42,295 nucleotides of DNA from a virus, in the IMG/VR virus record IMGVR_UViG_3300044966_000796, positions 1 through 42,295 of that record; one strand, given 5' to 3'. This document shows, piece by piece, positions 1 to 42,295 of the stretch; positions within the stretch are counted from its first letter, which is position 1; each line of letters starts with the position of its first letter. Position numbers and translations under genes: made by a program. The notes beneath the pieces were generated by a model. It was not told where the DNA came from, made no database searches, and worked only from the letters and a program-made list of their open reading frames with translations.

Positions 1-274
1 CAGGAGTTGATTGCATGTTTTGATAATCATTTTGAAATTTTGCCTTATCGACTCTTGTCGCATTTAACAGGTCAAAAGCAGATATGTTTTTTATTTGCAA
101 TAAATATTGGTTAGGTTGGAGACTTGTCATTGACTTTGATTGTTTTAATGTTTTGTAATCATTGGCAGTTGGAATTCCAACTATTGCAGTTGAGCGTTGA
201 TTGTTTCCTTGTTCAGCAAACAATCGTCCATCACGCTTTAATAACCAATTACCAAAAACATAATTATCATACAT
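1..274 (-). CDS. Propeptide-bearing putative virion protein, 3' end outside window
   Basis: An open frame of 91 codons runs from an ATG at 274 to the window edge without a stop, so the protein is truncated here. A GAGG site lies 6 bases before the ATG. The N-terminus reads MYDNYVFGNWLLKRDGRLFA-EQG, closely matching the next genes (aromatic, x, x, W-L, charged residues, then ..E-Q), which I interpret as a T4-style capsid-targeting propeptide cleaved after Glu. The rest is polar with no recognisable domain. It is the most downstream visible member of a four-gene minus-strand run (3064 to 1). An ATAAATA sequence lies about 45 bases upstream of the start. Confidence 0.75.
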   Translation of the reverse strand, partial: MYDNYVFGNWLLKRDGRLFAEQGNNQRSTAIVGIPTANDYKTLKQSKSMTSLQPNQYLLQIKNISAFDLLNATRVDKAKFQNDYQNMQSTP

Positions 275-318
275 TGTAATGCCTCATTTTCTTCTCCATG
301 TTCTGCCTAATAAATTAT

Positions 319-957
319 TTATCTGACTCTATCTCTGAAACACTCTTCATCTGGTATTAATTCTGCAACAATGTACTTTATATTGCTGTTTCTAACATAC
401 ATGCGTAATACTTCTGCTCTGCACAATGCTACTTTGGAAATAAACACTTGGTCCGACATTATTCCACCCGCTTGTTCTTCTTTATCGTACCACCCCTCAA
501 ATGGTTGTAACTGATAACCGGGAACATCCCTGAAAATAAGTGGTTTATTATTATTAAGCTTTTCATGAAGCTTCATGATTGCTTTTATAAAACCAGAATA
601 TTGATTGTTTTCCATTTTAACAACCTTCTTTGTAGGTGTCCAATCATTATTATAAGCAGTCATCTTCATTTCTCTCTCATCAAACAATACAATATAACCT
701 TCTCCACGAAAGTAGTGTCCCAATGCCCTATATCCTCTCTCTTTACGATTTATTAAAAACTGGTGCCCATATTGTTCTTTTGCTTGTTGTTCAAGTGTCT
801 TTTTTGGAGCATTGGCATTTTGTCCATTTCTTTGTCTATTTGCAACATCTATTGCCTGTTGTTTTGCATCGACTGGTGGTTGTGGAGCTTGTTCAGAAAC
901 GATGAATTCTACACCTTTTGATGATAACCAACTAGAAAAGTTTTTTTTGTTACGCAT
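319..957 (-). CDS. Propeptide-bearing putative virion/internal protein
   Basis: 212 residues, with AGAGGA 7 bases before the ATG. Residues 1-22 (MRNKKNFSSWLSSKGVEFIVSE) match the propeptide pattern and are followed by Q-A-P-Q, suggesting cleavage after Glu22. Residues 23-65 are polar and Gln/Asn-rich, a linker; residues 70-212 look like a mixed alpha/beta folded domain (RGYRALGHYFRGEGYIVLFDE region) that I do not recognise. It follows gene 1028-1627 across a perfect AT-rich palindrome at 983-1014. A head-packaged or virion protein is an inference from the N-terminus only. Confidence 0.8.
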   Translation of the reverse strand: MRNKKNFSSWLSSKGVEFIVSEQAPQPPVDAKQQAIDVANRQRNGQNANAPKKTLEQQAKEQYGHQFLINRKERGYRALGHYFRGEGYIVLFDEREMKMTAYNNDWTPTKKVVKMENNQYSGFIKAIMKLHEKLNNNKPLIFRDVPGYQLQPFEGWYDKEEQAGGIMSDQVFISKVALCRAEVLRMYVRNSNIKYIVAELIPDEECFRDRVR

Positions 958-982
958 TTACTTGTCCTCTTTTTATTACTAT

Positions 983-1014
983 ATATATGAAATATGATCC
1001 CATATTTCATATAT
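983..1014. repeat. Perfect 14-bp inverted repeat with 4-base loop
   Basis: ATATATGAAATATG at 983-996 and its exact reverse complement at 1001-1014 flank ATCC. It sits between the stop at 1028 and the start at 957 of two minus-strand propeptide genes. It has no long T-run, so it may be an RNA 3'-end stabiliser, a processing site or a protein-binding palindrome rather than a classical terminator. Confidence 0.7.
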
Positions 1015-1027
1015 TGTTTAATTAAAT

Positions 1028-1627
1028 TTATTCCTTCCAAGGATCTTGTAAAATTTGTGAAGATGATCTTATGTTTGAACTTTGAGATTGAGATTGAGAT
1101 TGTTCATAAGGACTCTGGTTAGTTGATGATGGTGTCCTTGTAGAAGGAGATAGACTATTCCCTCTATTTGTCTGCGTTGGTTGTCTTGATGCTAGTTGTG
1201 CTGGTGTTTGAGTGTTAGCTGAATTGGCTTGTTTTGTTATGTCATCTCGATATTTCTCAAGTTTACTAAGAGCGTCGCTTTTTGGTTTTAATCGTGATTC
1301 TGGCTTTGGCGGGGAATATGGTTGTGGCGGGTGCCATTGTGGTGATTGTGATTGTGATTGTTGTGGTTGTTGTTGTGCCTTTTGTTGTTGTGGTTGTTGT
1401 TGTGGTTGTTGTTGTTGTGCCTTTTGTTGTTGGCTTTGTGCCTCGTCGGACATTCTTCTTCTTCTTGCGTCTTCTTTTTCTTTTTTTGCTTTTTGTGCGC
1501 CACCACTTGGATCATCAATATCCTGATTCATATCGAAATCTGGCAGAGCATCCACGTCTTGCTCTGACATGAGGAATCCAATATCACGCTTGTAAAGCCA
1601 ATTTGAAAACTCACCTTTAATATTCAT
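1028..1627 (-). CDS. Gln-rich propeptide-bearing putative virion protein
   Basis: 199 residues with AGGAG 6 bases before the ATG. The N-terminus MNIKGEFSNWLYKRDIGFLMSE resembles the two neighbouring genes and ends in S-E-Q, a likely cleavage point. Residues 45-110 are low complexity (runs of Q, QQ, QP, QS, then Pro-rich). A helical motif L-S-K-L-E-K-Y-R-D-D-I near residue 120 recurs in 1631-3064 and, more divergently, in 4282-4515. The C-terminus is Ser/Thr/Gln-rich. The gene starts 4 bases after the stop of 1631-3064, so the two are co-transcribed. The plus-strand open frames here are shadows of the CAA/CAG-rich repeat. Confidence 0.8.
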   Translation of the reverse strand: MNIKGEFSNWLYKRDIGFLMSEQDVDALPDFDMNQDIDDPSGGAQKAKKEKEDARRRRMSDEAQSQQQKAQQQQPQQQPQQQKAQQQPQQSQSQSPQWHPPQPYSPPKPESRLKPKSDALSKLEKYRDDITKQANSANTQTPAQLASRQPTQTNRGNSLSPSTRTPSSTNQSPYEQSQSQSQSSNIRSSSQILQDPWKE

Positions 1628-1630
1628 AAT

Positions 1631-3064
1631 TTATCTCCTATTCGCATAAGGGTTGTTGTTATTTTTTGTACTACTTCCCGCAGGTCTTTTAGAAGCGGGT
1701 CGTGTCGGAAGAACCTTGAAAGGATTTACAGGTTCAGATTCAGATTCAGATCTAGGTCTAGGAGTTATTGGAGGCTCTTCTGATCTATAAATATCATCTT
1801 TTGGATCGATTGTAGGATATCTATCCTTAGACTTTGTATCTTTTTTAAGTGGAATTGGGTTGCCGTTACGATCTCTTAATAATTCACCTTTTTGATCAAG
1901 CATATATTTACCTGATTTTATCATTTCTTTTTCTTTTTCAACAATTGAATTGGCTTTATCATTTAAGTCATCTCTATATTTTTCAAGTTGTGTCAACGCC
2001 GACAATCCTGTTACTGACTTGTCAGCCTTTTTTTCAAGTTCTCCCATTTGTGCTTTTAATTCTGATATTTTTTTTGTTGCATCGGCTATTTTTTCCTGTT
2101 TAGTTTTAGTCCTGTACCACCTGTAGCCGAATTGCTTCCATTCTATATAATCGTTTTTATCGTTATATTCTAGATCTTTAATGTCTTTCCAAGCCACTTG
2201 CTCATCTCTTGTTACTGTTGACGCAAATGATCCAATCCAATCAAGAGGATTATTAATCAATTCATTATGGGTCATTTGTTTAAACAAATAATTAACAGCA
2301 AGTTTAGCTTTCTTTGGTTGAGTAGTTATGTATTTATCATTAATATATTTTGGATCTAATGGAACATAGTTTTGAACAAAATCATTCTTGTAATCAATAT
2401 CTGCATCTAACGGATTTGGGGTTATTTTTCTGTCTCTGGAATAAAGATCAGATATTTTTTTTGCTTGAAGTGTCATGTTCATTTGATCTTTATCAATCAA
2501 TCCTTTAATTTTGTTTTGCAATTGTTTTACAGTTAGCCGGGCATCTGCAAGTTTTTCGGTAGCTGTTTTTGGACGAAACCATATATTTGAGCCATAAAGC
2601 CATCCTGCTTTTTGACCATGTATCCAACCTTTTTCAATTCTTATGAATTCAAATTCGTTTGACGCTGCAAGCCATTGTGCCCTAGCATCACTGAAAGGAA
2701 AAAGTGATGCAGCAAGAGTTCTATCAGATAACCATCCAGAACTCCAAGTATCAGCAAAAATATTTGTAAAATTGTAATATTTCTTAATTTTTTCTTTCTT
2801 GTCATCGCTAAGTGGCAAATTGTCTATATCTTCATTTGTTACTGGCAAATAATTCCTTAAAACATTTTCTCTTTCTTTATAGTCTTCTGAATTGGGCTGT
2901 AAACTGCCACTGTTGGTGAATCCCGATGGGCGAATTCCTTTACCAAATTTACTGAAAAGATTACCCAAATGTTTTACAACAAATTCACCTGCTTTAACAA
3001 GTCCCTGATTCTCATTAAGGTATTCTGGATGTTTTTGTTCCAACCATTCTAAAAAATTGTTCAT
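1631..3064 (-). CDS. Propeptide-bearing putative virion protein with internal domain duplication
   Basis: 477 residues with AGAGG 7 bases before the ATG. Residues 1-18 (MNNFLEWLEQKHPEYLNE) are a clear propeptide ending in L-N-E, the T4 gp21-type LxE signal. Two segments, about 66-186 and 226-341, look like copies of one domain: NYLPVTNEDIDN versus NYVPLDPKYIND near their starts and KTATEKLADARLTVKQL versus KTKQEKIADATKKISEL near their ends. A coiled motif L-T-Q-L-E-K-Y-R-D-D-L follows at about 357-367. The last ~80 residues are Pro/Ser/Lys-rich. It heads the 3064-to-1 run. No family recognised. Confidence 0.85.
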   Translation of the reverse strand: MNNFLEWLEQKHPEYLNENQGLVKAGEFVVKHLGNLFSKFGKGIRPSGFTNSGSLQPNSEDYKERENVLRNYLPVTNEDIDNLPLSDDKKEKIKKYYNFTNIFADTWSSGWLSDRTLAASLFPFSDARAQWLAASNEFEFIRIEKGWIHGQKAGWLYGSNIWFRPKTATEKLADARLTVKQLQNKIKGLIDKDQMNMTLQAKKISDLYSRDRKITPNPLDADIDYKNDFVQNYVPLDPKYINDKYITTQPKKAKLAVNYLFKQMTHNELINNPLDWIGSFASTVTRDEQVAWKDIKDLEYNDKNDYIEWKQFGYRWYRTKTKQEKIADATKKISELKAQMGELEKKADKSVTGLSALTQLEKYRDDLNDKANSIVEKEKEMIKSGKYMLDQKGELLRDRNGNPIPLKKDTKSKDRYPTIDPKDDIYRSEEPPITPRPRSESESEPVNPFKVLPTRPASKRPAGSSTKNNNNPYANRR

Positions 3065-3157
3065 ATTTTGCCTCTAACTTTATATATGCTGACATTGGCA
3101 AAGTTATGGTTGATTTTTATTAATTATAAATAACAAATCTTTCGAATAAATTCTAAT

Positions 3158-3190
3158 ATAAAAACCCCACAGTATTTCTACTATGGGGTC
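3158..3190 (-). terminator. Rho-independent terminator after the 3215 gene
   Basis: On the minus strand ACCCCATAG pairs with CTGTGGGGT (one G-T wobble) around a loop of about 8 bases and is followed by TTTTTAT. It lies 25 bases after the stop of the secreted-protein gene and ends the early-type operon before the propeptide genes. Confidence 0.8.
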
Positions 3191-3214
3191 TTTATTGTTA
3201 ATTTTTCTTAATTA

Positions 3215-3487
3215 TCAACGATAACGAACACAAGCGAACCAACCGTTGCGTCCTCTTGACACAGCGATCTCTACTGGAGTCCGCTTGCCCCAGAAACAGC
3301 AATTATGTATTGCGTCCTGTGCTGATCGGGTGCTAAAACCAACGCCTTCATAGGCGAAATTACCACCTCTATGTGCCATTCTGCCAGTTGAAGCAGAAGC
3401 ATTCGCAGATGCTTGAGCGGAAAGACCGCCAGCAGCGAAAGATTGGGTAGCGAACAGAACAGCAACAATCAATACCTTCCATGACAT
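3215..3487 (-). CDS. Small secreted protein, moron-like
   Basis: 90 residues from the ATG at 3487, chosen because AGGAGG lies 8 bases upstream; an upstream in-frame TTG overlaps that site. Residues 1-19 (MSWKVLIVAVLFATQSFAA) form a classical signal peptide, so export from the host is expected. The mature part is Ala/Ser-rich, then has a compact C-terminal domain with paired cysteines and aromatics (HNCCFWGKRTPVEIAV, GWFACVRYR). I associate this C-terminal pattern with small secreted proteins of Planctomycetes, from memory only. A strong terminator follows. Confidence 0.8.
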   Translation of the reverse strand: MSWKVLIVAVLFATQSFAAGGLSAQASANASASTGRMAHRGGNFAYEGVGFSTRSAQDAIHNCCFWGKRTPVEIAVSRGRNGWFACVRYR

Positions 3488-3556
3488 AATCAAATCCTCC
3501 TTGTGGAAACAAAAACACCATAAAAAAACATTTTCCGTTTATTTTCTCTGACTAGG

Positions 3557-4111
3557 TTATACCGAAAGATCTTTGAAAACTGCTATAAGTTTTAGCAGGG
3601 ATTCACTTTCCAATTGAATCCTCATATTATTACTGTTGGGTCCATTATACTCAAGTTCCTTGTCATAGTCAAGGAACATTTTTTTGGATTCTGGCAAATA
3701 AATTCTATCTTGTAAAGATAAACTACTCAATGCTTCCCGAAATGTTTCAATTTCCCTATCATTTCTCTTTTTATCTACAATGAACTGTTCTGGAGATTGA
3801 TCATCTTCAACTACAATAGTTGTTTCAAAGTCAAGAACATTTCTATGATATCGTTTCTTATGCATCCATAAAGATCGGGCACCTTTCATCTGCCAAGCAG
3901 CATGACCTGAAAAGGAACCTTTAGTTGGTTCATAAGTAGATCCCGCTACAACTAATGCAACCATAAGCTCTTGCCGATATCCTTCCTCATCACGAAAATA
4001 AACACCTTTTGGAGTCCTTTTAAGGAACCATTCTACTAATGCAATATTATCTTCTACTAACTTCCTTTGGTTTTCATTCAAAGGAGAAACTTCTTTTTTT
4101 TGTTTAGCCAT
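3557..4111 (-). CDS. Sigma factor-like protein (region 2-like)
   Basis: 184 residues with GGGAGG 5 bases before the ATG and a consensus sigma70 promoter 20 bases upstream. Residues 14-32 (NQRKLVEDNIALVEWFLKR) and 61-80 (YEPTKGSFSGHAAWQMKGA) follow the layout of sigma70 region 2, where the family has LV..N..LV... and FDP.KG..FSTYA.W.I..A. The C-terminal third may be a degenerate region 4. It lies near a second sigma-like gene at 4505. I infer a phage transcription specificity factor used after early transcription; promoter recognition is not shown by the sequence. Confidence 0.65.
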   Translation of the reverse strand: MAKQKKEVSPLNENQRKLVEDNIALVEWFLKRTPKGVYFRDEEGYRQELMVALVVAGSTYEPTKGSFSGHAAWQMKGARSLWMHKKRYHRNVLDFETTIVVEDDQSPEQFIVDKKRNDREIETFREALSSLSLQDRIYLPESKKMFLDYDKELEYNGPNSNNMRIQLESESLLKLIAVFKDLSV

Positions 4112-4132
4112 GACTACCTCCCACGAAACACC

Positions 4133-4161
4133 ATTATACCATTGTTAACGTCATTTGTCAA
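4133..4161 (-). promoter_or_regulatory. sigma70-type promoter for the 4111 gene
   Basis: Minus-strand TTGACA (4161-4156), 17-bp spacer, TATAAT (4138-4133). Perfect consensus at both boxes. Confidence 0.85.
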
Positions 4162-4281
4162 TGTCGAACCATGTCCATAGAGATATTTTTACCATGGAGT
4201 GCAATTTGATATTTAATTTCACAAACAATTATTGGGTAAGTGAAATAACTTATAATTATACCAATTAAAAACCAAAATAAA

Positions 4282-4515
4282 TTATTCTTCAATTTTCAAC
4301 CCTTCTTTCTCCATCATTGCCTTTGCTTTTATATTAATATCATTTTTATATTTTATTAATTGTCGCATTACATCTCTACTACGTTCTCTTTTTGCTTCTG
4401 TTAATTCATTGTATGCAATAATTTGGCATACGGCTGCATCAACAATAATTCCTCCAAAAACCCAAATGTTTAATGGAAGCAGACACATTCTCAAAAAAAT
4501 AATTCTATTCTTCAA
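4282..4515 (-). CDS. Small membrane-anchored protein with shared KYxxD motif
   Basis: 77 residues; the start at 4515 overlaps the end of the sigma-like gene by 11 bases. Residues 5-36 are hydrophobic (IIFLRMCLLPLNIWVFGGII) and could be a membrane segment. The C-terminal 35 residues are charged and helical; M-R-Q-L-I-K-Y-K-N-D-I recalls the LEKYRDDI motif of the virion-type proteins at 1028 and 1631. No family recognised. Last gene of the operon running from 5963. Confidence 0.6.
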   Translation of the reverse strand: MKNRIIFLRMCLLPLNIWVFGGIIVDAAVCQIIAYNELTEAKRERSRDVMRQLIKYKNDINIKAKAMMEKEGLKIEE

Positions 4516-5161
4516 ATTGGTCCCTTAACCTTTCTATACACTTTTTTGTTATCTGCTGGATGCGTTGTCTTGTGACTCCGAGTTCATCAGCAATACTCTG
4601 AAAGCTTCTTTCATTCAAATAGTGGTCTATGACTATTTGCCTATGTTCAACTGGCAAAATATTGAAGTTGACTGAAAACACAACTTCTTCCTTTTCTTTT
4701 CTAAGAGTCGAATGTTTGGCTTTACTAATTACTTTGTCGTTAATTGTAATCAATTTGTAATTATTTTTTTTCCTTTTGTTTTTTCTGAAATAGACTTCGT
4801 ACATTCTTCTGAAAAACGATCTATAGAAGTAGGTCATAAATAATACTTCACCGGGGATGAAGTATTTCTGGCAACTGCAATAAACATGCAAAGCAATGTT
4901 TTTAGTTTCTTCTAAATCTAATTTAATTTTATATTTTTCTTTGAACCTGCTGGCTAATTTTCTGGAGAAGTACGTTGTCATTTTGAATATGTCTTTTTTA
5001 GGAAACTCTAATCCTTTGGCATCTGGATTTAAGTTTCTACGATTTGTTTCTTCTTGAGCAATACGAAGAGAATATTTTTTGTTTTCTCTTCCTATCTTGA
5101 TGTCTACACAATCATTTGTTGTATAGACATATCCATCCTTGGTTTTAGTGTACCACATCAT
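4505..5161 (-). CDS. Sigma70-family factor with region 4 helix-turn-helix
   Basis: 218 residues. The C-terminus is a good sigma70 region 4: LPVEHRQIVIDHYL, then RSFQSIADELGVTRQRIQQI as the DNA-contacting helix-turn-helix, then the K..IERLRDQ helix. Residues 55-125 (KLASRFKEKYKIKLDLEE..YRSFFRRMYEVYFRKNKR) may be a divergent region 2. It begins at ATG 5161 overlapping the upstream stop (ATGA type), so translation is probably coupled. By analogy with T4 gp55 it could direct late transcription; that role is inferred. Confidence 0.75.
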   Translation of the reverse strand: MMWYTKTKDGYVYTTNDCVDIKIGRENKKYSLRIAQEETNRRNLNPDAKGLEFPKKDIFKMTTYFSRKLASRFKEKYKIKLDLEETKNIALHVYCSCQKYFIPGEVLFMTYFYRSFFRRMYEVYFRKNKRKKNNYKLITINDKVISKAKHSTLRKEKEEVVFSVNFNILPVEHRQIVIDHYLNERSFQSIADELGVTRQRIQQITKKCIERLRDQFEE

Positions 5162-5379
5162 TGATCCAATGCTGCAAAAAAGGAAGTCTTGTGTGACCAG
5201 TTCTGATTTTTACTGAACAAAGTGCTACGACGATAGATATTTTTCCAACATGTGGAAATATATGTCCAATTTATTGCTATGTTAAAAACAGTTGACTGGT
5301 TTAATGAACCAAAATCATAAGAACAACCTGATGTAAGCCAAGCTGTATCTTTTGGAATATTTTGATACTTGTTAATCAT
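5158..5379 (-). CDS. Small W/S/C-containing protein, distant member of the array family
   Basis: 73 residues from the ATG at 5379, which overlaps the stop of the upstream gene as ATGA and has CGGAG upstream; a longer reading frame would start inside the upstream gene. Sequence is rich in W, S, N, C and Y (TAWLTSGCSYDFGSLNQST, NWTYISTCWKNIYRR) with no hydrophobic segment. Composition, size and coupled organisation recall the 6.9-11.2 kb array, but the conserved MI[LFIM][KR] start is only partly present (MINK), so membership is tentative. Confidence 0.6.
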   Translation of the reverse strand: MINKYQNIPKDTAWLTSGCSYDFGSLNQSTVFNIAINWTYISTCWKNIYRRSTLFSKNQNWSHKTSFFAALDQ

Positions 5380-5963
5380 GTTTCTTGCTCCGGTTGATAT
5401 TCTTGTTCTTCTAATCGAAACGTCCATGCTACCGCTTGCTGGCATGTTTTAACAGTTGGTGGAACACAAAGATAGTAATCTTTGTATGTACCATCTGGTT
5501 CTTGTGTTGAATTAACAACTTTTACATAAGATACTGGTTCTTCAAATATGCCTTTTATCTGAAAAAGTATTTGATTTTTCTTTTTATCTTTGTGGATGAT
5601 AGTTGTGTTTTCACTATCTAACACTCTATCCATTCCAACAATCTTAATGCCGACATATCTAACTTCTGTATTAGGATGAGCTAATACTTCTGTTATTGTC
5701 AAGCTATCTGGTTTGGTGTAAAAGTGTGGTGGAATTCTCACACCTTCATAATAATAACTAATGCTTCCCCATTTATCGGCATCTAGACCATGCTTTCTTC
5801 CATTTTTATACCAAGTGATACGAGTTGGTGTAATATAGGCAGGACCATCATCTTTGTGAAGGTTACCTTCTTCGTTGGTGAACCGTTGAATTGGACCAAA
5901 TGGATATTCTGTAGAGAAAAAATCCAATCGTGCTTTCCAAGCATCAAATCCTTGATTCTTCAC
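5376..5963 (-). CDS. DUF6745-like protein with a repeat-type N-terminus
   Basis: 195 residues, first gene of a four-gene overlapping operon (5963 to 4282). Residues 28-75 contain EEGNLHKDDGPAYITPTRI and YKNGRKHGLDADKWG, the G-x-LHxxDGPA / W-Y-x-NGxxHG pattern of short repeats found in many bacterial and viral proteins. The C-terminal half (EVLAHPNTEVRYVGIKIVG, then YKDYYLCVPPTVKTCQQAVAWTF) matches what I remember of DUF6745, a bacterial family of unknown function. A consensus promoter lies 39 bases before the start. Possibly acquired from a host. Confidence 0.7.
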   Translation of the reverse strand: MKNQGFDAWKARLDFFSTEYPFGPIQRFTNEEGNLHKDDGPAYITPTRITWYKNGRKHGLDADKWGSISYYYEGVRIPPHFYTKPDSLTITEVLAHPNTEVRYVGIKIVGMDRVLDSENTTIIHKDKKKNQILFQIKGIFEEPVSYVKVVNSTQEPDGTYKDYYLCVPPTVKTCQQAVAWTFRLEEQEYQPEQET

Positions 5964-6001
5964 TGCTTTACTCCTAATCAGTTGGGTGAATTACTAAGTA
6001 C

Positions 6002-6030
6002 ATTGTACCTGAAAATGATTGGTTTGTCAA
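6002..6030 (-). promoter_or_regulatory. sigma70-type promoter for the 5963 operon
   Basis: Minus-strand TTGACA (6030-6025), 17-bp spacer, TACAAT (6007-6002). Confidence 0.85.
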
Positions 6031-6129
6031 GTCGGGATATTATACTAACTTGACTTTATGGCGTGTATTGTCACCAATTATATCTTTAAATTATTTGTTT
6101 GAAAAAATATAAAATTATTTTAATGCAAC

Positions 6130-6136
6130 ATAAATA
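6130..6136 (+). promoter_or_regulatory. Possible T4-type late promoter (ATAAATA)
   Basis: ATAAATA ends 6 bases before the ATG at 6143, with no convincing Shine-Dalgarno site between. The same motif with the same spacing precedes the propeptide gene at 41003. T4 late promoters have TATAAATA at -10, which would place the transcript start at or near the ATG. AT-rich DNA gives this motif by chance, so confidence is modest. Confidence 0.35.
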
Positions 6137-6142
6137 ATCATT

Positions 6143-6469
6143 ATGAAAAACTTTTATGAATGGTTAGAAGAACGAGATGCAGAAATGCTTAATGAGGCTA
6201 AGAAGCCTTATAAGGGCTACAATTCAAAGAAAAACCATCCAGAAGGTGGATTGAAACCATCTTATGCTAAGAAACTTGGCATTCATGCTGGCATTGAGAC
6301 CAAACGTGAAGCTGAACGCAAGGGCGGCGTTAAGAAGATGTCAAAGAAAACTCAAGCAAGAAGAAAATCATTTTGTGCAAGGATGTGTAAAGCTGGTACA
6401 GAAAAAAGTAGAAACGATCCAAATAGCAAACAAAGAGCAGCGTTAAGAGTTTGGAAGTGCAAGTGCTAA
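6143..6469 (+). CDS. Basic propeptide-bearing protein, RKSFCARM family
   Basis: 108 residues, strongly basic. Residues 1-18 (MKNFYEWLEERDAEMLNE) are among the best propeptide matches, ending L-N-E with cleavage expected before A-K-K-P. The mature part contains HPEGGLKPSYAKKLGIHAG, then K-K-T-Q-A-R-R-K-S-F-C-A-R-M-C and ends R-V-W-K-C-K-C. This RKSFCARM-type domain (DUF5872/DUF6321-like, from memory) occurs in T4-like phages and giant viruses. A basic, Cys-containing packaged protein could bind DNA inside the head; that is inferred. Confidence 0.8.
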   Translation: MKNFYEWLEERDAEMLNEAKKPYKGYNSKKNHPEGGLKPSYAKKLGIHAGIETKREAERKGGVKKMSKKTQARRKSFCARMCKAGTEKSRNDPNSKQRAALRVWKCKC

Positions 6470-6504
6470 AAACAAACGATTGATGTAATTAAGGGGGAAT
6501 ATAA

Positions 6505-6912
6505 ATGTTAGTATGCATATGCACCAAATGTAAATTGCAAAAACCTTCTGATTTGGTTCACTTCCCCCCTCACAATAAAAAGAAAAATGGTTTAGATAGT
6601 TGGTGCAGAGTTTGTAGAGCAAATTACAGAAGTGAAATAAATAGAGGCAAATTTAGAGGGCAACTATCTGATGATGAAGTTAAAGAATTAAAAAAACAAG
6701 ATAAGTGTGATATATGCGGCGAAAATGAGTTTGCAGGGTCGAGAAACAATAAACATTTGGGTAAACTTTATTCATTGGTTATGGATCATAATCACGAAAA
6801 TGAAAAATTCAGAGGAATGCTTTGCAGTCATTGCAACAGAGGTCTTGGAAATTTCAAAGATAATATTGAAATTTTAGAACAAGCAATTTTATATTTAAAA
6901 AAACATCTTTAA
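6505..6912 (+). CDS. Endonuclease VII-type HNH nuclease
   Basis: 135 residues with AAGGGGG 7 bases before the ATG. The N-terminus has a C-x-x-C pair and a second W-C-R-V-C pair. The C-terminal part carries the recombination endonuclease VII signature: CDICGE, then MDHNHE..FRGMLCSHCNRGLGN and a closing helix. The DHxH and zinc-binding cysteines are intact. In T4 this family resolves branched DNA (gp49); small free-standing copies in phages are often homing endonucleases. Its plus-strand position at the edge of a minus-strand array fits a mobile insertion, but either role is possible. Confidence 0.85.
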   Translation: MLVCICTKCKLQKPSDLVHFPPHNKKKNGLDSWCRVCRANYRSEINRGKFRGQLSDDEVKELKKQDKCDICGENEFAGSRNNKHLGKLYSLVMDHNHENEKFRGMLCSHCNRGLGNFKDNIEILEQAILYLKKHL

Positions 6913-6925
6913 GAGTATGGAAGTG

Positions 6926-7111
6926 CTAAACTTGAGTAATCCAAAAACTATAAAAGTTATAATTTTTCCAGCAGAAGGAAAGATTCATTCGTGAATTAGT
7001 TCTTGCATTAACATGACTATTTTTTGTAAAAATCTTACAATAAAGAATGCCTTTGTTTGTGTAAGAGCTATCAAGGTTCCACGAACGAGATGAAGCCTGC
7101 GATCTAAACAT
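6926..7111 (-). CDS. W/S-rich array protein, most downstream member
   Basis: 61 residues; ATG one base after the stop of the 7113 gene, with AAGGG 10 bases upstream formed by that gene's last codons. Starts M-F-R-S-Q-A-S-S-R-S-W, matching the M-[IF]-[LFIR]-[KR] opening of the family, and contains RMNLSFCWKNYNFYSFW. It has no hydrophobic segment or known domain. It ends convergently with the endonuclease VII-like gene, 14 bases away. Confidence 0.55.
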   Translation of the reverse strand: MFRSQASSRSWNLDSSYTNKGILYCKIFTKNSHVNARTNSRMNLSFCWKNYNFYSFWITQV

Positions 7112-7112
7112 T

Positions 7113-7313
7113 TTATGATTTCCCTTTCAGATAGTAGAATACTTCTGAACTTGACTGGTGTAGCAACCACATTTGACAAGAACAATTTTTCCATATGTAT
7201 CTTGAAAATGGTGGATAATATCTTGGTTTAGAATAATGTTGATTTCCCCAAAGGGAGGAGGATTGTCTAGCAATCCACAATGATCTAAAAAAATTAGGAC
7301 TGTTAATAAACAT
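7113..7313 (-). CDS. W/S-rich array protein
   Basis: 66 residues if started at ATG 7313, which follows the stop of the 58-residue upstream gene by 4 bases; a longer in-frame reading to 7460 would overlap that gene almost completely. The sequence begins MFINSPNFFRSLWIARQSSS and has further W/S/Y/C-rich stretches (SRYIWKNCSCQMWLLHQSSS). The Shine-Dalgarno site is weak (GGAG about 18 bases away), so reinitiation after the upstream stop is plausible. Confidence 0.5.
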   Translation of the reverse strand: MFINSPNFFRSLWIARQSSSLWGNQHYSKPRYYPPFSRYIWKNCSCQMWLLHQSSSEVFYYLKGKS

Positions 7314-7317
7314 GGCT

Positions 7318-7494
7318 TTAAATATTTTTACTCCAACATCTGCACGGAGCTTGATAACCCATAGAAAACGGAGATCTGTGCCTTGACCAAGGCAAATCAT
7401 TTTTTGTAGACCAAAAACGGTGTGCAGTCCAATGTGTAGAAAAACACAGAAGACTAGCAAAAGACCGAAAATTAAGAGTCTGAAGAGTTCTCAT
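7318..7494 (-). CDS. W/S-rich array protein, 58 residues
   Basis: A 58-codon frame starting 7 bases after the methyltransferase stop, with CAGGGG 8 bases before the ATG. It opens MRTLQTLNFRSFASLLCFST and contains repeated W every few residues (H-W, F-W, P-W, C-W). Its end, C-R-C-W-S-K-N-I, is nearly the same as the C-terminus of the array gene at 9728 (S-W-S-K-N-I), supporting both frame and homology. Confidence 0.6.
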   Translation of the reverse strand: MRTLQTLNFRSFASLLCFSTHWTAHRFWSTKNDLPWSRHRSPFSMGYQAPCRCWSKNI

Positions 7495-7500
7495 GTCTGC

Positions 7501-8079
7501 TTACCCCTGTTGGTATTTCTTGTGTTTAACAATAACAAATGAAGCATCGTAATCTACTGGATTACTTTCTCTTTTATATGTTAGACTGAATCTGTTGTCA
7601 ATATAAAAACAATTGTGTTTTCTACAAAGTTCTTTCAAATCTTTTTCTGGATAAGTTACGTCTTCGATTATCATCAACCCATTTGGTTTCAACAATTGAA
7701 CATAATTAGTCAAAAGAAAATCATGTGATGCATAAGAATGCATACTATCATCCAATATGATATCAAATTCACCATGATCTTGCATTAATGTGTTTATAAA
7801 TTCTTTTTTAAATGCATCTGTTTCAATAAGGAAAACGCATGGTCCGAACTTATGCACAAGTTTTGAAAAACTTACATCAACAGCAATTATTTTTGAATCA
7901 GGATGGAAAAAATCTTCAAAAGATTTTGTAGATCCACCTGAATATATCCCAATTTCTAAAAAATTAACTAATTTTTGCTCATATTGGTTCAAAAGCGTTT
8001 CATATATATATCCATAATTGTGACAACTGTTCTTGTCGGTCTCTCTATATAACGATAGATAATGATTGTAACCTTTCAT
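7501..8079 (-). CDS. Class I SAM-dependent methyltransferase
   Basis: 192 residues with TGAGGAG 6 bases before the ATG. Motif I is FLEIGIYSGGSTKSF at about 40-54, followed by I-I-A-V-D-V (acidic residue that binds the ribose of SAM), then FDIILDDSMHSY and L-K-P-N-G-L-M-I-I-E-D. This resembles sugar or small-molecule O-methyltransferases rather than DNA methylases (no NPPY/DPPY). It is embedded in the W/S-rich gene array, with members on both sides, so those peptides or the glycan genes elsewhere are candidate substrates; this is a guess. Confidence 0.8.
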   Translation of the reverse strand: MKGYNHYLSLYRETDKNSCHNYGYIYETLLNQYEQKLVNFLEIGIYSGGSTKSFEDFFHPDSKIIAVDVSFSKLVHKFGPCVFLIETDAFKKEFINTLMQDHGEFDIILDDSMHSYASHDFLLTNYVQLLKPNGLMIIEDVTYPEKDLKELCRKHNCFYIDNRFSLTYKRESNPVDYDASFVIVKHKKYQQG

Positions 8080-8089
8080 GTTTCACTCC

Positions 8090-8272
8090 TCAATAAATTA
8101 CTTGCGGTTCTTCTTCTTTAATCTTCCAACATTTGGAAGAATCAGGAAAGCTTACCGGACACACCATCTTCCATTCTAAGCTAATTCCTTGTTCGTTTCT
8201 GCCAAATGCATAATGTGTCATGCGTCTGTTCCAGCATTTTGACATTTTAATGTAATATATGTTTCTTGTCAT
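8090..8272 (-). CDS. Small C/W-containing array protein
   Basis: 60 residues; ATG 8272 overlaps the upstream stop as ATGA, with AGGAG 12 bases before. It has two S-K-C-W motifs (near residues 11 and 47) with R/H/E-rich sequence between, and lacks the extreme Ser content of the core members. No domain recognised. Followed after 10 bases by the methyltransferase. Confidence 0.55.
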   Translation of the reverse strand: MTRNIYYIKMSKCWNRRMTHYAFGRNEQGISLEWKMVCPVSFPDSSKCWKIKEEEPQVIY

Positions 8273-8478
8273 GCTGTTTGTTCGCTCCTATTCCAATGCA
8301 TGGAAAAGGCATGTCTTTTGGTCCAATGAAAGGAACAAGGTTTGAACATAGACCAAGAACAAAACCAACTCATTGACCATAAATCGGATGTATTTATCTG
8401 TCTTCTGAAATAAACAGAACTTGACCTGCCAGCAGACCAGCAGTAATTATCTGATACACTTTTAATACACACGTTCAT
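8269..8478 (-). CDS. W/S/C-rich array protein
   Basis: 69 residues, starting inside the end of the 8462 gene with GAGGAAAG upstream of the ATG. Contains NYCWSAGRSSSVYF and D-L-W-S-M-S-W-F-C-S-W-S-M-F, with further H-W and W-N. No signal peptide or membrane helix. W residues recur about every 4-8 positions as in the other array members. Confidence 0.55.
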   Translation of the reverse strand: MNVCIKSVSDNYCWSAGRSSSVYFRRQINTSDLWSMSWFCSWSMFKPCSFHWTKRHAFSMHWNRSEQTA

Positions 8479-8674
8479 TTTCTTTCCTCAACAAACAACT
8501 ACTTCTAAAACTATTGTTCCAATGAACAGATCTGTTTCTACCGTGTACATGTGCATCATGAAATTGTAAACGACCATGATCAGATCTGCACAATACATCA
8601 AAACTAAATGTGATAAAGGAATAAAATCCTTTAAAAGGGGCACATGACATCACATTGTTTCTTTTAAAGATCAT
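8462..8674 (-). CDS. Small array protein with MIFK start
   Basis: 70 residues; ATG 8674 overlaps the upstream stop (TAATG). The opening M-I-F-K-R-N-N matches the conserved array start. The rest is F/S/H/R-rich with VHWNNSFRSSCLL near the end; Trp content is low, so it is a diverged member at best. Its last codons (LRKENERVY) contain the GAGGAAAG that serves the next gene. Confidence 0.5.
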   Translation of the reverse strand: MIFKRNNVMSCAPFKGFYSFITFSFDVLCRSDHGRLQFHDAHVHGRNRSVHWNNSFRSSCLLRKENERVY

Positions 8675-8907
8675 TATTCAAAGCTCCTCTGCCAGACTTT
8701 GGAATCTGGTGTTTGCTCATAGGTCCATTCACACCCATTTGCTTCGATCAGGATCACATGAGCAATGCTTTCCAATTCAGTCTTGTATTGATTAGCCTCA
8801 GCATGTCTTAAAGTTTCCTCGGCTTTTTCGAGAGCCTCATGTCGATTGTTTGCAATCACATCAATTGTGTTTTTTTGCGTCGATGTAATCTTTACAGTGT
8901 ACTTCAT
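8674..8907 (-). CDS. Conserved-looking small hypothetical protein, not a W/S-rich member
   Basis: 77 residues with AAAGGAG 8 bases before the ATG. It has an ordinary soluble composition: a beta-strand start (MKYTVKITSTQKNTIDVIA), a charged helix (ALEKAEETLRHAEANQY) and a second strand region. It looks like a small alpha/beta phage protein of unknown role, sitting between array members, which suggests the array genes spread around it. Confidence 0.7.
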   Translation of the reverse strand: MKYTVKITSTQKNTIDVIANNRHEALEKAEETLRHAEANQYKTELESIAHVILIEANGCEWTYEQTPDSKVWQRSFE

Positions 8908-8921
8908 ATCGCTAACTCCTT

Positions 8922-9080
8922 TTAAAGATCATATCCTTCAAAAGTCATATCGTCCCAAGTGCGAGAAGCGCAAGCAAATTGGACAAACGACCTACTAGAT
9001 GAACCATCACAGGCACCAAAGCAAAAAACAAATCTGCCGTTCAATCTACTCACCCAGAGAGAATTTATTCTGAATATCAT
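8922..9080 (-). CDS. Array protein, 52 residues
   Basis: A 52-codon frame whose ATG (9080) overlaps the stop of the 9077 gene as ATGA. Its first 13 bases are identical to those of that gene (ATGATATTCAGAA), giving MIFRINSLWVSRLNGRFVF versus M-I-F-R-T-S-W-S. The middle is C/S/F-rich (CFGACDGSSSRSFVQFACAS). The end T-W-D-D-M-T-F-E-G-Y-D-L is unlike the other members. It stops 14 bases before the 8907 gene and helps supply its ribosome site. Confidence 0.55.
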   Translation of the reverse strand: MIFRINSLWVSRLNGRFVFCFGACDGSSSRSFVQFACASRTWDDMTFEGYDL

Positions 9081-9316
9081 TCTTGATAACCAAATAAATC
9101 ACGAGCTTCACCAGAATTATAATAAGAATCAGAAACATGAGAACAAAAACACGAAGACCTAGTCAGAGACCCAGTCCTAGATATAGTCCACTTACTAATG
9201 AATTGCCAAATCCTAGAACTGTTCCAAAACCAAGTCTTATTCCAAGACGAATTAGAATACCAATTCTTCTTCCAAGATGTAGACCCATTCTTAGACCAAG
9301 ATGTTCTGAATATCAT
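9077..9316 (-). CDS. W/S/N-rich array protein
   Basis: 79 residues. ATG 9316 overlaps the upstream stop as ATGA, with GTGGAG 8 bases before. Opens MIFRTSWSKNGSTSWKKNWY and continues with W every 4-6 residues (SSWNKTWFWNSSRIW), then a Ser/Cys segment and a charged tail. The W/S pattern comes from 6- and 12-base repeats whose reverse complement is CCAAGA-like. Other frames are open over part of this region but have no coherent starts and ribosome sites. Confidence 0.55.
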   Translation of the reverse strand: MIFRTSWSKNGSTSWKKNWYSNSSWNKTWFWNSSRIWQFISKWTISRTGSLTRSSCFCSHVSDSYYNSGEARDLFGYQE

Positions 9317-9516
9317 ATTTCATCTCCACTAAACGAAGACCAAGAATCACCGTTAAACCAACAACAAGACTCACACATAGTTCTGGACCAAAAATTAGAT
9401 CTGCATGTAGACTTCAAATTCGACCAAGAACTAGATCCAAACCAAGACCTAGACCTATGAGACCAAAATTTGGTCCAACATCTAGAAGGTTTATCACAAA
9501 ATGCTTTTAATGTCAT
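9313..9516 (-). CDS. W/S/C-rich array protein
   Basis: 67 residues from ATG 9516, which overlaps the upstream stop as ATGA; GGAGGAG lies just before and is encoded by the upstream W-R-R codons. Opens MTLKAFCDKPSRCWTKFW and has SRSWFGSSSWSNLKSTC and C-E-S-C-C-W-F. A longer start at 9531 is unlikely because it would sit on the ribosome site. Confidence 0.55.
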   Translation of the reverse strand: MTLKAFCDKPSRCWTKFWSHRSRSWFGSSSWSNLKSTCRSNFWSRTMCESCCWFNGDSWSSFSGDEI

Positions 9517-9727
9517 ATGCTTCTCCTCCAAGCCATAGAATAAGACGAAGACTTAGACCAAGAATTACACCGAGACCAATAATTAAACCAAACCGAATAA
9601 CAAGACCAATCACAATTAGAAGACCAAGACTTAGACCAAGTATTATTCCAAGACTTAGACCAAGAATTAGACCAGTCGCTTTTCCCAGCCCAACATTGAG
9701 TCTGGGAAAAGACATTAGATTTAAGAA

Positions 9728-9731
<4 letters not shown>
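9513..9731 (-). CDS. W/S-rich array protein built on a 12-base repeat
   Basis: 72 residues. ATG 9731 overlaps the upstream stop as ATGA, with TGGAG upstream. Opens MILKSNVFSQTQCWAGKSDW; residues 20-65 repeat W-S-x-S at a four-residue period, matching the 12-base DNA repeat at 9540-9672. It ends M-A-W-R-R-S-I, whose TGGAGGAGA codons act as the next gene's Shine-Dalgarno site. Function unknown. Confidence 0.6.
9540..9672. repeat. Degenerate 12-base tandem repeat
   Basis: On the plus strand about ten imperfect 12-mers such as AGACTTAGACCA, AGAATTAGACCA and ATAATTAAACCA follow each other, most ending CCA (Trp codon TGG on the minus strand). Looser 6- and 12-base CCA periodicity continues through roughly 9170-9480 and 9750-10010. 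The repeat stays in phase with the minus-strand W/S frame. Confidence 0.75.
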
Positions 9732-9906
<175 letters not shown>

Positions 9907-9910
<4 letters not shown>

Positions 9911-10044
9911 ATACTTTTCCTCCAAGACTTAGAAAAAGACCAAGGAATAGACCAACACCAAGACCTAGAATTATTCCACCAAGACCAAGACCCCCATCGG
10001 TTGTCAGCAAAAGTTCTGCAACAAGATTCTCCAGTTTTGAACAT
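9907..10044 (-). CDS. W/S-rich array protein, 45 residues
   Basis: A 45-codon frame with AAGGTG 5 bases before ATG 10044, 11 bases after the upstream stop; its own stop overlaps the next ATG as ATGA. Opens MFKTGESCCRTFADNRWGSW, followed by W at nearly every third or fourth residue, ending S-K-S-W-R-K-S-I, whose codons provide GGAGG for the next gene. Confidence 0.55.
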
Positions 10045-10055
10045 ATGTCACCTTA

Positions 10056-10268
10056 TCAGCCTTCCGACACCCATCCTGCTTCGCCTTCTTCTGTATTATA
10101 TACATTCTGGTTAATATAGGAGGTAGCCTCTTCTGCTGTCAAGAACAATTTATAATTGTTAGATGTAGCAAAATCTTCAGCCTGATTGAGATTTGGGAAA
10201 ACATAATCCAACAATCGAAAGTCATTAAAGTTCTGACCCGATAAAAAGTAATATTTATTCATTTGCAT
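10056..10268 (-). CDS. Small hypothetical protein
   Basis: 70 residues from ATG 10268, which overlaps the upstream stop (TGATG); ATG 10262 is an alternative. Sequence MQMNKYYFLSGQNFNDFRLL..NLNQAEDFATSNNYKLFL..TAEEATSYINQN has an ordinary soluble composition with helical segments, unlike the W/S-rich genes that follow. No family recognised. Confidence 0.65.
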   Translation of the reverse strand: MQMNKYYFLSGQNFNDFRLLDYVFPNLNQAEDFATSNNYKLFLTAEEATSYINQNVYNTEEGEAGWVSEG

Positions 10269-10654
10269 CACCACCAGCTAGTATAAAAAACATAAAGTCC
10301 ATCACCTATTGCTCGTTTAGCCTGATAAATGAAATCAATATCATTTTCAATTGATTTACTGTCAGGAGGATTATTACCAAAGAAAAACCCTTTTGTATTA
10401 GGAAGATTACCTTCTCTAACATTCTTCTCCAAATTTTCTAAATCTTCTAAAGTAAGCATAACATAATCACAATTGAACTCTCCTGTCCCACTCTTTTTGA
10501 AGAATAGTTCTTTCATCCATCCATGAAGATCATGATGCTTTCTCCAGTAAAATAGCTCATTCTTATCAAGTCCTTCTGTAAAGACTGGATTGATATCTTT
10601 CAATTCAACAACATCTTCTTTTTTAACTGAATAAGCAAACATATCAAGTCCCAT
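10268..10654 (-). CDS. MGLDM-type conserved phage protein
   Basis: 128 residues with TAGGAG 6 bases before the ATG. Begins M-G-L-D-M-F-A-Y, the hallmark of a widespread phage protein family of unknown function (usually MGLDMY..), followed by FYWRKHHDLHGWMKELFF and a C-terminal FIYQAKRAIGDGLYVFYTSWW, also typical of it. Length is normal for the family. Lies in the promoter-10868 operon between W/S-rich genes. Confidence 0.75.
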   Translation of the reverse strand: MGLDMFAYSVKKEDVVELKDINPVFTEGLDKNELFYWRKHHDLHGWMKELFFKKSGTGEFNCDYVMLTLEDLENLEKNVREGNLPNTKGFFFGNNPPDSKSIENDIDFIYQAKRAIGDGLYVFYTSWW

Positions 10655-10663
10655 GAGATACTC

Positions 10664-10849
10664 CTATATTAAACCATCACCATCCCAATACATAGACCAA
10701 CGCCATGGCATCGACCTAGTTAATTTTTTTCCAAAAATCCACCATGTAGAACGAACATGCCTAAAAGAATCAATATCTCTCCAGTTTGACATCATTCTCG
10801 ATCCAGACCATTCTCTGGATTTAATAAATATATTTGATCTAATGATCAT
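10664..10849 (-). CDS. W/S/R-rich array protein, first gene behind the array promoter
   Basis: 61 residues, ATG 10849 with AGAGGTG 7 bases before and a consensus promoter 19 bases upstream. Opens MIIRSNIFIKSREWSGSR, matching the MILKSNVF type start. The body has STWWIFGKK and M-P-W-R-W-S-M-Y-W. Here the other frames are not well open, so it supports the W/S reading frame of the repetitive members. Confidence 0.6.
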   Translation of the reverse strand: MIIRSNIFIKSREWSGSRMMSNWRDIDSFRHVRSTWWIFGKKLTRSMPWRWSMYWDGDGLI

Positions 10850-10867
10850 GTCATCACCTCTGCCCTA

Positions 10868-10896
10868 ATTATACCATAAAAACGGCAAAAAATCAA
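10868..10896 (-). promoter_or_regulatory. sigma70-type promoter driving the array operon
   Basis: Minus-strand TTGATT (10896-10891), 17-bp spacer, TATAAT (10873-10868), between two W/S-rich genes. Confidence 0.8.
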
Positions 10897-10901
10897 TGTG
10901 A

Positions 10902-11063
10902 TCATTCATTAAATGACCAACATGCAGAACAAATGTATTCATTAAGGACAGAAAAAATTCCAAATCCAGAGTAAGAACAATGATTGTTCCATGACCTAGA
11001 AATTGATATATCTCTAGACCAACACCAATTAGTATGATTACAAGAATTTGATCTAAGAATCAT
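10902..11063 (-). CDS. W/S/C-rich array protein, tandem copy of the 11053 gene
   Basis: 53 residues from ATG 11063, inside the last codons of the preceding copy. Opens MILRSNSCNHTNWCWSRD and shares ISISRSWNNHCSYSGFGIFS with the upstream gene's ISISRSWNDDYSFSGFTIFS, then Y-I-C-S-A-C-W-S-F-N-E. The DNA is a diverged duplication of about 160 bases. A longer in-frame start to 11147 would overlap the previous gene and is less likely. Confidence 0.6.
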   Translation of the reverse strand: MILRSNSCNHTNWCWSRDISISRSWNNHCSYSGFGIFSVLNEYICSACWSFNE

Positions 11064-11223
11064 TATAAGCCCAACACCACCCAGAACAGATTTGACCACG
11101 ATGGTGTTCAGAAAAAATGGTAAAACCAGAGAAAGAATAATCATCATTCCATGATCTAGAAATTGATATATTTCTAAACCAAAAATGATATATGTGATTG
11201 TTAGAATTTATTCTAGTAATCAT
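11053..11223 (-). CDS. W/S/C-rich array protein, first tandem copy
   Basis: 56 residues from ATG 11223, 20 bases after the stop of the 463-residue propeptide protein. Opens MITRINSNNHIYHFWFRN and ends I-C-S-G-W-C-W-A-Y-N-D-S. The start region lies in a 26-base sequence that is exactly repeated inside the upstream gene at 11783-11808. No clear Shine-Dalgarno site, so translation may rely on coupling. Confidence 0.5.
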   Translation of the reverse strand: MITRINSNNHIYHFWFRNISISRSWNDDYSFSGFTIFSEHHRGQICSGWCWAYNDS

Positions 11224-11244
11224 GGTTAGATTCCATAGTAATTT
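11219..11244. repeat. 26-base exact direct repeat, copy 1
   Basis: ATCATGGTTAGATTCCATAG plus 6 further bases, identical to 11783-11808. This copy spans the ATG of the 11053 gene and the stop of the 11243 gene; copy 2 is inside the coding sequence of the latter. A duplicated segment or a recombination footprint. Confidence 0.85.
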
Positions 11245-12634
11245 ATTTAATTGTCTGGGCAATATGTTGGTGCAATTGATTGACACTCATATTCAATTTC
11301 TGTGCTATCTGTTGCATGATACTAGGCAACTGATCTAGATCCATTGTGGTCGGTTTCGGAATCCCAGCTTTTTGATATAATTGGTCCATAACACCATTGT
11401 TGTTAGCAATTCTCCATAATAGATTTAAGTAATGTTGATTCTGTTTATATCTTGCTAAGACAGATAAGGCTTGCTTTTGCAAGTATTCATCATTGTCAGC
11501 ATGTTGGGCTAAAGTCCAGAATTGCTCCCAATTCCTCTTAGAGAATTTACTATAGTCAAGATTCGGTAAAATTTCCTTCAACTGCGTAAGTCTTTTAGAA
11601 TCGCCAAACACATCATCAGGTGTTGTCTGATACTTATCTATAAATTGTTTCAGATTAGCATCCCACAATTCTTGCTTGAATTCTGTGCCATATTTTTCGG
11701 TATAAGACTTGGAAAGTTCATTCCTCATAGATTGATCCATATCATCCCATTGCTGAAACAATCCAGAATATTTGGATTTACTATCATGGTTAGATTCCAT
11801 AGTAATTTCTGAACGAATATCTCTGCCACCATAATCTTCTGGGGTTTTACCCACTTTCTTTATGCTCCAATAAATCTGATCAATCTTTTTATCATACCAA
11901 GTTGCTTCACCTTGTACATCACTGGTATTTCTGAGTCTCTTCAAAAATAAACCTTGATCTGGTTTATTGCCAGTGTGACGATTAACTGCACTTAATTGAT
12001 TTCGAGGTATTTTTTCCACAAGCAAATTAAACAATGTTATGATGCTATCTTGCCAGTCTTCCATAACATCTGACTGCTCAGGTGAATAAAAAAATAAAGG
12101 CTGTACAATTTTATCACGCTGCATAGCCTCCCAATCCCAAGGTAAACTAGCAAAAGCCTTTACATATTTCTTTGGAAATACCTCTTCTTCATTTTCATTC
12201 TGAGAATATGCCTGTTGGTAATTACTCGTTTTTGAGTTCAAGAGTCTTAGCAAGACTTTGTCATTACCTGTTTGGACAACATCACTATCTTTTGTCATTG
12301 CTAAACATTTTGCTTTATCGCCAGATAGCCATGCCGCAGTTCCCAAGTAGTATTTTGCTTCGCCCGGACTTTCTTGCCGAGCCTGCTGTGCAGCCTTTTT
12401 CATCATACTTACTGCTAATTTTATGTCGCCAGAAAAAGCATGTCTTTGCGCTTCATGCCAAGTATCAACCCAATCATTGCTCATCGGGTTGCTGTCGCCT
12501 TGATACTGTTCATCGCTCTCATTCAGCCATTCGGCAAAAGAAAATTTATTTTTTTTAACACAATTTGGAACAGTTCTATTACCTTTCTTTTTCATTCCTA
12601 CTTGCTTATAGCCTTCCCAACAAGCTTCATTCAT
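11243..12634 (-). CDS. Putative virion-packaged protein with internal propeptide-like motif
   Basis: 463 residues with GAGG 8 bases before the ATG. The first 26 residues (M-N-E-A-C-W-E-G-Y-K-Q-V-G-M-K-K-K-G..V-P-N-C-V) are a short module I know from other large phage proteins. It is followed at 29-40 by NKFSFAEWLNE-S, a propeptide-like F-x-x-W-L-x-E. Residues 45-110 look like TPR-type helices (AFSGDIKLAVSMMKKAA, KYYLGTAAWLSGDKAKCLAM). The centre resembles no family I know; the C-terminus is helical and Gln-rich. Confidence 0.75.
   Translation of the reverse strand: MNEACWEGYKQVGMKKKGNRTVPNCVKKNKFSFAEWLNESDEQYQGDSNPMSNDWVDTWHEAQRHAFSGDIKLAVSMMKKAAQQARQESPGEAKYYLGTAAWLSGDKAKCLAMTKDSDVVQTGNDKVLLRLLNSKTSNYQQAYSQNENEEEVFPKKYVKAFASLPWDWEAMQRDKIVQPLFFYSPEQSDVMEDWQDSIITLFNLLVEKIPRNQLSAVNRHTGNKPDQGLFLKRLRNTSDVQGEATWYDKKIDQIYWSIKKVGKTPEDYGGRDIRSEITMESNHDSKSKYSGLFQQWDDMDQSMRNELSKSYTEKYGTEFKQELWDANLKQFIDKYQTTPDDVFGDSKRLTQLKEILPNLDYSKFSKRNWEQFWTLAQHADNDEYLQKQALSVLARYKQNQHYLNLLWRIANNNGVMDQLYQKAGIPKPTTMDLDQLPSIMQQIAQKLNMSVNQLHQHIAQTIK
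11783..11808. repeat. 26-base exact direct repeat, copy 2
   Basis: Identical to 11219-11244; here it encodes T-M-E-S-N-H-D within the 463-residue protein. Confidence 0.85.
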
Positions 12635-12662
12635 AATTTTACCTCATTAAATTATATATCCC

Positions 12663-12995
12663 TTATTCAAACTTTGTAACATATCCACAACCAAACTTTT
12701 CGTGTAAATTTTTGCACCATTTAATTACTTCTTCAGGTTGCAAATCTTTACTCATAGTAACTACGAAGTGCTGATCGTCTTTGTCTCTGAAGTATCCATC
12801 AAAACTATATCCATCAGGAATGATTCTTTCTGGTGTACTATATTTACTGGTTCTCCAAAATTTAATAATAACAGAAAACTTTCTACCAATACTATCTTTT
12901 TCTGAATAACTCCAACATTTATCATGTTTATCATTTAAGTGATCATATGTTTTCTCAGCTTTAAATCCAGCGGAGATGATGTCTTGTTCTGTCAT
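12663..12995 (-). CDS. Small hypothetical protein coupled to a W/S-rich gene
   Basis: 110 residues from ATG 12995, overlapping the upstream stop as ATGA, with GGAAGAAG 5 bases before. Sequence MTEQDIISAGFKAEKTYDHL, then CWSYSEKDSIGRKFSVIIKF and DGYFRDKDDQHFVVTMSKDL, ending in a helix (PEEVIKWCKNLHEKFG). It reads as a soluble alpha/beta protein. A longer frame upstream runs through the W/S-rich gene and is not used. Confidence 0.7.
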   Translation of the reverse strand: MTEQDIISAGFKAEKTYDHLNDKHDKCWSYSEKDSIGRKFSVIIKFWRTSKYSTPERIIPDGYSFDGYFRDKDDQHFVVTMSKDLQPEEVIKWCKNLHEKFGCGYVTKFE

Positions 12996-13204
12996 GATTC
13001 TTCTTCCCAACAAGATGACCACAATGAGTTCATTAATCCACAACAAGATAAATTCCATGTAGTAAATTTTGACCATCCAGATTCACAAACATATATTTTT
13101 TTACGATAATTCCAACCAGAAAAACCTTTACCATTAAAAACGCATCTATGATTACTATTGCTCCAAATTGAAGAGCAACTAAATGTGTTCAGCTTCATGA
13201 TCAT
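12992..13204 (-). CDS. W/S/C-rich protein, isolated family member
   Basis: 70 residues, ATG 13204 with AGAGGG 7 bases before and its own promoter at 13228. Opens MIMKLNTFSCSSIWSNSN, matching the array start, then NGKGFSGWNYRKKIYVC, E-S-G-W-S-K-F-T-T-W, and ends L-W-S-S-C-W-E-E-E-S, with the last W-E-E-E codons forming the next ribosome site. It is not repetitive at the DNA level, so it is good evidence that the family encodes protein. Confidence 0.65.
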   Translation of the reverse strand: MIMKLNTFSCSSIWSNSNHRCVFNGKGFSGWNYRKKIYVCESGWSKFTTWNLSCCGLMNSLWSSCWEEES

Positions 13205-13227
13205 AGAATAACCCTCTTTGTAATTAA

Positions 13228-13255
13228 ATTATAACAAAAAGGATATTAGCGTCAA
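13228..13255 (-). promoter_or_regulatory. sigma70-type promoter for the 13204 gene
   Basis: Minus-strand TTGACG (13255-13250), 16-bp spacer, TATAAT (13233-13228). Confidence 0.8.
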
Positions 13256-13257
13256 AC

Positions 13258-13292
13258 AAAAAACCACCTGTATTATTAGTACAGGTGGTTTT
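13258..13292 (-). terminator. Rho-independent terminator after the 13311 gene
   Basis: Minus-strand AAAACCACCTGTA pairs with TACAGGTGGTTTT around a 7-base loop, continuing into six T. It lies 19 bases after the stop and abuts the promoter of the next operon. Confidence 0.85.
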
Positions 13293-13310
13293 CAGAAACT
13301 TGTTGATACA

Positions 13311-13625
13311 TCAATCATCTAAATTAAAATAAGCCCAATTTGGCTGATAAATCAGCTCTACTGCATTCAAACTGATGATTACAGAACTACCAATTGGATC
13401 TTCCGAGTTAGGCTTTTCGGAACTAGAAGCCCCAGAAGACTCTACAGCACGAGCTTGGGCAAGGACGCAGCAATCGTCAGTAACCTTGCTCAAGATGCCT
13501 CTGTAGTTGAATCTAGCGCATAGAATGGCAACTGGTTGACCAATATACTCATTCATAATGGTAGCCATGTTACTACCAGTTGACTTCTCTGGTGATACAC
13601 GGGAAAAAGTCCTTTTAACAGCCAT
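13311..13625 (-). CDS. Small beta-rich protein, possibly Sm/Hfq-like
   Basis: 104 residues with AAGGAG 8 bases before the ATG. Residues 25-55 (EYIGQPVAILCARFNYRGIL, SKVTDDCCVLAQA) and a later V-I-I-S-L-N-A-V-E-L-I recall the G-x-V-x-V ... G-x-L-x-x-x-D ... layout of Sm-fold RNA-binding barrels, with a low-complexity Ser/Glu loop between. This is a by-eye fold guess only. Second gene of a two-gene operon with 13657. Confidence 0.6.
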   Translation of the reverse strand: MAVKRTFSRVSPEKSTGSNMATIMNEYIGQPVAILCARFNYRGILSKVTDDCCVLAQARAVESSGASSSEKPNSEDPIGSSVIISLNAVELIYQPNWAYFNLDD

Positions 13626-13656
13626 CTTGATACTCCTTTGTGTTAATAAAACCTAA

Positions 13657-13977
13657 TTAGTCAGCAACCTTACGTTCTTTTTCAACTGCGAGTGGATCGT
13701 ACTCACGTTGACGTGATACGCAAATCCATTCATTTTTTGGTAATGTGATCACGTCATGTTCATCATGACCGATCTTGATATCTTCATGTTCCGATAGAAC
13801 ATAGATATCTCCATTTTCATCTACGAAAGATTGCATTTCGGAGATGGAAGGACTCATGATCTTATGAGAATGTCCTGTGACTTCTCCATAAGCTAGGATG
13901 TTGTCTGTCTTCTTCTTCAAATTGTTAGGAATATTCTTAACAGTCTTGAAGAAAATATCGCCTTGTCGTGCTTGCAT
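13657..13977 (-). CDS. Conserved phage protein of RQGD..GEVTGHSH family
   Basis: 106 residues with AAGGAG 7 bases before the ATG and a perfect promoter upstream. Contains QARQGDIFFKTV, I-L-A-Y-G-E-V-T-G-H-S-H-K-I, then HDEHDVITLPKNEWICVSRQ and R-E-Y-D-P. These are the hallmarks of a widespread phage protein of unknown function; conserved histidines suggest metal binding. Regular length for the family. Confidence 0.75.
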   Translation of the reverse strand: MQARQGDIFFKTVKNIPNNLKKKTDNILAYGEVTGHSHKIMSPSISEMQSFVDENGDIYVLSEHEDIKIGHDEHDVITLPKNEWICVSRQREYDPLAVEKERKVAD

Positions 13978-14013
13978 AATAAACTCCTTAACACCAGAAC
14001 AACGAACACGATT

Positions 14014-14042
14014 ATTATAACACGATCACCCACCTTTGTCAA
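14014..14042 (-). promoter_or_regulatory. sigma70-type promoter for the 13977 operon
   Basis: Minus-strand TTGACA (14042-14037), 17-bp spacer, TATAAT (14019-14014). Confidence 0.85.
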
Positions 14043-14127
14043 AAAAATTATTCAACTTGACTAAATTAAAATGTTGCTCAGATGGATATGTAGTTAGAAC
14101 AAAACAATTGAGATACAGGAGTTTGTT

Positions 14128-14916
14128 ATGCCAACGTGTAAAAAATGTCAAAGTCACTTTCCAAATCATATCAAGATAGATGGTAAAGATAAAAATCTTA
14201 GTAACAGAAAATATTGTTTAGATTGTTCTCCATTTGGTTCTCATAATACCAAAAAATTAGAAACAGGAAAGATAAAACAAATAATAGAAAATAACGAAAT
14301 AAAAAGAAAATGTATTAAATGTAATGAATATAAATGTGTCAATCATTTTCACGAGATAAAGGGAAAAAGAAAATATTATTCTTATTGCAAAATTTGTTTG
14401 TATGAAATACAAAAAAATAGATGGCTAGATCGCAAAATGGAAGCAATAAAATTAATGGGAGGAAAGTGTGTAATCTGTGGGTATTGCAAAAACTATGCGG
14501 CAATGGAATTTCACCATTTAGATCCATCAGTTAAAGAAATGACATGGGTAAAAGCAAGGGAAATGAAATGGAATAAAACTATTGAAGAAATTAAAAAATG
14601 CGCTCTTCTTTGTGCCAATTGTCACAGAGAAACACACAATCCAGATGCCTCATTGACACAAACAAGAGAAGCTAACCCATTATTAGTTAACACTTTAAAA
14701 CCAACAGGAAATTGTCCAAATTGTCAAACTGATGTTTACAATACGAAACATTGTTCTGTTCAATGTGCTGCTGCAAGTAAAAGAAAAGTTAATCGTCCAA
14801 CAAGAGATGAATTGAAACAACTTTTAGAAAAAAATAATTTTTTACAATTAGGAAAAATGTTTGGTGTTTCAGACAATGCAATCAGAAAATGGGTTAAATT
14901 TTATGATTTAAATTAA
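14128..14916 (+). CDS. HNH homing-type endonuclease
   Basis: 262 residues with CAGGAG 7 bases before the ATG. Three zinc-binding Cys pairs precede the HNH core: CVICGYCKNYAAMEFHHLDP and later CALLCANCHRETH, with the catalytic H-H and N-C-H intact. The C-terminus has another Cys cluster and an HTH-like end (FLQLGKMFGVSDNAIRKWVK) for DNA recognition. A plus-strand gene between minus-strand operons next to a tRNA, as expected of a free-standing homing endonuclease. Confidence 0.85.
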   Translation: MPTCKKCQSHFPNHIKIDGKDKNLSNRKYCLDCSPFGSHNTKKLETGKIKQIIENNEIKRKCIKCNEYKCVNHFHEIKGKRKYYSYCKICLYEIQKNRWLDRKMEAIKLMGGKCVICGYCKNYAAMEFHHLDPSVKEMTWVKAREMKWNKTIEEIKKCALLCANCHRETHNPDASLTQTREANPLLVNTLKPTGNCPNCQTDVYNTKHCSVQCAAASKRKVNRPTRDELKQLLEKNNFLQLGKMFGVSDNAIRKWVKFYDLN

Positions 14917-14919
14917 TAA

Positions 14920-15000
14920 TACCGCTGGCGAGAGTCGAACTCGCATGGCTTTCGCCGTCCGCTTAGAAGGCGGATTCAGGTCCATTTCTGAGTCAGCGGC
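14920..15000 (-). tRNA. tRNA-Arg(UCU) with an extended variable arm
   Basis: Acceptor GCCGCTG/CAGCGGT, D stem TCAG/CTGA, anticodon stem TCCGC/GCGGA with loop CTTCTAA (anticodon TCT), T arm GCGAG-TTCGACT-CTCGC, discriminator A, no CCA. The variable region is 13 bases and folds as GGC-GAAA-GCC, the type II arrangement of Leu/Ser/Tyr tRNAs and unusual for Arg. Reads AGA, frequent in this AT-rich genome. Confidence 0.8.
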
Positions 15001-15039
15001 ATATTGTGTGAACAATTTGTTTCACTTGTCCACACAAGT

Positions 15040-15068
15040 ATTATAGCAAATCTGAACCAATTTGTCAA
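15040..15068 (-). promoter_or_regulatory. sigma70-type promoter for tRNA-Arg
   Basis: Minus-strand TTGACA (15068-15063), 17-bp spacer, TATAAT (15045-15040); the -35 box overlaps the last codons of the 15065 gene. Confidence 0.85.
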
Positions 15069-16012
15069 GCGTCATCAATGTCTTCCTTCCATGATTCTCC
15101 TTCATCGTCGTCGTCTTCGTCGTCAAGATCATCATCTTCATCATGTTTTTCTCTAAGATTTTCCATAACTTCTTCTGGAATATCATTTGGATTTTCTTTG
15201 ATCATTTTTACAAAATGGTAATATTTTTGAAGTTGCTGAATTGCTGCAAGAAAACTTTTTTCGACATTTTGGTATTCAAACATAATATTTCTAATATCTT
15301 TATTATTGTTAGCATATTCTCCGAGTACAGTTGTAACGATTTTGATTATGTACTGAATAACATTTGGATCTATTTCAATAACTTCTTGAATTTCTGGAGG
15401 CAATGATTGCTTTTGAACATAATCATTTATATAGTTTTCATCCTTGACACTGCTTTCTTCTCTGATATACTCATAATATCCCTCACAGAAGTCTTTGATA
15501 GATTTAACGCTATCTTTGCCAAAGACTTTAATGAATTCTTTCATGTTATGCTTAATTGTGCATTTGTTTTCTGCTGGAAATATTTTTTCAATTTTAGTTC
15601 TATCACAAAATTCGCAATCTCTTTCTTTGTAATTACAAATTTTGCATCCATATTCTGCAAAAGTAAAAATAATTGAGGTTGCCAGCATATGAGTTGCGCC
15701 AAGGGGAATGGAATTCTTTTCCCCAAAGCAAGAGCATTTGAATTGTTCTCCCTTATCGTTCTCAAAATGCATGACATAAGTTTTAATGTTCTTTGCTTTT
15801 TCGTTTACAAATTTTTCTATTTTTACCAAAGATATATTCTTTTTGCACATGAATTCTTCGAGTAGACCAGTCATAACATTTTCAAATACAGATCGTCCGT
15901 TCCCATGTACATTTTTATGTGCATTTCTATCTTCCATTTTGTAGATAGAGTTTTTAAGAGTTGTTGGAACAATTTTACCTTCATAGAAAAAATCAGAATT
16001 GCGCTTATTCAT
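15065..16012 (-). CDS. Zinc-finger-containing hypothetical protein with acidic tail
   Basis: 315 residues with AGGAGG 6 bases before the ATG and a perfect promoter just upstream. A Cys cluster C-K-I-C-N-Y-K-E-R-D-C-E-F-C at about 124-137 should bind zinc. The N-terminal half is mixed alpha/beta; the C-terminal half is helical (EKSFLAAIQQLQKYYHFVKM). The last 30 residues are almost all Asp/Glu, as in proteins that mimic nucleic acid or bind basic partners. No family recognised. Confidence 0.75.
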   Translation of the reverse strand: MNKRNSDFFYEGKIVPTTLKNSIYKMEDRNAHKNVHGNGRSVFENVMTGLLEEFMCKKNISLVKIEKFVNEKAKNIKTYVMHFENDKGEQFKCSCFGEKNSIPLGATHMLATSIIFTFAEYGCKICNYKERDCEFCDRTKIEKIFPAENKCTIKHNMKEFIKVFGKDSVKSIKDFCEGYYEYIREESSVKDENYINDYVQKQSLPPEIQEVIEIDPNVIQYIIKIVTTVLGEYANNNKDIRNIMFEYQNVEKSFLAAIQQLQKYYHFVKMIKENPNDIPEEVMENLREKHDEDDDLDDEDDDDEGESWKEDIDDA

Positions 16013-16039
16013 AACATGACCTCCTTGTGGTGAACAACC

Positions 16040-16068
16040 ATTATACCATGTTTGACGACTGATGTCAA
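16040..16068 (-). promoter_or_regulatory. sigma70-type promoter for the 16012 gene
   Basis: Minus-strand TTGACA (16068-16063), 17-bp spacer, TATAAT (16045-16040). Confidence 0.85.
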
Positions 16069-18341
16069 GATATCTTGCCTGTCATGTAATATTCAATAAT
16101 TTTCTTAGTTTTTTCTTCTACTCCAAAAAATATTGCAGGATTATTTTCCCAAAATTTAACCAATCGGTCATAAAAAACCAAACTCTTGTTGCAATGTTTC
16201 TCAATTAACAATTTAAACTTCTGTGGGTCACAACCACATGTTATTGAAAACAAAAATAAGATAGAATTAGATACTTGAGAACATTGTTGCCCAAATTTGT
16301 TTGTTCTTAAGAAACTATAAATATAATCCAACTCATTTGATCTTGACTGATACTGTTCAAAATAACTAATATTTTTACAAAAATATTCCATTTTGTCACA
16401 AAAATCTTGAATTAATAATTTATTGGAAACTTCACATGATTCATACTTCAATTGAGGAAAACAATTACCAGAAGAACGCCAGAAATTGATGACAAATTTA
16501 TCTATTAAACAATCAAGAAAACATGGATTTTCTTCGCAATATTTGTCAAAAGTATTAGCAATATAAGTCTTGTAAGATATGAAACGAATTTTATTCTGTT
16601 TCGTATATCTCCTCATGAACTCTTTGTTCTTTTTAAGATCTTTTATCAAAAGAATTTTATTTGTTTCTGATGTAAATTTATTTGGTAAATGGTTAGACTG
16701 TTTGGTCAAGGATGATATACGTTTTTGTAATTCATCAAGATTTTTGTAGAGCAATATGGTACTTGGAACAATGCTATTTATATCTACGCTTTCAGGACGA
16801 AGATAATGCATTGCTTGATATTCAATGAAGTAAACAGTTCTTTTATCAGTGATGATGTCCTCTATTATATCTTCTTCGCAATTATCATTACTTTTGATAA
16901 ATGTGTTTGAATCAATGTCATATGTGTGCAGAACAATGTTCTTAGCAGTGTTTTTAGCTTTTGATTTAACATTACTTTTATACAATTCTAATGCTGAGCA
17001 TTTTGAAATAAATTTATTATTAATTTTATTGTAATCTTTAAGGATAAAAGCGTATTCTTCTTTTACAACTAAGAATGACACGACATTTCTATTAAGAGAC
17101 TTTGCTTTTCTGTTTACCCAAGACCTGATGGTTTCTTGAGATGCTTTAGTGTCGTTTATCAAAAAGAAAAGTGTTTCTAAATTTGGGTCTTCGCTAAACT
17201 GAAAATCTGTATTAGTAAAAAGTTTGTTTGTGATATTAGAACTATATCTACATATTTTGTAGAAACGACCTATTTCTATTGTTTCGTTATAATAGATTTG
17301 TGGGGTAATGAAGGCATAATCTGATAATGGATTACCATTCCATGTGAACGCATTTGCAGTTGTGAGTCTGTCATTATGGAAATGTTCATCATAAAACTTC
17401 TTACAAATATTCAAAAACAACATTTGGGCATTAATCTTGCTTTCGCATTTGTTTAAGCTTTCTTGAATGGAGCCATAAAACTCATTGTCAACTTTTGTGA
17501 TAAAGTTATTAAGGAATTCAATAGTGCTAGGTGTGTAGGAAATTTGTTCTCTAGAAGGAGTTACTTCGACAGATCTTGGAGGAACATGGAAGCAAATTCC
17601 TTTGGAACAATTTGTGAAATATTGTTTGCTAATTAATGGGTATGCTTGATTAAGTTCTGGATATATTTTTTTGATATCGAGTCTATATCTGACGTTGTTC
17701 ATAACAACCCAAGTGCCAGATTTTTTAGTATTGTCCCAATTAGGACCGTATTTATATTCTGGACTTTCTGTAAAATATTGTAATTTAATGTTGACGATTG
17801 GTCTTATTTTGAAAACATCAAAAATATCTTGTGCTTTATCTTCCCATTCTTTTTGAGAATAGCTAGATAATGGAACAATAATTTCCAAGCCATTCTTTTC
17901 GCTTGTTGGTTCTTCTTTAAGCATAGAAATACTAGGAATACCATCTTTTCGACAGCAATTGTAATAGAATTTCTTACCATTTATGTATGAATTAACATAA
18001 AAGGAATTTGTAATTGCAAATGGACTTTTACATCCAAGTCCAAATGCGCCTGTATAAACTTTGCTTCCTATTTTTGTTGACGAAAAGAATACTGTAAACA
18101 CATCTTCGATTTGATCTGCTTTCAATCCATGTCCAAAATCTCTTATCTTGAAATAACTAAGTGATGATGTAGGAAGTGTGACTTCAAATGGAATTTGTGG
18201 TATACCTGCTTCAGCGTGTGCATCGGCAGCATTGCATGAAAGTTCTCTTATGACTGCTGAAACTTTATCTGAATAGAGATTACTGGCAAGAATATCGAAA
18301 GCCTTTGGACTGCTTTCAATACGAAAATTAAGATCTGACAT
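16065..18341 (-). CDS. rIIA: rIIA-like GHKL ATPase
   Basis: 758 residues from ATG 18341 (GGAG and AAGG lie just upstream; an in-frame upstream ATG at 18386 overlaps the promoter). The N-terminus follows T4 RIIA: S-P-K-A-F-D-I-L-A-S-N-L-Y, N-box RELSCNAADAHAEAG, G1 box R-D-F-G-H-G-L, the FFSSTK segment, lid G-A-F-G-L-G-C-K-S-P-F, and later PPRSVEVTPSREQISY. T4 RIIA is a membrane-associated protein involved in lysis timing and resistance to RexAB exclusion. The C-terminal 400 residues are divergent. No rIIB is visible nearby. Confidence 0.9.
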   Translation of the reverse strand: MSDLNFRIESSPKAFDILASNLYSDKVSAVIRELSCNAADAHAEAGIPQIPFEVTLPTSSLSYFKIRDFGHGLKADQIEDVFTVFFSSTKIGSKVYTGAFGLGCKSPFAITNSFYVNSYINGKKFYYNCCRKDGIPSISMLKEEPTSEKNGLEIIVPLSSYSQKEWEDKAQDIFDVFKIRPIVNIKLQYFTESPEYKYGPNWDNTKKSGTWVVMNNVRYRLDIKKIYPELNQAYPLISKQYFTNCSKGICFHVPPRSVEVTPSREQISYTPSTIEFLNNFITKVDNEFYGSIQESLNKCESKINAQMLFLNICKKFYDEHFHNDRLTTANAFTWNGNPLSDYAFITPQIYYNETIEIGRFYKICRYSSNITNKLFTNTDFQFSEDPNLETLFFLINDTKASQETIRSWVNRKAKSLNRNVVSFLVVKEEYAFILKDYNKINNKFISKCSALELYKSNVKSKAKNTAKNIVLHTYDIDSNTFIKSNDNCEEDIIEDIITDKRTVYFIEYQAMHYLRPESVDINSIVPSTILLYKNLDELQKRISSLTKQSNHLPNKFTSETNKILLIKDLKKNKEFMRRYTKQNKIRFISYKTYIANTFDKYCEENPCFLDCLIDKFVINFWRSSGNCFPQLKYESCEVSNKLLIQDFCDKMEYFCKNISYFEQYQSRSNELDYIYSFLRTNKFGQQCSQVSNSILFLFSITCGCDPQKFKLLIEKHCNKSLVFYDRLVKFWENNPAIFFGVEEKTKKIIEYYMTGKIS

Positions 18342-18376
18342 CCTTGTGCTCCATAAAAATCTGTTTGTACTAAAAA

Positions 18377-18405
18377 ATTGTAACAAACAAACGATCAGAA
18401 GTCAA
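18377..18405 (-). promoter_or_regulatory. sigma70-type promoter for rIIA
   Basis: Minus-strand TTGACT (18405-18400), 17-bp spacer, TACAAT (18382-18377), partly inside the 3' end of the 18395 gene. Confidence 0.8.
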
Positions 18406-19432
18406 TATCTGTTCCTTTGGAATCTGCAATATTTCTTAATATTTTGGTTGGGGATATTATTGTTTCATAAAAATTATGCCATAAAACAACTATTTTCTCA
18501 ATTGATTTATTGACTATGTTTTCTGGCAAGACATTTTCTTCAACAACAGATTTGGATATCATTTCTTTTCTAGAAGAAATCACCTTTGGATTACTGACAA
18601 TTGCGTCAACAAAAACGCCAAATAATTTTATCTGATCACTTGGAATGTTTTTAACCATAAAAGATTCTGGTTCGTTGATTTGCTCTTTGATAATTTCTGC
18701 TACTTCTTGATTGCTCACCTTCATAATGCGTTTAATCACCAAGAACTGTTGAACCATTTGATCAGAGAAAGCTCTAGCTTCGACAAATGACTGATAGTAT
18801 TCGTTGTATGTCGAATTTTCATCATAATATTGTTTAAATCCATGTATGAAACAATCGTGTAAGTGTCTTGCTTCATGATGAATTATTCCAGCCAATGCAA
18901 GTACATCAAGACTTGAGTATTGATGTGGAAGCAAAATAACATTCATTGTTACGAATATTTCACCTGTTCTGGGACTTGTGTCCATTCTTACTTGAAATGT
19001 ACAGACTTTATAATCTAGCACAATAGTACCAGTAGCATTGCCGAAACGATCAATTTTTGGCAAAGAAGAAATGTCATGTCCCAATGCTCTTGCTTTACTG
19101 ATTTCAGACTTTCTTATTTTTTGAATTTCTTTTTTACTCAAATTGTCTACAATCAAAATATTTCCCATTATTGGTTTTTCATATACTAATTTTGTAACAT
19201 TTTGATATGGTCCCATATTGGCTCCATCATGACCAGAAGCATACATTGCAACAATTTGATTTACCATACTAATGTTGGAGTTTTTCTCGCCTAAAGCATG
19301 AGCCATAGCAAAACATTCTTTAAAATTAATAATATCGTTTTGTTCTGGTAGATTTTTAAGCATGACATCGACAGTGTTAGGAATGTCTAAATCACCGGAA
19401 AAAGCTTCCATAAATTCATAAAAGTTTAACAT
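18395..19432 (-). CDS. Propeptide-bearing HExxH metallopeptidase-like protein
   Basis: 345 residues. Begins MLNFYEFMEAFSGDLDIP, a propeptide-like F-Y-E-F start, though the LxE site is not obvious. At about 185-200 it has A-G-I-I-H-H-E-A-R-H-L-H-D: an HExxH zinc-protease motif in a hydrophobic helix, with E in the downstream F-V-E-A-R-A-F region as a possible third ligand. The N-terminal half has beta-rich sequence. ATAAATA lies 4 bases before the ATG and no Shine-Dalgarno site is seen, unlike the neighbouring early-type genes. Packaging into the head is inferred. Confidence 0.75.
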   Translation of the reverse strand: MLNFYEFMEAFSGDLDIPNTVDVMLKNLPEQNDIINFKECFAMAHALGEKNSNISMVNQIVAMYASGHDGANMGPYQNVTKLVYEKPIMGNILIVDNLSKKEIQKIRKSEISKARALGHDISSLPKIDRFGNATGTIVLDYKVCTFQVRMDTSPRTGEIFVTMNVILLPHQYSSLDVLALAGIIHHEARHLHDCFIHGFKQYYDENSTYNEYYQSFVEARAFSDQMVQQFLVIKRIMKVSNQEVAEIIKEQINEPESFMVKNIPSDQIKLFGVFVDAIVSNPKVISSRKEMISKSVVEENVLPENIVNKSIEKIVVLWHNFYETIISPTKILRNIADSKGTDIDF

Positions 19433-19436
19433 GAAC

Positions 19437-19443
19437 TATTTAT
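19437..19443 (-). promoter_or_regulatory. Possible T4-type late promoter (ATAAATA)
   Basis: Minus-strand ATAAATA ending 4 bases before the ATG of the propeptide HExxH gene, overlapping the stop of the previous gene. Confidence 0.3.
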
Positions 19444-19787
19444 CATGGATGCAAAAATATTTTCTTGTTAAACTCAATGTTTGCAAATTCATAAAAGTTT
19501 TCAATTATCCCTGAAATTAATTCATCATCGTTCATGTCTGGTAATTCTTTTACTTCATTTGTTATGTCCATCAACCTTTTAGGATTTGTTTTAATAGTTT
19601 CAATTAAAAACAAAAGATTCGCATAATATTTTTTTTCTTTTGGTGTATTATTAGTTACTTTTTCCAATATTATCTTGTAACTTTCAGTGTAATCAAGTTT
19701 GTTTTTTTTAGAAAAAACAGCCACAAAATAAAACATTTTATCAAAAAAGTTTTTAGACTTATTGTTTTCGCACACTTGGTCAGTCAT
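19443..19787 (-). CDS. Helical hypothetical protein
   Basis: 114 residues with AAGGAA 8 bases before the ATG. Mostly alpha-helical and charged (FFDKMFYFVAVFSKKNKLDY, YYANLLFLIETIKTNPKRL, ENFYEFANIEFNKK). No motif or family recognised. Lies just downstream of tRNA-Leu, probably co-transcribed, and 10 bases before the next start. Confidence 0.65.
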   Translation of the reverse strand: MTDQVCENNKSKNFFDKMFYFVAVFSKKNKLDYTESYKIILEKVTNNTPKEKKYYANLLFLIETIKTNPKRLMDITNEVKELPDMNDDELISGIIENFYEFANIEFNKKIFLHP

Positions 19788-19816
19788 GATTTTATTCCTT
19801 TAATACAAAATGAAAT

Positions 19817-19902
19817 TGTCGCTGGTGGGACTTGAACCCACAAGGAAGTTACCTTCCGAAAGATTTTAAGTCTTTTGCGTATGCCGATTTCGCCACAGCG
19901 AC
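19817..19902 (-). tRNA. tRNA-Leu(UAA)
   Basis: Acceptor GTCGCTG/CAGCGAC, anticodon loop CTTAAAA (anticodon TAA), long type II variable arm (CGGAAGGTAACTTCC region) as expected for Leu, T arm GTGGG-TTCAAGT-CCCAC, discriminator A, no CCA. Reads UUA, a favoured codon here. Confidence 0.92.
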
Positions 19903-19911
19903 TTTACAAAC

Positions 19912-19943
19912 AAGGTGCTACTACAAAATAGTAATAGCACCTT
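19912..19943 (-). terminator. Terminator-like or processing hairpin before tRNA-Leu
   Basis: AAGGTGCTA pairs with TAGCACCTT, with a CTA/TAG inner stem. It lies between the RHH gene stop (19953) and the tRNA. The downstream T-run on the minus strand is weak (GTTTG), so it may be an RNA processing signal or attenuator. Confidence 0.45.
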
Positions 19944-19952
19944 TGGTTTTAA

Positions 19953-20138
19953 TTAGTCTTCGATAGCCATTTCAAGATTATGTTCAGTCTTGAAATAAGC
20001 TCTAAGCGCACGTTGCATTACGGTGGTAATGCTCCGTTCTTCCATCTTGGCAATTCTGCGAAGTTCGTTGCCCATATTGGGTGACAAACGCAGAAGGATT
20101 GAAGTTCCATTAGCGGTCTTATCTGCTGTCTTTTCCAT
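19953..20138 (-). CDS. Ribbon-helix-helix DNA-binding protein
   Basis: 61 residues with AGGAGAG 6 bases before the ATG. A short basic strand G-T-S-I-L-L-R-L-S is followed by two helices, NMGNELRRIAKMEERSITTV and MQRALRAYFKTE, the Arc/MetJ/CopG layout with the T-rich turn. Likely a dimeric repressor acting on early promoters of this phage; operator unknown. Co-transcribed downstream of the ACP gene. Confidence 0.8.
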   Translation of the reverse strand: MEKTADKTANGTSILLRLSPNMGNELRRIAKMEERSITTVMQRALRAYFKTEHNLEMAIED

Positions 20139-20161
20139 CTTATCTCTCCTATCTTCCTTGA

Positions 20162-20368
20162 TTAATCTATCATTATTGGACAGTCCGATAGTGATAGATT
20201 AACTGAATCGTACATTTTTACGATATGATCTCTTCCGAACTTGTCAAGATAAGTTTCATAAATTTTTTCATAGCTATCAAAGTCAATTTTTACATCTTCT
20301 TTGCGTAGCCTATCCCACATTTGTTGTTTCAATTTGCCAATTTTTTCTAACAAGTCATATGTTTTCAA
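20162..20368 (-). CDS. Small helical hypothetical protein, start uncertain
   Basis: The frame is open up to 20452, but ATG starts there and at 20428 lie far inside the ACP gene and lack ribosome sites. I prefer the TTG at 20368 near a GGGG, about 68 residues, overlapping the ACP end by 14 bases; a TTG at 20353 is also possible. Sequence is helical and charged (LLEKIGKLKQQMWDRLRKED, FDSYEKIYETYLDKFG). No family recognised. Confidence 0.5.
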   Translation of the reverse strand: MKTYDLLEKIGKLKQQMWDRLRKEDVKIDFDSYEKIYETYLDKFGRDHIVKMYDSVNLSLSDCPIMID

Positions 20369-20597
20369 GAGTTTTTTCCCCAACTTTTGATTCAAGATAT
20401 TCGATGATTTGCTGAATTCTGAATCCATCAGGTATGCTGTCTCTAAGATCAAGTCTGTCTCCCAGAAAATACCCTAATTCCATCTGATCCAAACTATCGA
20501 TACCAATTTGACGAAGTGTGAGATTCAAATTTTCATCAATTTTAAAATCATCAATATAATCTCTAATTAAATCTTGCATCAGTCCTTTGATATTCAT
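20355..20597 (-). CDS. Acyl carrier protein-like protein
   Basis: 80 residues from ATG 20597 with GGAGG 8 bases upstream. Residues 24-41 (LNLTLRQIGIDSLDQMEL) carry the D-S-L phosphopantetheine site (Ser35) of acyl carrier proteins in the right helix context, followed by the acidic helix and a closing helix. Family length is 75-80. Bacterial ACPs carry acyl chains in fatty-acid or polyketide synthesis; a phage copy could divert host lipid metabolism or modify a protein. It is preceded by a 170-base structured leader and a consensus promoter. Confidence 0.75.
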   Translation of the reverse strand: MNIKGLMQDLIRDYIDDFKIDENLNLTLRQIGIDSLDQMELGYFLGDRLDLRDSIPDGFRIQQIIEYLESKVGEKTLENI

Positions 20598-20621
20598 TGC
20601 AAATGTCCTCCATGTGGTAAT

Positions 20622-20753
20622 AGCGGTCAACTGTTATTGAAGCATCAAGACCGATCCCGTCTTGATTTTGGTGGTATATCGTAGGAGCGAGGTACGGAGA
20701 TAGACTCCCCTACAACAATAAGATGTCTGACAAAGCATCTCCAGTTGACCGCT
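20622..20753 (-). ncRNA. Structured 5' leader (four-way junction), candidate cis-regulatory RNA
   Basis: On the minus-strand transcript a perfect 12-bp closing helix (AGCGGTCAACTG at 20753-20742 with CAGTTGACCGCT at 20633-20622) encloses three hairpins in order: AGATG/CATCT (20740-20721), GTAGGGG/CTCCTAC with an inner GGAG/CTCC alternative (20713-20681), and an 8-bp ATCAAGAC/GTCTTGAT hairpin (20666-20644). The promoter at 20773 starts transcription about 13 bases before the helix and the ACP Shine-Dalgarno site follows about 10 bases after it. Not a tRNA; no known riboswitch class recognised. Confidence 0.65.
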
Positions 20754-20772
20754 TGATTCTTTCAACAACACC

Positions 20773-20801
20773 ATTGTAACAAAATGCTGTTGTTATGTCA
20801 A
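20773..20801 (-). promoter_or_regulatory. sigma70-type promoter for the ACP leader operon
   Basis: Minus-strand TTGACA (20801-20796), 17-bp spacer, TACAAT (20778-20773). Confidence 0.85.
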
Positions 20802-21212
20802 GTGCCTTTTGTTGGGACCAACGGCAGCACTTTGAAGTTTCTTAGCAAATGCAAAGAAAGTATTTACAAAATGCGTTTCCTTGTTAGCTTTTCTCAAACA
20901 AGCAAACAATACTTCTCCAATTTCAAAAGCATATCTTTTGCTTAAAATAATCTGGTTAAGTTGATAAAACTTAACAACAGAATATTCATCAGAATCATTA
21001 TAAAAAGCTTCTTCTGCACTTAAACAATCATCAATATCTTTCAAAAACAATTCGTGTGATAATGCTGTTTGAGATTCAAGACCAAGAATTATTCTGAGTT
21101 GTTTCAAAAACTCATCGCTGCCTTTGATAATGGTAATTCCACGCCAAGAATCAACATCAAATACAACTGATTTCAAAGTTGTTTGATCAAGATCATTTCT
21201 TTGAGTACTCAT
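20793..21212 (-). CDS. Hypothetical protein
   Basis: 139 residues with GGAAGGA 7 bases before the ATG. Soluble, mixed composition: GSDEFLKQLRIILGLESQT, then FYQLNQIILSKRYAFEIGEV and a helical NTFFAFAKKLQSAAVG end. Third gene of the 22864 operon. No motif recognised. Confidence 0.65.
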   Translation of the reverse strand: MSTQRNDLDQTTLKSVVFDVDSWRGITIIKGSDEFLKQLRIILGLESQTALSHELFLKDIDDCLSAEEAFYNDSDEYSVVKFYQLNQIILSKRYAFEIGEVLFACLRKANKETHFVNTFFAFAKKLQSAAVGPNKRHLT

Positions 21213-21236
21213 AGCTAAGATCCTTCCATGTTAAGG

Positions 21237-21440
21237 CTACTCTTTATCGCAAAGAACATAGCCAATACCATAACCAGTAATCATATTAGACTTATGCTTG
21301 GTAGTTTCTTCGTTTGGGACCAAGCGAAAATAGGGATGATATTGAGTGCCAATAGATTCTATACTAATAATTTGGCACTTGACACCAAGGTAGGAGACAA
21401 TGTCTCCTACCTTGATCGACACACTTTCGTGTTGTGTCAT
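21237..21440 (-). CDS. Small beta-barrel-like protein
   Basis: 67 residues; ATG 21440 overlaps the upstream stop as ATGA. Short strands SIKVGDIVSYLGVKCQIISI and YFRLVPNEE suggest an SH3/KOW-type small barrel, as in many phage accessory proteins. Coupled to the GHKL ATPase gene, so possibly a partner. No family assigned. Confidence 0.65.
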   Translation of the reverse strand: MTQHESVSIKVGDIVSYLGVKCQIISIESIGTQYHPYFRLVPNEETTKHKSNMITGYGIGYVLCDKE

Positions 21441-22864
21441 TTTCCAAAATTACTAAACAAAGTTCTAGCGATAACTTTAATCAAGTAATTCTGGAAATCA
21501 CGAGAACCATCATTTGCTTTGGTAATATGATGGGTCAATTCTTCGATAACTGTGTGAAGCAACATTTCGTTAAGACCTTTGTCCATCATATTGTTATATG
21601 CGACAACGTCCTTTTCCCAAAAGCCAAACACAATTTGATTGTTGGATTGATCGTGATCAAATCCTTTAACTACAGGCATCTCTCTATCATTAACAAGCCC
21701 TAATGATGAAAGCTTATCCCAGACGATATTTGTAGCTTGTACAAAGTCTTCTGAAGGATCAGTTATTTTCTTACCGTCAATCTCATTGCTTGTCAAAACA
21801 TCAGTATCACTGCTGATACCAGAATTTTGAATAAACTTGACATAGTTTTCTGGGATAATTACTGGTTTGTATCCCTTGTTAACGCACAAATCGTAAGTAA
21901 GTGCGCTACAAACAACAGCTTTATCTCCATGAATACCATCCCATGCTTTCTTCCAAATCTCTTTCCTTTCGCTTGGAATATAACTGAACTGATAACTTGA
22001 GAATGTGTGTTCCCAATATTTAGTATTTTTGCCAAAACTACTCAATAGAGTTGACAGATAACGAGGTTCTGCTAGTTCGCAAATATTACTAGCAGCTTTA
22101 TTCATGGCTGTCCATGAATCCACGCTACGAGATTCATTCATAGTGATATCATCGACGTTGTGGTCGAACAACGATTCTTCTGTTGAATTTACTTCACAAA
22201 CAAGAACACCACGACGATAAATCATGGCACCTTTATTTGCAGTAACATTCATTCTACGCCGAGGGAAAACAGCACTTTCAAGCAATTCTGGATTTGAAAA
22301 GTGCAAAAACCAACTGCCAATGTTGTTGTAGAACTCTTGGACAGCTTGTGTCAAAGGCAAGAACACTCGAACAGTTCCAGCCTTAGCACGAATCTGATGT
22401 TCATTTACAATCTCGATCACAACGCTTTTATGATCGAGATTCTGAAGATAACAAGCATCAATCGCATTACTGACAAATTCACGAATTGCGAATGAAATAT
22501 CAGTCCAGTCAATAGACCCGAAAGACAAAGTGTGATTGAGAACTTCTCTCTTCTTCACAGATTTGCCTTTATTATCCTTTCCAGAATGGTTTACTCCTAC
22601 CTGATATTGAGTTTCAGAACCAGTAATACTATCAAGCTGAATAGGTTGTGTGAAAAACTCCAATTTCTGATTTTCATTAAAGATAATTGGATTGATTGAT
22701 TGACGAAGACAGAGAGCAATAGAGTGATTCCCTCCAGATCCAAATTGTCCAATAATACGCTTATCTTCTTTCTTAGCTTCTCTCTTAGTGGTTGAACCCC
22801 AGATAGTCCAAAACTCTGAACTGATTGGGTTATTAACAACATTCTCAATCTTCAAATACAACAT
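21437..22864 (-). CDS. GHKL-type ATPase, second in the window
   Basis: 475 residues from ATG 22864 (AGGAG 8 bases upstream; a longer frame to 22942 runs over the leader). An N-box F-A-I-R-E-F-V-S-N-A-I-D-A at about 135-147 and an earlier I-I-G-Q-F-G-S-G-G-N-H-S segment identify a Hsp90/histidine-kinase-type nucleotide site with an unusual order. Near the C-terminus H-T-V-I-E-E-L-T-H-H-I resembles a metalloprotease helix with Glu in place of the first His. Function unknown; not a close rIIA copy. Confidence 0.65.
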   Translation of the reverse strand: MLYLKIENVVNNPISSEFWTIWGSTTKREAKKEDKRIIGQFGSGGNHSIALCLRQSINPIIFNENQKLEFFTQPIQLDSITGSETQYQVGVNHSGKDNKGKSVKKREVLNHTLSFGSIDWTDISFAIREFVSNAIDACYLQNLDHKSVVIEIVNEHQIRAKAGTVRVFLPLTQAVQEFYNNIGSWFLHFSNPELLESAVFPRRRMNVTANKGAMIYRRGVLVCEVNSTEESLFDHNVDDITMNESRSVDSWTAMNKAASNICELAEPRYLSTLLSSFGKNTKYWEHTFSSYQFSYIPSERKEIWKKAWDGIHGDKAVVCSALTYDLCVNKGYKPVIIPENYVKFIQNSGISSDTDVLTSNEIDGKKITDPSEDFVQATNIVWDKLSSLGLVNDREMPVVKGFDHDQSNNQIVFGFWEKDVVAYNNMMDKGLNEMLLHTVIEELTHHITKANDGSRDFQNYLIKVIARTLFSNFGK

Positions 22865-22932
22865 ATCAAACTCTCCTATTAGGAACACGGTCACTTTGGT
22901 AATAATCACAGCTTCATTGCCGTGACACAAGT

Positions 22933-22961
22933 ATTGTAACACATTGCATCACGGCTGTCAA
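22933..22961 (-). promoter_or_regulatory. sigma70-type promoter for the 22864 operon
   Basis: Minus-strand TTGACA (22961-22956), 17-bp spacer, TACAAT (22938-22933). Confidence 0.85.
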
Positions 22962-22974
22962 GGGCACTTTCGGA

Positions 22975-23694
22975 TCAGCGATTCATATTCTTTACTCGTT
23001 CTTTCACAACGAGCCAATCAGGGTCAAATCGATCAGGAGGCAATGGGACATTTGGGTCAAAATCAAATTCTTGATCAGGTTCTGGTTTTGGCTTTGGTTT
23101 TTGTACTGGTTTTTGCTCTGGTTTTCTAAATTTATTATTAGGTGAAAATATGTCATCTTCATCTTCATAAATATTATACTTTTTAACTTGTACTTTTTTG
23201 TTTGGAACAGGATTAGTCGTGGATTTTTGTTGAGGACTATATTGATCCTGAATTAAATTGTGCTGCTTAAAAAAAGACTTCCACATAGCAGATGAGTGAT
23301 ATTTATTTTCACAACTGCTATTAGGATATGGTCCAAAGTCTACATTTGTCTTATTTAATTTTACTGCTGCAATGTAAATAAAAGCTTCTCTAGAAGCTTG
23401 AACAACCATGCTATTATAGTCTTCAGCTAGTCTAAAAAGACTTGGACTAACTTTTGGTTTTAAACCTAGAGAGAAAGCTGCTGCTACTCTATGTGTAGTA
23501 TCTCCAGAATTAATTGCTATATTTAGCAATTCTTCATTATTGTTAATATGCCTAGCTATATTTGTGGCATTGATTCTTAATACTAAAACTGCTTGCGTAG
23601 GATTACTAAATGGATCACTTTCATAAGATGCGGCTTGCAACATAAATTGCAATCCATTTTGAGAAAAAGCAAGCGCAACGGCAAACAAAATCAT
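22975..23694 (-). CDS. Secreted HEAT-like repeat protein with Pro/Lys-rich tail
   Basis: 239 residues from ATG 23694 with AAGGAGG 7 bases upstream. MILFAVALAFSQNG looks like a short signal peptide. Residues 50-115 contain two HEAT-like units (NSGDTTHRVAAAFSLGL, EDYNSMVVQASREAFIYIAA), then F-G-P-Y-P-N-S-S-C and an M-W-K-S-F-F-K segment, a layout I recall from Planctomycete proteins. The C-terminus is a K-P/E-P/D-P-rich linker. Probably host-derived; role unknown. Confidence 0.65.
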   Translation of the reverse strand: MILFAVALAFSQNGLQFMLQAASYESDPFSNPTQAVLVLRINATNIARHINNNEELLNIAINSGDTTHRVAAAFSLGLKPKVSPSLFRLAEDYNSMVVQASREAFIYIAAVKLNKTNVDFGPYPNSSCENKYHSSAMWKSFFKQHNLIQDQYSPQQKSTTNPVPNKKVQVKKYNIYEDEDDIFSPNNKFRKPEQKPVQKPKPKPEPDQEFDFDPNVPLPPDRFDPDWLVVKERVKNMNR

Positions 23695-23761
23695 ATTCAG
23701 CCTCCTTGACAAAAGAACTACCCCAACAAGACGATAACAACATCTTGTTGATTCCACAACA

Positions 23762-24040
23762 TCAGTTGGTGGATTCCATTTCCCACCAATCAAAACATTC
23801 AATTTTTTCTGGCAAGTATTTAATTCTTTCTAAAATTTCTCCAACAATTTTATCGCAATTTTTCGTATGATTTACCCATTCTTTTTCTGAAAATTCATAT
23901 GGATAATAGTAATTTATTTTTTCTGCTCCGTGATATGGTATTTGACCATATTCGTCACATAGTTTTTTAAGTAATTTTATTTCTTCTTTGTTAACACCCT
24001 TAATTCCGAATTCTTGGTCTTCAAAATCAAAAATGTTCAT
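23762..24040 (-). CDS. Hypothetical protein
   Basis: 92 residues with TGAGG 5 bases before the ATG, just 6 bases after the csrA stop, so co-transcribed. Sequence MNIFDFEDQEFGIKGVNKEE, YYYPYEFSEKEWVNHTKNCD, EILERIKYLPEKIECFDWWE; acidic, helical, W-rich C-terminus. No family recognised. Confidence 0.65.
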   Translation of the reverse strand: MNIFDFEDQEFGIKGVNKEEIKLLKKLCDEYGQIPYHGAEKINYYYPYEFSEKEWVNHTKNCDKIVGEILERIKYLPEKIECFDWWEMESTN

Positions 24041-24046
24041 AAAGCC

Positions 24047-24253
24047 TCATTTTTTAATAGTGAATAAAAAGTTTTCCTCCTTGTAAACTTCTTCTCTGTT
24101 GATTATCGCATTTTTTGGTGCAGATATCCTAATCTTAGCTCGTCCGCTAGTTGCTTTATTTAGATTAATTATAATTTTTTCTCCACAAATTTCAATGATA
24201 ATATTTTCACCATTCTTACGAGTCAAAAGCAAACTACCCTTAATGTCTTCCAT
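24047..24253 (-). CDS. csrA: CsrA-type RNA-binding translational regulator
   Basis: 68 residues from ATG 24253 with AAGGAG 6 bases upstream. The CsrA pattern is clear: L-L-L-T-R-K-N-G-E-N-I-I-I, I-I-I-N-L, then A-K-I-R-I-S-A-P-K-N-A-I-I-N-R-E-E-V-Y. The family motif is L-T-R-x-x-G-E and A-P-x-x-x-x-I-x-R-x-E. There is a six-residue N-terminal extension. CsrA dimers bind GGA in hairpin loops near ribosome sites and block translation, so a phage copy could rewire host carbon flow or time phage genes. Confidence 0.85.
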   Translation of the reverse strand: MEDIKGSLLLTRKNGENIIIEICGEKIIINLNKATSGRAKIRISAPKNAIINREEVYKEENFLFTIKK

Positions 24254-24299
24254 GATTAACTCCTTGTTTAAAACTTTTGCCACGACCTGCGGCACAACC

Positions 24300-24328
24300 A
24301 TAGTACCACATTATTCGACCTGTGTCAA
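24300..24328 (-). promoter_or_regulatory. sigma70-type promoter for csrA
   Basis: Minus-strand TTGACA (24328-24323), 17-bp spacer, TACTAT (24305-24300); the -35 box overlaps the end of the 24325 gene. Confidence 0.8.
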
Positions 24329-24591
24329 GCTGGCACAAATGAATAGTCCCTGCTGTTCTCCGCAAAGCTTTTAGCTTCTTCTTCTGACTTAAATCTAGGT
24401 GAATCTGATTCATGCCTTACCAAAGTTGTGTTATAACCACGAATTATAAGATAATACTTATATCCTTCATCAGCACTCTTAGACCAATTACATGGAAAGA
24501 ATCTATAATTTCTTACTTGAAATGCTTTTTTAAGCTCCTTCTCTTTAGATTTTTTTGGTTTTTTCTTATTCTTATAATCACTACATGTCAT
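24325..24591 (-). CDS. Small basic hypothetical protein
   Basis: 88 residues from ATG 24591; AAGGAG lies 9 bases upstream, so the GTG at 24609 is rejected. A Lys-rich N-terminus (NKKKPKKSKEKELKKAF) is followed by YRFFPCNWSKSADEGYKYYL and FKSEEEAKSFAENSRD. Could be a small nucleic-acid-binding protein; no family recognised. Confidence 0.6.
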   Translation of the reverse strand: MTCSDYKNKKKPKKSKEKELKKAFQVRNYRFFPCNWSKSADEGYKYYLIIRGYNTTLVRHESDSPRFKSEEEAKSFAENSRDYSFVPA

Positions 24592-24679
24592 AACAACATA
24601 CTCCTTCACAAGAACAGTGGAGCATTCTGCATTTTTAATGTGCAGCTTCGTTACACAAACTCAGGCATCCACTAATAAG

Positions 24680-24708
24680 ATTGTATCAGTTTTTGATGCC
24701 AATGTCAA
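24680..24708 (-). promoter_or_regulatory. sigma70-type promoter for the 24591 gene
   Basis: Minus-strand TTGACA (24708-24703), 17-bp spacer, TACAAT (24685-24680), leaving a 5' leader of about 80 bases. Confidence 0.85.
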
Positions 24709-24720
24709 CTACATAGTTTT

Positions 24721-25281
24721 ATGAACATTAGTTTTAGAAATTACATTGAAACATATGCTGACATGGGATTTCATCTTGGCGAATATGATGTTTTAAATGT
24801 TTTTGACCAAATCCCAGAAGATAAAAACTTCGCAGAAGTATTTATGTATGGTAAAAAAGCACTCAATATTGCTCAAAATTTAGATAAAATATTAGGCATG
24901 AAAAAAATGATTATGCTTCTTGGACCAACAACAAATACACTGATTAGTAACGGCGTTTCCATATTAAAGATATTAAGACATCCAAAGAAACTATCAAACT
25001 GGATAGAACTTAAAAAAAATCTTGTAGAACTATCAAAACTAGCAGCAATTAATCCATTAATTGCTGGACCGATAGCTATCGGAACTACTATTATAACTGG
25101 AATTGAAGACGGAAAAGAAACAGTTTTGTTGTTGACAAAACTAGCTTCATCAATTTATTTCTATCTAGAAAGTATTGTAAGAATAATGAGTAATAGCAAA
25201 TTATCGTATGTTCGGAAACTTGCAGAACATTTGAAAGATAGAGTAGCAGCAGTTATGCCAAAATCAAAGATGCCACACTAA
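24721..25281 (+). CDS. Propeptide-like putative packaged protein with hydrophobic helices
   Basis: 186 residues. The start MNISFRNYIETYADMGFHLGE fits the propeptide family loosely (F-x-x-Y-I and a later L-G-E). The middle has long hydrophobic helices (IMLLGPTTNTLISNGVSILK, NPLIAGPIAIGTTIITG), possibly membrane-active. No Shine-Dalgarno site before the ATG, as for other propeptide genes. No family recognised; a pilot or pore-like role would be speculation. Confidence 0.65.
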   Translation: MNISFRNYIETYADMGFHLGEYDVLNVFDQIPEDKNFAEVFMYGKKALNIAQNLDKILGMKKMIMLLGPTTNTLISNGVSILKILRHPKKLSNWIELKKNLVELSKLAAINPLIAGPIAIGTTIITGIEDGKETVLLLTKLASSIYFYLESIVRIMSNSKLSYVRKLAEHLKDRVAAVMPKSKMPH

Positions 25282-25286
25282 AAATA

Positions 25287-25313
25287 TACACCACCGGGTT
25301 TTTCGGTGGTGTA
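25287..25313. terminator. Bidirectional hairpin between convergent genes
   Basis: TACACCACCG and CGGTGGTGTA form a 10-bp stem with a 7-base loop. On the minus strand it runs into TATTTTTAG, so it ends the 27294-to-25394 operon; on the plus strand it lies 6 bases after the stop of the 24721 gene. Confidence 0.75.
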
Positions 25314-25322
25314 TGGCAAAGT

Positions 25323-25373
25323 GATACAATGTATATAGTGTCGAACCGAGACAATATTATATAGTGTTGAATT
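25323..25373. repeat. Imperfect tandem repeat of about 20 bases
   Basis: ACAATGTATATAGTGTCGAA and ACAATATTATATAGTGTTGAA occur about 25 bases apart in the non-coding gap between the hairpin and the 25394 gene. Possible protein-binding or promoter-like sites; otherwise the gap holds nothing visible. Confidence 0.5.
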
Positions 25374-25393
25374 TAAAATAATTATTAAAAAAA

Positions 25394-25687
25394 TCATCCT
25401 TTACATTTGCATCCCTTGCATTTGCAAGGTTTGCAGGAACAATTCTGGCATGAACCAGTTGTACAACCTTTACATTTACATTCACATTTCATATGCTCTT
25501 TCCTTTCTATAAAATTAGAGAAAGAATATTCTTCTTTTAATTTGCGAGGTTTTCTCGCAAAATCTTTTGCATCCTCAAGAGATATGCCTTTAGCTATTTT
25601 TCTCGTACTTGGAGTACAATCACCTGTTTTTTTGCAACGAACAACTGCGCCGAATAATTTTCTCTGTTTTTCTGACTTAGCTGGCAT
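25394..25687 (-). CDS. DUF3008-like protein fused to a metallothionein-like tail
   Basis: 97 residues. Residues 1-48 start M-P-A-K-S-E-K-Q-R-K-L-F-G and contain LEDAKDFARKPR, as in DUF3008, a small phage/bacterial family. Residues 52-64 (EEYSFSNFIERKE) look like a propeptide motif placed internally. From Met66 the tail is almost only Cys, Lys and Gly (CECKCKGC, CSCKPCKCKGCKCKG; 12 Cys), which should bind metal. An AAAGGAAAGAG site precedes the in-frame ATG at 25492, so the tail may also be made as a separate 32-residue peptide. Confidence 0.75.
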   Translation of the reverse strand: MPAKSEKQRKLFGAVVRCKKTGDCTPSTRKIAKGISLEDAKDFARKPRKLKEEYSFSNFIERKEHMKCECKCKGCTTGSCQNCSCKPCKCKGCKCKG

Positions 25688-25711
25688 CTATCCTCCAGCC
25701 ATATTTACCAA

Positions 25712-26266
25712 TCAGACAAACATTTTCTTAAATATTTGTGGCTGTTCAGGTGCAACAGATGGCTGATCTTTAATTTTCCAGTGATAGAAAGACTGAATAA
25801 CATACTGATCATCTCTACAGATCAAATCATCACGCCAATGTGGCATTTTATTTCCAAGAATTAAAGCAGCCTGACCCGGTTTTGTTTCAAATGATGCAAT
25901 CTTCCCATTATCAAGCTCAACATGAAGCTCCCAAGGTTTATCAAGATTACTAAATGTACATAAGGATAAAGTAAGATCAAGTTCTTTCCTGTCTATATGT
26001 CTCTTTAACATTGCTCCATTATAATAAATTCTAGTATAAGAGTTTTCCTCAACAATATTTTGAAGACCTGTCTTTTCCTTTATGAGAGGGGTTAACTCTT
26101 TTAACAATTTTTCATATTCAGGAATTCTCCCACTACCATAAGAATTGGCATAATGAGTTTTATCTGCTTCATAATTCAACTTTTTATCATCTTTGTATTT
26201 AAGAGCAAGTTGATTGAGAATTTCACATCTTTCAAGAGTGATTAGTTTGTCAAAAAATATATGCAT
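25712..26266 (-). CDS. 2-oxoglutarate/Fe(II)-dependent oxygenase-like protein
   Basis: 184 residues. The double-stranded helix fold is suggested by NSYTRIYYNGAMLKRHIDRK with H90-x-D92, then W-E-L-H-V-E-L-D-N-G, K-P-G-Q-A-A-L-I-L-G-N, a distal H143 (M-P-H-W-R-D-D) and YVIQSFYHWK. These are the iron ligands of the prolyl-4-hydroxylase-like group. Substrates could be protein side chains or nucleobases. Third-to-last gene position in the 27294 operon. Confidence 0.75.
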   Translation of the reverse strand: MHIFFDKLITLERCEILNQLALKYKDDKKLNYEADKTHYANSYGSGRIPEYEKLLKELTPLIKEKTGLQNIVEENSYTRIYYNGAMLKRHIDRKELDLTLSLCTFSNLDKPWELHVELDNGKIASFETKPGQAALILGNKMPHWRDDLICRDDQYVIQSFYHWKIKDQPSVAPEQPQIFKKMFV

Positions 26267-26274
26267 AATATATT

Positions 26275-26697
26275 CTAGTGATATAAAAATGTAATTTTTT
26301 CATCGTGATCCATAATTTCTCCAAAAATTTCAAACCCTAAAGACATGTTTATCTTTTTTGGATAATCTAAAATCTCAAAGATATATTTTCCCATATTTAC
26401 TTCAAGAAACTTTCTACTTAACGATGTTGATCCATGAATTTTTCCGGGCATATTTCTTCTTGAAAAGTCTTTACCCATATTAACATCGGTGAAAAGAGGA
26501 ACAATAATTTGGTTGTTTCTCCTTAACACCATGATAACTGCTGCCTGTATTTTGGCATAATTTACACAAACATCTTTTCTATTCAACGTTCCATCATTGA
26601 ATAAAGGAATGTAATAGTCTTCAATATCTAGGTTGGGCAAAAACCGCTGTCCAAAAATCCCCACATTTCCCAGTCCCAACATGGCAAAAGAATCCAT
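26275..26697 (-). CDS. Hypothetical protein overlapping the CAP gene
   Basis: 140 residues from ATG 26697, kept because GGGAG lies about 10 bases upstream although it overlaps the CAP-domain gene by 77 bases in another frame. Beta-rich sequence (NYAKIQAAVIMVLRRNNQII, EVNMGKYIFEILDYPKKINM). No motif recognised. A shorter TTG start near 26640 would avoid most of the overlap. Confidence 0.6.
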   Translation of the reverse strand: MDSFAMLGLGNVGIFGQRFLPNLDIEDYYIPLFNDGTLNRKDVCVNYAKIQAAVIMVLRRNNQIIVPLFTDVNMGKDFSRRNMPGKIHGSTSLSRKFLEVNMGKYIFEILDYPKKINMSLGFEIFGEIMDHDEKITFLYH

Positions 26698-27079
26698 TCT
26701 TCATCATCTCCCTAGAGTTATTACTAATCTTCATCTGATTGAAAGCATCTTGTGCTGTCTTAGCTAAGTTTACCACAATCTCTCCACTGTCTGCAACAGG
26801 ATATTCTAGCTTCATAAGCCTGAATTGCAAGGTTATTCCTTTAGGTTTATTTGTAAACTGATAATACTGATAATTGAATTGTGAACTTTCTCTCGCAACA
26901 ACATTCAGTTCATGTATTTCCTCTAATGGCATTAACCCATTAATCCTGCGTTCTTGATTAATCATATTAATCAATTCTTTTAGTTGCTGCTCTTGCTCTT
27001 CATCAAAAGATGGAATTGGTCGTGGTTCTACAAAAAATGTAGATTTTATCCATTTAAGAATAGAAGCAATAAAATTCAT
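26621..27079 (-). CDS. CAP/SCP-domain protein (YkwD-like)
   Basis: 152 residues; the ATG overlaps the upstream stop as ATGA. A hydrophobic N-terminus (MNFIASILKWIKSTFFV) may be a signal or anchor. Then LINMINQERRINGLMPL, L-N-V-V-A-R-E-S-S-Q, A-D-S-G-E-I-V and GFFCHVGTGKCGDFWTAVFA, the order of CAP-superfamily motifs; several of the usual His/Glu positions seem altered. CAP proteins are mostly extracellular; role here unknown. Confidence 0.7.
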   Translation of the reverse strand: MNFIASILKWIKSTFFVEPRPIPSFDEEQEQQLKELINMINQERRINGLMPLEEIHELNVVARESSQFNYQYYQFTNKPKGITLQFRLMKLEYPVADSGEIVVNLAKTAQDAFNQMKISNNSREMMKNGFFCHVGTGKCGDFWTAVFAQPRY

Positions 27080-27294
27080 GATTTCACCGTCTTCTGTGCG
27101 TATTTCAAAGCTCTGATGAGAACGTCTATTTCTGTGTGATTCGCATAAGCTACACGAAGAACACCTTTTTCGTCTTCATAAATATTACAAACTTTTGTTT
27201 TTGTGTCTCTGAAAATAATTCTATAAAATTGTTCTGAAGGAAATCCAATGAGATAAATTTCCTTTTCGATTACAAACTCGTCCTTAACTTTCAT
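27076..27294 (-). CDS. Small hypothetical protein
   Basis: 72 residues with AAGGAG 6 bases before the ATG and a near-consensus promoter upstream; first gene of a five-gene operon. Beta-rich then helical (EIYLIGFPSEQFYRIIFRDT, IDVLIRALKYAQKTVKS). No family recognised. Confidence 0.65.
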   Translation of the reverse strand: MKVKDEFVIEKEIYLIGFPSEQFYRIIFRDTKTKVCNIYEDEKGVLRVAYANHTEIDVLIRALKYAQKTVKS

Positions 27295-27326
27295 GACTAC
27301 TCCTTGTTAAGAAAAACAACACGATC

Positions 27327-27355
27327 ATTATACATAAGCATATGAGAAAAGTCAA
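27327..27355 (-). promoter_or_regulatory. sigma70-type promoter for the 27294 operon
   Basis: Minus-strand TTGACT (27355-27350), 17-bp spacer, TATAAT (27332-27327). It overlaps the start of a small plus-strand frame. Confidence 0.8.
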
Positions 27356-27497
27356 ATTACAACTTGTGATTGAAAAAGAATGTGAACTTCCAGAAAATTG
27401 CACAAAAGATGATTTGATCAAAGAATCAAAAAAAATAAAAAAAATCCTCGACATGGGTTATCATGTCGAGGTTAAGATTATTGAAGAAAACGATTAG
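27342..27497 (+). CDS. Possible 51-residue protein
   Basis: A 51-codon plus-strand frame, MRKVKLQLVIEKECELPE.., ending HVEVKIIEEND, with a balanced, plausible strand-helix-strand composition. It has no Shine-Dalgarno site, overlaps a minus promoter at its start and a minus terminator at its end, and its stop overlaps the convergent 27494 gene. Composition argues for a real gene; context is ambiguous. Confidence 0.45.
   Translation: MRKVKLQLVIEKECELPENCTKDDLIKESKKIKKILDMGYHVEVKIIEEND
27436..27471 (-). terminator. Rho-independent terminator after the 27494 gene
   Basis: Minus-strand CCTCGACATG pairs with CATGTCGAGG around a 6-base loop and runs into ATTTTTTTT, 23 bases after the stop. Confidence 0.85.
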
Positions 27498-27748
27498 TCA
27501 AGCCACTGAGTCTTGTTCTTAAGATCAATTCGCCTGATTTTATTAGCAGAAACATGGGGGCTGTCTGCATAAGTAAACATAACCGATGGATCAGCACATC
27601 CCCAAGTCAAGATGTTGCTAAGCTCTTCAGGGGAACATGCCCAAGAATCACTACAATAACTTGTTTCTACTGGGTCAATACCAATTCCAATATTGGTAAT
27701 CTGCGATTCAAACATGTCATTTTCATTTGCGTAATCATAAATATTCAT
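27494..27748 (-). CDS. Small acidic hypothetical protein
   Basis: 84 residues with AAGGAGAG 5 bases before the ATG. Acidic, with TSYCSDSWACSPEELSNIL and TWGCADPSVMFTYADSPHVS; no membrane segment. A monocistronic unit with a strong terminator. No family recognised. Confidence 0.65.
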   Translation of the reverse strand: MNIYDYANENDMFESQITNIGIGIDPVETSYCSDSWACSPEELSNILTWGCADPSVMFTYADSPHVSANKIRRIDLKNKTQWLD

Positions 27749-27798
27749 GTTGCTCTCCTTTAATATAAATGAGTGACTAAAAACAAAACGGGGGCACC

Positions 27799-28482
27799 TT
27801 GGAAGAATTAACTTATAAATTTCACAACAGACTAAGTAATGTAGTTTGGGAAAATGGAAAAATAAAAAAAGATATCAAGTCAAAGCTTGTCGATATAGCA
27901 TACTTATGGATGCGTGAAGCAGACTTGCCTGATGATATCATAGAAGATATAGTTATAACCGGAAGTCATGCAGGTTACAACTATACTGAATATTCTGACA
28001 TAGATGTACACATTATTGTAGATAAAAGAAAATTAGGTTGTGAAAATTTGATTGATGATTTTCTTTTTGACAAAAAGAAAATATTTGGAGAGAAGCACAA
28101 TATTACGATTGATGACCGTGATGTAGAAGTCTATGCACAAGACATTCATGAAGAATACCCCAAAAACGAAGCTGTGTATTCATTACTAAATGACAAATGG
28201 ATTGCAAAACCACACAAATTAAAAAAAGAATTACTGGATCACACGCTAGTAAAAAAAGCAATTTTTTACAGAAAATTAGTCAAAAGACTTGTAAAAGAAG
28301 GCAATGTAAAAAAAATGATTAAATTTAAAGAAAAATTAAGAAAAATGAGACAAGCTGGGCTAAATCGTGAAGGAGAGTTTTCAGTAGAAAATATTGTTTA
28401 TAAAGAATTACGCAATAGAAATTTACTAAAAAAATTAGATGATCGATTAAATTATTTAATCGATAAAAGATATTCTGTGTAA
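27799..28482 (+). CDS. Nucleotidyltransferase-fold protein
   Basis: 227 residues from a TTG at 27799 preceded by GGGGGC; no ATG fits. The core is V-I-T-G-S-H-A-G-Y-N-Y..S-D-I-D-V-H-I-I-V, the GS..(x)..D-x-D signature of the nucleotidyltransferase superfamily, with a third acidic residue in DDRDVEVYAQD. The C-terminal half is basic helices (KLVKRLVKEGNVKKMIKFKE). Similar genes occur in T4-like phages; substrate unknown. Confidence 0.75.
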   Translation: MEELTYKFHNRLSNVVWENGKIKKDIKSKLVDIAYLWMREADLPDDIIEDIVITGSHAGYNYTEYSDIDVHIIVDKRKLGCENLIDDFLFDKKKIFGEKHNITIDDRDVEVYAQDIHEEYPKNEAVYSLLNDKWIAKPHKLKKELLDHTLVKKAIFYRKLVKRLVKEGNVKKMIKFKEKLRKMRQAGLNREGEFSVENIVYKELRNRNLLKKLDDRLNYLIDKRYSV

Positions 28483-28561
28483 ATTTGACAGATAAGTAAA
28501 AAATTTGCATCAAAGTTGAAATCTGATAAGCTAAGATAAGGACGAATTAACAGGAGGGATT

Positions 28562-29071
28562 ATGAGAGACTTTGAAATATACTGTGACCTTGATGGCGTT
28601 TTAGTCGATTTGGCAGGTAAGATTTCAGAAGTCTACAAAGAAAATCTTCCTAATGATTCATTTAAAAATCATTTCAACAATTTAATGAGTTCTTTAAGTT
28701 CTTCAGAAAAATTAGATTTTTGGGTATCATTAGAAAGAACTAACGATTGCATGGAACTATGGGATTTCATCAAGCAGTTTACGCCAACCATATTAACTTC
28801 ATGTTCAGAAACGCCAATTGCTTGCATTGGCAAAAAGAAATGGTGCAGCAATCATTTAGATGTTCCGTCAAGAAGAGTCATATGCGTTCCTCGTAGTTCC
28901 AGTAAACAAAATTATGCTGGACGCAATAGAATTCTAATTGATGACCTAGAAAGCAATATAACCGAATGGGAAGCATCTGGTGGAATAGGAATCCTGCACA
29001 ACAATGCGGTTATGACATTGAAAATTCTCAAAGATATATTATATACCAAATACGATACCTATGACATTTAA
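28562..29071 (+). CDS. HAD-superfamily phosphatase, 5'-nucleotidase-like
   Basis: 169 residues with AGGAGGG 5 bases before the ATG. Motif I Y-C-D-L-D-G-V-L-V-D-L (nucleophile Asp9), motif II T-S region (T-I-L-T-S-C-S), a Lys in IGKKKWC, and motif IV I-L-I-D-D-L-E-S-N. The size and the DDLESN motif fit NT5C-type deoxynucleotidases. Likely nucleotide pool control during DNA replication. Confidence 0.8.
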   Translation: MRDFEIYCDLDGVLVDLAGKISEVYKENLPNDSFKNHFNNLMSSLSSSEKLDFWVSLERTNDCMELWDFIKQFTPTILTSCSETPIACIGKKKWCSNHLDVPSRRVICVPRSSSKQNYAGRNRILIDDLESNITEWEASGGIGILHNNAVMTLKILKDILYTKYDTYDI

Positions 29072-29079
29072 GGATTATT

Positions 29080-29661
29080 ATGATTAGTTTTTATGAATTT
29101 TACAATAAATTAATGTTGTTAGAAACTACAATTTCAGAAGACGCTTTATGGAAATATATACATCATATAGAAAAAAATCCTAATTTAGATGATTTGAAAA
29201 CTTTTTTAAAAATGATGGAAAAAAAATACAGTGGTGCCAAAATGACAGGTCTTCTTAATGATTTTTTTGGTAGTATTACTCATGGAATTATTCCTAAACT
29301 TTCTAAAGCTGATCAAGAAGAAGCAAAAAAAATAATCAAAAATTTAAAACTTCACCCAGAAGACAATTACAGTCTTATTAAACTCGGATATAAAAAATTT
29401 GATAATTTTCACGAATTTGAAGAATATATTTCAAAGTCAATAGAAAGTGGCTATCCTAGCAGTGCTGCGAAAATTTTAATGGACCCTGAATATCAATATT
29501 GGTGGGAAATGATATCTCTTGATATGAAAAAAGATTTTCGTAATGCGCTTATTGATGAGAAGAAAAGAAAAGATAATCAACCAAGCATATCTGATATGTT
29601 AAGAAATGCTATCAGAGGTAATCCAGAAAAAGATGAGACAAAAGGATGGGATTCTGTATAA
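29080..29661 (+). CDS. Propeptide-bearing putative packaged protein
   Basis: 193 residues. Opens MISFYEFYNKLMLLE-TTISE, an F-Y-E-F start followed by L-L-E, matching the LxE cleavage rule. The rest is helical and charged (LKTFLKMMEKKYSGAKM, ADQEEAKKIIKNLKLHPEDN) with a Lys-rich end. AAGG lies 8 bases before the ATG. Adjacent to another propeptide gene. No family recognised. Confidence 0.75.
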   Translation: MISFYEFYNKLMLLETTISEDALWKYIHHIEKNPNLDDLKTFLKMMEKKYSGAKMTGLLNDFFGSITHGIIPKLSKADQEEAKKIIKNLKLHPEDNYSLIKLGYKKFDNFHEFEEYISKSIESGYPSSAAKILMDPEYQYWWEMISLDMKKDFRNALIDEKKRKDNQPSISDMLRNAIRGNPEKDETKGWDSV

Positions 29662-29685
29662 TTTGGTTAATATAGAAAGGTGACA

Positions 29686-30606
29686 ATGAAAAGTTTTAAT
29701 AGGTTTTCTGATTTTTGTGAAAATAAAAATTACTCTTACATGTTGTTAAATGTTTTAAAAAACGCAGCAGAAAGAGGCATGACATCAACAAAATTTATAA
29801 ATAAGATTCTCGAACCATGTTATTTTCAAGAATGGGAAAATCATTTAGATTTTATCAAAGCTTTAAATAACAGAATGTCGTTGATTAATGAAACAACTGC
29901 TGACGAAGCTAGACAAAGAATAGCAGCCATAAAAGAAAAACATTACGCACACATTATTAAAGCTACCAAAGAATCATTTAGAAAACTTTTAGATAAAATG
30001 CATTTCAAAGCAGCAATAGACATGGATGCTCAAGGATCAGAACCTGAAGCAATTAAGAAGAGATTTATTATAAAAGATCTTTATGACAAATTACTTGGAT
30101 TTGTAGAAAAATATGATACTGAATTTGAACTAGCAACTCCTGAAGAAAAACCAGATATTCACCGTGCTGCCGACACTTTGAAAGCTGAATTTGAAAGAGG
30201 CGTAATGCCTTATGTAAATGAATACTTGAAAACAAATATTGATCCAAGATATGACAGTTATAATACAATTATTGACAAAATAAATGGTTCAAGAGAATCG
30301 GGAGTTAGAAAACTTGGAGGAGTAGCTAAAGACGCTTTAGCTAGAAAGATATATGCTGCTCTAAGAAAAGAAGGCATGGAACCAGTGTACAGAAGGAAAA
30401 TCGAATTATTAGCCAGAGCAATTGGAGCAGAACCAAGAACTTTGGAGCAAATAAGACAAGAGAGAGGTGAAAGAGAAACAAGAGCATCAGCCGCATCAGC
30501 AGAGTCTGCTCGACGTGCGGCTGAATACCAAGCGGAAAGAGATGCTGCAATTGCAAGAGGAGACACGAGATTCAATCCTGATCTTGATTCAGCTTTAGGT
30601 TTATAA
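29686..30606 (+). CDS. Propeptide-like helical putative packaged protein
   Basis: 306 residues from ATG 29686 (AAGG 4-5 bases upstream; the GTG at 29680 sits on it). Opens MKSFNRFSDFCENKNYSYML, a propeptide-like start without a clear LxE. The remainder is almost all helix; the C-terminal 70 residues are Ala/Arg/Glu-rich (RETRASAASAESARRAAEYQ), a likely coiled coil. Convergent with the methyltransferase gene with no gap. Confidence 0.65.
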   Translation: MKSFNRFSDFCENKNYSYMLLNVLKNAAERGMTSTKFINKILEPCYFQEWENHLDFIKALNNRMSLINETTADEARQRIAAIKEKHYAHIIKATKESFRKLLDKMHFKAAIDMDAQGSEPEAIKKRFIIKDLYDKLLGFVEKYDTEFELATPEEKPDIHRAADTLKAEFERGVMPYVNEYLKTNIDPRYDSYNTIIDKINGSRESGVRKLGGVAKDALARKIYAALRKEGMEPVYRRKIELLARAIGAEPRTLEQIRQERGERETRASAASAESARRAAEYQAERDAAIARGDTRFNPDLDSALGL

Positions 30607-31878
30607 TTAATCATCATTGAAATTTAGAAGCTTGGTAAGGTGTAATCCTATAGCTTTGCCAAGCAAACAAGGGACAGCATTTCCTATTTGAGTATATTTG
30701 GGCACTTCACGATCCCACACTCCGATTGACGGATCTCCTGCTCTTCTTCTGCCTCCAGTCATTCTCGGTCCCTCAAACAAATACCAATCAGGAAAAGTTT
30801 GTATTCTTGCCATTTCTCTTACAGTTAGTGACCTCGGCTGACTAAAATGCACAAAATCTTCAGGAAGAGAAGCTACTGTTATATTTGGACCTGATTTACC
30901 CCATGTTTTAGGCAACACCCTTATTGCAAACTTTTTTGTTTTATGAAGTGGAGAAATTTCACCATTATTGGCAATCATGTAAGCATATTTTTCAACAACT
31001 TTATCAGCATGTTTTGAGTAAACTTGTTCAGTAAACAAATCACCCTTTTTCATCAACGATCCATCTTTTCTCGTCCTAAATAACTTTTGAACTTCATTCA
31101 ATGGATCAGAAATATAATTTTTTGTCTCAAATGTTTTAGTGTATTCTGGATCAACCAAATCTGAAAGAACATCATAGAGAGAAGGAGGATTGCCATAAGG
31201 TTTTGGGATAAATCCATCGATCACACCTAGTGGTTCATCAGGGCATTTAGACTTAGTTAAATTTTTAAGATGTGGAGGCAAAACATCTTCTCTAATGCCA
31301 ACCATAATTATGCGAGGTCTATTTTGTGGTACGCCATAATCTTTTGCTAGTATTAAATCCCAACGTATGACATAGTCGTTCAATGATGCGAATTTTTTTC
31401 TAATATCGTCAAAGATCTCGCCTTTGTTTCCTGTCGGGTTCCAACGTGCATTTAAAAGACCTCTAACATTTTCAAACAAAAACATTTTTGGATTAACTTT
31501 TTTTACAACTCTTACCATTTCCTCGTAAAGATGATTTGATGGCATATCTACTTTAGCAATACCCGTAAATACTCTTCTATGCCCAATAGCACTATATCCT
31601 TGACAAGGTGGACCACCAGATACTAAATCTATTTCTTTAATACCAGAACTAGACCAGCTTGACAAATGTTCATCAATATGAGAATCTTTATAATCATATA
31701 TGTCGCCAATTTGAATAATGTTTTTGCTTCTATTTATCTTATATGTTTTAGCTGCTTTGTCGTTTATTTCAGAAAACAATAAAGGTTCAAATCCTGCTTG
31801 TTCTAAACCTAATGAAAGACCACCACAACCGGAAAATAAATCAATACAATGTAAATTGTTTTCTTTAAAATTGCTCAT
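30607..31878 (-). CDS. C5-cytosine DNA methyltransferase
   Basis: 423 residues, full length for the family. Motif I I-D-L-F-S-G-C-G-G-L-S-L-G, motif IV G-G-P-P-C-Q-G-Y-S with the catalytic Cys, motif VI F-E-N-V-R-G, motif VIII Q-N-R-P-R-I, and motifs IX-X R-E-M-A-R-I-Q-T-F-P and Y-T-Q-I-G-N-A-V-P, all intact. The target-recognition region lies between VIII and IX. No restriction partner is visible, so it probably protects phage DNA. No clear Shine-Dalgarno site. Confidence 0.93.
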   Translation of the reverse strand: MSNFKENNLHCIDLFSGCGGLSLGLEQAGFEPLLFSEINDKAAKTYKINRSKNIIQIGDIYDYKDSHIDEHLSSWSSSGIKEIDLVSGGPPCQGYSAIGHRRVFTGIAKVDMPSNHLYEEMVRVVKKVNPKMFLFENVRGLLNARWNPTGNKGEIFDDIRKKFASLNDYVIRWDLILAKDYGVPQNRPRIIMVGIREDVLPPHLKNLTKSKCPDEPLGVIDGFIPKPYGNPPSLYDVLSDLVDPEYTKTFETKNYISDPLNEVQKLFRTRKDGSLMKKGDLFTEQVYSKHADKVVEKYAYMIANNGEISPLHKTKKFAIRVLPKTWGKSGPNITVASLPEDFVHFSQPRSLTVREMARIQTFPDWYLFEGPRMTGGRRRAGDPSIGVWDREVPKYTQIGNAVPCLLGKAIGLHLTKLLNFNDD

Positions 31879-31903
31879 TAACTACTGTAGTGAGCAAAGA
31901 AAT

Positions 31904-31938
31904 AAAAAAGCAGGGTGACCATTTGATCACCCTGCTTT
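31904..31938 (-). terminator. Rho-independent terminator after the 31944 gene
   Basis: Minus-strand AGCAGGGTGA pairs with TCACCCTGCT around an 8-base loop and ends in six T, just after the stop; also separates the operon from the methyltransferase gene. Confidence 0.85.
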
Positions 31939-31943
31939 ATATT

Positions 31944-32339
31944 TTATGGAAAGGTAGAAGCAAACAAAGGAGAAATTAAAACAAATTTGCTAATTTCTCC
32001 TTTGATCACAACAAAATTACATCCAGATGTCATGGATGATTCTGTTATCTTAAATATGCCACGCATGACATAATCTTTAGGTACTGACTGGTTGATAACA
32101 GCTTTTGCTATCAACCAGTTGTCATTACCCAATTGAAGACAAACAACTTCTCCCACTTCTGTTTCTTTTATCTTGTTGCCTTCTTTCTCCACCAATATAA
32201 TTGGATTTTTGGAGAACTTCGGCACCAATTCCGACACAAATTTATGGGGAAATTGGAAGTTTTGACTATTAACCACATCAGTCTTTAAGACTTTGTAGTC
32301 AACAGTCATCTGACCAAAGACACAGAGCAAAAGAAGCAT
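31944..32339 (-). CDS. Probable exported protein
   Basis: 131 residues with AAGGAG 5 bases before the ATG. A very short hydrophobic N-terminus (MLLLLCVFGQ) may be a signal or lipoprotein-like sequence. The body is beta-rich (GEVVCLQLGNDNWLIAKAVI, FKITESSMTSGCNFVVIKGE). Follows a secreted-protein gene in the same operon. No family recognised. Confidence 0.65.
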   Translation of the reverse strand: MLLLLCVFGQMTVDYKVLKTDVVNSQNFQFPHKFVSELVPKFSKNPIILVEKEGNKIKETEVGEVVCLQLGNDNWLIAKAVINQSVPKDYVMRGIFKITESSMTSGCNFVVIKGEISKFVLISPLFASTFP

Positions 32340-32348
32340 GTCGTCTCC

Positions 32349-32630
32349 TTACTTCTTGCAGCTAGGGCAATCAACACAATTGGTGCAAGTCTGAGCCTTG
32401 TTCACGCCTACCTGACGAAGAGTAAGACGATTACGCTTTTGAACTGGAACATATTCACGAGTAATTTCCTTCTTACTCACTAACTTAATGGGAGCTGCGG
32501 GAGCTTGAGCCTTGGGTGTTTCTTTAACAACAGGTGCAGCGGGAGCTTGAGCCTTGGGAGCTTGTCCCTTTTCACCAGCAAATGCAACACCAGCGGTAAG
32601 AGCGAAACCAAGAAGTGCCTTCCGTAACAT
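32349..32630 (-). CDS. Secreted Ala/Pro-rich protein with Cys-rich end
   Basis: 93 residues. Signal peptide MLRKALLGFALTAGVAFA-GE, then two near-identical K-A-Q-A-P-A-A-P repeats, then a basic stretch and a C-terminal T-C-T-N-C-V-D-C-P-S-C-K-K with two C-x-x-C pairs. Looks like a host-derived secreted protein; I associate this style with Planctomycetes. First gene of a promoter-terminator unit with 31944. Confidence 0.75.
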   Translation of the reverse strand: MLRKALLGFALTAGVAFAGEKGQAPKAQAPAAPVVKETPKAQAPAAPIKLVSKKEITREYVPVQKRNRLTLRQVGVNKAQTCTNCVDCPSCKK

Positions 32631-32678
32631 GCTATTCTCCTGTAAAAGTGCGCTGAAAACCTCAACAGCACACCTACA

Positions 32679-32707
32679 TTTATAACCGATCCCGGTAATC
32701 GTGTCAA
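32679..32707 (-). promoter_or_regulatory. sigma70-type promoter for the 32630 operon
   Basis: Minus-strand TTGACA (32707-32702), 17-bp spacer, TATAAA (32684-32679). Confidence 0.8.
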
Positions 32708-32709
32708 GC

Positions 32710-33096
32710 TTACTTCAAGAAGCGAAGGCGATACAAAACGTGATACACTTCTTCGATAACATTGTCTAACAATTGATGTAAATGTGTATCACGTTTTTCA
32801 ATAGCATCATGGGCAGCGATACAAAATTTTCCTAAATCTTCAAAATAAGCAATTGGTTCCATATCTGGAGCTTTACTTAATTCAAATTTAACCAACCCAT
32901 ATTGACCAGAATAAACTTCGTAAAGAGTATCTACTAAATCTCCAAATTTATCATAGTTTTTCAATGCTTTGTGTTCTGCATAAGATCTAGATTTAGCTAA
33001 TAAATGAGCTTTATGAGTAAAATCCCTTGCCTCAAACAATTTAGATATTACATTTTGAAATGTTGAAGCAGATTTAAATTCATTCAGACTAATCAT
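32710..33096 (-). CDS. Propeptide-bearing DUF5856-like protein
   Basis: 128 residues from ATG 33096 with TTGGAG 9 bases upstream; the longer frame to 33198 overlaps the divergent gene. MISLNEFKSASTFQNVISKLFE may be a propeptide ending L-F-E. The rest, ARDFTHKAHLLAKSRSYAEH, K-A-L-K-N-Y-D and a helix, resembles DUF5856 of T4-like phages with a ferritin/Dps-like helical layout, from memory. Divergent from the 33128 gene. Confidence 0.7.
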   Translation of the reverse strand: MISLNEFKSASTFQNVISKLFEARDFTHKAHLLAKSRSYAEHKALKNYDKFGDLVDTLYEVYSGQYGLVKFELSKAPDMEPIAYFEDLGKFCIAAHDAIEKRDTHLHQLLDNVIEEVYHVLYRLRFLK

Positions 33097-33127
33097 AATT
33101 TTATCTCCAAGCATAGATATTATAGTT

Positions 33128-33382
33128 ATGAAAACATTTAAACAATTTCTCACAGAGAGAGAAGATTTGTACAAAATAACTAATGATGAGCTTAACAAAT
33201 CGTTAGGTCGTGATGATGATCATGATAATAATATAAGAATAAATAAAAAACAAATAAAATTTCTTCAAAAACATCTTCCTGCATGTCCTAAAGCCAGAAA
33301 AAACACAAGCCTAATTGCTACTTTAAGTAAATCAAAAGATTTTTCGAAAGTAAATTATGTTATTCCAAAAACCGAAAAATAA
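33128..33382 (+). CDS. Small propeptide-bearing putative internal protein
   Basis: 84 residues. The start MKTFKQFLTE-RED is the closest in the window to the T4 internal-protein propeptide MKTYQEFIAE. The mature part is Lys/Asp-rich and basic, with PACPKARKNTSLIATLSKSK resembling helix-capped basic proteins. Small basic internal proteins of T4 are injected with DNA; the same role is inferred here. First gene of a plus-strand run. Confidence 0.75.
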   Translation: MKTFKQFLTEREDLYKITNDELNKSLGRDDDHDNNIRINKKQIKFLQKHLPACPKARKNTSLIATLSKSKDFSKVNYVIPKTEK

Positions 33383-34418
33383 AAACATTTACTGGAAAAT
33401 ACATACAGCAGGACTAATCAATCAAGTAATGTCTATAGAGACGGGTGCTGGTATTGCTTTTATGGAAAAAGCACCCATTTGTTTTTATAAGACCCGTGTA
33501 GATAAAAACAGAACAATAAGTCCAAGTGGAATAATACCTGAAAAAAGAAAAAGATTATATTCGGGATCAAGCATACCAATAATTTTTGATTTGCTTGACA
33601 TTCCAAATGATATATTCTATTCAGTAATCAATCAAAATGATATTTCTTCTGAAATAAAAATTAAATGTTTAGAATTAAATGATATATTGGGATTTTACTA
33701 CAAATGTCAAGATGGACCACATGAAACAGAATTTGCAGAAGGAAGAAATTTAGTACCATCAGTAAATAATTCTAGTGTCAATTTTGTTAAATTTACTTTT
33801 GCTTTTTATTCACGCTTTTTTTTTAACAGACCACCTGCATTAGATTCTTTCTTATCAAGATTAACATTTAAAAAAGAATATCTCGATTTAGCAGAAAAGA
33901 TTGCTAAGAAATTAGGAAAATTTCGTGGTATGCACATCAGACTAACTGATCACGCAAACAAATATGACACTACCCCAGAGAACATCGCCAATGGTCAAAA
34001 ATACTTCATAAATACAAATTTGCCATTAATCGTTTCAACAGATGATAAGAACAGAGTTTCTGACAAAATTAAAATAAAATGTATATTTGTAGACGATATT
34101 ATAAACGATGAGTTTGATAAAGAGTTTATGAGACTTCCTTTTCATAATGAAATTGTCTTTGGCTTAATAAGTTTGCTAATTATGGGTTACTCTGAAGAAT
34201 TTGTAGGAACCCCCGGAAGTACATTCTCAAGTTATATTCACAGATTGATAATCAATAGAGGTTTAAAAAATAACCTTAACTATATCAAAGCAGGAAAACC
34301 ATTTGACAATTATAAGCAAAACGGACCATTCAGTTGGAATGGCTTCGAAATGCACACAAATACGAAAAACTGGTGGAGAGAGTGGGAGGAATGCAAACTA
34401 TGCGTAACAAAATCCTAA
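33357..34418 (+). CDS. Fucosyltransferase-like glycosyltransferase
   Basis: 353 residues; the ATG overlaps the upstream gene by 26 bases. The C-terminal half has F-R-G-M-H-I-R-L-T-D-H, where the Arg matches the GDP-binding HxRRxD-type site of O- and alpha-1,6-fucosyltransferases, then L-I-V-S-T-D-D and IVFGLISLLIMGYSEEFVGT-P-G-S-T-F-S. This layout (GT-B, GT65/GT68/NodZ-like) suggests transfer from a GDP-sugar. The next gene makes a GDP-sugar, so the two may act together on a virion glycan. Confidence 0.7.
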   Translation: MLFQKPKNKNIYWKIHTAGLINQVMSIETGAGIAFMEKAPICFYKTRVDKNRTISPSGIIPEKRKRLYSGSSIPIIFDLLDIPNDIFYSVINQNDISSEIKIKCLELNDILGFYYKCQDGPHETEFAEGRNLVPSVNNSSVNFVKFTFAFYSRFFFNRPPALDSFLSRLTFKKEYLDLAEKIAKKLGKFRGMHIRLTDHANKYDTTPENIANGQKYFINTNLPLIVSTDDKNRVSDKIKIKCIFVDDIINDEFDKEFMRLPFHNEIVFGLISLLIMGYSEEFVGTPGSTFSSYIHRLIINRGLKNNLNYIKAGKPFDNYKQNGPFSWNGFEMHTNTKNWWREWEECKLCVTKS

Positions 34419-35365
34419 TAACTGGTGCTGGTGGTTTCATCGGTGGACATCTCACTAATCTTCTTAAAAAGAACAACAACATAATCTGCTTAGACAAGAA
34501 ACCATTAAGCGAATGGTATCAATTACATGACGAATGCGAAAACCTAATCAACAACCTAATGGACTACAGCTTTATAAAGCACCTCCTTAAAGAATGTAAA
34601 CAAGTATTTCACCTTGCATGTAACATGGGCGGAATGGGATTTATAGCAAATAATAAAACTGATTGTATGCTTAGTGTCATCCCAGACGCAAACATAATAA
34701 AATGTTCGATAGAAAGAAATGTAGAAAGATTTTTCTTCGCAAGTTCTGCCTGTGTCTATCCTGATTACGCACAAGGAGAAAGATTAATAGATCTAAAAGA
34801 AGATGCAGTCTATCCAGCAATGCCTGAAGATGGATACGGTTGGGAAAAACTATTCGTAGAAAGATTACTAATCAACGCTAAAGAAGAAGGCAAATTAGAT
34901 TCAAGAATTGCAAGATATCACAACGTATATGGACCTATGGGGTCATATAACGATGGAAGAGAAAAAGCTCCAGCAGCTATGTGTAGAAAAGTAGCAGAAT
35001 GCGTATTAGGAAAACACAAGGAAATTGAAATTTGGGGTGATGGCAATCAAACAAGAAGCTTCATGTACATAGATGATTGTATTGAAGGAACAATGAGAGT
35101 ATTCAATCATCATGAGTTTGATATATTTAATATTGGATCAGAAGAACAAGTATCAATTAATAAACTTTTAGACACAGTTGAAGATGTAGCAGGTAAAAAG
35201 TTTCCCAGAAAAAATGTTGTTGGTCCTAGAGGTGTCTTAAATAGAAATTCAAATAATGAAAAAGTTAGAAAAATTCTTAAATGGGAACCAACTATCAAAC
35301 TGCGTGATGGAATAGAAAAAACATATCAATGGATTACCGAAAAAATCATAAGATTAAGTATATAA
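34400..35365 (+). CDS. GDP-mannose 3,5-epimerase-like NAD(P)-dependent enzyme
   Basis: 321 residues from ATG 34400 with GGAGG 10 bases upstream, overlapping the previous gene. Rossmann motif I-T-G-A-G-G-F-I-G-G-H, then N-M-G-G-M-G-F-I near 78-85 (diagnostic of GDP-mannose 3,5-epimerase), F-F-A-S-S-A-C-V-Y-P, catalytic Y-G-W-E-K, and GREKAPAAMCRK with W-G-D-G-N-Q-T-R-S-F. Converts GDP-mannose to GDP-L-galactose in the known family; in phages the product may feed virion or capsule-like glycosylation. Confidence 0.85.
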   Translation: MRNKILITGAGGFIGGHLTNLLKKNNNIICLDKKPLSEWYQLHDECENLINNLMDYSFIKHLLKECKQVFHLACNMGGMGFIANNKTDCMLSVIPDANIIKCSIERNVERFFFASSACVYPDYAQGERLIDLKEDAVYPAMPEDGYGWEKLFVERLLINAKEEGKLDSRIARYHNVYGPMGSYNDGREKAPAAMCRKVAECVLGKHKEIEIWGDGNQTRSFMYIDDCIEGTMRVFNHHEFDIFNIGSEEQVSINKLLDTVEDVAGKKFPRKNVVGPRGVLNRNSNNEKVRKILKWEPTIKLRDGIEKTYQWITEKIIRLSI

Positions 35366-35392
35366 TAACAATTACATTTTTGGATTAACATT

Positions 35393-36532
35393 ATGACGAA
35401 TTTTTATCATTGGTTAAAAAACAGGAATTCTAACTACTTTCTTGAACAAAATGGTCAAAAACCGGGAACACCGCCCCAGCCACCAGAAACTCCTGAAACA
35501 ATGATTTACAGTAACAGCTTAACTACAACTGTTGCAAATAAAATTCATACAAATGTGATAAATGGTATTAAAAAAGCTTATAAAGATACTGTTGTTCTTG
35601 TTAGTCCAAAGCTTGAAGACGCACGAAAACATGTAAATTATTTGATTGGCTTTCAGGGTTTTCAGCGCGAGCCGGGAGAAAACATTAATAAGTTAAGAAA
35701 AGAATTAGCTAAAATTGGGAGAGATGCGTTTTTAAATAAATATAAAGAAATCATAGAAAAAGACAGTATAAAAGATCTTGTAGACAAACAAAACCCCGAA
35801 GCCATGCCTAAAGATGATCCTAATGAAATGATTCCAGCTGTTAAAGGAAAATTTGCCGTGCCAAGGAGGGTACTCCAAAAGAAATTCGGTCTGCCAACAG
35901 AACCAGAGTGGGAACAAAAGCCATTCCTTAGTGATTTAGATGACGAACCAGACAAATGGCAAAAACTTCCGCAACATTCATCATCTAAGGGAGATGCTGA
36001 AGCACTGGTTAGATTAATCACTCTTGAAAATAGAATGATTAATCTGAATAAGGAATACGAATCGCTATTCGGCAGCCTTGATTATATACTTGGATCTAGC
36101 AAACAAGAACTTGCGTTCTTGGCTTTGCAACCGTATGAATTACTTGATATAAGTCCGAATAACAGAGGCACCATAAACCCCTTTGACCCAAAATTCGGCA
36201 AAGATCGCACATATCCACACGGAGGAGAAAGATTAAATAACGAAGTTCGAAAATTAAAAATTTCTAAAGATGATGAGACAAAATATGATTCCCTACTTAA
36301 AGTTTGTAAGGAAGCGTATAATGGTCAAAATGAAAACAACATTAAAATTTTTCGTGAACAACTTTTAGACGCAATGAGATGGGGTCTTGAATCGGCAGAA
36401 TTTCGAAGAAAACAATTCCTTCCCTATTTATTTAAAAATCCCAGTGAAATCCAGCCTGTTCAGGATTTTATCAAAAAATTTGCAATATTAGTTGCACAAA
36501 GAAAAATACAAATGGAAAGAAAATTATACTAA
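35393..36532 (+). CDS. Propeptide-bearing putative virion protein
   Basis: 379 residues. Opens MTNFYHWLKNRNSNYFLE-QNG, matching the 5' cluster (F-x-x-W-L and ..E-Q). A Pro-rich linker (PGTPPQPPETPE) follows, then a largely helical protein with many charged residues and a Lys/Glu-rich end. Last gene of the plus-strand sugar/propeptide run. Structural or packaged role inferred; no family recognised. Confidence 0.75.
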   Translation: MTNFYHWLKNRNSNYFLEQNGQKPGTPPQPPETPETMIYSNSLTTTVANKIHTNVINGIKKAYKDTVVLVSPKLEDARKHVNYLIGFQGFQREPGENINKLRKELAKIGRDAFLNKYKEIIEKDSIKDLVDKQNPEAMPKDDPNEMIPAVKGKFAVPRRVLQKKFGLPTEPEWEQKPFLSDLDDEPDKWQKLPQHSSSKGDAEALVRLITLENRMINLNKEYESLFGSLDYILGSSKQELAFLALQPYELLDISPNNRGTINPFDPKFGKDRTYPHGGERLNNEVRKLKISKDDETKYDSLLKVCKEAYNGQNENNIKIFREQLLDAMRWGLESAEFRRKQFLPYLFKNPSEIQPVQDFIKKFAILVAQRKIQMERKLY

Positions 36533-36607
36533 CGGTTTAATTTATTCTATATTAGAATTATATCTTGTCCATTCCAAATGATTGTGGAAAATAAAATATC
36601 ATAACAA

Positions 36608-37654
36608 TTAAGCATTTTGATGTATCCTATTCACTCTAATGAATTCTCCACATTTTGGCATATCTTTGATGTTATTTGCACCGATGTATGCACAAGAAGA
36701 CCTGATACCACCTAATACTTCCTGCACTACGTCATCTACTGGTCCCTTAGCAGGAATTATAAACTCTTCGCCCTCTGATGCTCTATAGTCCTTTTTACCT
36801 TCTGCATGAATTTCTTGCGCTAAGTGACTGCTCATCCCATAAAATCGGTAATGCTTCTTGCCATTTACCATTATTTCTTCTTGGTCGCACTCATCTGTTC
36901 CACTAAACATACTGCCAACCATTACGAAATCTGATCCAGCAACATATGCTTTAGCGATATCTCCAGAATTCTTGCATCCACCATCAGAACAAATCAATCC
37001 AAGTTTCTTTACTCCATTGCTGAGTCCATGCGCTACATGACTACATTCGTCAATACAAGTAATGGTTGGATAACCAACTCCTGTAACAATACGAGTTTTA
37101 CATGCTTTGCCCGGTCCAATTTGACACTTTGCAATATCTACTCCACCATGCAATAATAATTCTTGAGCCATATCTCTAGTTGCTACGTTTCCTGCAATTA
37201 TAATTGATTCCCACAGATAGCTTCTTACTTTCAAGCAGAAGCTTACAAAACAATCCATATGACCGTTTGGTACATCTATACAAATATTAGGCTGATAACC
37301 TAATGCTTTACTTATTCTTTTTAATTTTTCTAAATCATTATCACTGAAACCGATGCTGACCCAAACATAATCTCTTAAACTTTCATCTTTAAAAAGTTCG
37401 ATTAATTGGTCTTCTTCATAATATTTGTGAAGACAAGTAATGATCTTGTGTTTTGCTAATGCTTTAGCCATTGACATTGATGCAACTGAAGTCATGTTGG
37501 AACACATGAGTGGAATGCCAGTCCATGTGCGAGGAGAATAAAGAAAATTAAATTTTCTTTCTAAGTTGACATTCTTTCGACTTGAGATTGTACTGCGTTG
37601 AGGAACAATTAAAACATCATCGAAATCAAGACCAATACCATCACGCAGTTTCAT
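36608..37654 (-). CDS. guaC: GMP reductase
   Basis: 348 residues, right for the IMPDH/GMPR barrel without CBS domains. Contains G-L-D-F-D-D-V-L-I-V-P, I-I-A-G-N-V-A-T, the active-site loop I-G-P-G-K-A-C-K-T-R with the catalytic Cys and T-G-V-G-Y-P, then S-D-G-G-C-K-N-S-G-D-I-A-K-A and F-Y-G-M-S-S. GMP reductase turns GMP into IMP for nucleotide balance. It overlaps the upstream gene by 14 bases. Confidence 0.9.
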   Translation of the reverse strand: MKLRDGIGLDFDDVLIVPQRSTISSRKNVNLERKFNFLYSPRTWTGIPLMCSNMTSVASMSMAKALAKHKIITCLHKYYEEDQLIELFKDESLRDYVWVSIGFSDNDLEKLKRISKALGYQPNICIDVPNGHMDCFVSFCLKVRSYLWESIIIAGNVATRDMAQELLLHGGVDIAKCQIGPGKACKTRIVTGVGYPTITCIDECSHVAHGLSNGVKKLGLICSDGGCKNSGDIAKAYVAGSDFVMVGSMFSGTDECDQEEIMVNGKKHYRFYGMSSHLAQEIHAEGKKDYRASEGEEFIIPAKGPVDDVVQEVLGGIRSSCAYIGANNIKDMPKCGEFIRVNRIHQNA

Positions 37655-38213
37655 GTTCCAATACCTCGTTCTCTGAATTAAAAACTCTAATAGAGAATGA
37701 GTGTTTGATCCCCATTTTTACATAAGGCGCAGCCATAAATTCAAGAGTTTTTTGTGCATCATTTTCATTCCAACAAACAATTGGCTTATTATCGCCTATG
37801 CTTTGATCATAATCTTCTAAATGTTGATTCCTATACCATTCTGGAATTTCTTCTGCTTTAACAAAATCATTCTTATTTTCATCAAAAACTAAATAATAAG
37901 AAGGCTTAACCATTTGATCGTATATTTCTAATAGCTTTTCTTTAATCAGAAATAATATGTTTGCTTTCTTTGTATATTTCCTTATTTCTGTTTCTTTGGA
38001 AATATATGGATTTGTCTTTTCTATAAAATGTTTAACTTCTTGTTCAGATAGAATACTTGGAGTTGTAATAACATCCACTTCAAATCTCACCTTTTTAGCT
38101 GAAAGCTTAAGATTCAAATAAGCTAAATCATTTTCTTTTATACTCTTCAAATCACTTAACTTTAATATTTTTCGAAACATTATGAATTTAATTATGTCAT
38201 CACAATTTTTCAT
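37641..38213 (-). CDS. Hypothetical protein
   Basis: 190 residues from ATG 38213 (TAGGA about 12 bases upstream); the longer frame to 38423 runs over the previous gene. Mixed alpha/beta (YLNLKLSAKKVRFEVDVITT, IRKYTKKANILFLIKEKLLE, PIVCWNENDAQKTLEFMAAP). No motif recognised. It precedes guaC in an overlapping pair. Confidence 0.65.
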   Translation of the reverse strand: MKNCDDIIKFIMFRKILKLSDLKSIKENDLAYLNLKLSAKKVRFEVDVITTPSILSEQEVKHFIEKTNPYISKETEIRKYTKKANILFLIKEKLLEIYDQMVKPSYYLVFDENKNDFVKAEEIPEWYRNQHLEDYDQSIGDNKPIVCWNENDAQKTLEFMAAPYVKMGIKHSFSIRVFNSENEVLEHETA

Positions 38214-38232
38214 ATAAATATTAATCCTATTA

Positions 38233-38781
38233 TTAATCACTTTCAAGATCTTCAATATTATAAGTATATTTGTGAGTGTCAATGTATTTTTTACGCAAAC
38301 TGTGATATAATTCTTGTGTCGTCTCATCCTCGTCTTCAATAGAATTTGTAAGACTTCCGGGTCTATATTCAGAAGTGCTGCAAACAGAATAAAGGTCACT
38401 ACCCGAACCTTCATAATAGTCACAAGCGAACCATTTAATTGCAGCTTCTATTGAAAACTCATCTACTTCCCCATGCATTCTTATCATAATTTGTGTTAAA
38501 AAGTTAACCATTTCGTAATATAAATGGTTTTTGGACATTCTAGGTAACGTCTCTCCTAAAACTTGCGCAATAAACACTTGTGGTGGTTCTTCTTTGCTTT
38601 CTACATTATCTCTAATGGTTTGAGAATCTTCAACTCTACCAATTCTTTCCAAATAATCTGCCAGAATCAACATGCTAGTATCGTCATATCCTTCTTTTAC
38701 TTTTTTAACTAAACCATCAAGAATGAAATCAGAAGATTCCATAAAATTTTTAGACCCAAGAAATTGAATGAAACTTTTCAT
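38233..38781 (-). CDS. Propeptide-like protein with a TIGR02996-like segment
   Basis: 182 residues from ATG 38781, because the frame further upstream is the tRNA-Ile gene and its terminator. MKSFIQFLGSKNFME-SSDF fits the propeptide pattern. DDTSMLILADYLERIGRVED resembles the TIGR02996 domain (L-x-x-A-D-W-L-E-E-x-G-D), which is typical of Planctomycetes. The C-terminal part is acidic. A putative packaged protein. Confidence 0.65.
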   Translation of the reverse strand: MKSFIQFLGSKNFMESSDFILDGLVKKVKEGYDDTSMLILADYLERIGRVEDSQTIRDNVESKEEPPQVFIAQVLGETLPRMSKNHLYYEMVNFLTQIMIRMHGEVDEFSIEAAIKWFACDYYEGSGSDLYSVCSTSEYRPGSLTNSIEDEDETTQELYHSLRKKYIDTHKYTYNIEDLESD

Positions 38782-38792
38782 TGAAGTATATA

Positions 38793-38823
38793 GAAAAACA
38801 TCCATCATTTTTGATGGATGTTT
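38793..38823 (-). terminator. Rho-independent terminator after tRNA-Ile
   Basis: Minus-strand AACATCCATCA pairs perfectly with TGATGGATGTT around four bases and ends in TTTTT, 11 bases after the tRNA. Confidence 0.9.
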
Positions 38824-38833
38824 GTTAGCAAAA

Positions 38834-38905
38834 TGGAGAGTTACAGAATCGAACTGTATGTGCTGGTATATAAGACCAGACCTCAAGCCATCGAGGACAC
38901 TCTCC
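38834..38905 (-). tRNA. tRNA-Ile(UAU)
   Basis: Acceptor GGAGAGT/ACTCTCC, D stem CCTC/GAGG, anticodon stem CTGGT/ACCAG with loop CTTATAT (anticodon TAT), T arm TACAG-TTCGATT-CTGTA, discriminator A, no CCA. Reads AUA directly, without the lysidine-modified CAU anticodon that most bacteria use for this codon. Confidence 0.92.
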
Positions 38906-38924
38906 AAATTGGGCTTACACATTT

Positions 38925-38952
38925 ATTATAATCAATCTTAATTAAAAGTCAA
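38925..38952 (-). promoter_or_regulatory. sigma70-type promoter for tRNA-Ile
   Basis: Minus-strand TTGACT (38952-38947), 16-bp spacer, TATAAT (38930-38925). Confidence 0.8.
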
Positions 38953-38960
38953 ACAATTTT

Positions 38961-39443
38961 TCAATATTTTACAAGATGTGCAGAGCCATCACCATGTTCT
39001 GATTCTAATTCATATCCAAATCTTGGATTTTGCAAAATTTGTGCTAAACGAGGATTAACAACCCAAAGTCTTGTATAGACTTTAGCATCTCTCTCATTTT
39101 CTATGGAATCACGTTCTTGTTCACATGCTTTAATCAATTGCATCCCAACCATTTCGTAACCTTGCCATTCTGGATGAACAACAACATCAAAGCTGTATAC
39201 CAATATTTCTTCACCAGTAGAAGAAGAAGCATCATGATCAGCTTGAACATTTGTATAAGCAGCACCTATGACATCTTCATTATCATTCAATGCGACAAAT
39301 GTAAAATCCTTACTACTGTCTATTCTTATGTTGACCATTTTGGCAATAGCCTCAGCTTGTTCAGCTTCTTCCCATTCTTCTGGATCAACATGTTTAATGA
39401 TTACACTTTCTTGCAAATGTAACCATTCCTTAAATACATTCAT
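38961..39443 (-). CDS. Propeptide-bearing GNAT acetyltransferase-like protein
   Basis: 160 residues. MNVFKEWLHLQE-SV is a compact propeptide with L-Q-E. The body follows the GNAT fold: F-T-F-V-A-L-N-D-N-E-D-V-I-G-A-A-Y, then S-F-D-V-V-V-H-P-E-W-Q-G-Y-E-M-V-G-M-Q-L, where VxPxxxGxGxG is degenerate, and a final N-P-R-L-A-Q-I-L-Q-N-P-R-F-G-Y. Acetyl-CoA transfer to host proteins after injection is a possibility, not shown. No Shine-Dalgarno site. Confidence 0.7.
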   Translation of the reverse strand: MNVFKEWLHLQESVIIKHVDPEEWEEAEQAEAIAKMVNIRIDSSKDFTFVALNDNEDVIGAAYTNVQADHDASSSTGEEILVYSFDVVVHPEWQGYEMVGMQLIKACEQERDSIENERDAKVYTRLWVVNPRLAQILQNPRFGYELESEHGDGSAHLVKY

Positions 39444-39451
39444 GCTAATAT

Positions 39452-39748
39452 CTAGTGATAATCATGATTTTTTGCAGGTTGGACAACTTTCTTTCCGATA
39501 GTTTCGCTTGTTCCTAATTTAGCACGATCACATTCTAATCGATCATCATCAGTGTCCTCAATTGGTTCATCCAAATGATTGTTCAGCCACAAACCACCAG
39601 AGTTTTTCAATTTGTCATAAATTTCTGTAGAATTTTCTATTCCTAAATTTTGACATATCAGTCTAACAAGATGATGAAAATCTTTACTTTCACTCCAATT
39701 AGCTTTGATTGATTTGAAAACGATGCAAGCAATATCGATACTATCCAT
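39452..39748 (-). CDS. Hypothetical protein
   Basis: 98 residues with GCGGAG 8 bases before the ATG, overlapping the end of the RuvB-like gene by 8 bases. A helical first half (ACIVFKSIKANWSESKDFHH) and an acidic second half (EPIEDTDDDRLECD). No family recognised; likely translationally coupled to the ATPase gene. Confidence 0.65.
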   Translation of the reverse strand: MDSIDIACIVFKSIKANWSESKDFHHLVRLICQNLGIENSTEIYDKLKNSGGLWLNNHLDEPIEDTDDDRLECDRAKLGTSETIGKKVVQPAKNHDYH

Positions 39749-40874
39749 TTGAAATCTCCGCCATTTCTTCTTCTAAGTATTTTGGAACACTTCTAACCAT
39801 ATCACGCTTCTTGAGTTCAAGATAGCCATCATATGTTAATCTGATTCCACCAGTGGAAATAGTGACTAAAGCCGGGTTGTCTATTGTAGAATTCATCAGA
39901 CATGGCAACACACAGCTTTTAAGTTCTTTCTCTCTAATGTTAAGAGCAATAGCAACCCGTTCCTTTGACATAGCCCTGCAACTAACAAACTTAAGTAATT
40001 GCAAATGCTTTAAAGGCATACCATGCATATCAATCTGATTTTCTTCTGCTACTTGGACAGCAATCTCATGCCAAGTCTTTTCTTTATGGATAGTTTTCTC
40101 CATATCCATTTCTTTGGCAAATTCAATTGCTTTACGAGGCAATCGAGACTGAAAATGAGCAGCTAAAGAACATTCAACTGCACCCCAATGTGGGAAATTT
40201 AACTGTATAATTTGTGCAACTTCTTTCTTTGTATATGGATTGAGAGCAATTTCTGTGAATCTGCCAACAAAAGCATCAAAGAGATCAGCAGGATCTGTAG
40301 TTGCTATAATAAAAGTAACCATTTTAGTATCGATATACTTCCGATCTTCTGTCAAAAGAACTCTATCTTTAGGTTCTATTGCCTTAAGTAGACCGTTTTG
40401 AAAAACTTTATTAAGATTGTGTGCTTCATCTATAAAAACTACACACGGAGGAACTTGATAATTATTTTGAGTAATCTCTCTCATCTCAAGTAAAGGCTTA
40501 CGTTCAATAAGCTTTTCATTGATAGCATCGAATATATCATTAAGAGTTTTGATAGATTTAGGATGGATCTCAATAAATGGAAGATTAAGAATTTTAGCAT
40601 AAATTCTAGCGAGAGTGGTCTTGCCTACGCTTGATGGACCTGATAACAACCATGCAACATCAGAAGCACAATGATTAGGTTTCTGAAGAGCGTTGAGAAG
40701 CACTCTTGCCATTTTCTTTTTAGCAAATTCTTGTCCAACATAACTATTGAAAGGACTGGCAGGATTGTTAGAATCAATTAATGCTATGCATTCCTCTATT
40801 GTGGGAGCTGCTGGAAGACTTGGGTTTGGTGCCAAGACTGGATCGTAATGAAATAAAAGTTGCTTCTGTCCCAT
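39741..40874 (-). CDS. RuvB-like AAA+ ATPase
   Basis: 377 residues from ATG 40874 with AAGGAG 6 bases upstream. Walker A G-P-S-S-V-G-K-T-T-L at about 75-85, Walker B V-V-F-I-D-E-A-H-N, sensor 1 F-I-I-A-T-T-D and an Arg-finger region F-V-G-R-F-T-E. The C-terminus is a winged-helix domain (IALNIREKELKSCVLPCLMN, I-R-L-T-Y-D-G) as in RuvB, the Holliday junction motor. A clamp-loader-type role is an alternative. Replication/recombination function expected. Confidence 0.8.
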   Translation of the reverse strand: MGQKQLLFHYDPVLAPNPSLPAAPTIEECIALIDSNNPASPFNSYVGQEFAKKKMARVLLNALQKPNHCASDVAWLLSGPSSVGKTTLARIYAKILNLPFIEIHPKSIKTLNDIFDAINEKLIERKPLLEMREITQNNYQVPPCVVFIDEAHNLNKVFQNGLLKAIEPKDRVLLTEDRKYIDTKMVTFIIATTDPADLFDAFVGRFTEIALNPYTKKEVAQIIQLNFPHWGAVECSLAAHFQSRLPRKAIEFAKEMDMEKTIHKEKTWHEIAVQVAEENQIDMHGMPLKHLQLLKFVSCRAMSKERVAIALNIREKELKSCVLPCLMNSTIDNPALVTISTGGIRLTYDGYLELKKRDMVRSVPKYLEEEMAEISNG

Positions 40875-40906
40875 TGGTATTCTCCTTGCCGCAATTGGCA
40901 AAGACC

Positions 40907-40935
40907 ATTGTACCAAATGGCTGTTGACGGTTCAA
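40907..40935 (-). promoter_or_regulatory. sigma70-type promoter for the RuvB-like gene
   Basis: Minus-strand TTGAAC (40935-40930), 17-bp spacer, TACAAT (40912-40907). Confidence 0.75.
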
Positions 40936-40989
40936 GAGCATGTTTTTCTGGGCTTGCCATAATTTAAATTAAAATTATTTGTTTTTATG

Positions 40990-40996
40990 ATAAATA
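40990..40996 (+). promoter_or_regulatory. Possible T4-type late promoter (ATAAATA)
   Basis: ATAAATA ends 6 bases before the ATG at 41003, the same arrangement as at 6130-6136. No Shine-Dalgarno site between. Confidence 0.35.
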
Positions 40997-41002
40997 AACA
41001 TT

Positions 41003-41632
41003 ATGAAATTTAAAAAATGGTTAAATGAACAATCTTATGTTGGCATAGAAGATGCCGACAGCTCTCAAATAGAGAGAGTTTATAAAAAATCAAGACTAGC
41101 AGTTAAAATTGTTCAAGATTATGATAAACAAACAGGAAATAATTATCTAACAAACATTACAACCATTGCTCCTATTTCAAAAGCAGGAATCTTCGGTCTT
41201 TATAATTCTGCTGAAAATAAAGCAATTATTGGCAAACCATATAACCAACAAAAATTTACTTTCTCACAGGAAGAATTGGATAAGATGGCTAATCTACCGG
41301 CAGATGTTTTAAGACAAAACAAAATTCCAGAAGAAATTATCAATTCTATTCAACCAACTGATACGATTCGTATAAATGTATTAAATATTTATGATACCTT
41401 TAACAAAGCTCAAAAAGCTGGCAAGATGAGTCCTGAAGAGGCACAGATCAATATCATTAGGGAAATTGCCAGTACGATTGTCCATGAAAGTACGCACGAT
41501 AAAGAACGCCGTAAGTCCGGCAAAACAAGCGAAGCCGGTCCTGAAGCTGCGGAACAGAAGTTTTCTTCTTGGTTTGATCAAAACTTGTCCTCCTTGAAGT
41601 CCAGATATCCAGAATTAGTTAGAACTAATTAA
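41003..41632 (+). CDS. Propeptide-bearing HExxH metallopeptidase-like protein
   Basis: 209 residues. MKFKKWLNE-QSY is a minimal propeptide ending L-N-E-Q. The predicted mature protein has I-V-H-E-S-T-H-D-K-E at about 161-170: an HExxH motif after a helix (INIIREIASTI), with E-A-G-P-E-A-A-E-Q downstream offering a third zinc ligand. The N-terminal part is beta-rich. Together with 18395 it suggests packaged proteases; activity is inferred. Confidence 0.75.
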   Translation: MKFKKWLNEQSYVGIEDADSSQIERVYKKSRLAVKIVQDYDKQTGNNYLTNITTIAPISKAGIFGLYNSAENKAIIGKPYNQQKFTFSQEELDKMANLPADVLRQNKIPEEIINSIQPTDTIRINVLNIYDTFNKAQKAGKMSPEEAQINIIREIASTIVHESTHDKERRKSGKTSEAGPEAAEQKFSSWFDQNLSSLKSRYPELVRTN

Positions 41633-41869
41633 AAATGGTACTCCGCTATATCCTTGCCATAAATTTAGTGGATAAGAAAATGTCTGATCATAAGGTTGCC
41701 AACATTCAGAATCATTCTTCCAAATAAGAATTTTATCTAATTCTACAGATAAAACAGAAATGGTTTCTTCATCAATGAAGAAACCTTCTATAACACCACA
41801 TTTACAACGATTTCTCGTTGATTCCCAATTTATACAATAAGAACCACAATCTTTACATTTAAGTACCAT
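41615..41869 (-). CDS. Small zinc-ribbon-like protein
   Basis: 84 residues with AGGAGG 6 bases before the ATG and a promoter upstream. C-K-D-C near the start and C-K-C after residue 20 form a possible zinc knuckle; the rest is acidic with WKNDSECWQPYDQTF. Its end overlaps the convergent 41003 gene by 18 bases. No family recognised. Confidence 0.65.
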   Translation of the reverse strand: MVLKCKDCGSYCINWESTRNRCKCGVIEGFFIDEETISVLSVELDKILIWKNDSECWQPYDQTFSYPLNLWQGYSGVPFLISSN

Positions 41870-41886
41870 AATTTCCTCCTACCACC

Positions 41887-41915
41887 ATTTTATTTGATGG
41901 CAGAAGATGTGTCAA
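41887..41915 (-). promoter_or_regulatory. sigma70-type promoter for the 41869 gene
   Basis: Minus-strand TTGACA (41915-41910), 17-bp spacer, TAAAAT (41892-41887). Confidence 0.8.
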
Positions 41916-41943
41916 GATTGTTTTTATTCACTCTGATAACATT

Positions 41944-42295
41944 ATGACAAGCGCAATTAAACCAAAATGGACAATTGCATCTGTAAATTGGGATTCTTTT
42001 GAATTCATTAAATATCAATTAAAATATTTCCATGAATTCAGCGAAGATTTTGAATTTATAATTCACGATAATGAAAATGTTAATGAAACGCAAGATTCTC
42101 AAGAAATTAAAACAAAATATCCATCAGTGAAAATCATACATCCAACATGGCAAGGCAGAGGTGGAGGGGCACACGGAATAGGTCTTAACGAATGTTTGAA
42201 AAGAGCAAAAGGTGAGTATTTCCTAGCAGTTGATCCTGATTTTTTTTGGATGAAGAAAAAAATATTGCCATTCTTAGAATCATACTTTGAATGTG
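41944..42295 (+). CDS. Glycosyltransferase (GT-A type), 3' end outside window
   Basis: 117 codons from ATG 41944 to the window edge without a stop. W-T-I-A-S-V-N-W-D-S-F-E-F-I-K-Y-Q-L at the start, D-F-E-F-I-I-H-D-N, then GRGGGAHGIGLNECLKRAKG and Y-F-L-A-V-D-P-D-F follow the family 2 glycosyltransferase order, with D-P-D as the DxD metal site. The acceptor and sugar are unknown. Could belong with the GDP-sugar genes at 33.4-35.4 kb. No Shine-Dalgarno site. Confidence 0.75.
   Translation, partial: MTSAIKPKWTIASVNWDSFEFIKYQLKYFHEFSEDFEFIIHDNENVNETQDSQEIKTKYPSVKIIHPTWQGRGGGAHGIGLNECLKRAKGEYFLAVDPDFFWMKKKILPFLESYFEC

What the first reader, a model, noticed from the sequence alone, without database searches (positions are those of the whole stretch)
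6926..11223. Array of tiny, overlapping Trp/Ser/Cys-rich paralogues
Seen: about 15 genes of 45-79 codons run head-to-tail on one strand (6926 to 11223), with more distant copies at 12992 and 5158. Most open M-[IF]-[LFIM]-[KR]-x-N and have W every 4-6 residues; many overlap their neighbour as ATGA. Core examples: MILKSNVFSQTQCW and MILKHNSFSQIECW. They have no signal peptide, membrane helix or known domain. Inference: an undescribed, rapidly diversifying phage protein family, with short shared N-termini and variable repeat bodies. The constant start plus variable body, and an embedded methyltransferase, recall peptide precursors, but no maturase is evident.
Basis: partly seen in the sequence, partly recalled or inferred. 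Interest (0 to 1): 0.85.

Follow-up and report, generated by a model that had tools for sequence, protein, structure and literature searches.

The report
Phage mini-protein arrays with Sm-like partner
A phage carries a row of tiny tryptophan- and serine-rich protein genes, and similar fast-changing mini-genes turn out to sit beside an RNA-binding-type (Sm-like) gene in well over a hundred uncultured phages, which points to a widespread two-part phage system that nobody seems to have described.

Summary
Fifteen small W/S/C-rich genes lie on the minus strand (6926-11223), with two more nearby. Seven related viral contigs carry the array. Orthologues are under purifying selection in the W/S frame (pooled omega 0.32); the other frames show stops and omega mostly near or above 1. 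So most are real proteins.

The array belongs to something larger. Unrelated viral contigs carry mini-genes made of a short constant head plus an (X-S)n tail, where X is mostly W, R or G. Partner-only scans found two homologous small-protein families (366 and 120 IMG/VR loci). An (X-S)n mini-gene follows directly in 63 of 69 and 62 of 71 testable loci. Flanks 94-100% identical border tails that differ by 6-48-nt indels.

The window has such a partner: 13311-13625, 106 nt upstream of W gene A. It is homologous to the second family and has a predicted Sm/Lsm fold (Foldseek E 2e-4; VIA Z 10.6). The window proteins keep a two-residue Ser register.

Best reading: a phage Sm-like protein with separately encoded W/R/G/S low-complexity partners, here irregular, multiplied and diverged. 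The mechanism (multivalent RNP assembly) is inferred. The peptide-precursor idea is not supported.

The parts
13311..13625 (-). Sm/Lsm-like gene (104 aa), partner of the module
   Evidence: homologous to class-2 partners; AF2 model matches Sm/Lsm proteins; PF14438 sub-threshold
13205..13310 (-). Intergenic stretch with a terminator-like inverted repeat (ACCACCTGTA...TACAGGTGGT then T6) and a promoter-like site TTGACG-16-TATAAT (13255-13228)
   Evidence: sequence; consensus scan (not evidence of function)
12992..13204 (-). W/S mini-gene A (70 aa)
   Evidence: identical in L003; no other orthologue
11053..11223 (-). W/S mini-gene B (56 aa)
   Evidence: orthologues in L003, L007, L011, L016
10902..11063 (-). 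W/S mini-gene C (53 aa), paralogue of B
   Evidence: omega 0.17
10664..10849 (-). W/S mini-gene D (61 aa)
   Evidence: omega 0.43
9907..10044 (-). W/S mini-gene E (45 aa)
   Evidence: omega 0.46
9728..9910 (-). W/S mini-gene F (60 aa), Ser-alternating body
   Evidence: ATGA overlap; orthologues in L007, L009
9513..9731 (-). W/S mini-gene G (72 aa), Ser-alternating body
   Evidence: ATGA overlaps; paralogue matches
9313..9516 (-). W/S mini-gene H (67 aa)
   Evidence: matches L011 3059-3262 and L016 4059-4250
9077..9316 (-). W/S mini-gene I (79 aa)
   Evidence: ATGA overlaps; paralogue matches only
8922..9080 (-). W/S mini-gene J (52 aa)
   Evidence: orthologue in L016, omega 0.44
8462..8674 (-). 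W/S mini-gene K (70 aa)
   Evidence: omega 0.23
8269..8478 (-). W/S mini-gene L (69 aa)
   Evidence: omega 0.40
8090..8272 (-). W/S mini-gene M (60 aa)
   Evidence: omega 0.13
7318..7494 (-). W/S open frame N (58 aa)
   Evidence: open frame and composition only; no orthologue
7113..7313 (-). W/S open frame O (66 aa)
   Evidence: open frame and composition only; no orthologue
6926..7111 (-). W/S open frame P (61 aa)
   Evidence: open frame and composition only; no orthologue
5158..5379 (-). W/S mini-gene Q (73 aa), ATGA overlap with the gene before it
   Evidence: diverged orthologue in L437

Best explanation
The array is a diverged, multiplied relative of a widespread phage two-part module: a small Sm/Lsm-like protein plus one or more tiny proteins made of a short constant head and a serine-alternating low-complexity tail. 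Shown: in two large partner families the tail is almost strictly (W/R/G)-Ser; the mini-gene overlaps the Sm-like gene or starts a few bases after it; its length changes in six-base steps; composition is kept while order is nearly free. In the window's T4-like phages the tails are irregular but keep the two-residue Ser/Trp register, a TCT serine codon preference and ATGA chaining, and the Sm-like gene lies just upstream of one copy. Inferred: the Sm-like protein forms an RNA-binding ring; the mini-proteins act as separately encoded, multivalent R/W/S tails that bind RNA or the ring and assemble ribonucleoprotein clusters during infection, as Arg/Gly-rich tails are thought to do for eukaryotic Sm/Lsm proteins. 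Copy number and tail sequence drift because only composition matters; in the T4-like branch single copies then became fixed, specialised small proteins. Separate estimates: module identity about 0.8, window being a relative of it about 0.75, mechanism about 0.35.
For: Window W/S genes are protein-coding (omega 0.03-0.21 for the T4-like mini-genes next to the Sm-like gene). Two partner families, selected by partner sequence only, have (X-S)n mini-genes directly downstream: 63/69 and 62/71. Tract density is 3.0 per kb in the first 300 nt against 0.016-0.08 per kb upstream, on the other strand or more than 1 kb downstream. The partner families are homologous to each other (hhalign prob 94, E 1.2e-7), and the window gene 13311-13625 is homologous to class 2 (tblastn E 5e-6). 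Sm/Lsm fold of the window gene; the class-1 model gives only weak matches, led by Sm/Lsm. X is R/G/W in 93% (class 1) and 90% (class 2) of units; within-gene entropy is about 1.5 bits at unit base 1 and at most about 0.12 at base 6, while the Ser codon differs between genes. Flanks 94-100% identical, tails differing by 6, 12, 30 or 48 nt. Window proteins: Ser-Ser even lags enriched (z 3.4 to 4.5), odd lags depleted (z -2.9 to -3.9); TCT is 75% of Ser codons in E-I against 28% elsewhere. L438, L439 and L440 have two W/S mini-genes right after their Sm-like gene; in the 225-kb contig (L439) that place is about 45 kb from the main array.
Against: No experiment: RNA binding, ring formation and interaction are not shown. 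In the window a terminator-like repeat and a promoter-like site separate the Sm-like gene from gene A. In the window's own T4-like clade only 4 of 10 Sm-like loci have a W/S mini-gene within 300 nt, and these are few lineages; L437, L441 and L442 have one 1.3 kb away and L443-L445 none. Window bodies are not strict (X-S)n and use K, N, C, F besides W, R, G. Similarity of window heads to module heads rests on a short motif. L098 has a similar five-gene array with no class-2 or window-type partner in its 113-kb contig and no class-1 motif in the 10 kb fetched.
Confidence: 0.45

Rival explanations
1. The window family is unrelated to the (X-S)n module: an independent set of small W/S-rich phage proteins (for example host-takeover proteins) whose Ser periodicity arose from its own TGGTCT-type slippage, and whose nearness to an Sm-like gene is incidental.
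For: Window bodies are irregular, orthologues are individually conserved, linkage to the Sm-like gene is loose in the clade, and a terminator-like repeat separates them.
Against: Homologous partner gene, same two-residue register and fixed-Ser-codon bias, and in L438-L440 two different W/S mini-genes follow the Sm-like gene, far from the main array in the 225-kb contig.
Confidence: 0.25
2. The active part is RNA (or DNA), not protein: six-base GGTC-type repeats in the transcript are a multivalent ligand or sponge for the Sm-like ring, and the open frame is a by-product of translation-protected repeat RNA.
For: Unit bases 2-6 are nearly invariant within a gene, the synonymous base 6 included.
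Against: The Ser codon differs between genes (TCG, TCA, TCT, AGC) with Ser kept; heads show synonymous differences and ATGA coupling; window-type members are under amino-acid selection.
Confidence: 0.12
3. The mini-proteins are Trp/Arg-rich membrane-active peptides (lysis, host inhibition or exclusion of other phages), with the Sm-like protein controlling their RNA.
For: Tails are Trp/Arg-rich with net charge about +0.15 per residue, like known synthetic Arg-Trp antimicrobial peptides (general knowledge).
Against: Strict Ser alternation, one third Gly, and no signal peptide or hydrophobic helix evident by eye; window members are less cationic and individually conserved.
Confidence: 0.12
4. Neutral slippage: a mutable hexamer repeat grows next to a conserved gene and is open by chance.
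For: Length changes in six-base steps.
Against: Association with two divergent partner families in about 90% of loci; W/R/G held near one third each, with the synonymous base 6 homogeneous while base 1 stays mixed.
Confidence: 0.06
5. Ribosomally made peptide precursors modified by the embedded methyltransferase.
For: Constant head plus variable body; a methyltransferase gene lies inside the array.
Against: The methyltransferase is absent from relatives' arrays; no recurring maturation enzyme.
Confidence: 0.02

Closest known systems
Sm proteins of Borg elements with tandem-repeat disordered regions (aaTR-Sm; PMC9879509)
   Same: Sm-fold protein combined with fast-evolving in-frame tandem repeats that are predicted to be disordered, in an extrachromosomal element
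   Different: In Borgs the repeat is fused to the N-terminus of the Sm protein, with units of 4-17 aa; here it is a separate gene with a two-residue Ser-alternating unit, sometimes in several copies, in phages
Eukaryotic Sm/Lsm proteins with Arg/Gly-rich low-complexity tails (SmB, SmD1, SmD3, Lsm4) and SR proteins with RS repeats (general knowledge)
   Same: Sm fold plus Arg-rich low-complexity sequence; RS-like alternation
   Different: The tail is a separate polypeptide, contains Trp, is hypervariable in order, and is found in phages
Sm-like protein of PDB 3by7 (metagenomic; recalled as of putative cyanophage origin)
   Same: Small Sm-like fold; appears among the weak class-1 structure matches
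   Different: No sequence match to the window protein or its profile; its gene neighbours were not checked here
Diversity-generating retroelements
   Same: Local hypervariability next to a conserved gene
   Different: Variation here is unit gain, loss and reshuffling in six-base steps plus choice among W/R/G units, not adenine-directed substitution

Membership tests
Sm/Lsm superfamily (window gene 13311-13625) | Sm fold: N-terminal helix plus strongly bent five-stranded sheet | tested here: met
   AF2 model with Foldseek E 2.1e-4, prob 1.00 and VIA Z 10.6, rmsd 1.8 over 69 residues; all listed rows are Sm/Lsm or spliceosome chains
Sm/Lsm superfamily (window gene 13311-13625) | Sequence match to an Sm profile | tested here: inconclusive
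   PF14438 SM-ATX E 0.022, 15.4 bits against a cut-off of 29.8
Sm/Lsm superfamily (window gene 13311-13625) | Hexa- or heptameric ring that binds RNA | not testable with these tools
   needs biochemistry
Sm-like + (X-S)n mini-gene module (defined here) | Homologous Sm-like gene directly upstream of a mini-gene | tested here: met
   13311-13625 is homologous to class-2 partners and lies 106 nt upstream of gene A, but with a terminator-like repeat between; linkage is loose in the clade
Sm-like + (X-S)n mini-gene module (defined here) | Strict (W/R/G)-Ser tail from NGG-Ser hexamers | tested here: not met
   window bodies are irregular and use K, N, C, F; therefore described as a diverged relative, not a strict member
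Sm-like + (X-S)n mini-gene module (defined here) | Two-residue Ser periodicity | tested here: met
   even-lag enrichment and odd-lag depletion, abs(z) 2.9-4.5
Sm-like + (X-S)n mini-gene module (defined here) | Shared head sequence | tested here: inconclusive
   a short motif fits 8/17 window heads, 16/53 class-1 heads and 0/186 background ORFs, but it was drawn up with these sequences in view
RiPP precursor peptides | Conserved dedicated maturation enzyme beside the precursor | tested here: not met
   methyltransferase not in relatives' arrays; no other enzyme recurs
Diversity-generating retroelement target | Adenine-directed substitutions in a variable repeat | tested here: not met
   changes are six-base-step indels and reshuffled units that start with any of the four bases; a reverse transcriptase was not searched for

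The most novel reading that the evidence does not exclude
A widespread, undescribed phage system in which an Sm-like RNA-binding ring is paired with genetically separate, hypervariable (Trp/Arg/Gly)-Ser polymers whose composition, not sequence, is selected: a modular, evolvable ribonucleoprotein-assembling device, which T4-like phages have elaborated into an array of some 15 specialised small proteins.
Probability: 0.4. Interest if true: 0.93.

Novelty: categorically new. Interest (0 to 1): 0.85.

Why it matters
If true, phages encode a two-part RNA-binding assembly made of an Sm-like protein and interchangeable low-complexity polypeptides, a split version of what eukaryotic Sm/Lsm proteins do with their tails. 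It would show natural selection acting on amino-acid composition with nearly free sequence order, in genes whose repeats differ between otherwise near-identical phages. The partner genes number 486 loci in IMG/VR, yet tblastn with one protein of each class found only two INPHARED records, both without a named host, in which the mini-genes are hypothetical proteins or not annotated.

Tried and rejected
Alternative Leu/Gly-rich (GLGLSLGL) frame as the coding frame: rejected by stops and omega mostly near or above 1. Peptide precursor with maturase: rejected. W/S proteins in phages of INPHARED: no tblastn match for three proteins. Whole-family alignment A1 was too variable to scan with. Class-1 partner in the window's own genomes: not found; the window has the class-2 type instead. 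Serial pattern in W/R/G order: none clear, slight excess over shuffles at lags 2 and 5. PDB sequence search for the window Sm-like gene and its profile: no convincing match. Literature: no paper on such a module in six full-text searches; the library is partial.
Full report
What is in the window. The window is a 42,295-bp IMG/VR virus fragment, apparently of a T4-like phage (rIIA homologue at 16065-18386). On the minus strand, 15 small W/S-rich genes (B-P) fill 6926-11223, interrupted by ordinary genes (methyltransferase 7501-8079, MKYTVK 8674-8907, 10056-10274, MGLDMF 10268-10654). Genes A (12992-13204) and Q (5158-5379) lie outside. Six neighbouring pairs overlap as ATGA, and 15 of 17 starts have a Shine-Dalgarno-like tetramer. 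None of those tried gave a Pfam or PHROG match worth the name.

The genes are real. A neighbour gene and then the W/S proteins themselves brought in L003, L004, L007, L009, L010, L011 and L014 with syntenic arrays. Codon alignments of orthologues give dN/dS 0.13-0.46 for C, D, E, J, K, L and M, and 0.32 pooled with B and F. The two other frames contain stops and mostly omega near or above 1. N, O and P have no orthologue in the contigs fetched. Tail segments are exchanged among genes. In the 225-kb relative the main array is one cluster at one end of the contig.

The wider class. A DNA pattern for W-S-x-S-W-S-x-S-W in viral contigs returned unrelated phages with arrays of the same architecture: constant heads such as MITKRTRWRR, MIILKANEW, MIKKSIYKRNI or MNNAVTGCCK, followed by Ser-alternating tails. 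In many of these loci the gene just before the mini-gene encodes a common protein of about 100 aa.

Scanning IMG/VR with that protein alone gave 366 loci, of which 79 were fetched. 63 of 69 with enough downstream sequence have an (X-S)n tract right after it, mostly in a mini-gene overlapping as ATGA, with heads like MNAAVLRTGFD. A second, homologous family (hhalign prob 94, E 1.2e-7) gave 120 loci, and 62 of 71 have the mini-gene. The density of such tracts is 3.0 per kb in the first 300 nt downstream against 0.016-0.08 per kb upstream, on the other strand or more than 1 kb downstream. Some contigs are near-identical, so these loci are not all independent. Only two INPHARED records carried a partner by tblastn, MW202573 and MW202825, and both have the mini-gene next. 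L039, one of the richest arrays, has a class-2 partner directly upstream too.

Logic of the tails. In 51 class-1 and 59 class-2 genes, X is R, G or W in 93% and 90% of units. Within a gene, base 1 of the six-base unit has about 1.5 bits of entropy, bases 4-5 almost none, and base 6, mostly a synonymous site, about 0.1. Between genes the Ser codon differs (TCG, TCA, TCT, AGC). Order is close to random. Phages with 94-100% identical flanks differ in the tail by indels of 6, 12, 30 or 48 nt. The simplest reading is ongoing unit gain, loss and homogenisation, with selection for a mixed W/R/G content and for Ser at every second position. This is inference.

Link to the window. The gene at 13311-13625, 106 nt upstream of gene A, is homologous to class-2 partners (tblastn E 5e-6 to 0.02 against loci that had been fetched for their tails). 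Its AlphaFold2 model (mean pLDDT 71, core about 83-91) matches Sm/Lsm proteins: Foldseek E 2.1e-4, prob 1.00; VIA Z 10.6, rmsd 1.8 over 69 residues, with 408 chains at Z 8 or more. The class-1 model gives only weak matches, led by Sm/Lsm (Z up to 4).

The window's 17 proteins retain the two-residue register. Ser-Ser pairs are enriched at lags 2, 4, 6, 8 (z 3.7, 3.4, 3.5, 4.5) and depleted at 1, 3, 5, 7 (z -2.9 to -3.9); Trp-Trp is enriched at lag 6 (z 5.2). TCT makes up 75% of Ser codons in E-I against 28% in other genes. In the 225-kb relative and two close contigs the Sm-like gene is directly followed by two other W/S mini-genes with omega 0.03-0.21; in the 225-kb contig this place is about 45 kb from the main array.

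Weak points. Linkage is loose in the T4-like clade: 4 of 10 loci within 300 nt. In the window a terminator-like repeat and a promoter-like site separate the Sm-like gene from gene A. Window bodies are not strict (X-S)n. I therefore call the array a diverged relative of the module, not a strict member.

How it most likely works. Sm-fold proteins bind RNA as rings (established for the superfamily, not tested here). Arg, Trp, Gly and Ser are typical residues of multivalent RNA-binding, condensate-forming sequences (general knowledge). Eukaryotic Sm/Lsm proteins (general knowledge) and Borg Sm proteins (PMC9879509) carry low-complexity stretches. I propose that the mini-proteins are detachable tails of a phage Sm-like ring that gather RNA, of phage or host, into assemblies. 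Identity of the module: about 0.8. The window being a relative of it: about 0.75. The mechanism: about 0.35.

Novelty. No paper on such a module was found in six searches. The nearest precedent is the Borg aaTR-Sm, where the repeat is fused to the Sm protein. The strictly Ser-alternating, order-free, composition-constrained tail as a separate gene has no counterpart that I know of.

Noticed in passing
window 36608-37654 (-): Phage-encoded IMP dehydrogenase/GMP reductase domain protein (PF00478, E 1.4e-63).
   Followed up: no
window 319-957, 1028-1627, 1631-3064, 6143-6469, 18395-19432, 35393-36532, 38961-39443, 41003-41632: Many otherwise different proteins start with a common F-x-x-[WF]-[LM] motif (MNNFLEWLEQ, MKNFYEWLEER, MTNFYHWLKNR, MKFKKWLNEQ, MNVFKEWLHLQ): a possible shared targeting or packaging signal.
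   Followed up: no
L009 13661-15942, L011 4468-6746, L014 1861-4945: Three or four tandem paralogous genes (MARLKWTIGITNWDSLEFIQYHAKYFHEFCSDFEFIVYDN..., perhaps glycosyltransferase-like) lie just beyond the W/S array on the opposite strand in the relatives.
   Followed up: no
L098 1820-2797 (113-kb contig): Five-gene array (MKMIQKIIRTNRSWSWS...) with no class-2 or window-type Sm-like partner found in its contig; X residues are W, S, L, T, F, Y.
   Followed up: partly
L067, L145, L089 upstream of the partner gene: Further short-unit repeat ORFs (V/A/G- or T/G/P-rich in the frame read) also occur 5' of the partner gene.
   Followed up: no
L125 4150-4611 and window 10268-10654: Genes opening MGLD[MQ]..., with a similar central stretch by eye, sit inside both mini-gene arrays.
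   Followed up: no
window 6505-6912 (+) and 14128-14916 (+): Two opposite-strand genes flank the W/S region: an endonuclease VII-like gene (PF02945) just beyond gene P, and a Cys-rich, HNH-like open frame; possibly mobile.
   Followed up: no

Follow-up and report, generated by a model that had tools for sequence, protein, structure and literature searches.

Why should a small gene of an uncultivated large phage be preceded by a long and strongly folded leader RNA? This question is raised by a locus on the minus strand of the viral record IMGVR_UViG_3300044966_000796, which was analyzed as one stretch of 42,295 bases (the window). The gene (20355-20597, minus strand, ATG at 20597) encodes a product of 80 amino acids with an IDSLD motif, embedded in IGIDSLDQMEL; in acyl carrier proteins, a DSL motif carries the phosphopantetheine serine. 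In a PDB sequence search, all 25 matches up to an E-value of 10 were acyl carrier proteins (ACPs) or their complex I form, the best having an E-value of 0.032. Pfam gave no match for this product, PHROGs only a weak match to a family of unknown function, and a single-sequence AF2 model was poor (pLDDT 59.5), with no fold match in the PDB. Judged by its sequence, the product is likely ACP-like. ACP homologues in phages were reported before, their function being unclear (PMC5463345). Elsewhere in the window a homologue of RIIA is encoded (16065-18341; phrog_612, 1.8e-96). Many otherwise different proteins of the phage begin with a similar N-terminal peptide of the M..F..WL/F type (1028-1627, 1631-3064, 6143-6469, 18395-19432, 29080-29661, 35393-36532, 38961-39443 and 41003-41632), which we take to be reminiscent of the capsid-targeting sequences of T4.

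The first-pass annotation of this DNA had placed a consensus promoter, a structured RNA and the ribosome site of the ACP gene in this order, and all three were recovered. The promoter (20773-20801, minus strand) consists of a -35 element TTGACA (20801-20796), a spacer of 17 nt and an extended -10 element TGTTACAAT ending at 20773; it matches 11 of the 12 consensus positions (TTGACA-17-TACAAT) and contains the TG of the extended -10. As the promoter ends at 20773, transcription is expected to start around 20766, 7 nt past the -10 element. The Shine-Dalgarno (SD) sequence GGAGGA is found at 20611-20606, ahead of the ATG, and the leader from predicted start to start codon comprises 169 nt. Most leaders of the window that follow a similar promoter are far shorter: the other promoter-like sites on the minus strand, when up to one mismatch is allowed, have the next gene start at a predicted 11-82 nt, with three exceptions (121, 150 and 196 nt) in which the hexamers are located within genes or an extended -10 is missing, although real and discounted sites were sorted by us with the list already seen and the gene starts were picked by hand. 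Exact TTGACA-17-TATAAT promoters occur four times on the minus strand of the window (4161, 14042, 15068 and 16068) and near matches at 20801, 22961, 24328 and 27355; together they probably represent a set of host-type promoters. Several of them have a similar GGTTGT/TCGTGT start region. A DNA palindrome, AACAACAGCATT-N7-AATGGTGTTGTT, spans the -10 element of the ACP promoter at 20764-20794; by visual inspection 11 of its 12 positions pair, and it could be an operator. An open reading frame of 46 codons in the leader was rejected by eye, since its ATG (20774) falls within the -10 element and is not preceded by an SD sequence. The plus strand of the element region folds about equally well; an RNA from this strand was judged unlikely, as a plus-strand promoter could not be recognized immediately upstream and the adjacent genes lie on the minus strand.

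The predicted fold is closed by a perfect 12-bp helix, P1, as had been annotated, in which the 5' strand AGCGGTCAACTG (20753-20742) pairs with the 3' strand CAGTTGACCGCT (20633-20622). For the predicted transcript, pairing probabilities were computed for 11 of these 12 pairs and amount to 0.995-1.0. P1 encloses three further helices, resulting in a four-helix junction of 132 nt. These are the P2 hairpin GAGATGCTTTGTCAGACATCTT (20720-20741, MFE fold), P3 (20677-20717, MFE fold) and the P4 hairpin ATCAAGAC-GGGATCG-GTCTTGAT (20644-20666, MFE and centroid fold), all on the minus strand. The three enclosed hairpins that had been described are thus all predicted, but P3 is not a simple hairpin: a stem of 9 bp is followed by a one-sided internal loop of 10 nt and an apical GGAG/CTCC stem of 4 bp, the latter missing in the centroid fold. 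In the MFE fold P1 continues directly into P2, and the junction contains joining strands of 10 nt. The structure begins approximately 13 nt past the predicted transcription start and ends 10 nt short of the SD sequence.

An objection to any function is that this structure arose by chance in an unusually long, non-functional untranslated region, or that it was left behind by a small mobile element whose terminal inverted repeats comprised 12 bp. P1 alone does not argue against this. The first-pass annotation held a perfect 12-bp helix to be very unlikely by chance, which was too strong: a shuffled window contains on average 1.5 inverted repeats of 12 bp with a gap of 30-200 nt, the real one two. 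An inverted repeat of at least 11 bp within the 205-nt leader was obtained in 69 of 20,000 shuffles. The whole element, unlike P1 alone, folds far better than shuffled sequences, i.e., for 20619-20757 (139 nt) z is -5.6 and none of 300 shuffles folds equally well, whereby the limits of the element were set with the fold already known, which flatters this value; for the leader plus flanks z is -2.8. Computed for the gaps of the window only, low z-scores were also found on one or both strands at 958-1027, 3065-3270, 13205-13310, 20139-20354 and 25282-25393. Folding showed that each of these gaps with a z under -3 is dominated by a single long hairpin, in most cases resembling a terminator; the ACP leader instead forms several helices around a junction. 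The element has a G+C content of 47% compared to a window mean of 34%, placing it in the top 1.6% of all 132-nt stretches; this is similar to the three tRNAs of the window (46-58%). For a mobile-element remnant a target-site duplication might be visible at the element ends, but none was seen by eye, and no other copy turned up in the window or the searched collections. Chance or a remnant is therefore rather improbable in our estimation, even if the absence of both a second copy and a relative would fit it.

The leader together with at least 20 kb around it recurs in IMGVR_UViG_3300042887_004704, where the leader is identical; the identity of 99.995% over 20 kb shows that this is the same phage. 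It is the only copy found elsewhere, and a leader with a sequence change was not found in the searched collections. Neither blastn searches with the leader and its region in phages and with the leader in plasmids, nor protein searches with the ACP-like product in phages and viral contigs, gave anything beyond this phage. Queries with rIIA, a neighbor and the clamp loader identified distant relatives in viral contigs, all without the leader. DNA patterns derived from the leader gave matches in viral contigs; among those listed none was upheld by blastn or the covariance model, and the best model score was 16.1 bits with the three hairpins absent. A single Streptomyces match to P1 with its gap, obtained in genome contigs, was rejected as apparent coding sequence unsupported by the model. 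The covariance model (R1) found no leader in LR756511, in the related phage G002 or in 79 rIIA loci, although R1 was built on one distinct sequence and would miss distant relatives. LR756511.1 (595 kb) has two proteins in common with the phage (36-37%), and IMGVR_UViG_3300011113_000784 (111 kb) carries the clamp loader at 83% but stops just past it; leader and ACP gene were not found in either, the latter record being a fragment and diverged versions escaping such a search. In a fragment of the related phage (L056:3735-3894, corresponding approximately to G002 79735-79894) a tRNA gene is immediately preceded by an element with a long closing helix, and a csrA-like gene is located nearby. This tRNA gene has a CTTTTAA anticodon-type loop; it was missed by ARAGORN and by the Rfam gathering scan and scored 48.1 bits in a focused Rfam search.

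The annotation had stated that the element is not a tRNA and fits no known riboswitch class, and both statements are supported. For a tRNA, with its 7-bp acceptor and T-loop, ARAGORN and Rfam RF00005 made no call at 20597-20801, while ARAGORN detected three tRNAs elsewhere in the window, one of them also found by Rfam. No Rfam family reached or approached its gathering score for the leader, the best scores being those of SAM-III (13.4 bits, cut-off 45) and DapZ (13.2 bits, cut-off 56; opposite strand). With the riboswitches SAM-I, cobalamin and NiCo the leader shares a junction of four helices; unlike these, it is without an Rfam match. A switch responding to a ligand or a protein could act on ACP translation, be it a riboswitch or an autoregulatory element bound by ACP or some other protein, and the position between promoter and start codon as well as the multi-helix junction with its 10-nt joining strands would suit it. 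However, SD sequence and AUG are mostly unpaired in the predicted ensemble, and forcing the pairing of UCUCCGU with the SD sequence yields -38.8 compared to -56.2 kcal/mol, a penalty of approximately 17 kcal/mol. No competing anti-SD or bistable alternative fold, of the kind by which a translational riboswitch hides the SD sequence, was seen in the folding of the leader. Also no terminator or T-run hairpin was seen, for which reason transcription attenuation was rejected. The SD sequence predicted to be mostly open and the lack of an anti-SD fold and of a terminator argue against a classical riboswitch, and a switch is the least probable of the explanations considered here. Of the annotated cis-regulatory RNA, a structured leader of an ACP-like gene is supported, whereas a switch mechanism is not.

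Alternatively, the element might be a separate sRNA, or a product processed by RNase III, transcribed from the same promoter as ACP. In this case processing would take place at the long P1 stacked on P2, and the cloverleaf released by cleavage would be stable and act elsewhere. This would agree with P1 leading straight into P2, with a G+C richness as in tRNA genes, and with the tRNA genes found close behind two similar promoters of the window. Speaking against it, the element is not followed by a terminator, is separated by only 24 nt from the ACP start codon and has no homologue in the collections searched, so that we consider this possibility unlikely, if somewhat less so than a chance structure. 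Slightly less probable than the latter is that the four-helix junction closed by 12 bp represents a new class of phage RNA, either a structured leader or a processed RNA, which would have its own protein or ligand partner and control ACP during infection.

The consensus bound by CsrA/RsmE is WCANGGANGW, and the SD region of the ACP-like gene, ACATGGAGGA (20606-20615, minus strand), is a full match that includes GGAGGA. The phage itself encodes a csrA-like gene (24047-24253, minus strand; Pfam CsrA 1.8e-11; phrog_9500 CsrA-like regulator, 6e-07), and its product is a possible regulator of the ACP-like gene. CsrA targets were described to have A(N)GGA at the SD sequence, at least three sites and at least two pairs spaced 10-60 nt apart (PMC4066749). 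The ACP gene start agrees with these rules, with sites at 20611, 20608 and 20585, of which the first two overlap; of the 58 gene starts of the window, 7 agree with them, this one included. CANGGA is present in 9 of 45 SD regions bearing GGA, compared to a CA frequency of 6.5%; because the gene starts were picked by hand and SD-like sequence overlaps the motif, this enrichment is suggestive only. The CsrA/RsmA-controlled leaders of glgC and hcnA (PMC4066749) similarly have A(N)GGA on the SD sequence and another site in the early coding region, and the presence of a csrA-like gene in the same phage adds to this likeness. The ACP leader differs from them in that the CsrA motif does not need the cloverleaf, within which CTGGA and CGGGA are isolated weak sites that these rules do not count. 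Speaking against the proposed control, the putative sites fall at the SD sequence and the coding start, outside the cloverleaf, and look like common SD sequence.

We favor, with a probability of roughly one half, a cis-acting structured 5' untranslated region that would stabilize or insulate the ACP-like mRNA while leaving its start site open, with possible control by CsrA at the SD sequence. Promoter-like sequence, fold, SD accessibility and consensus site are computed here, and we infer the transcription start, the stabilizing function and the CsrA control. The stabilizer is proposed as the remaining option, since the features of a switch are missing. The mRNA would start approximately 13 nt upstream of the junction closed by P1, the structure would shield or insulate its 5' end and keep the start site accessible, and the phage CsrA may additionally lower translation by binding to ACATGGAGGA. 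Stabilizing structures in 5' untranslated regions are known from bacterial and phage mRNAs, such as the leaders of ompA and of T4 gene 32. The likeness to these lies in a stable structure close to the 5' end of the mRNA with an open SD sequence downstream, and is one of predicted structure; the ACP leader is larger and contains a four-helix junction. As the other leaders of this phage are mostly short, a long and strongly folded leader on an ACP-like gene suggests that this gene is under special control. A simple lead is that the phage has its own CsrA-like gene and that the ribosome site of the ACP-like gene carries the full CsrA consensus.
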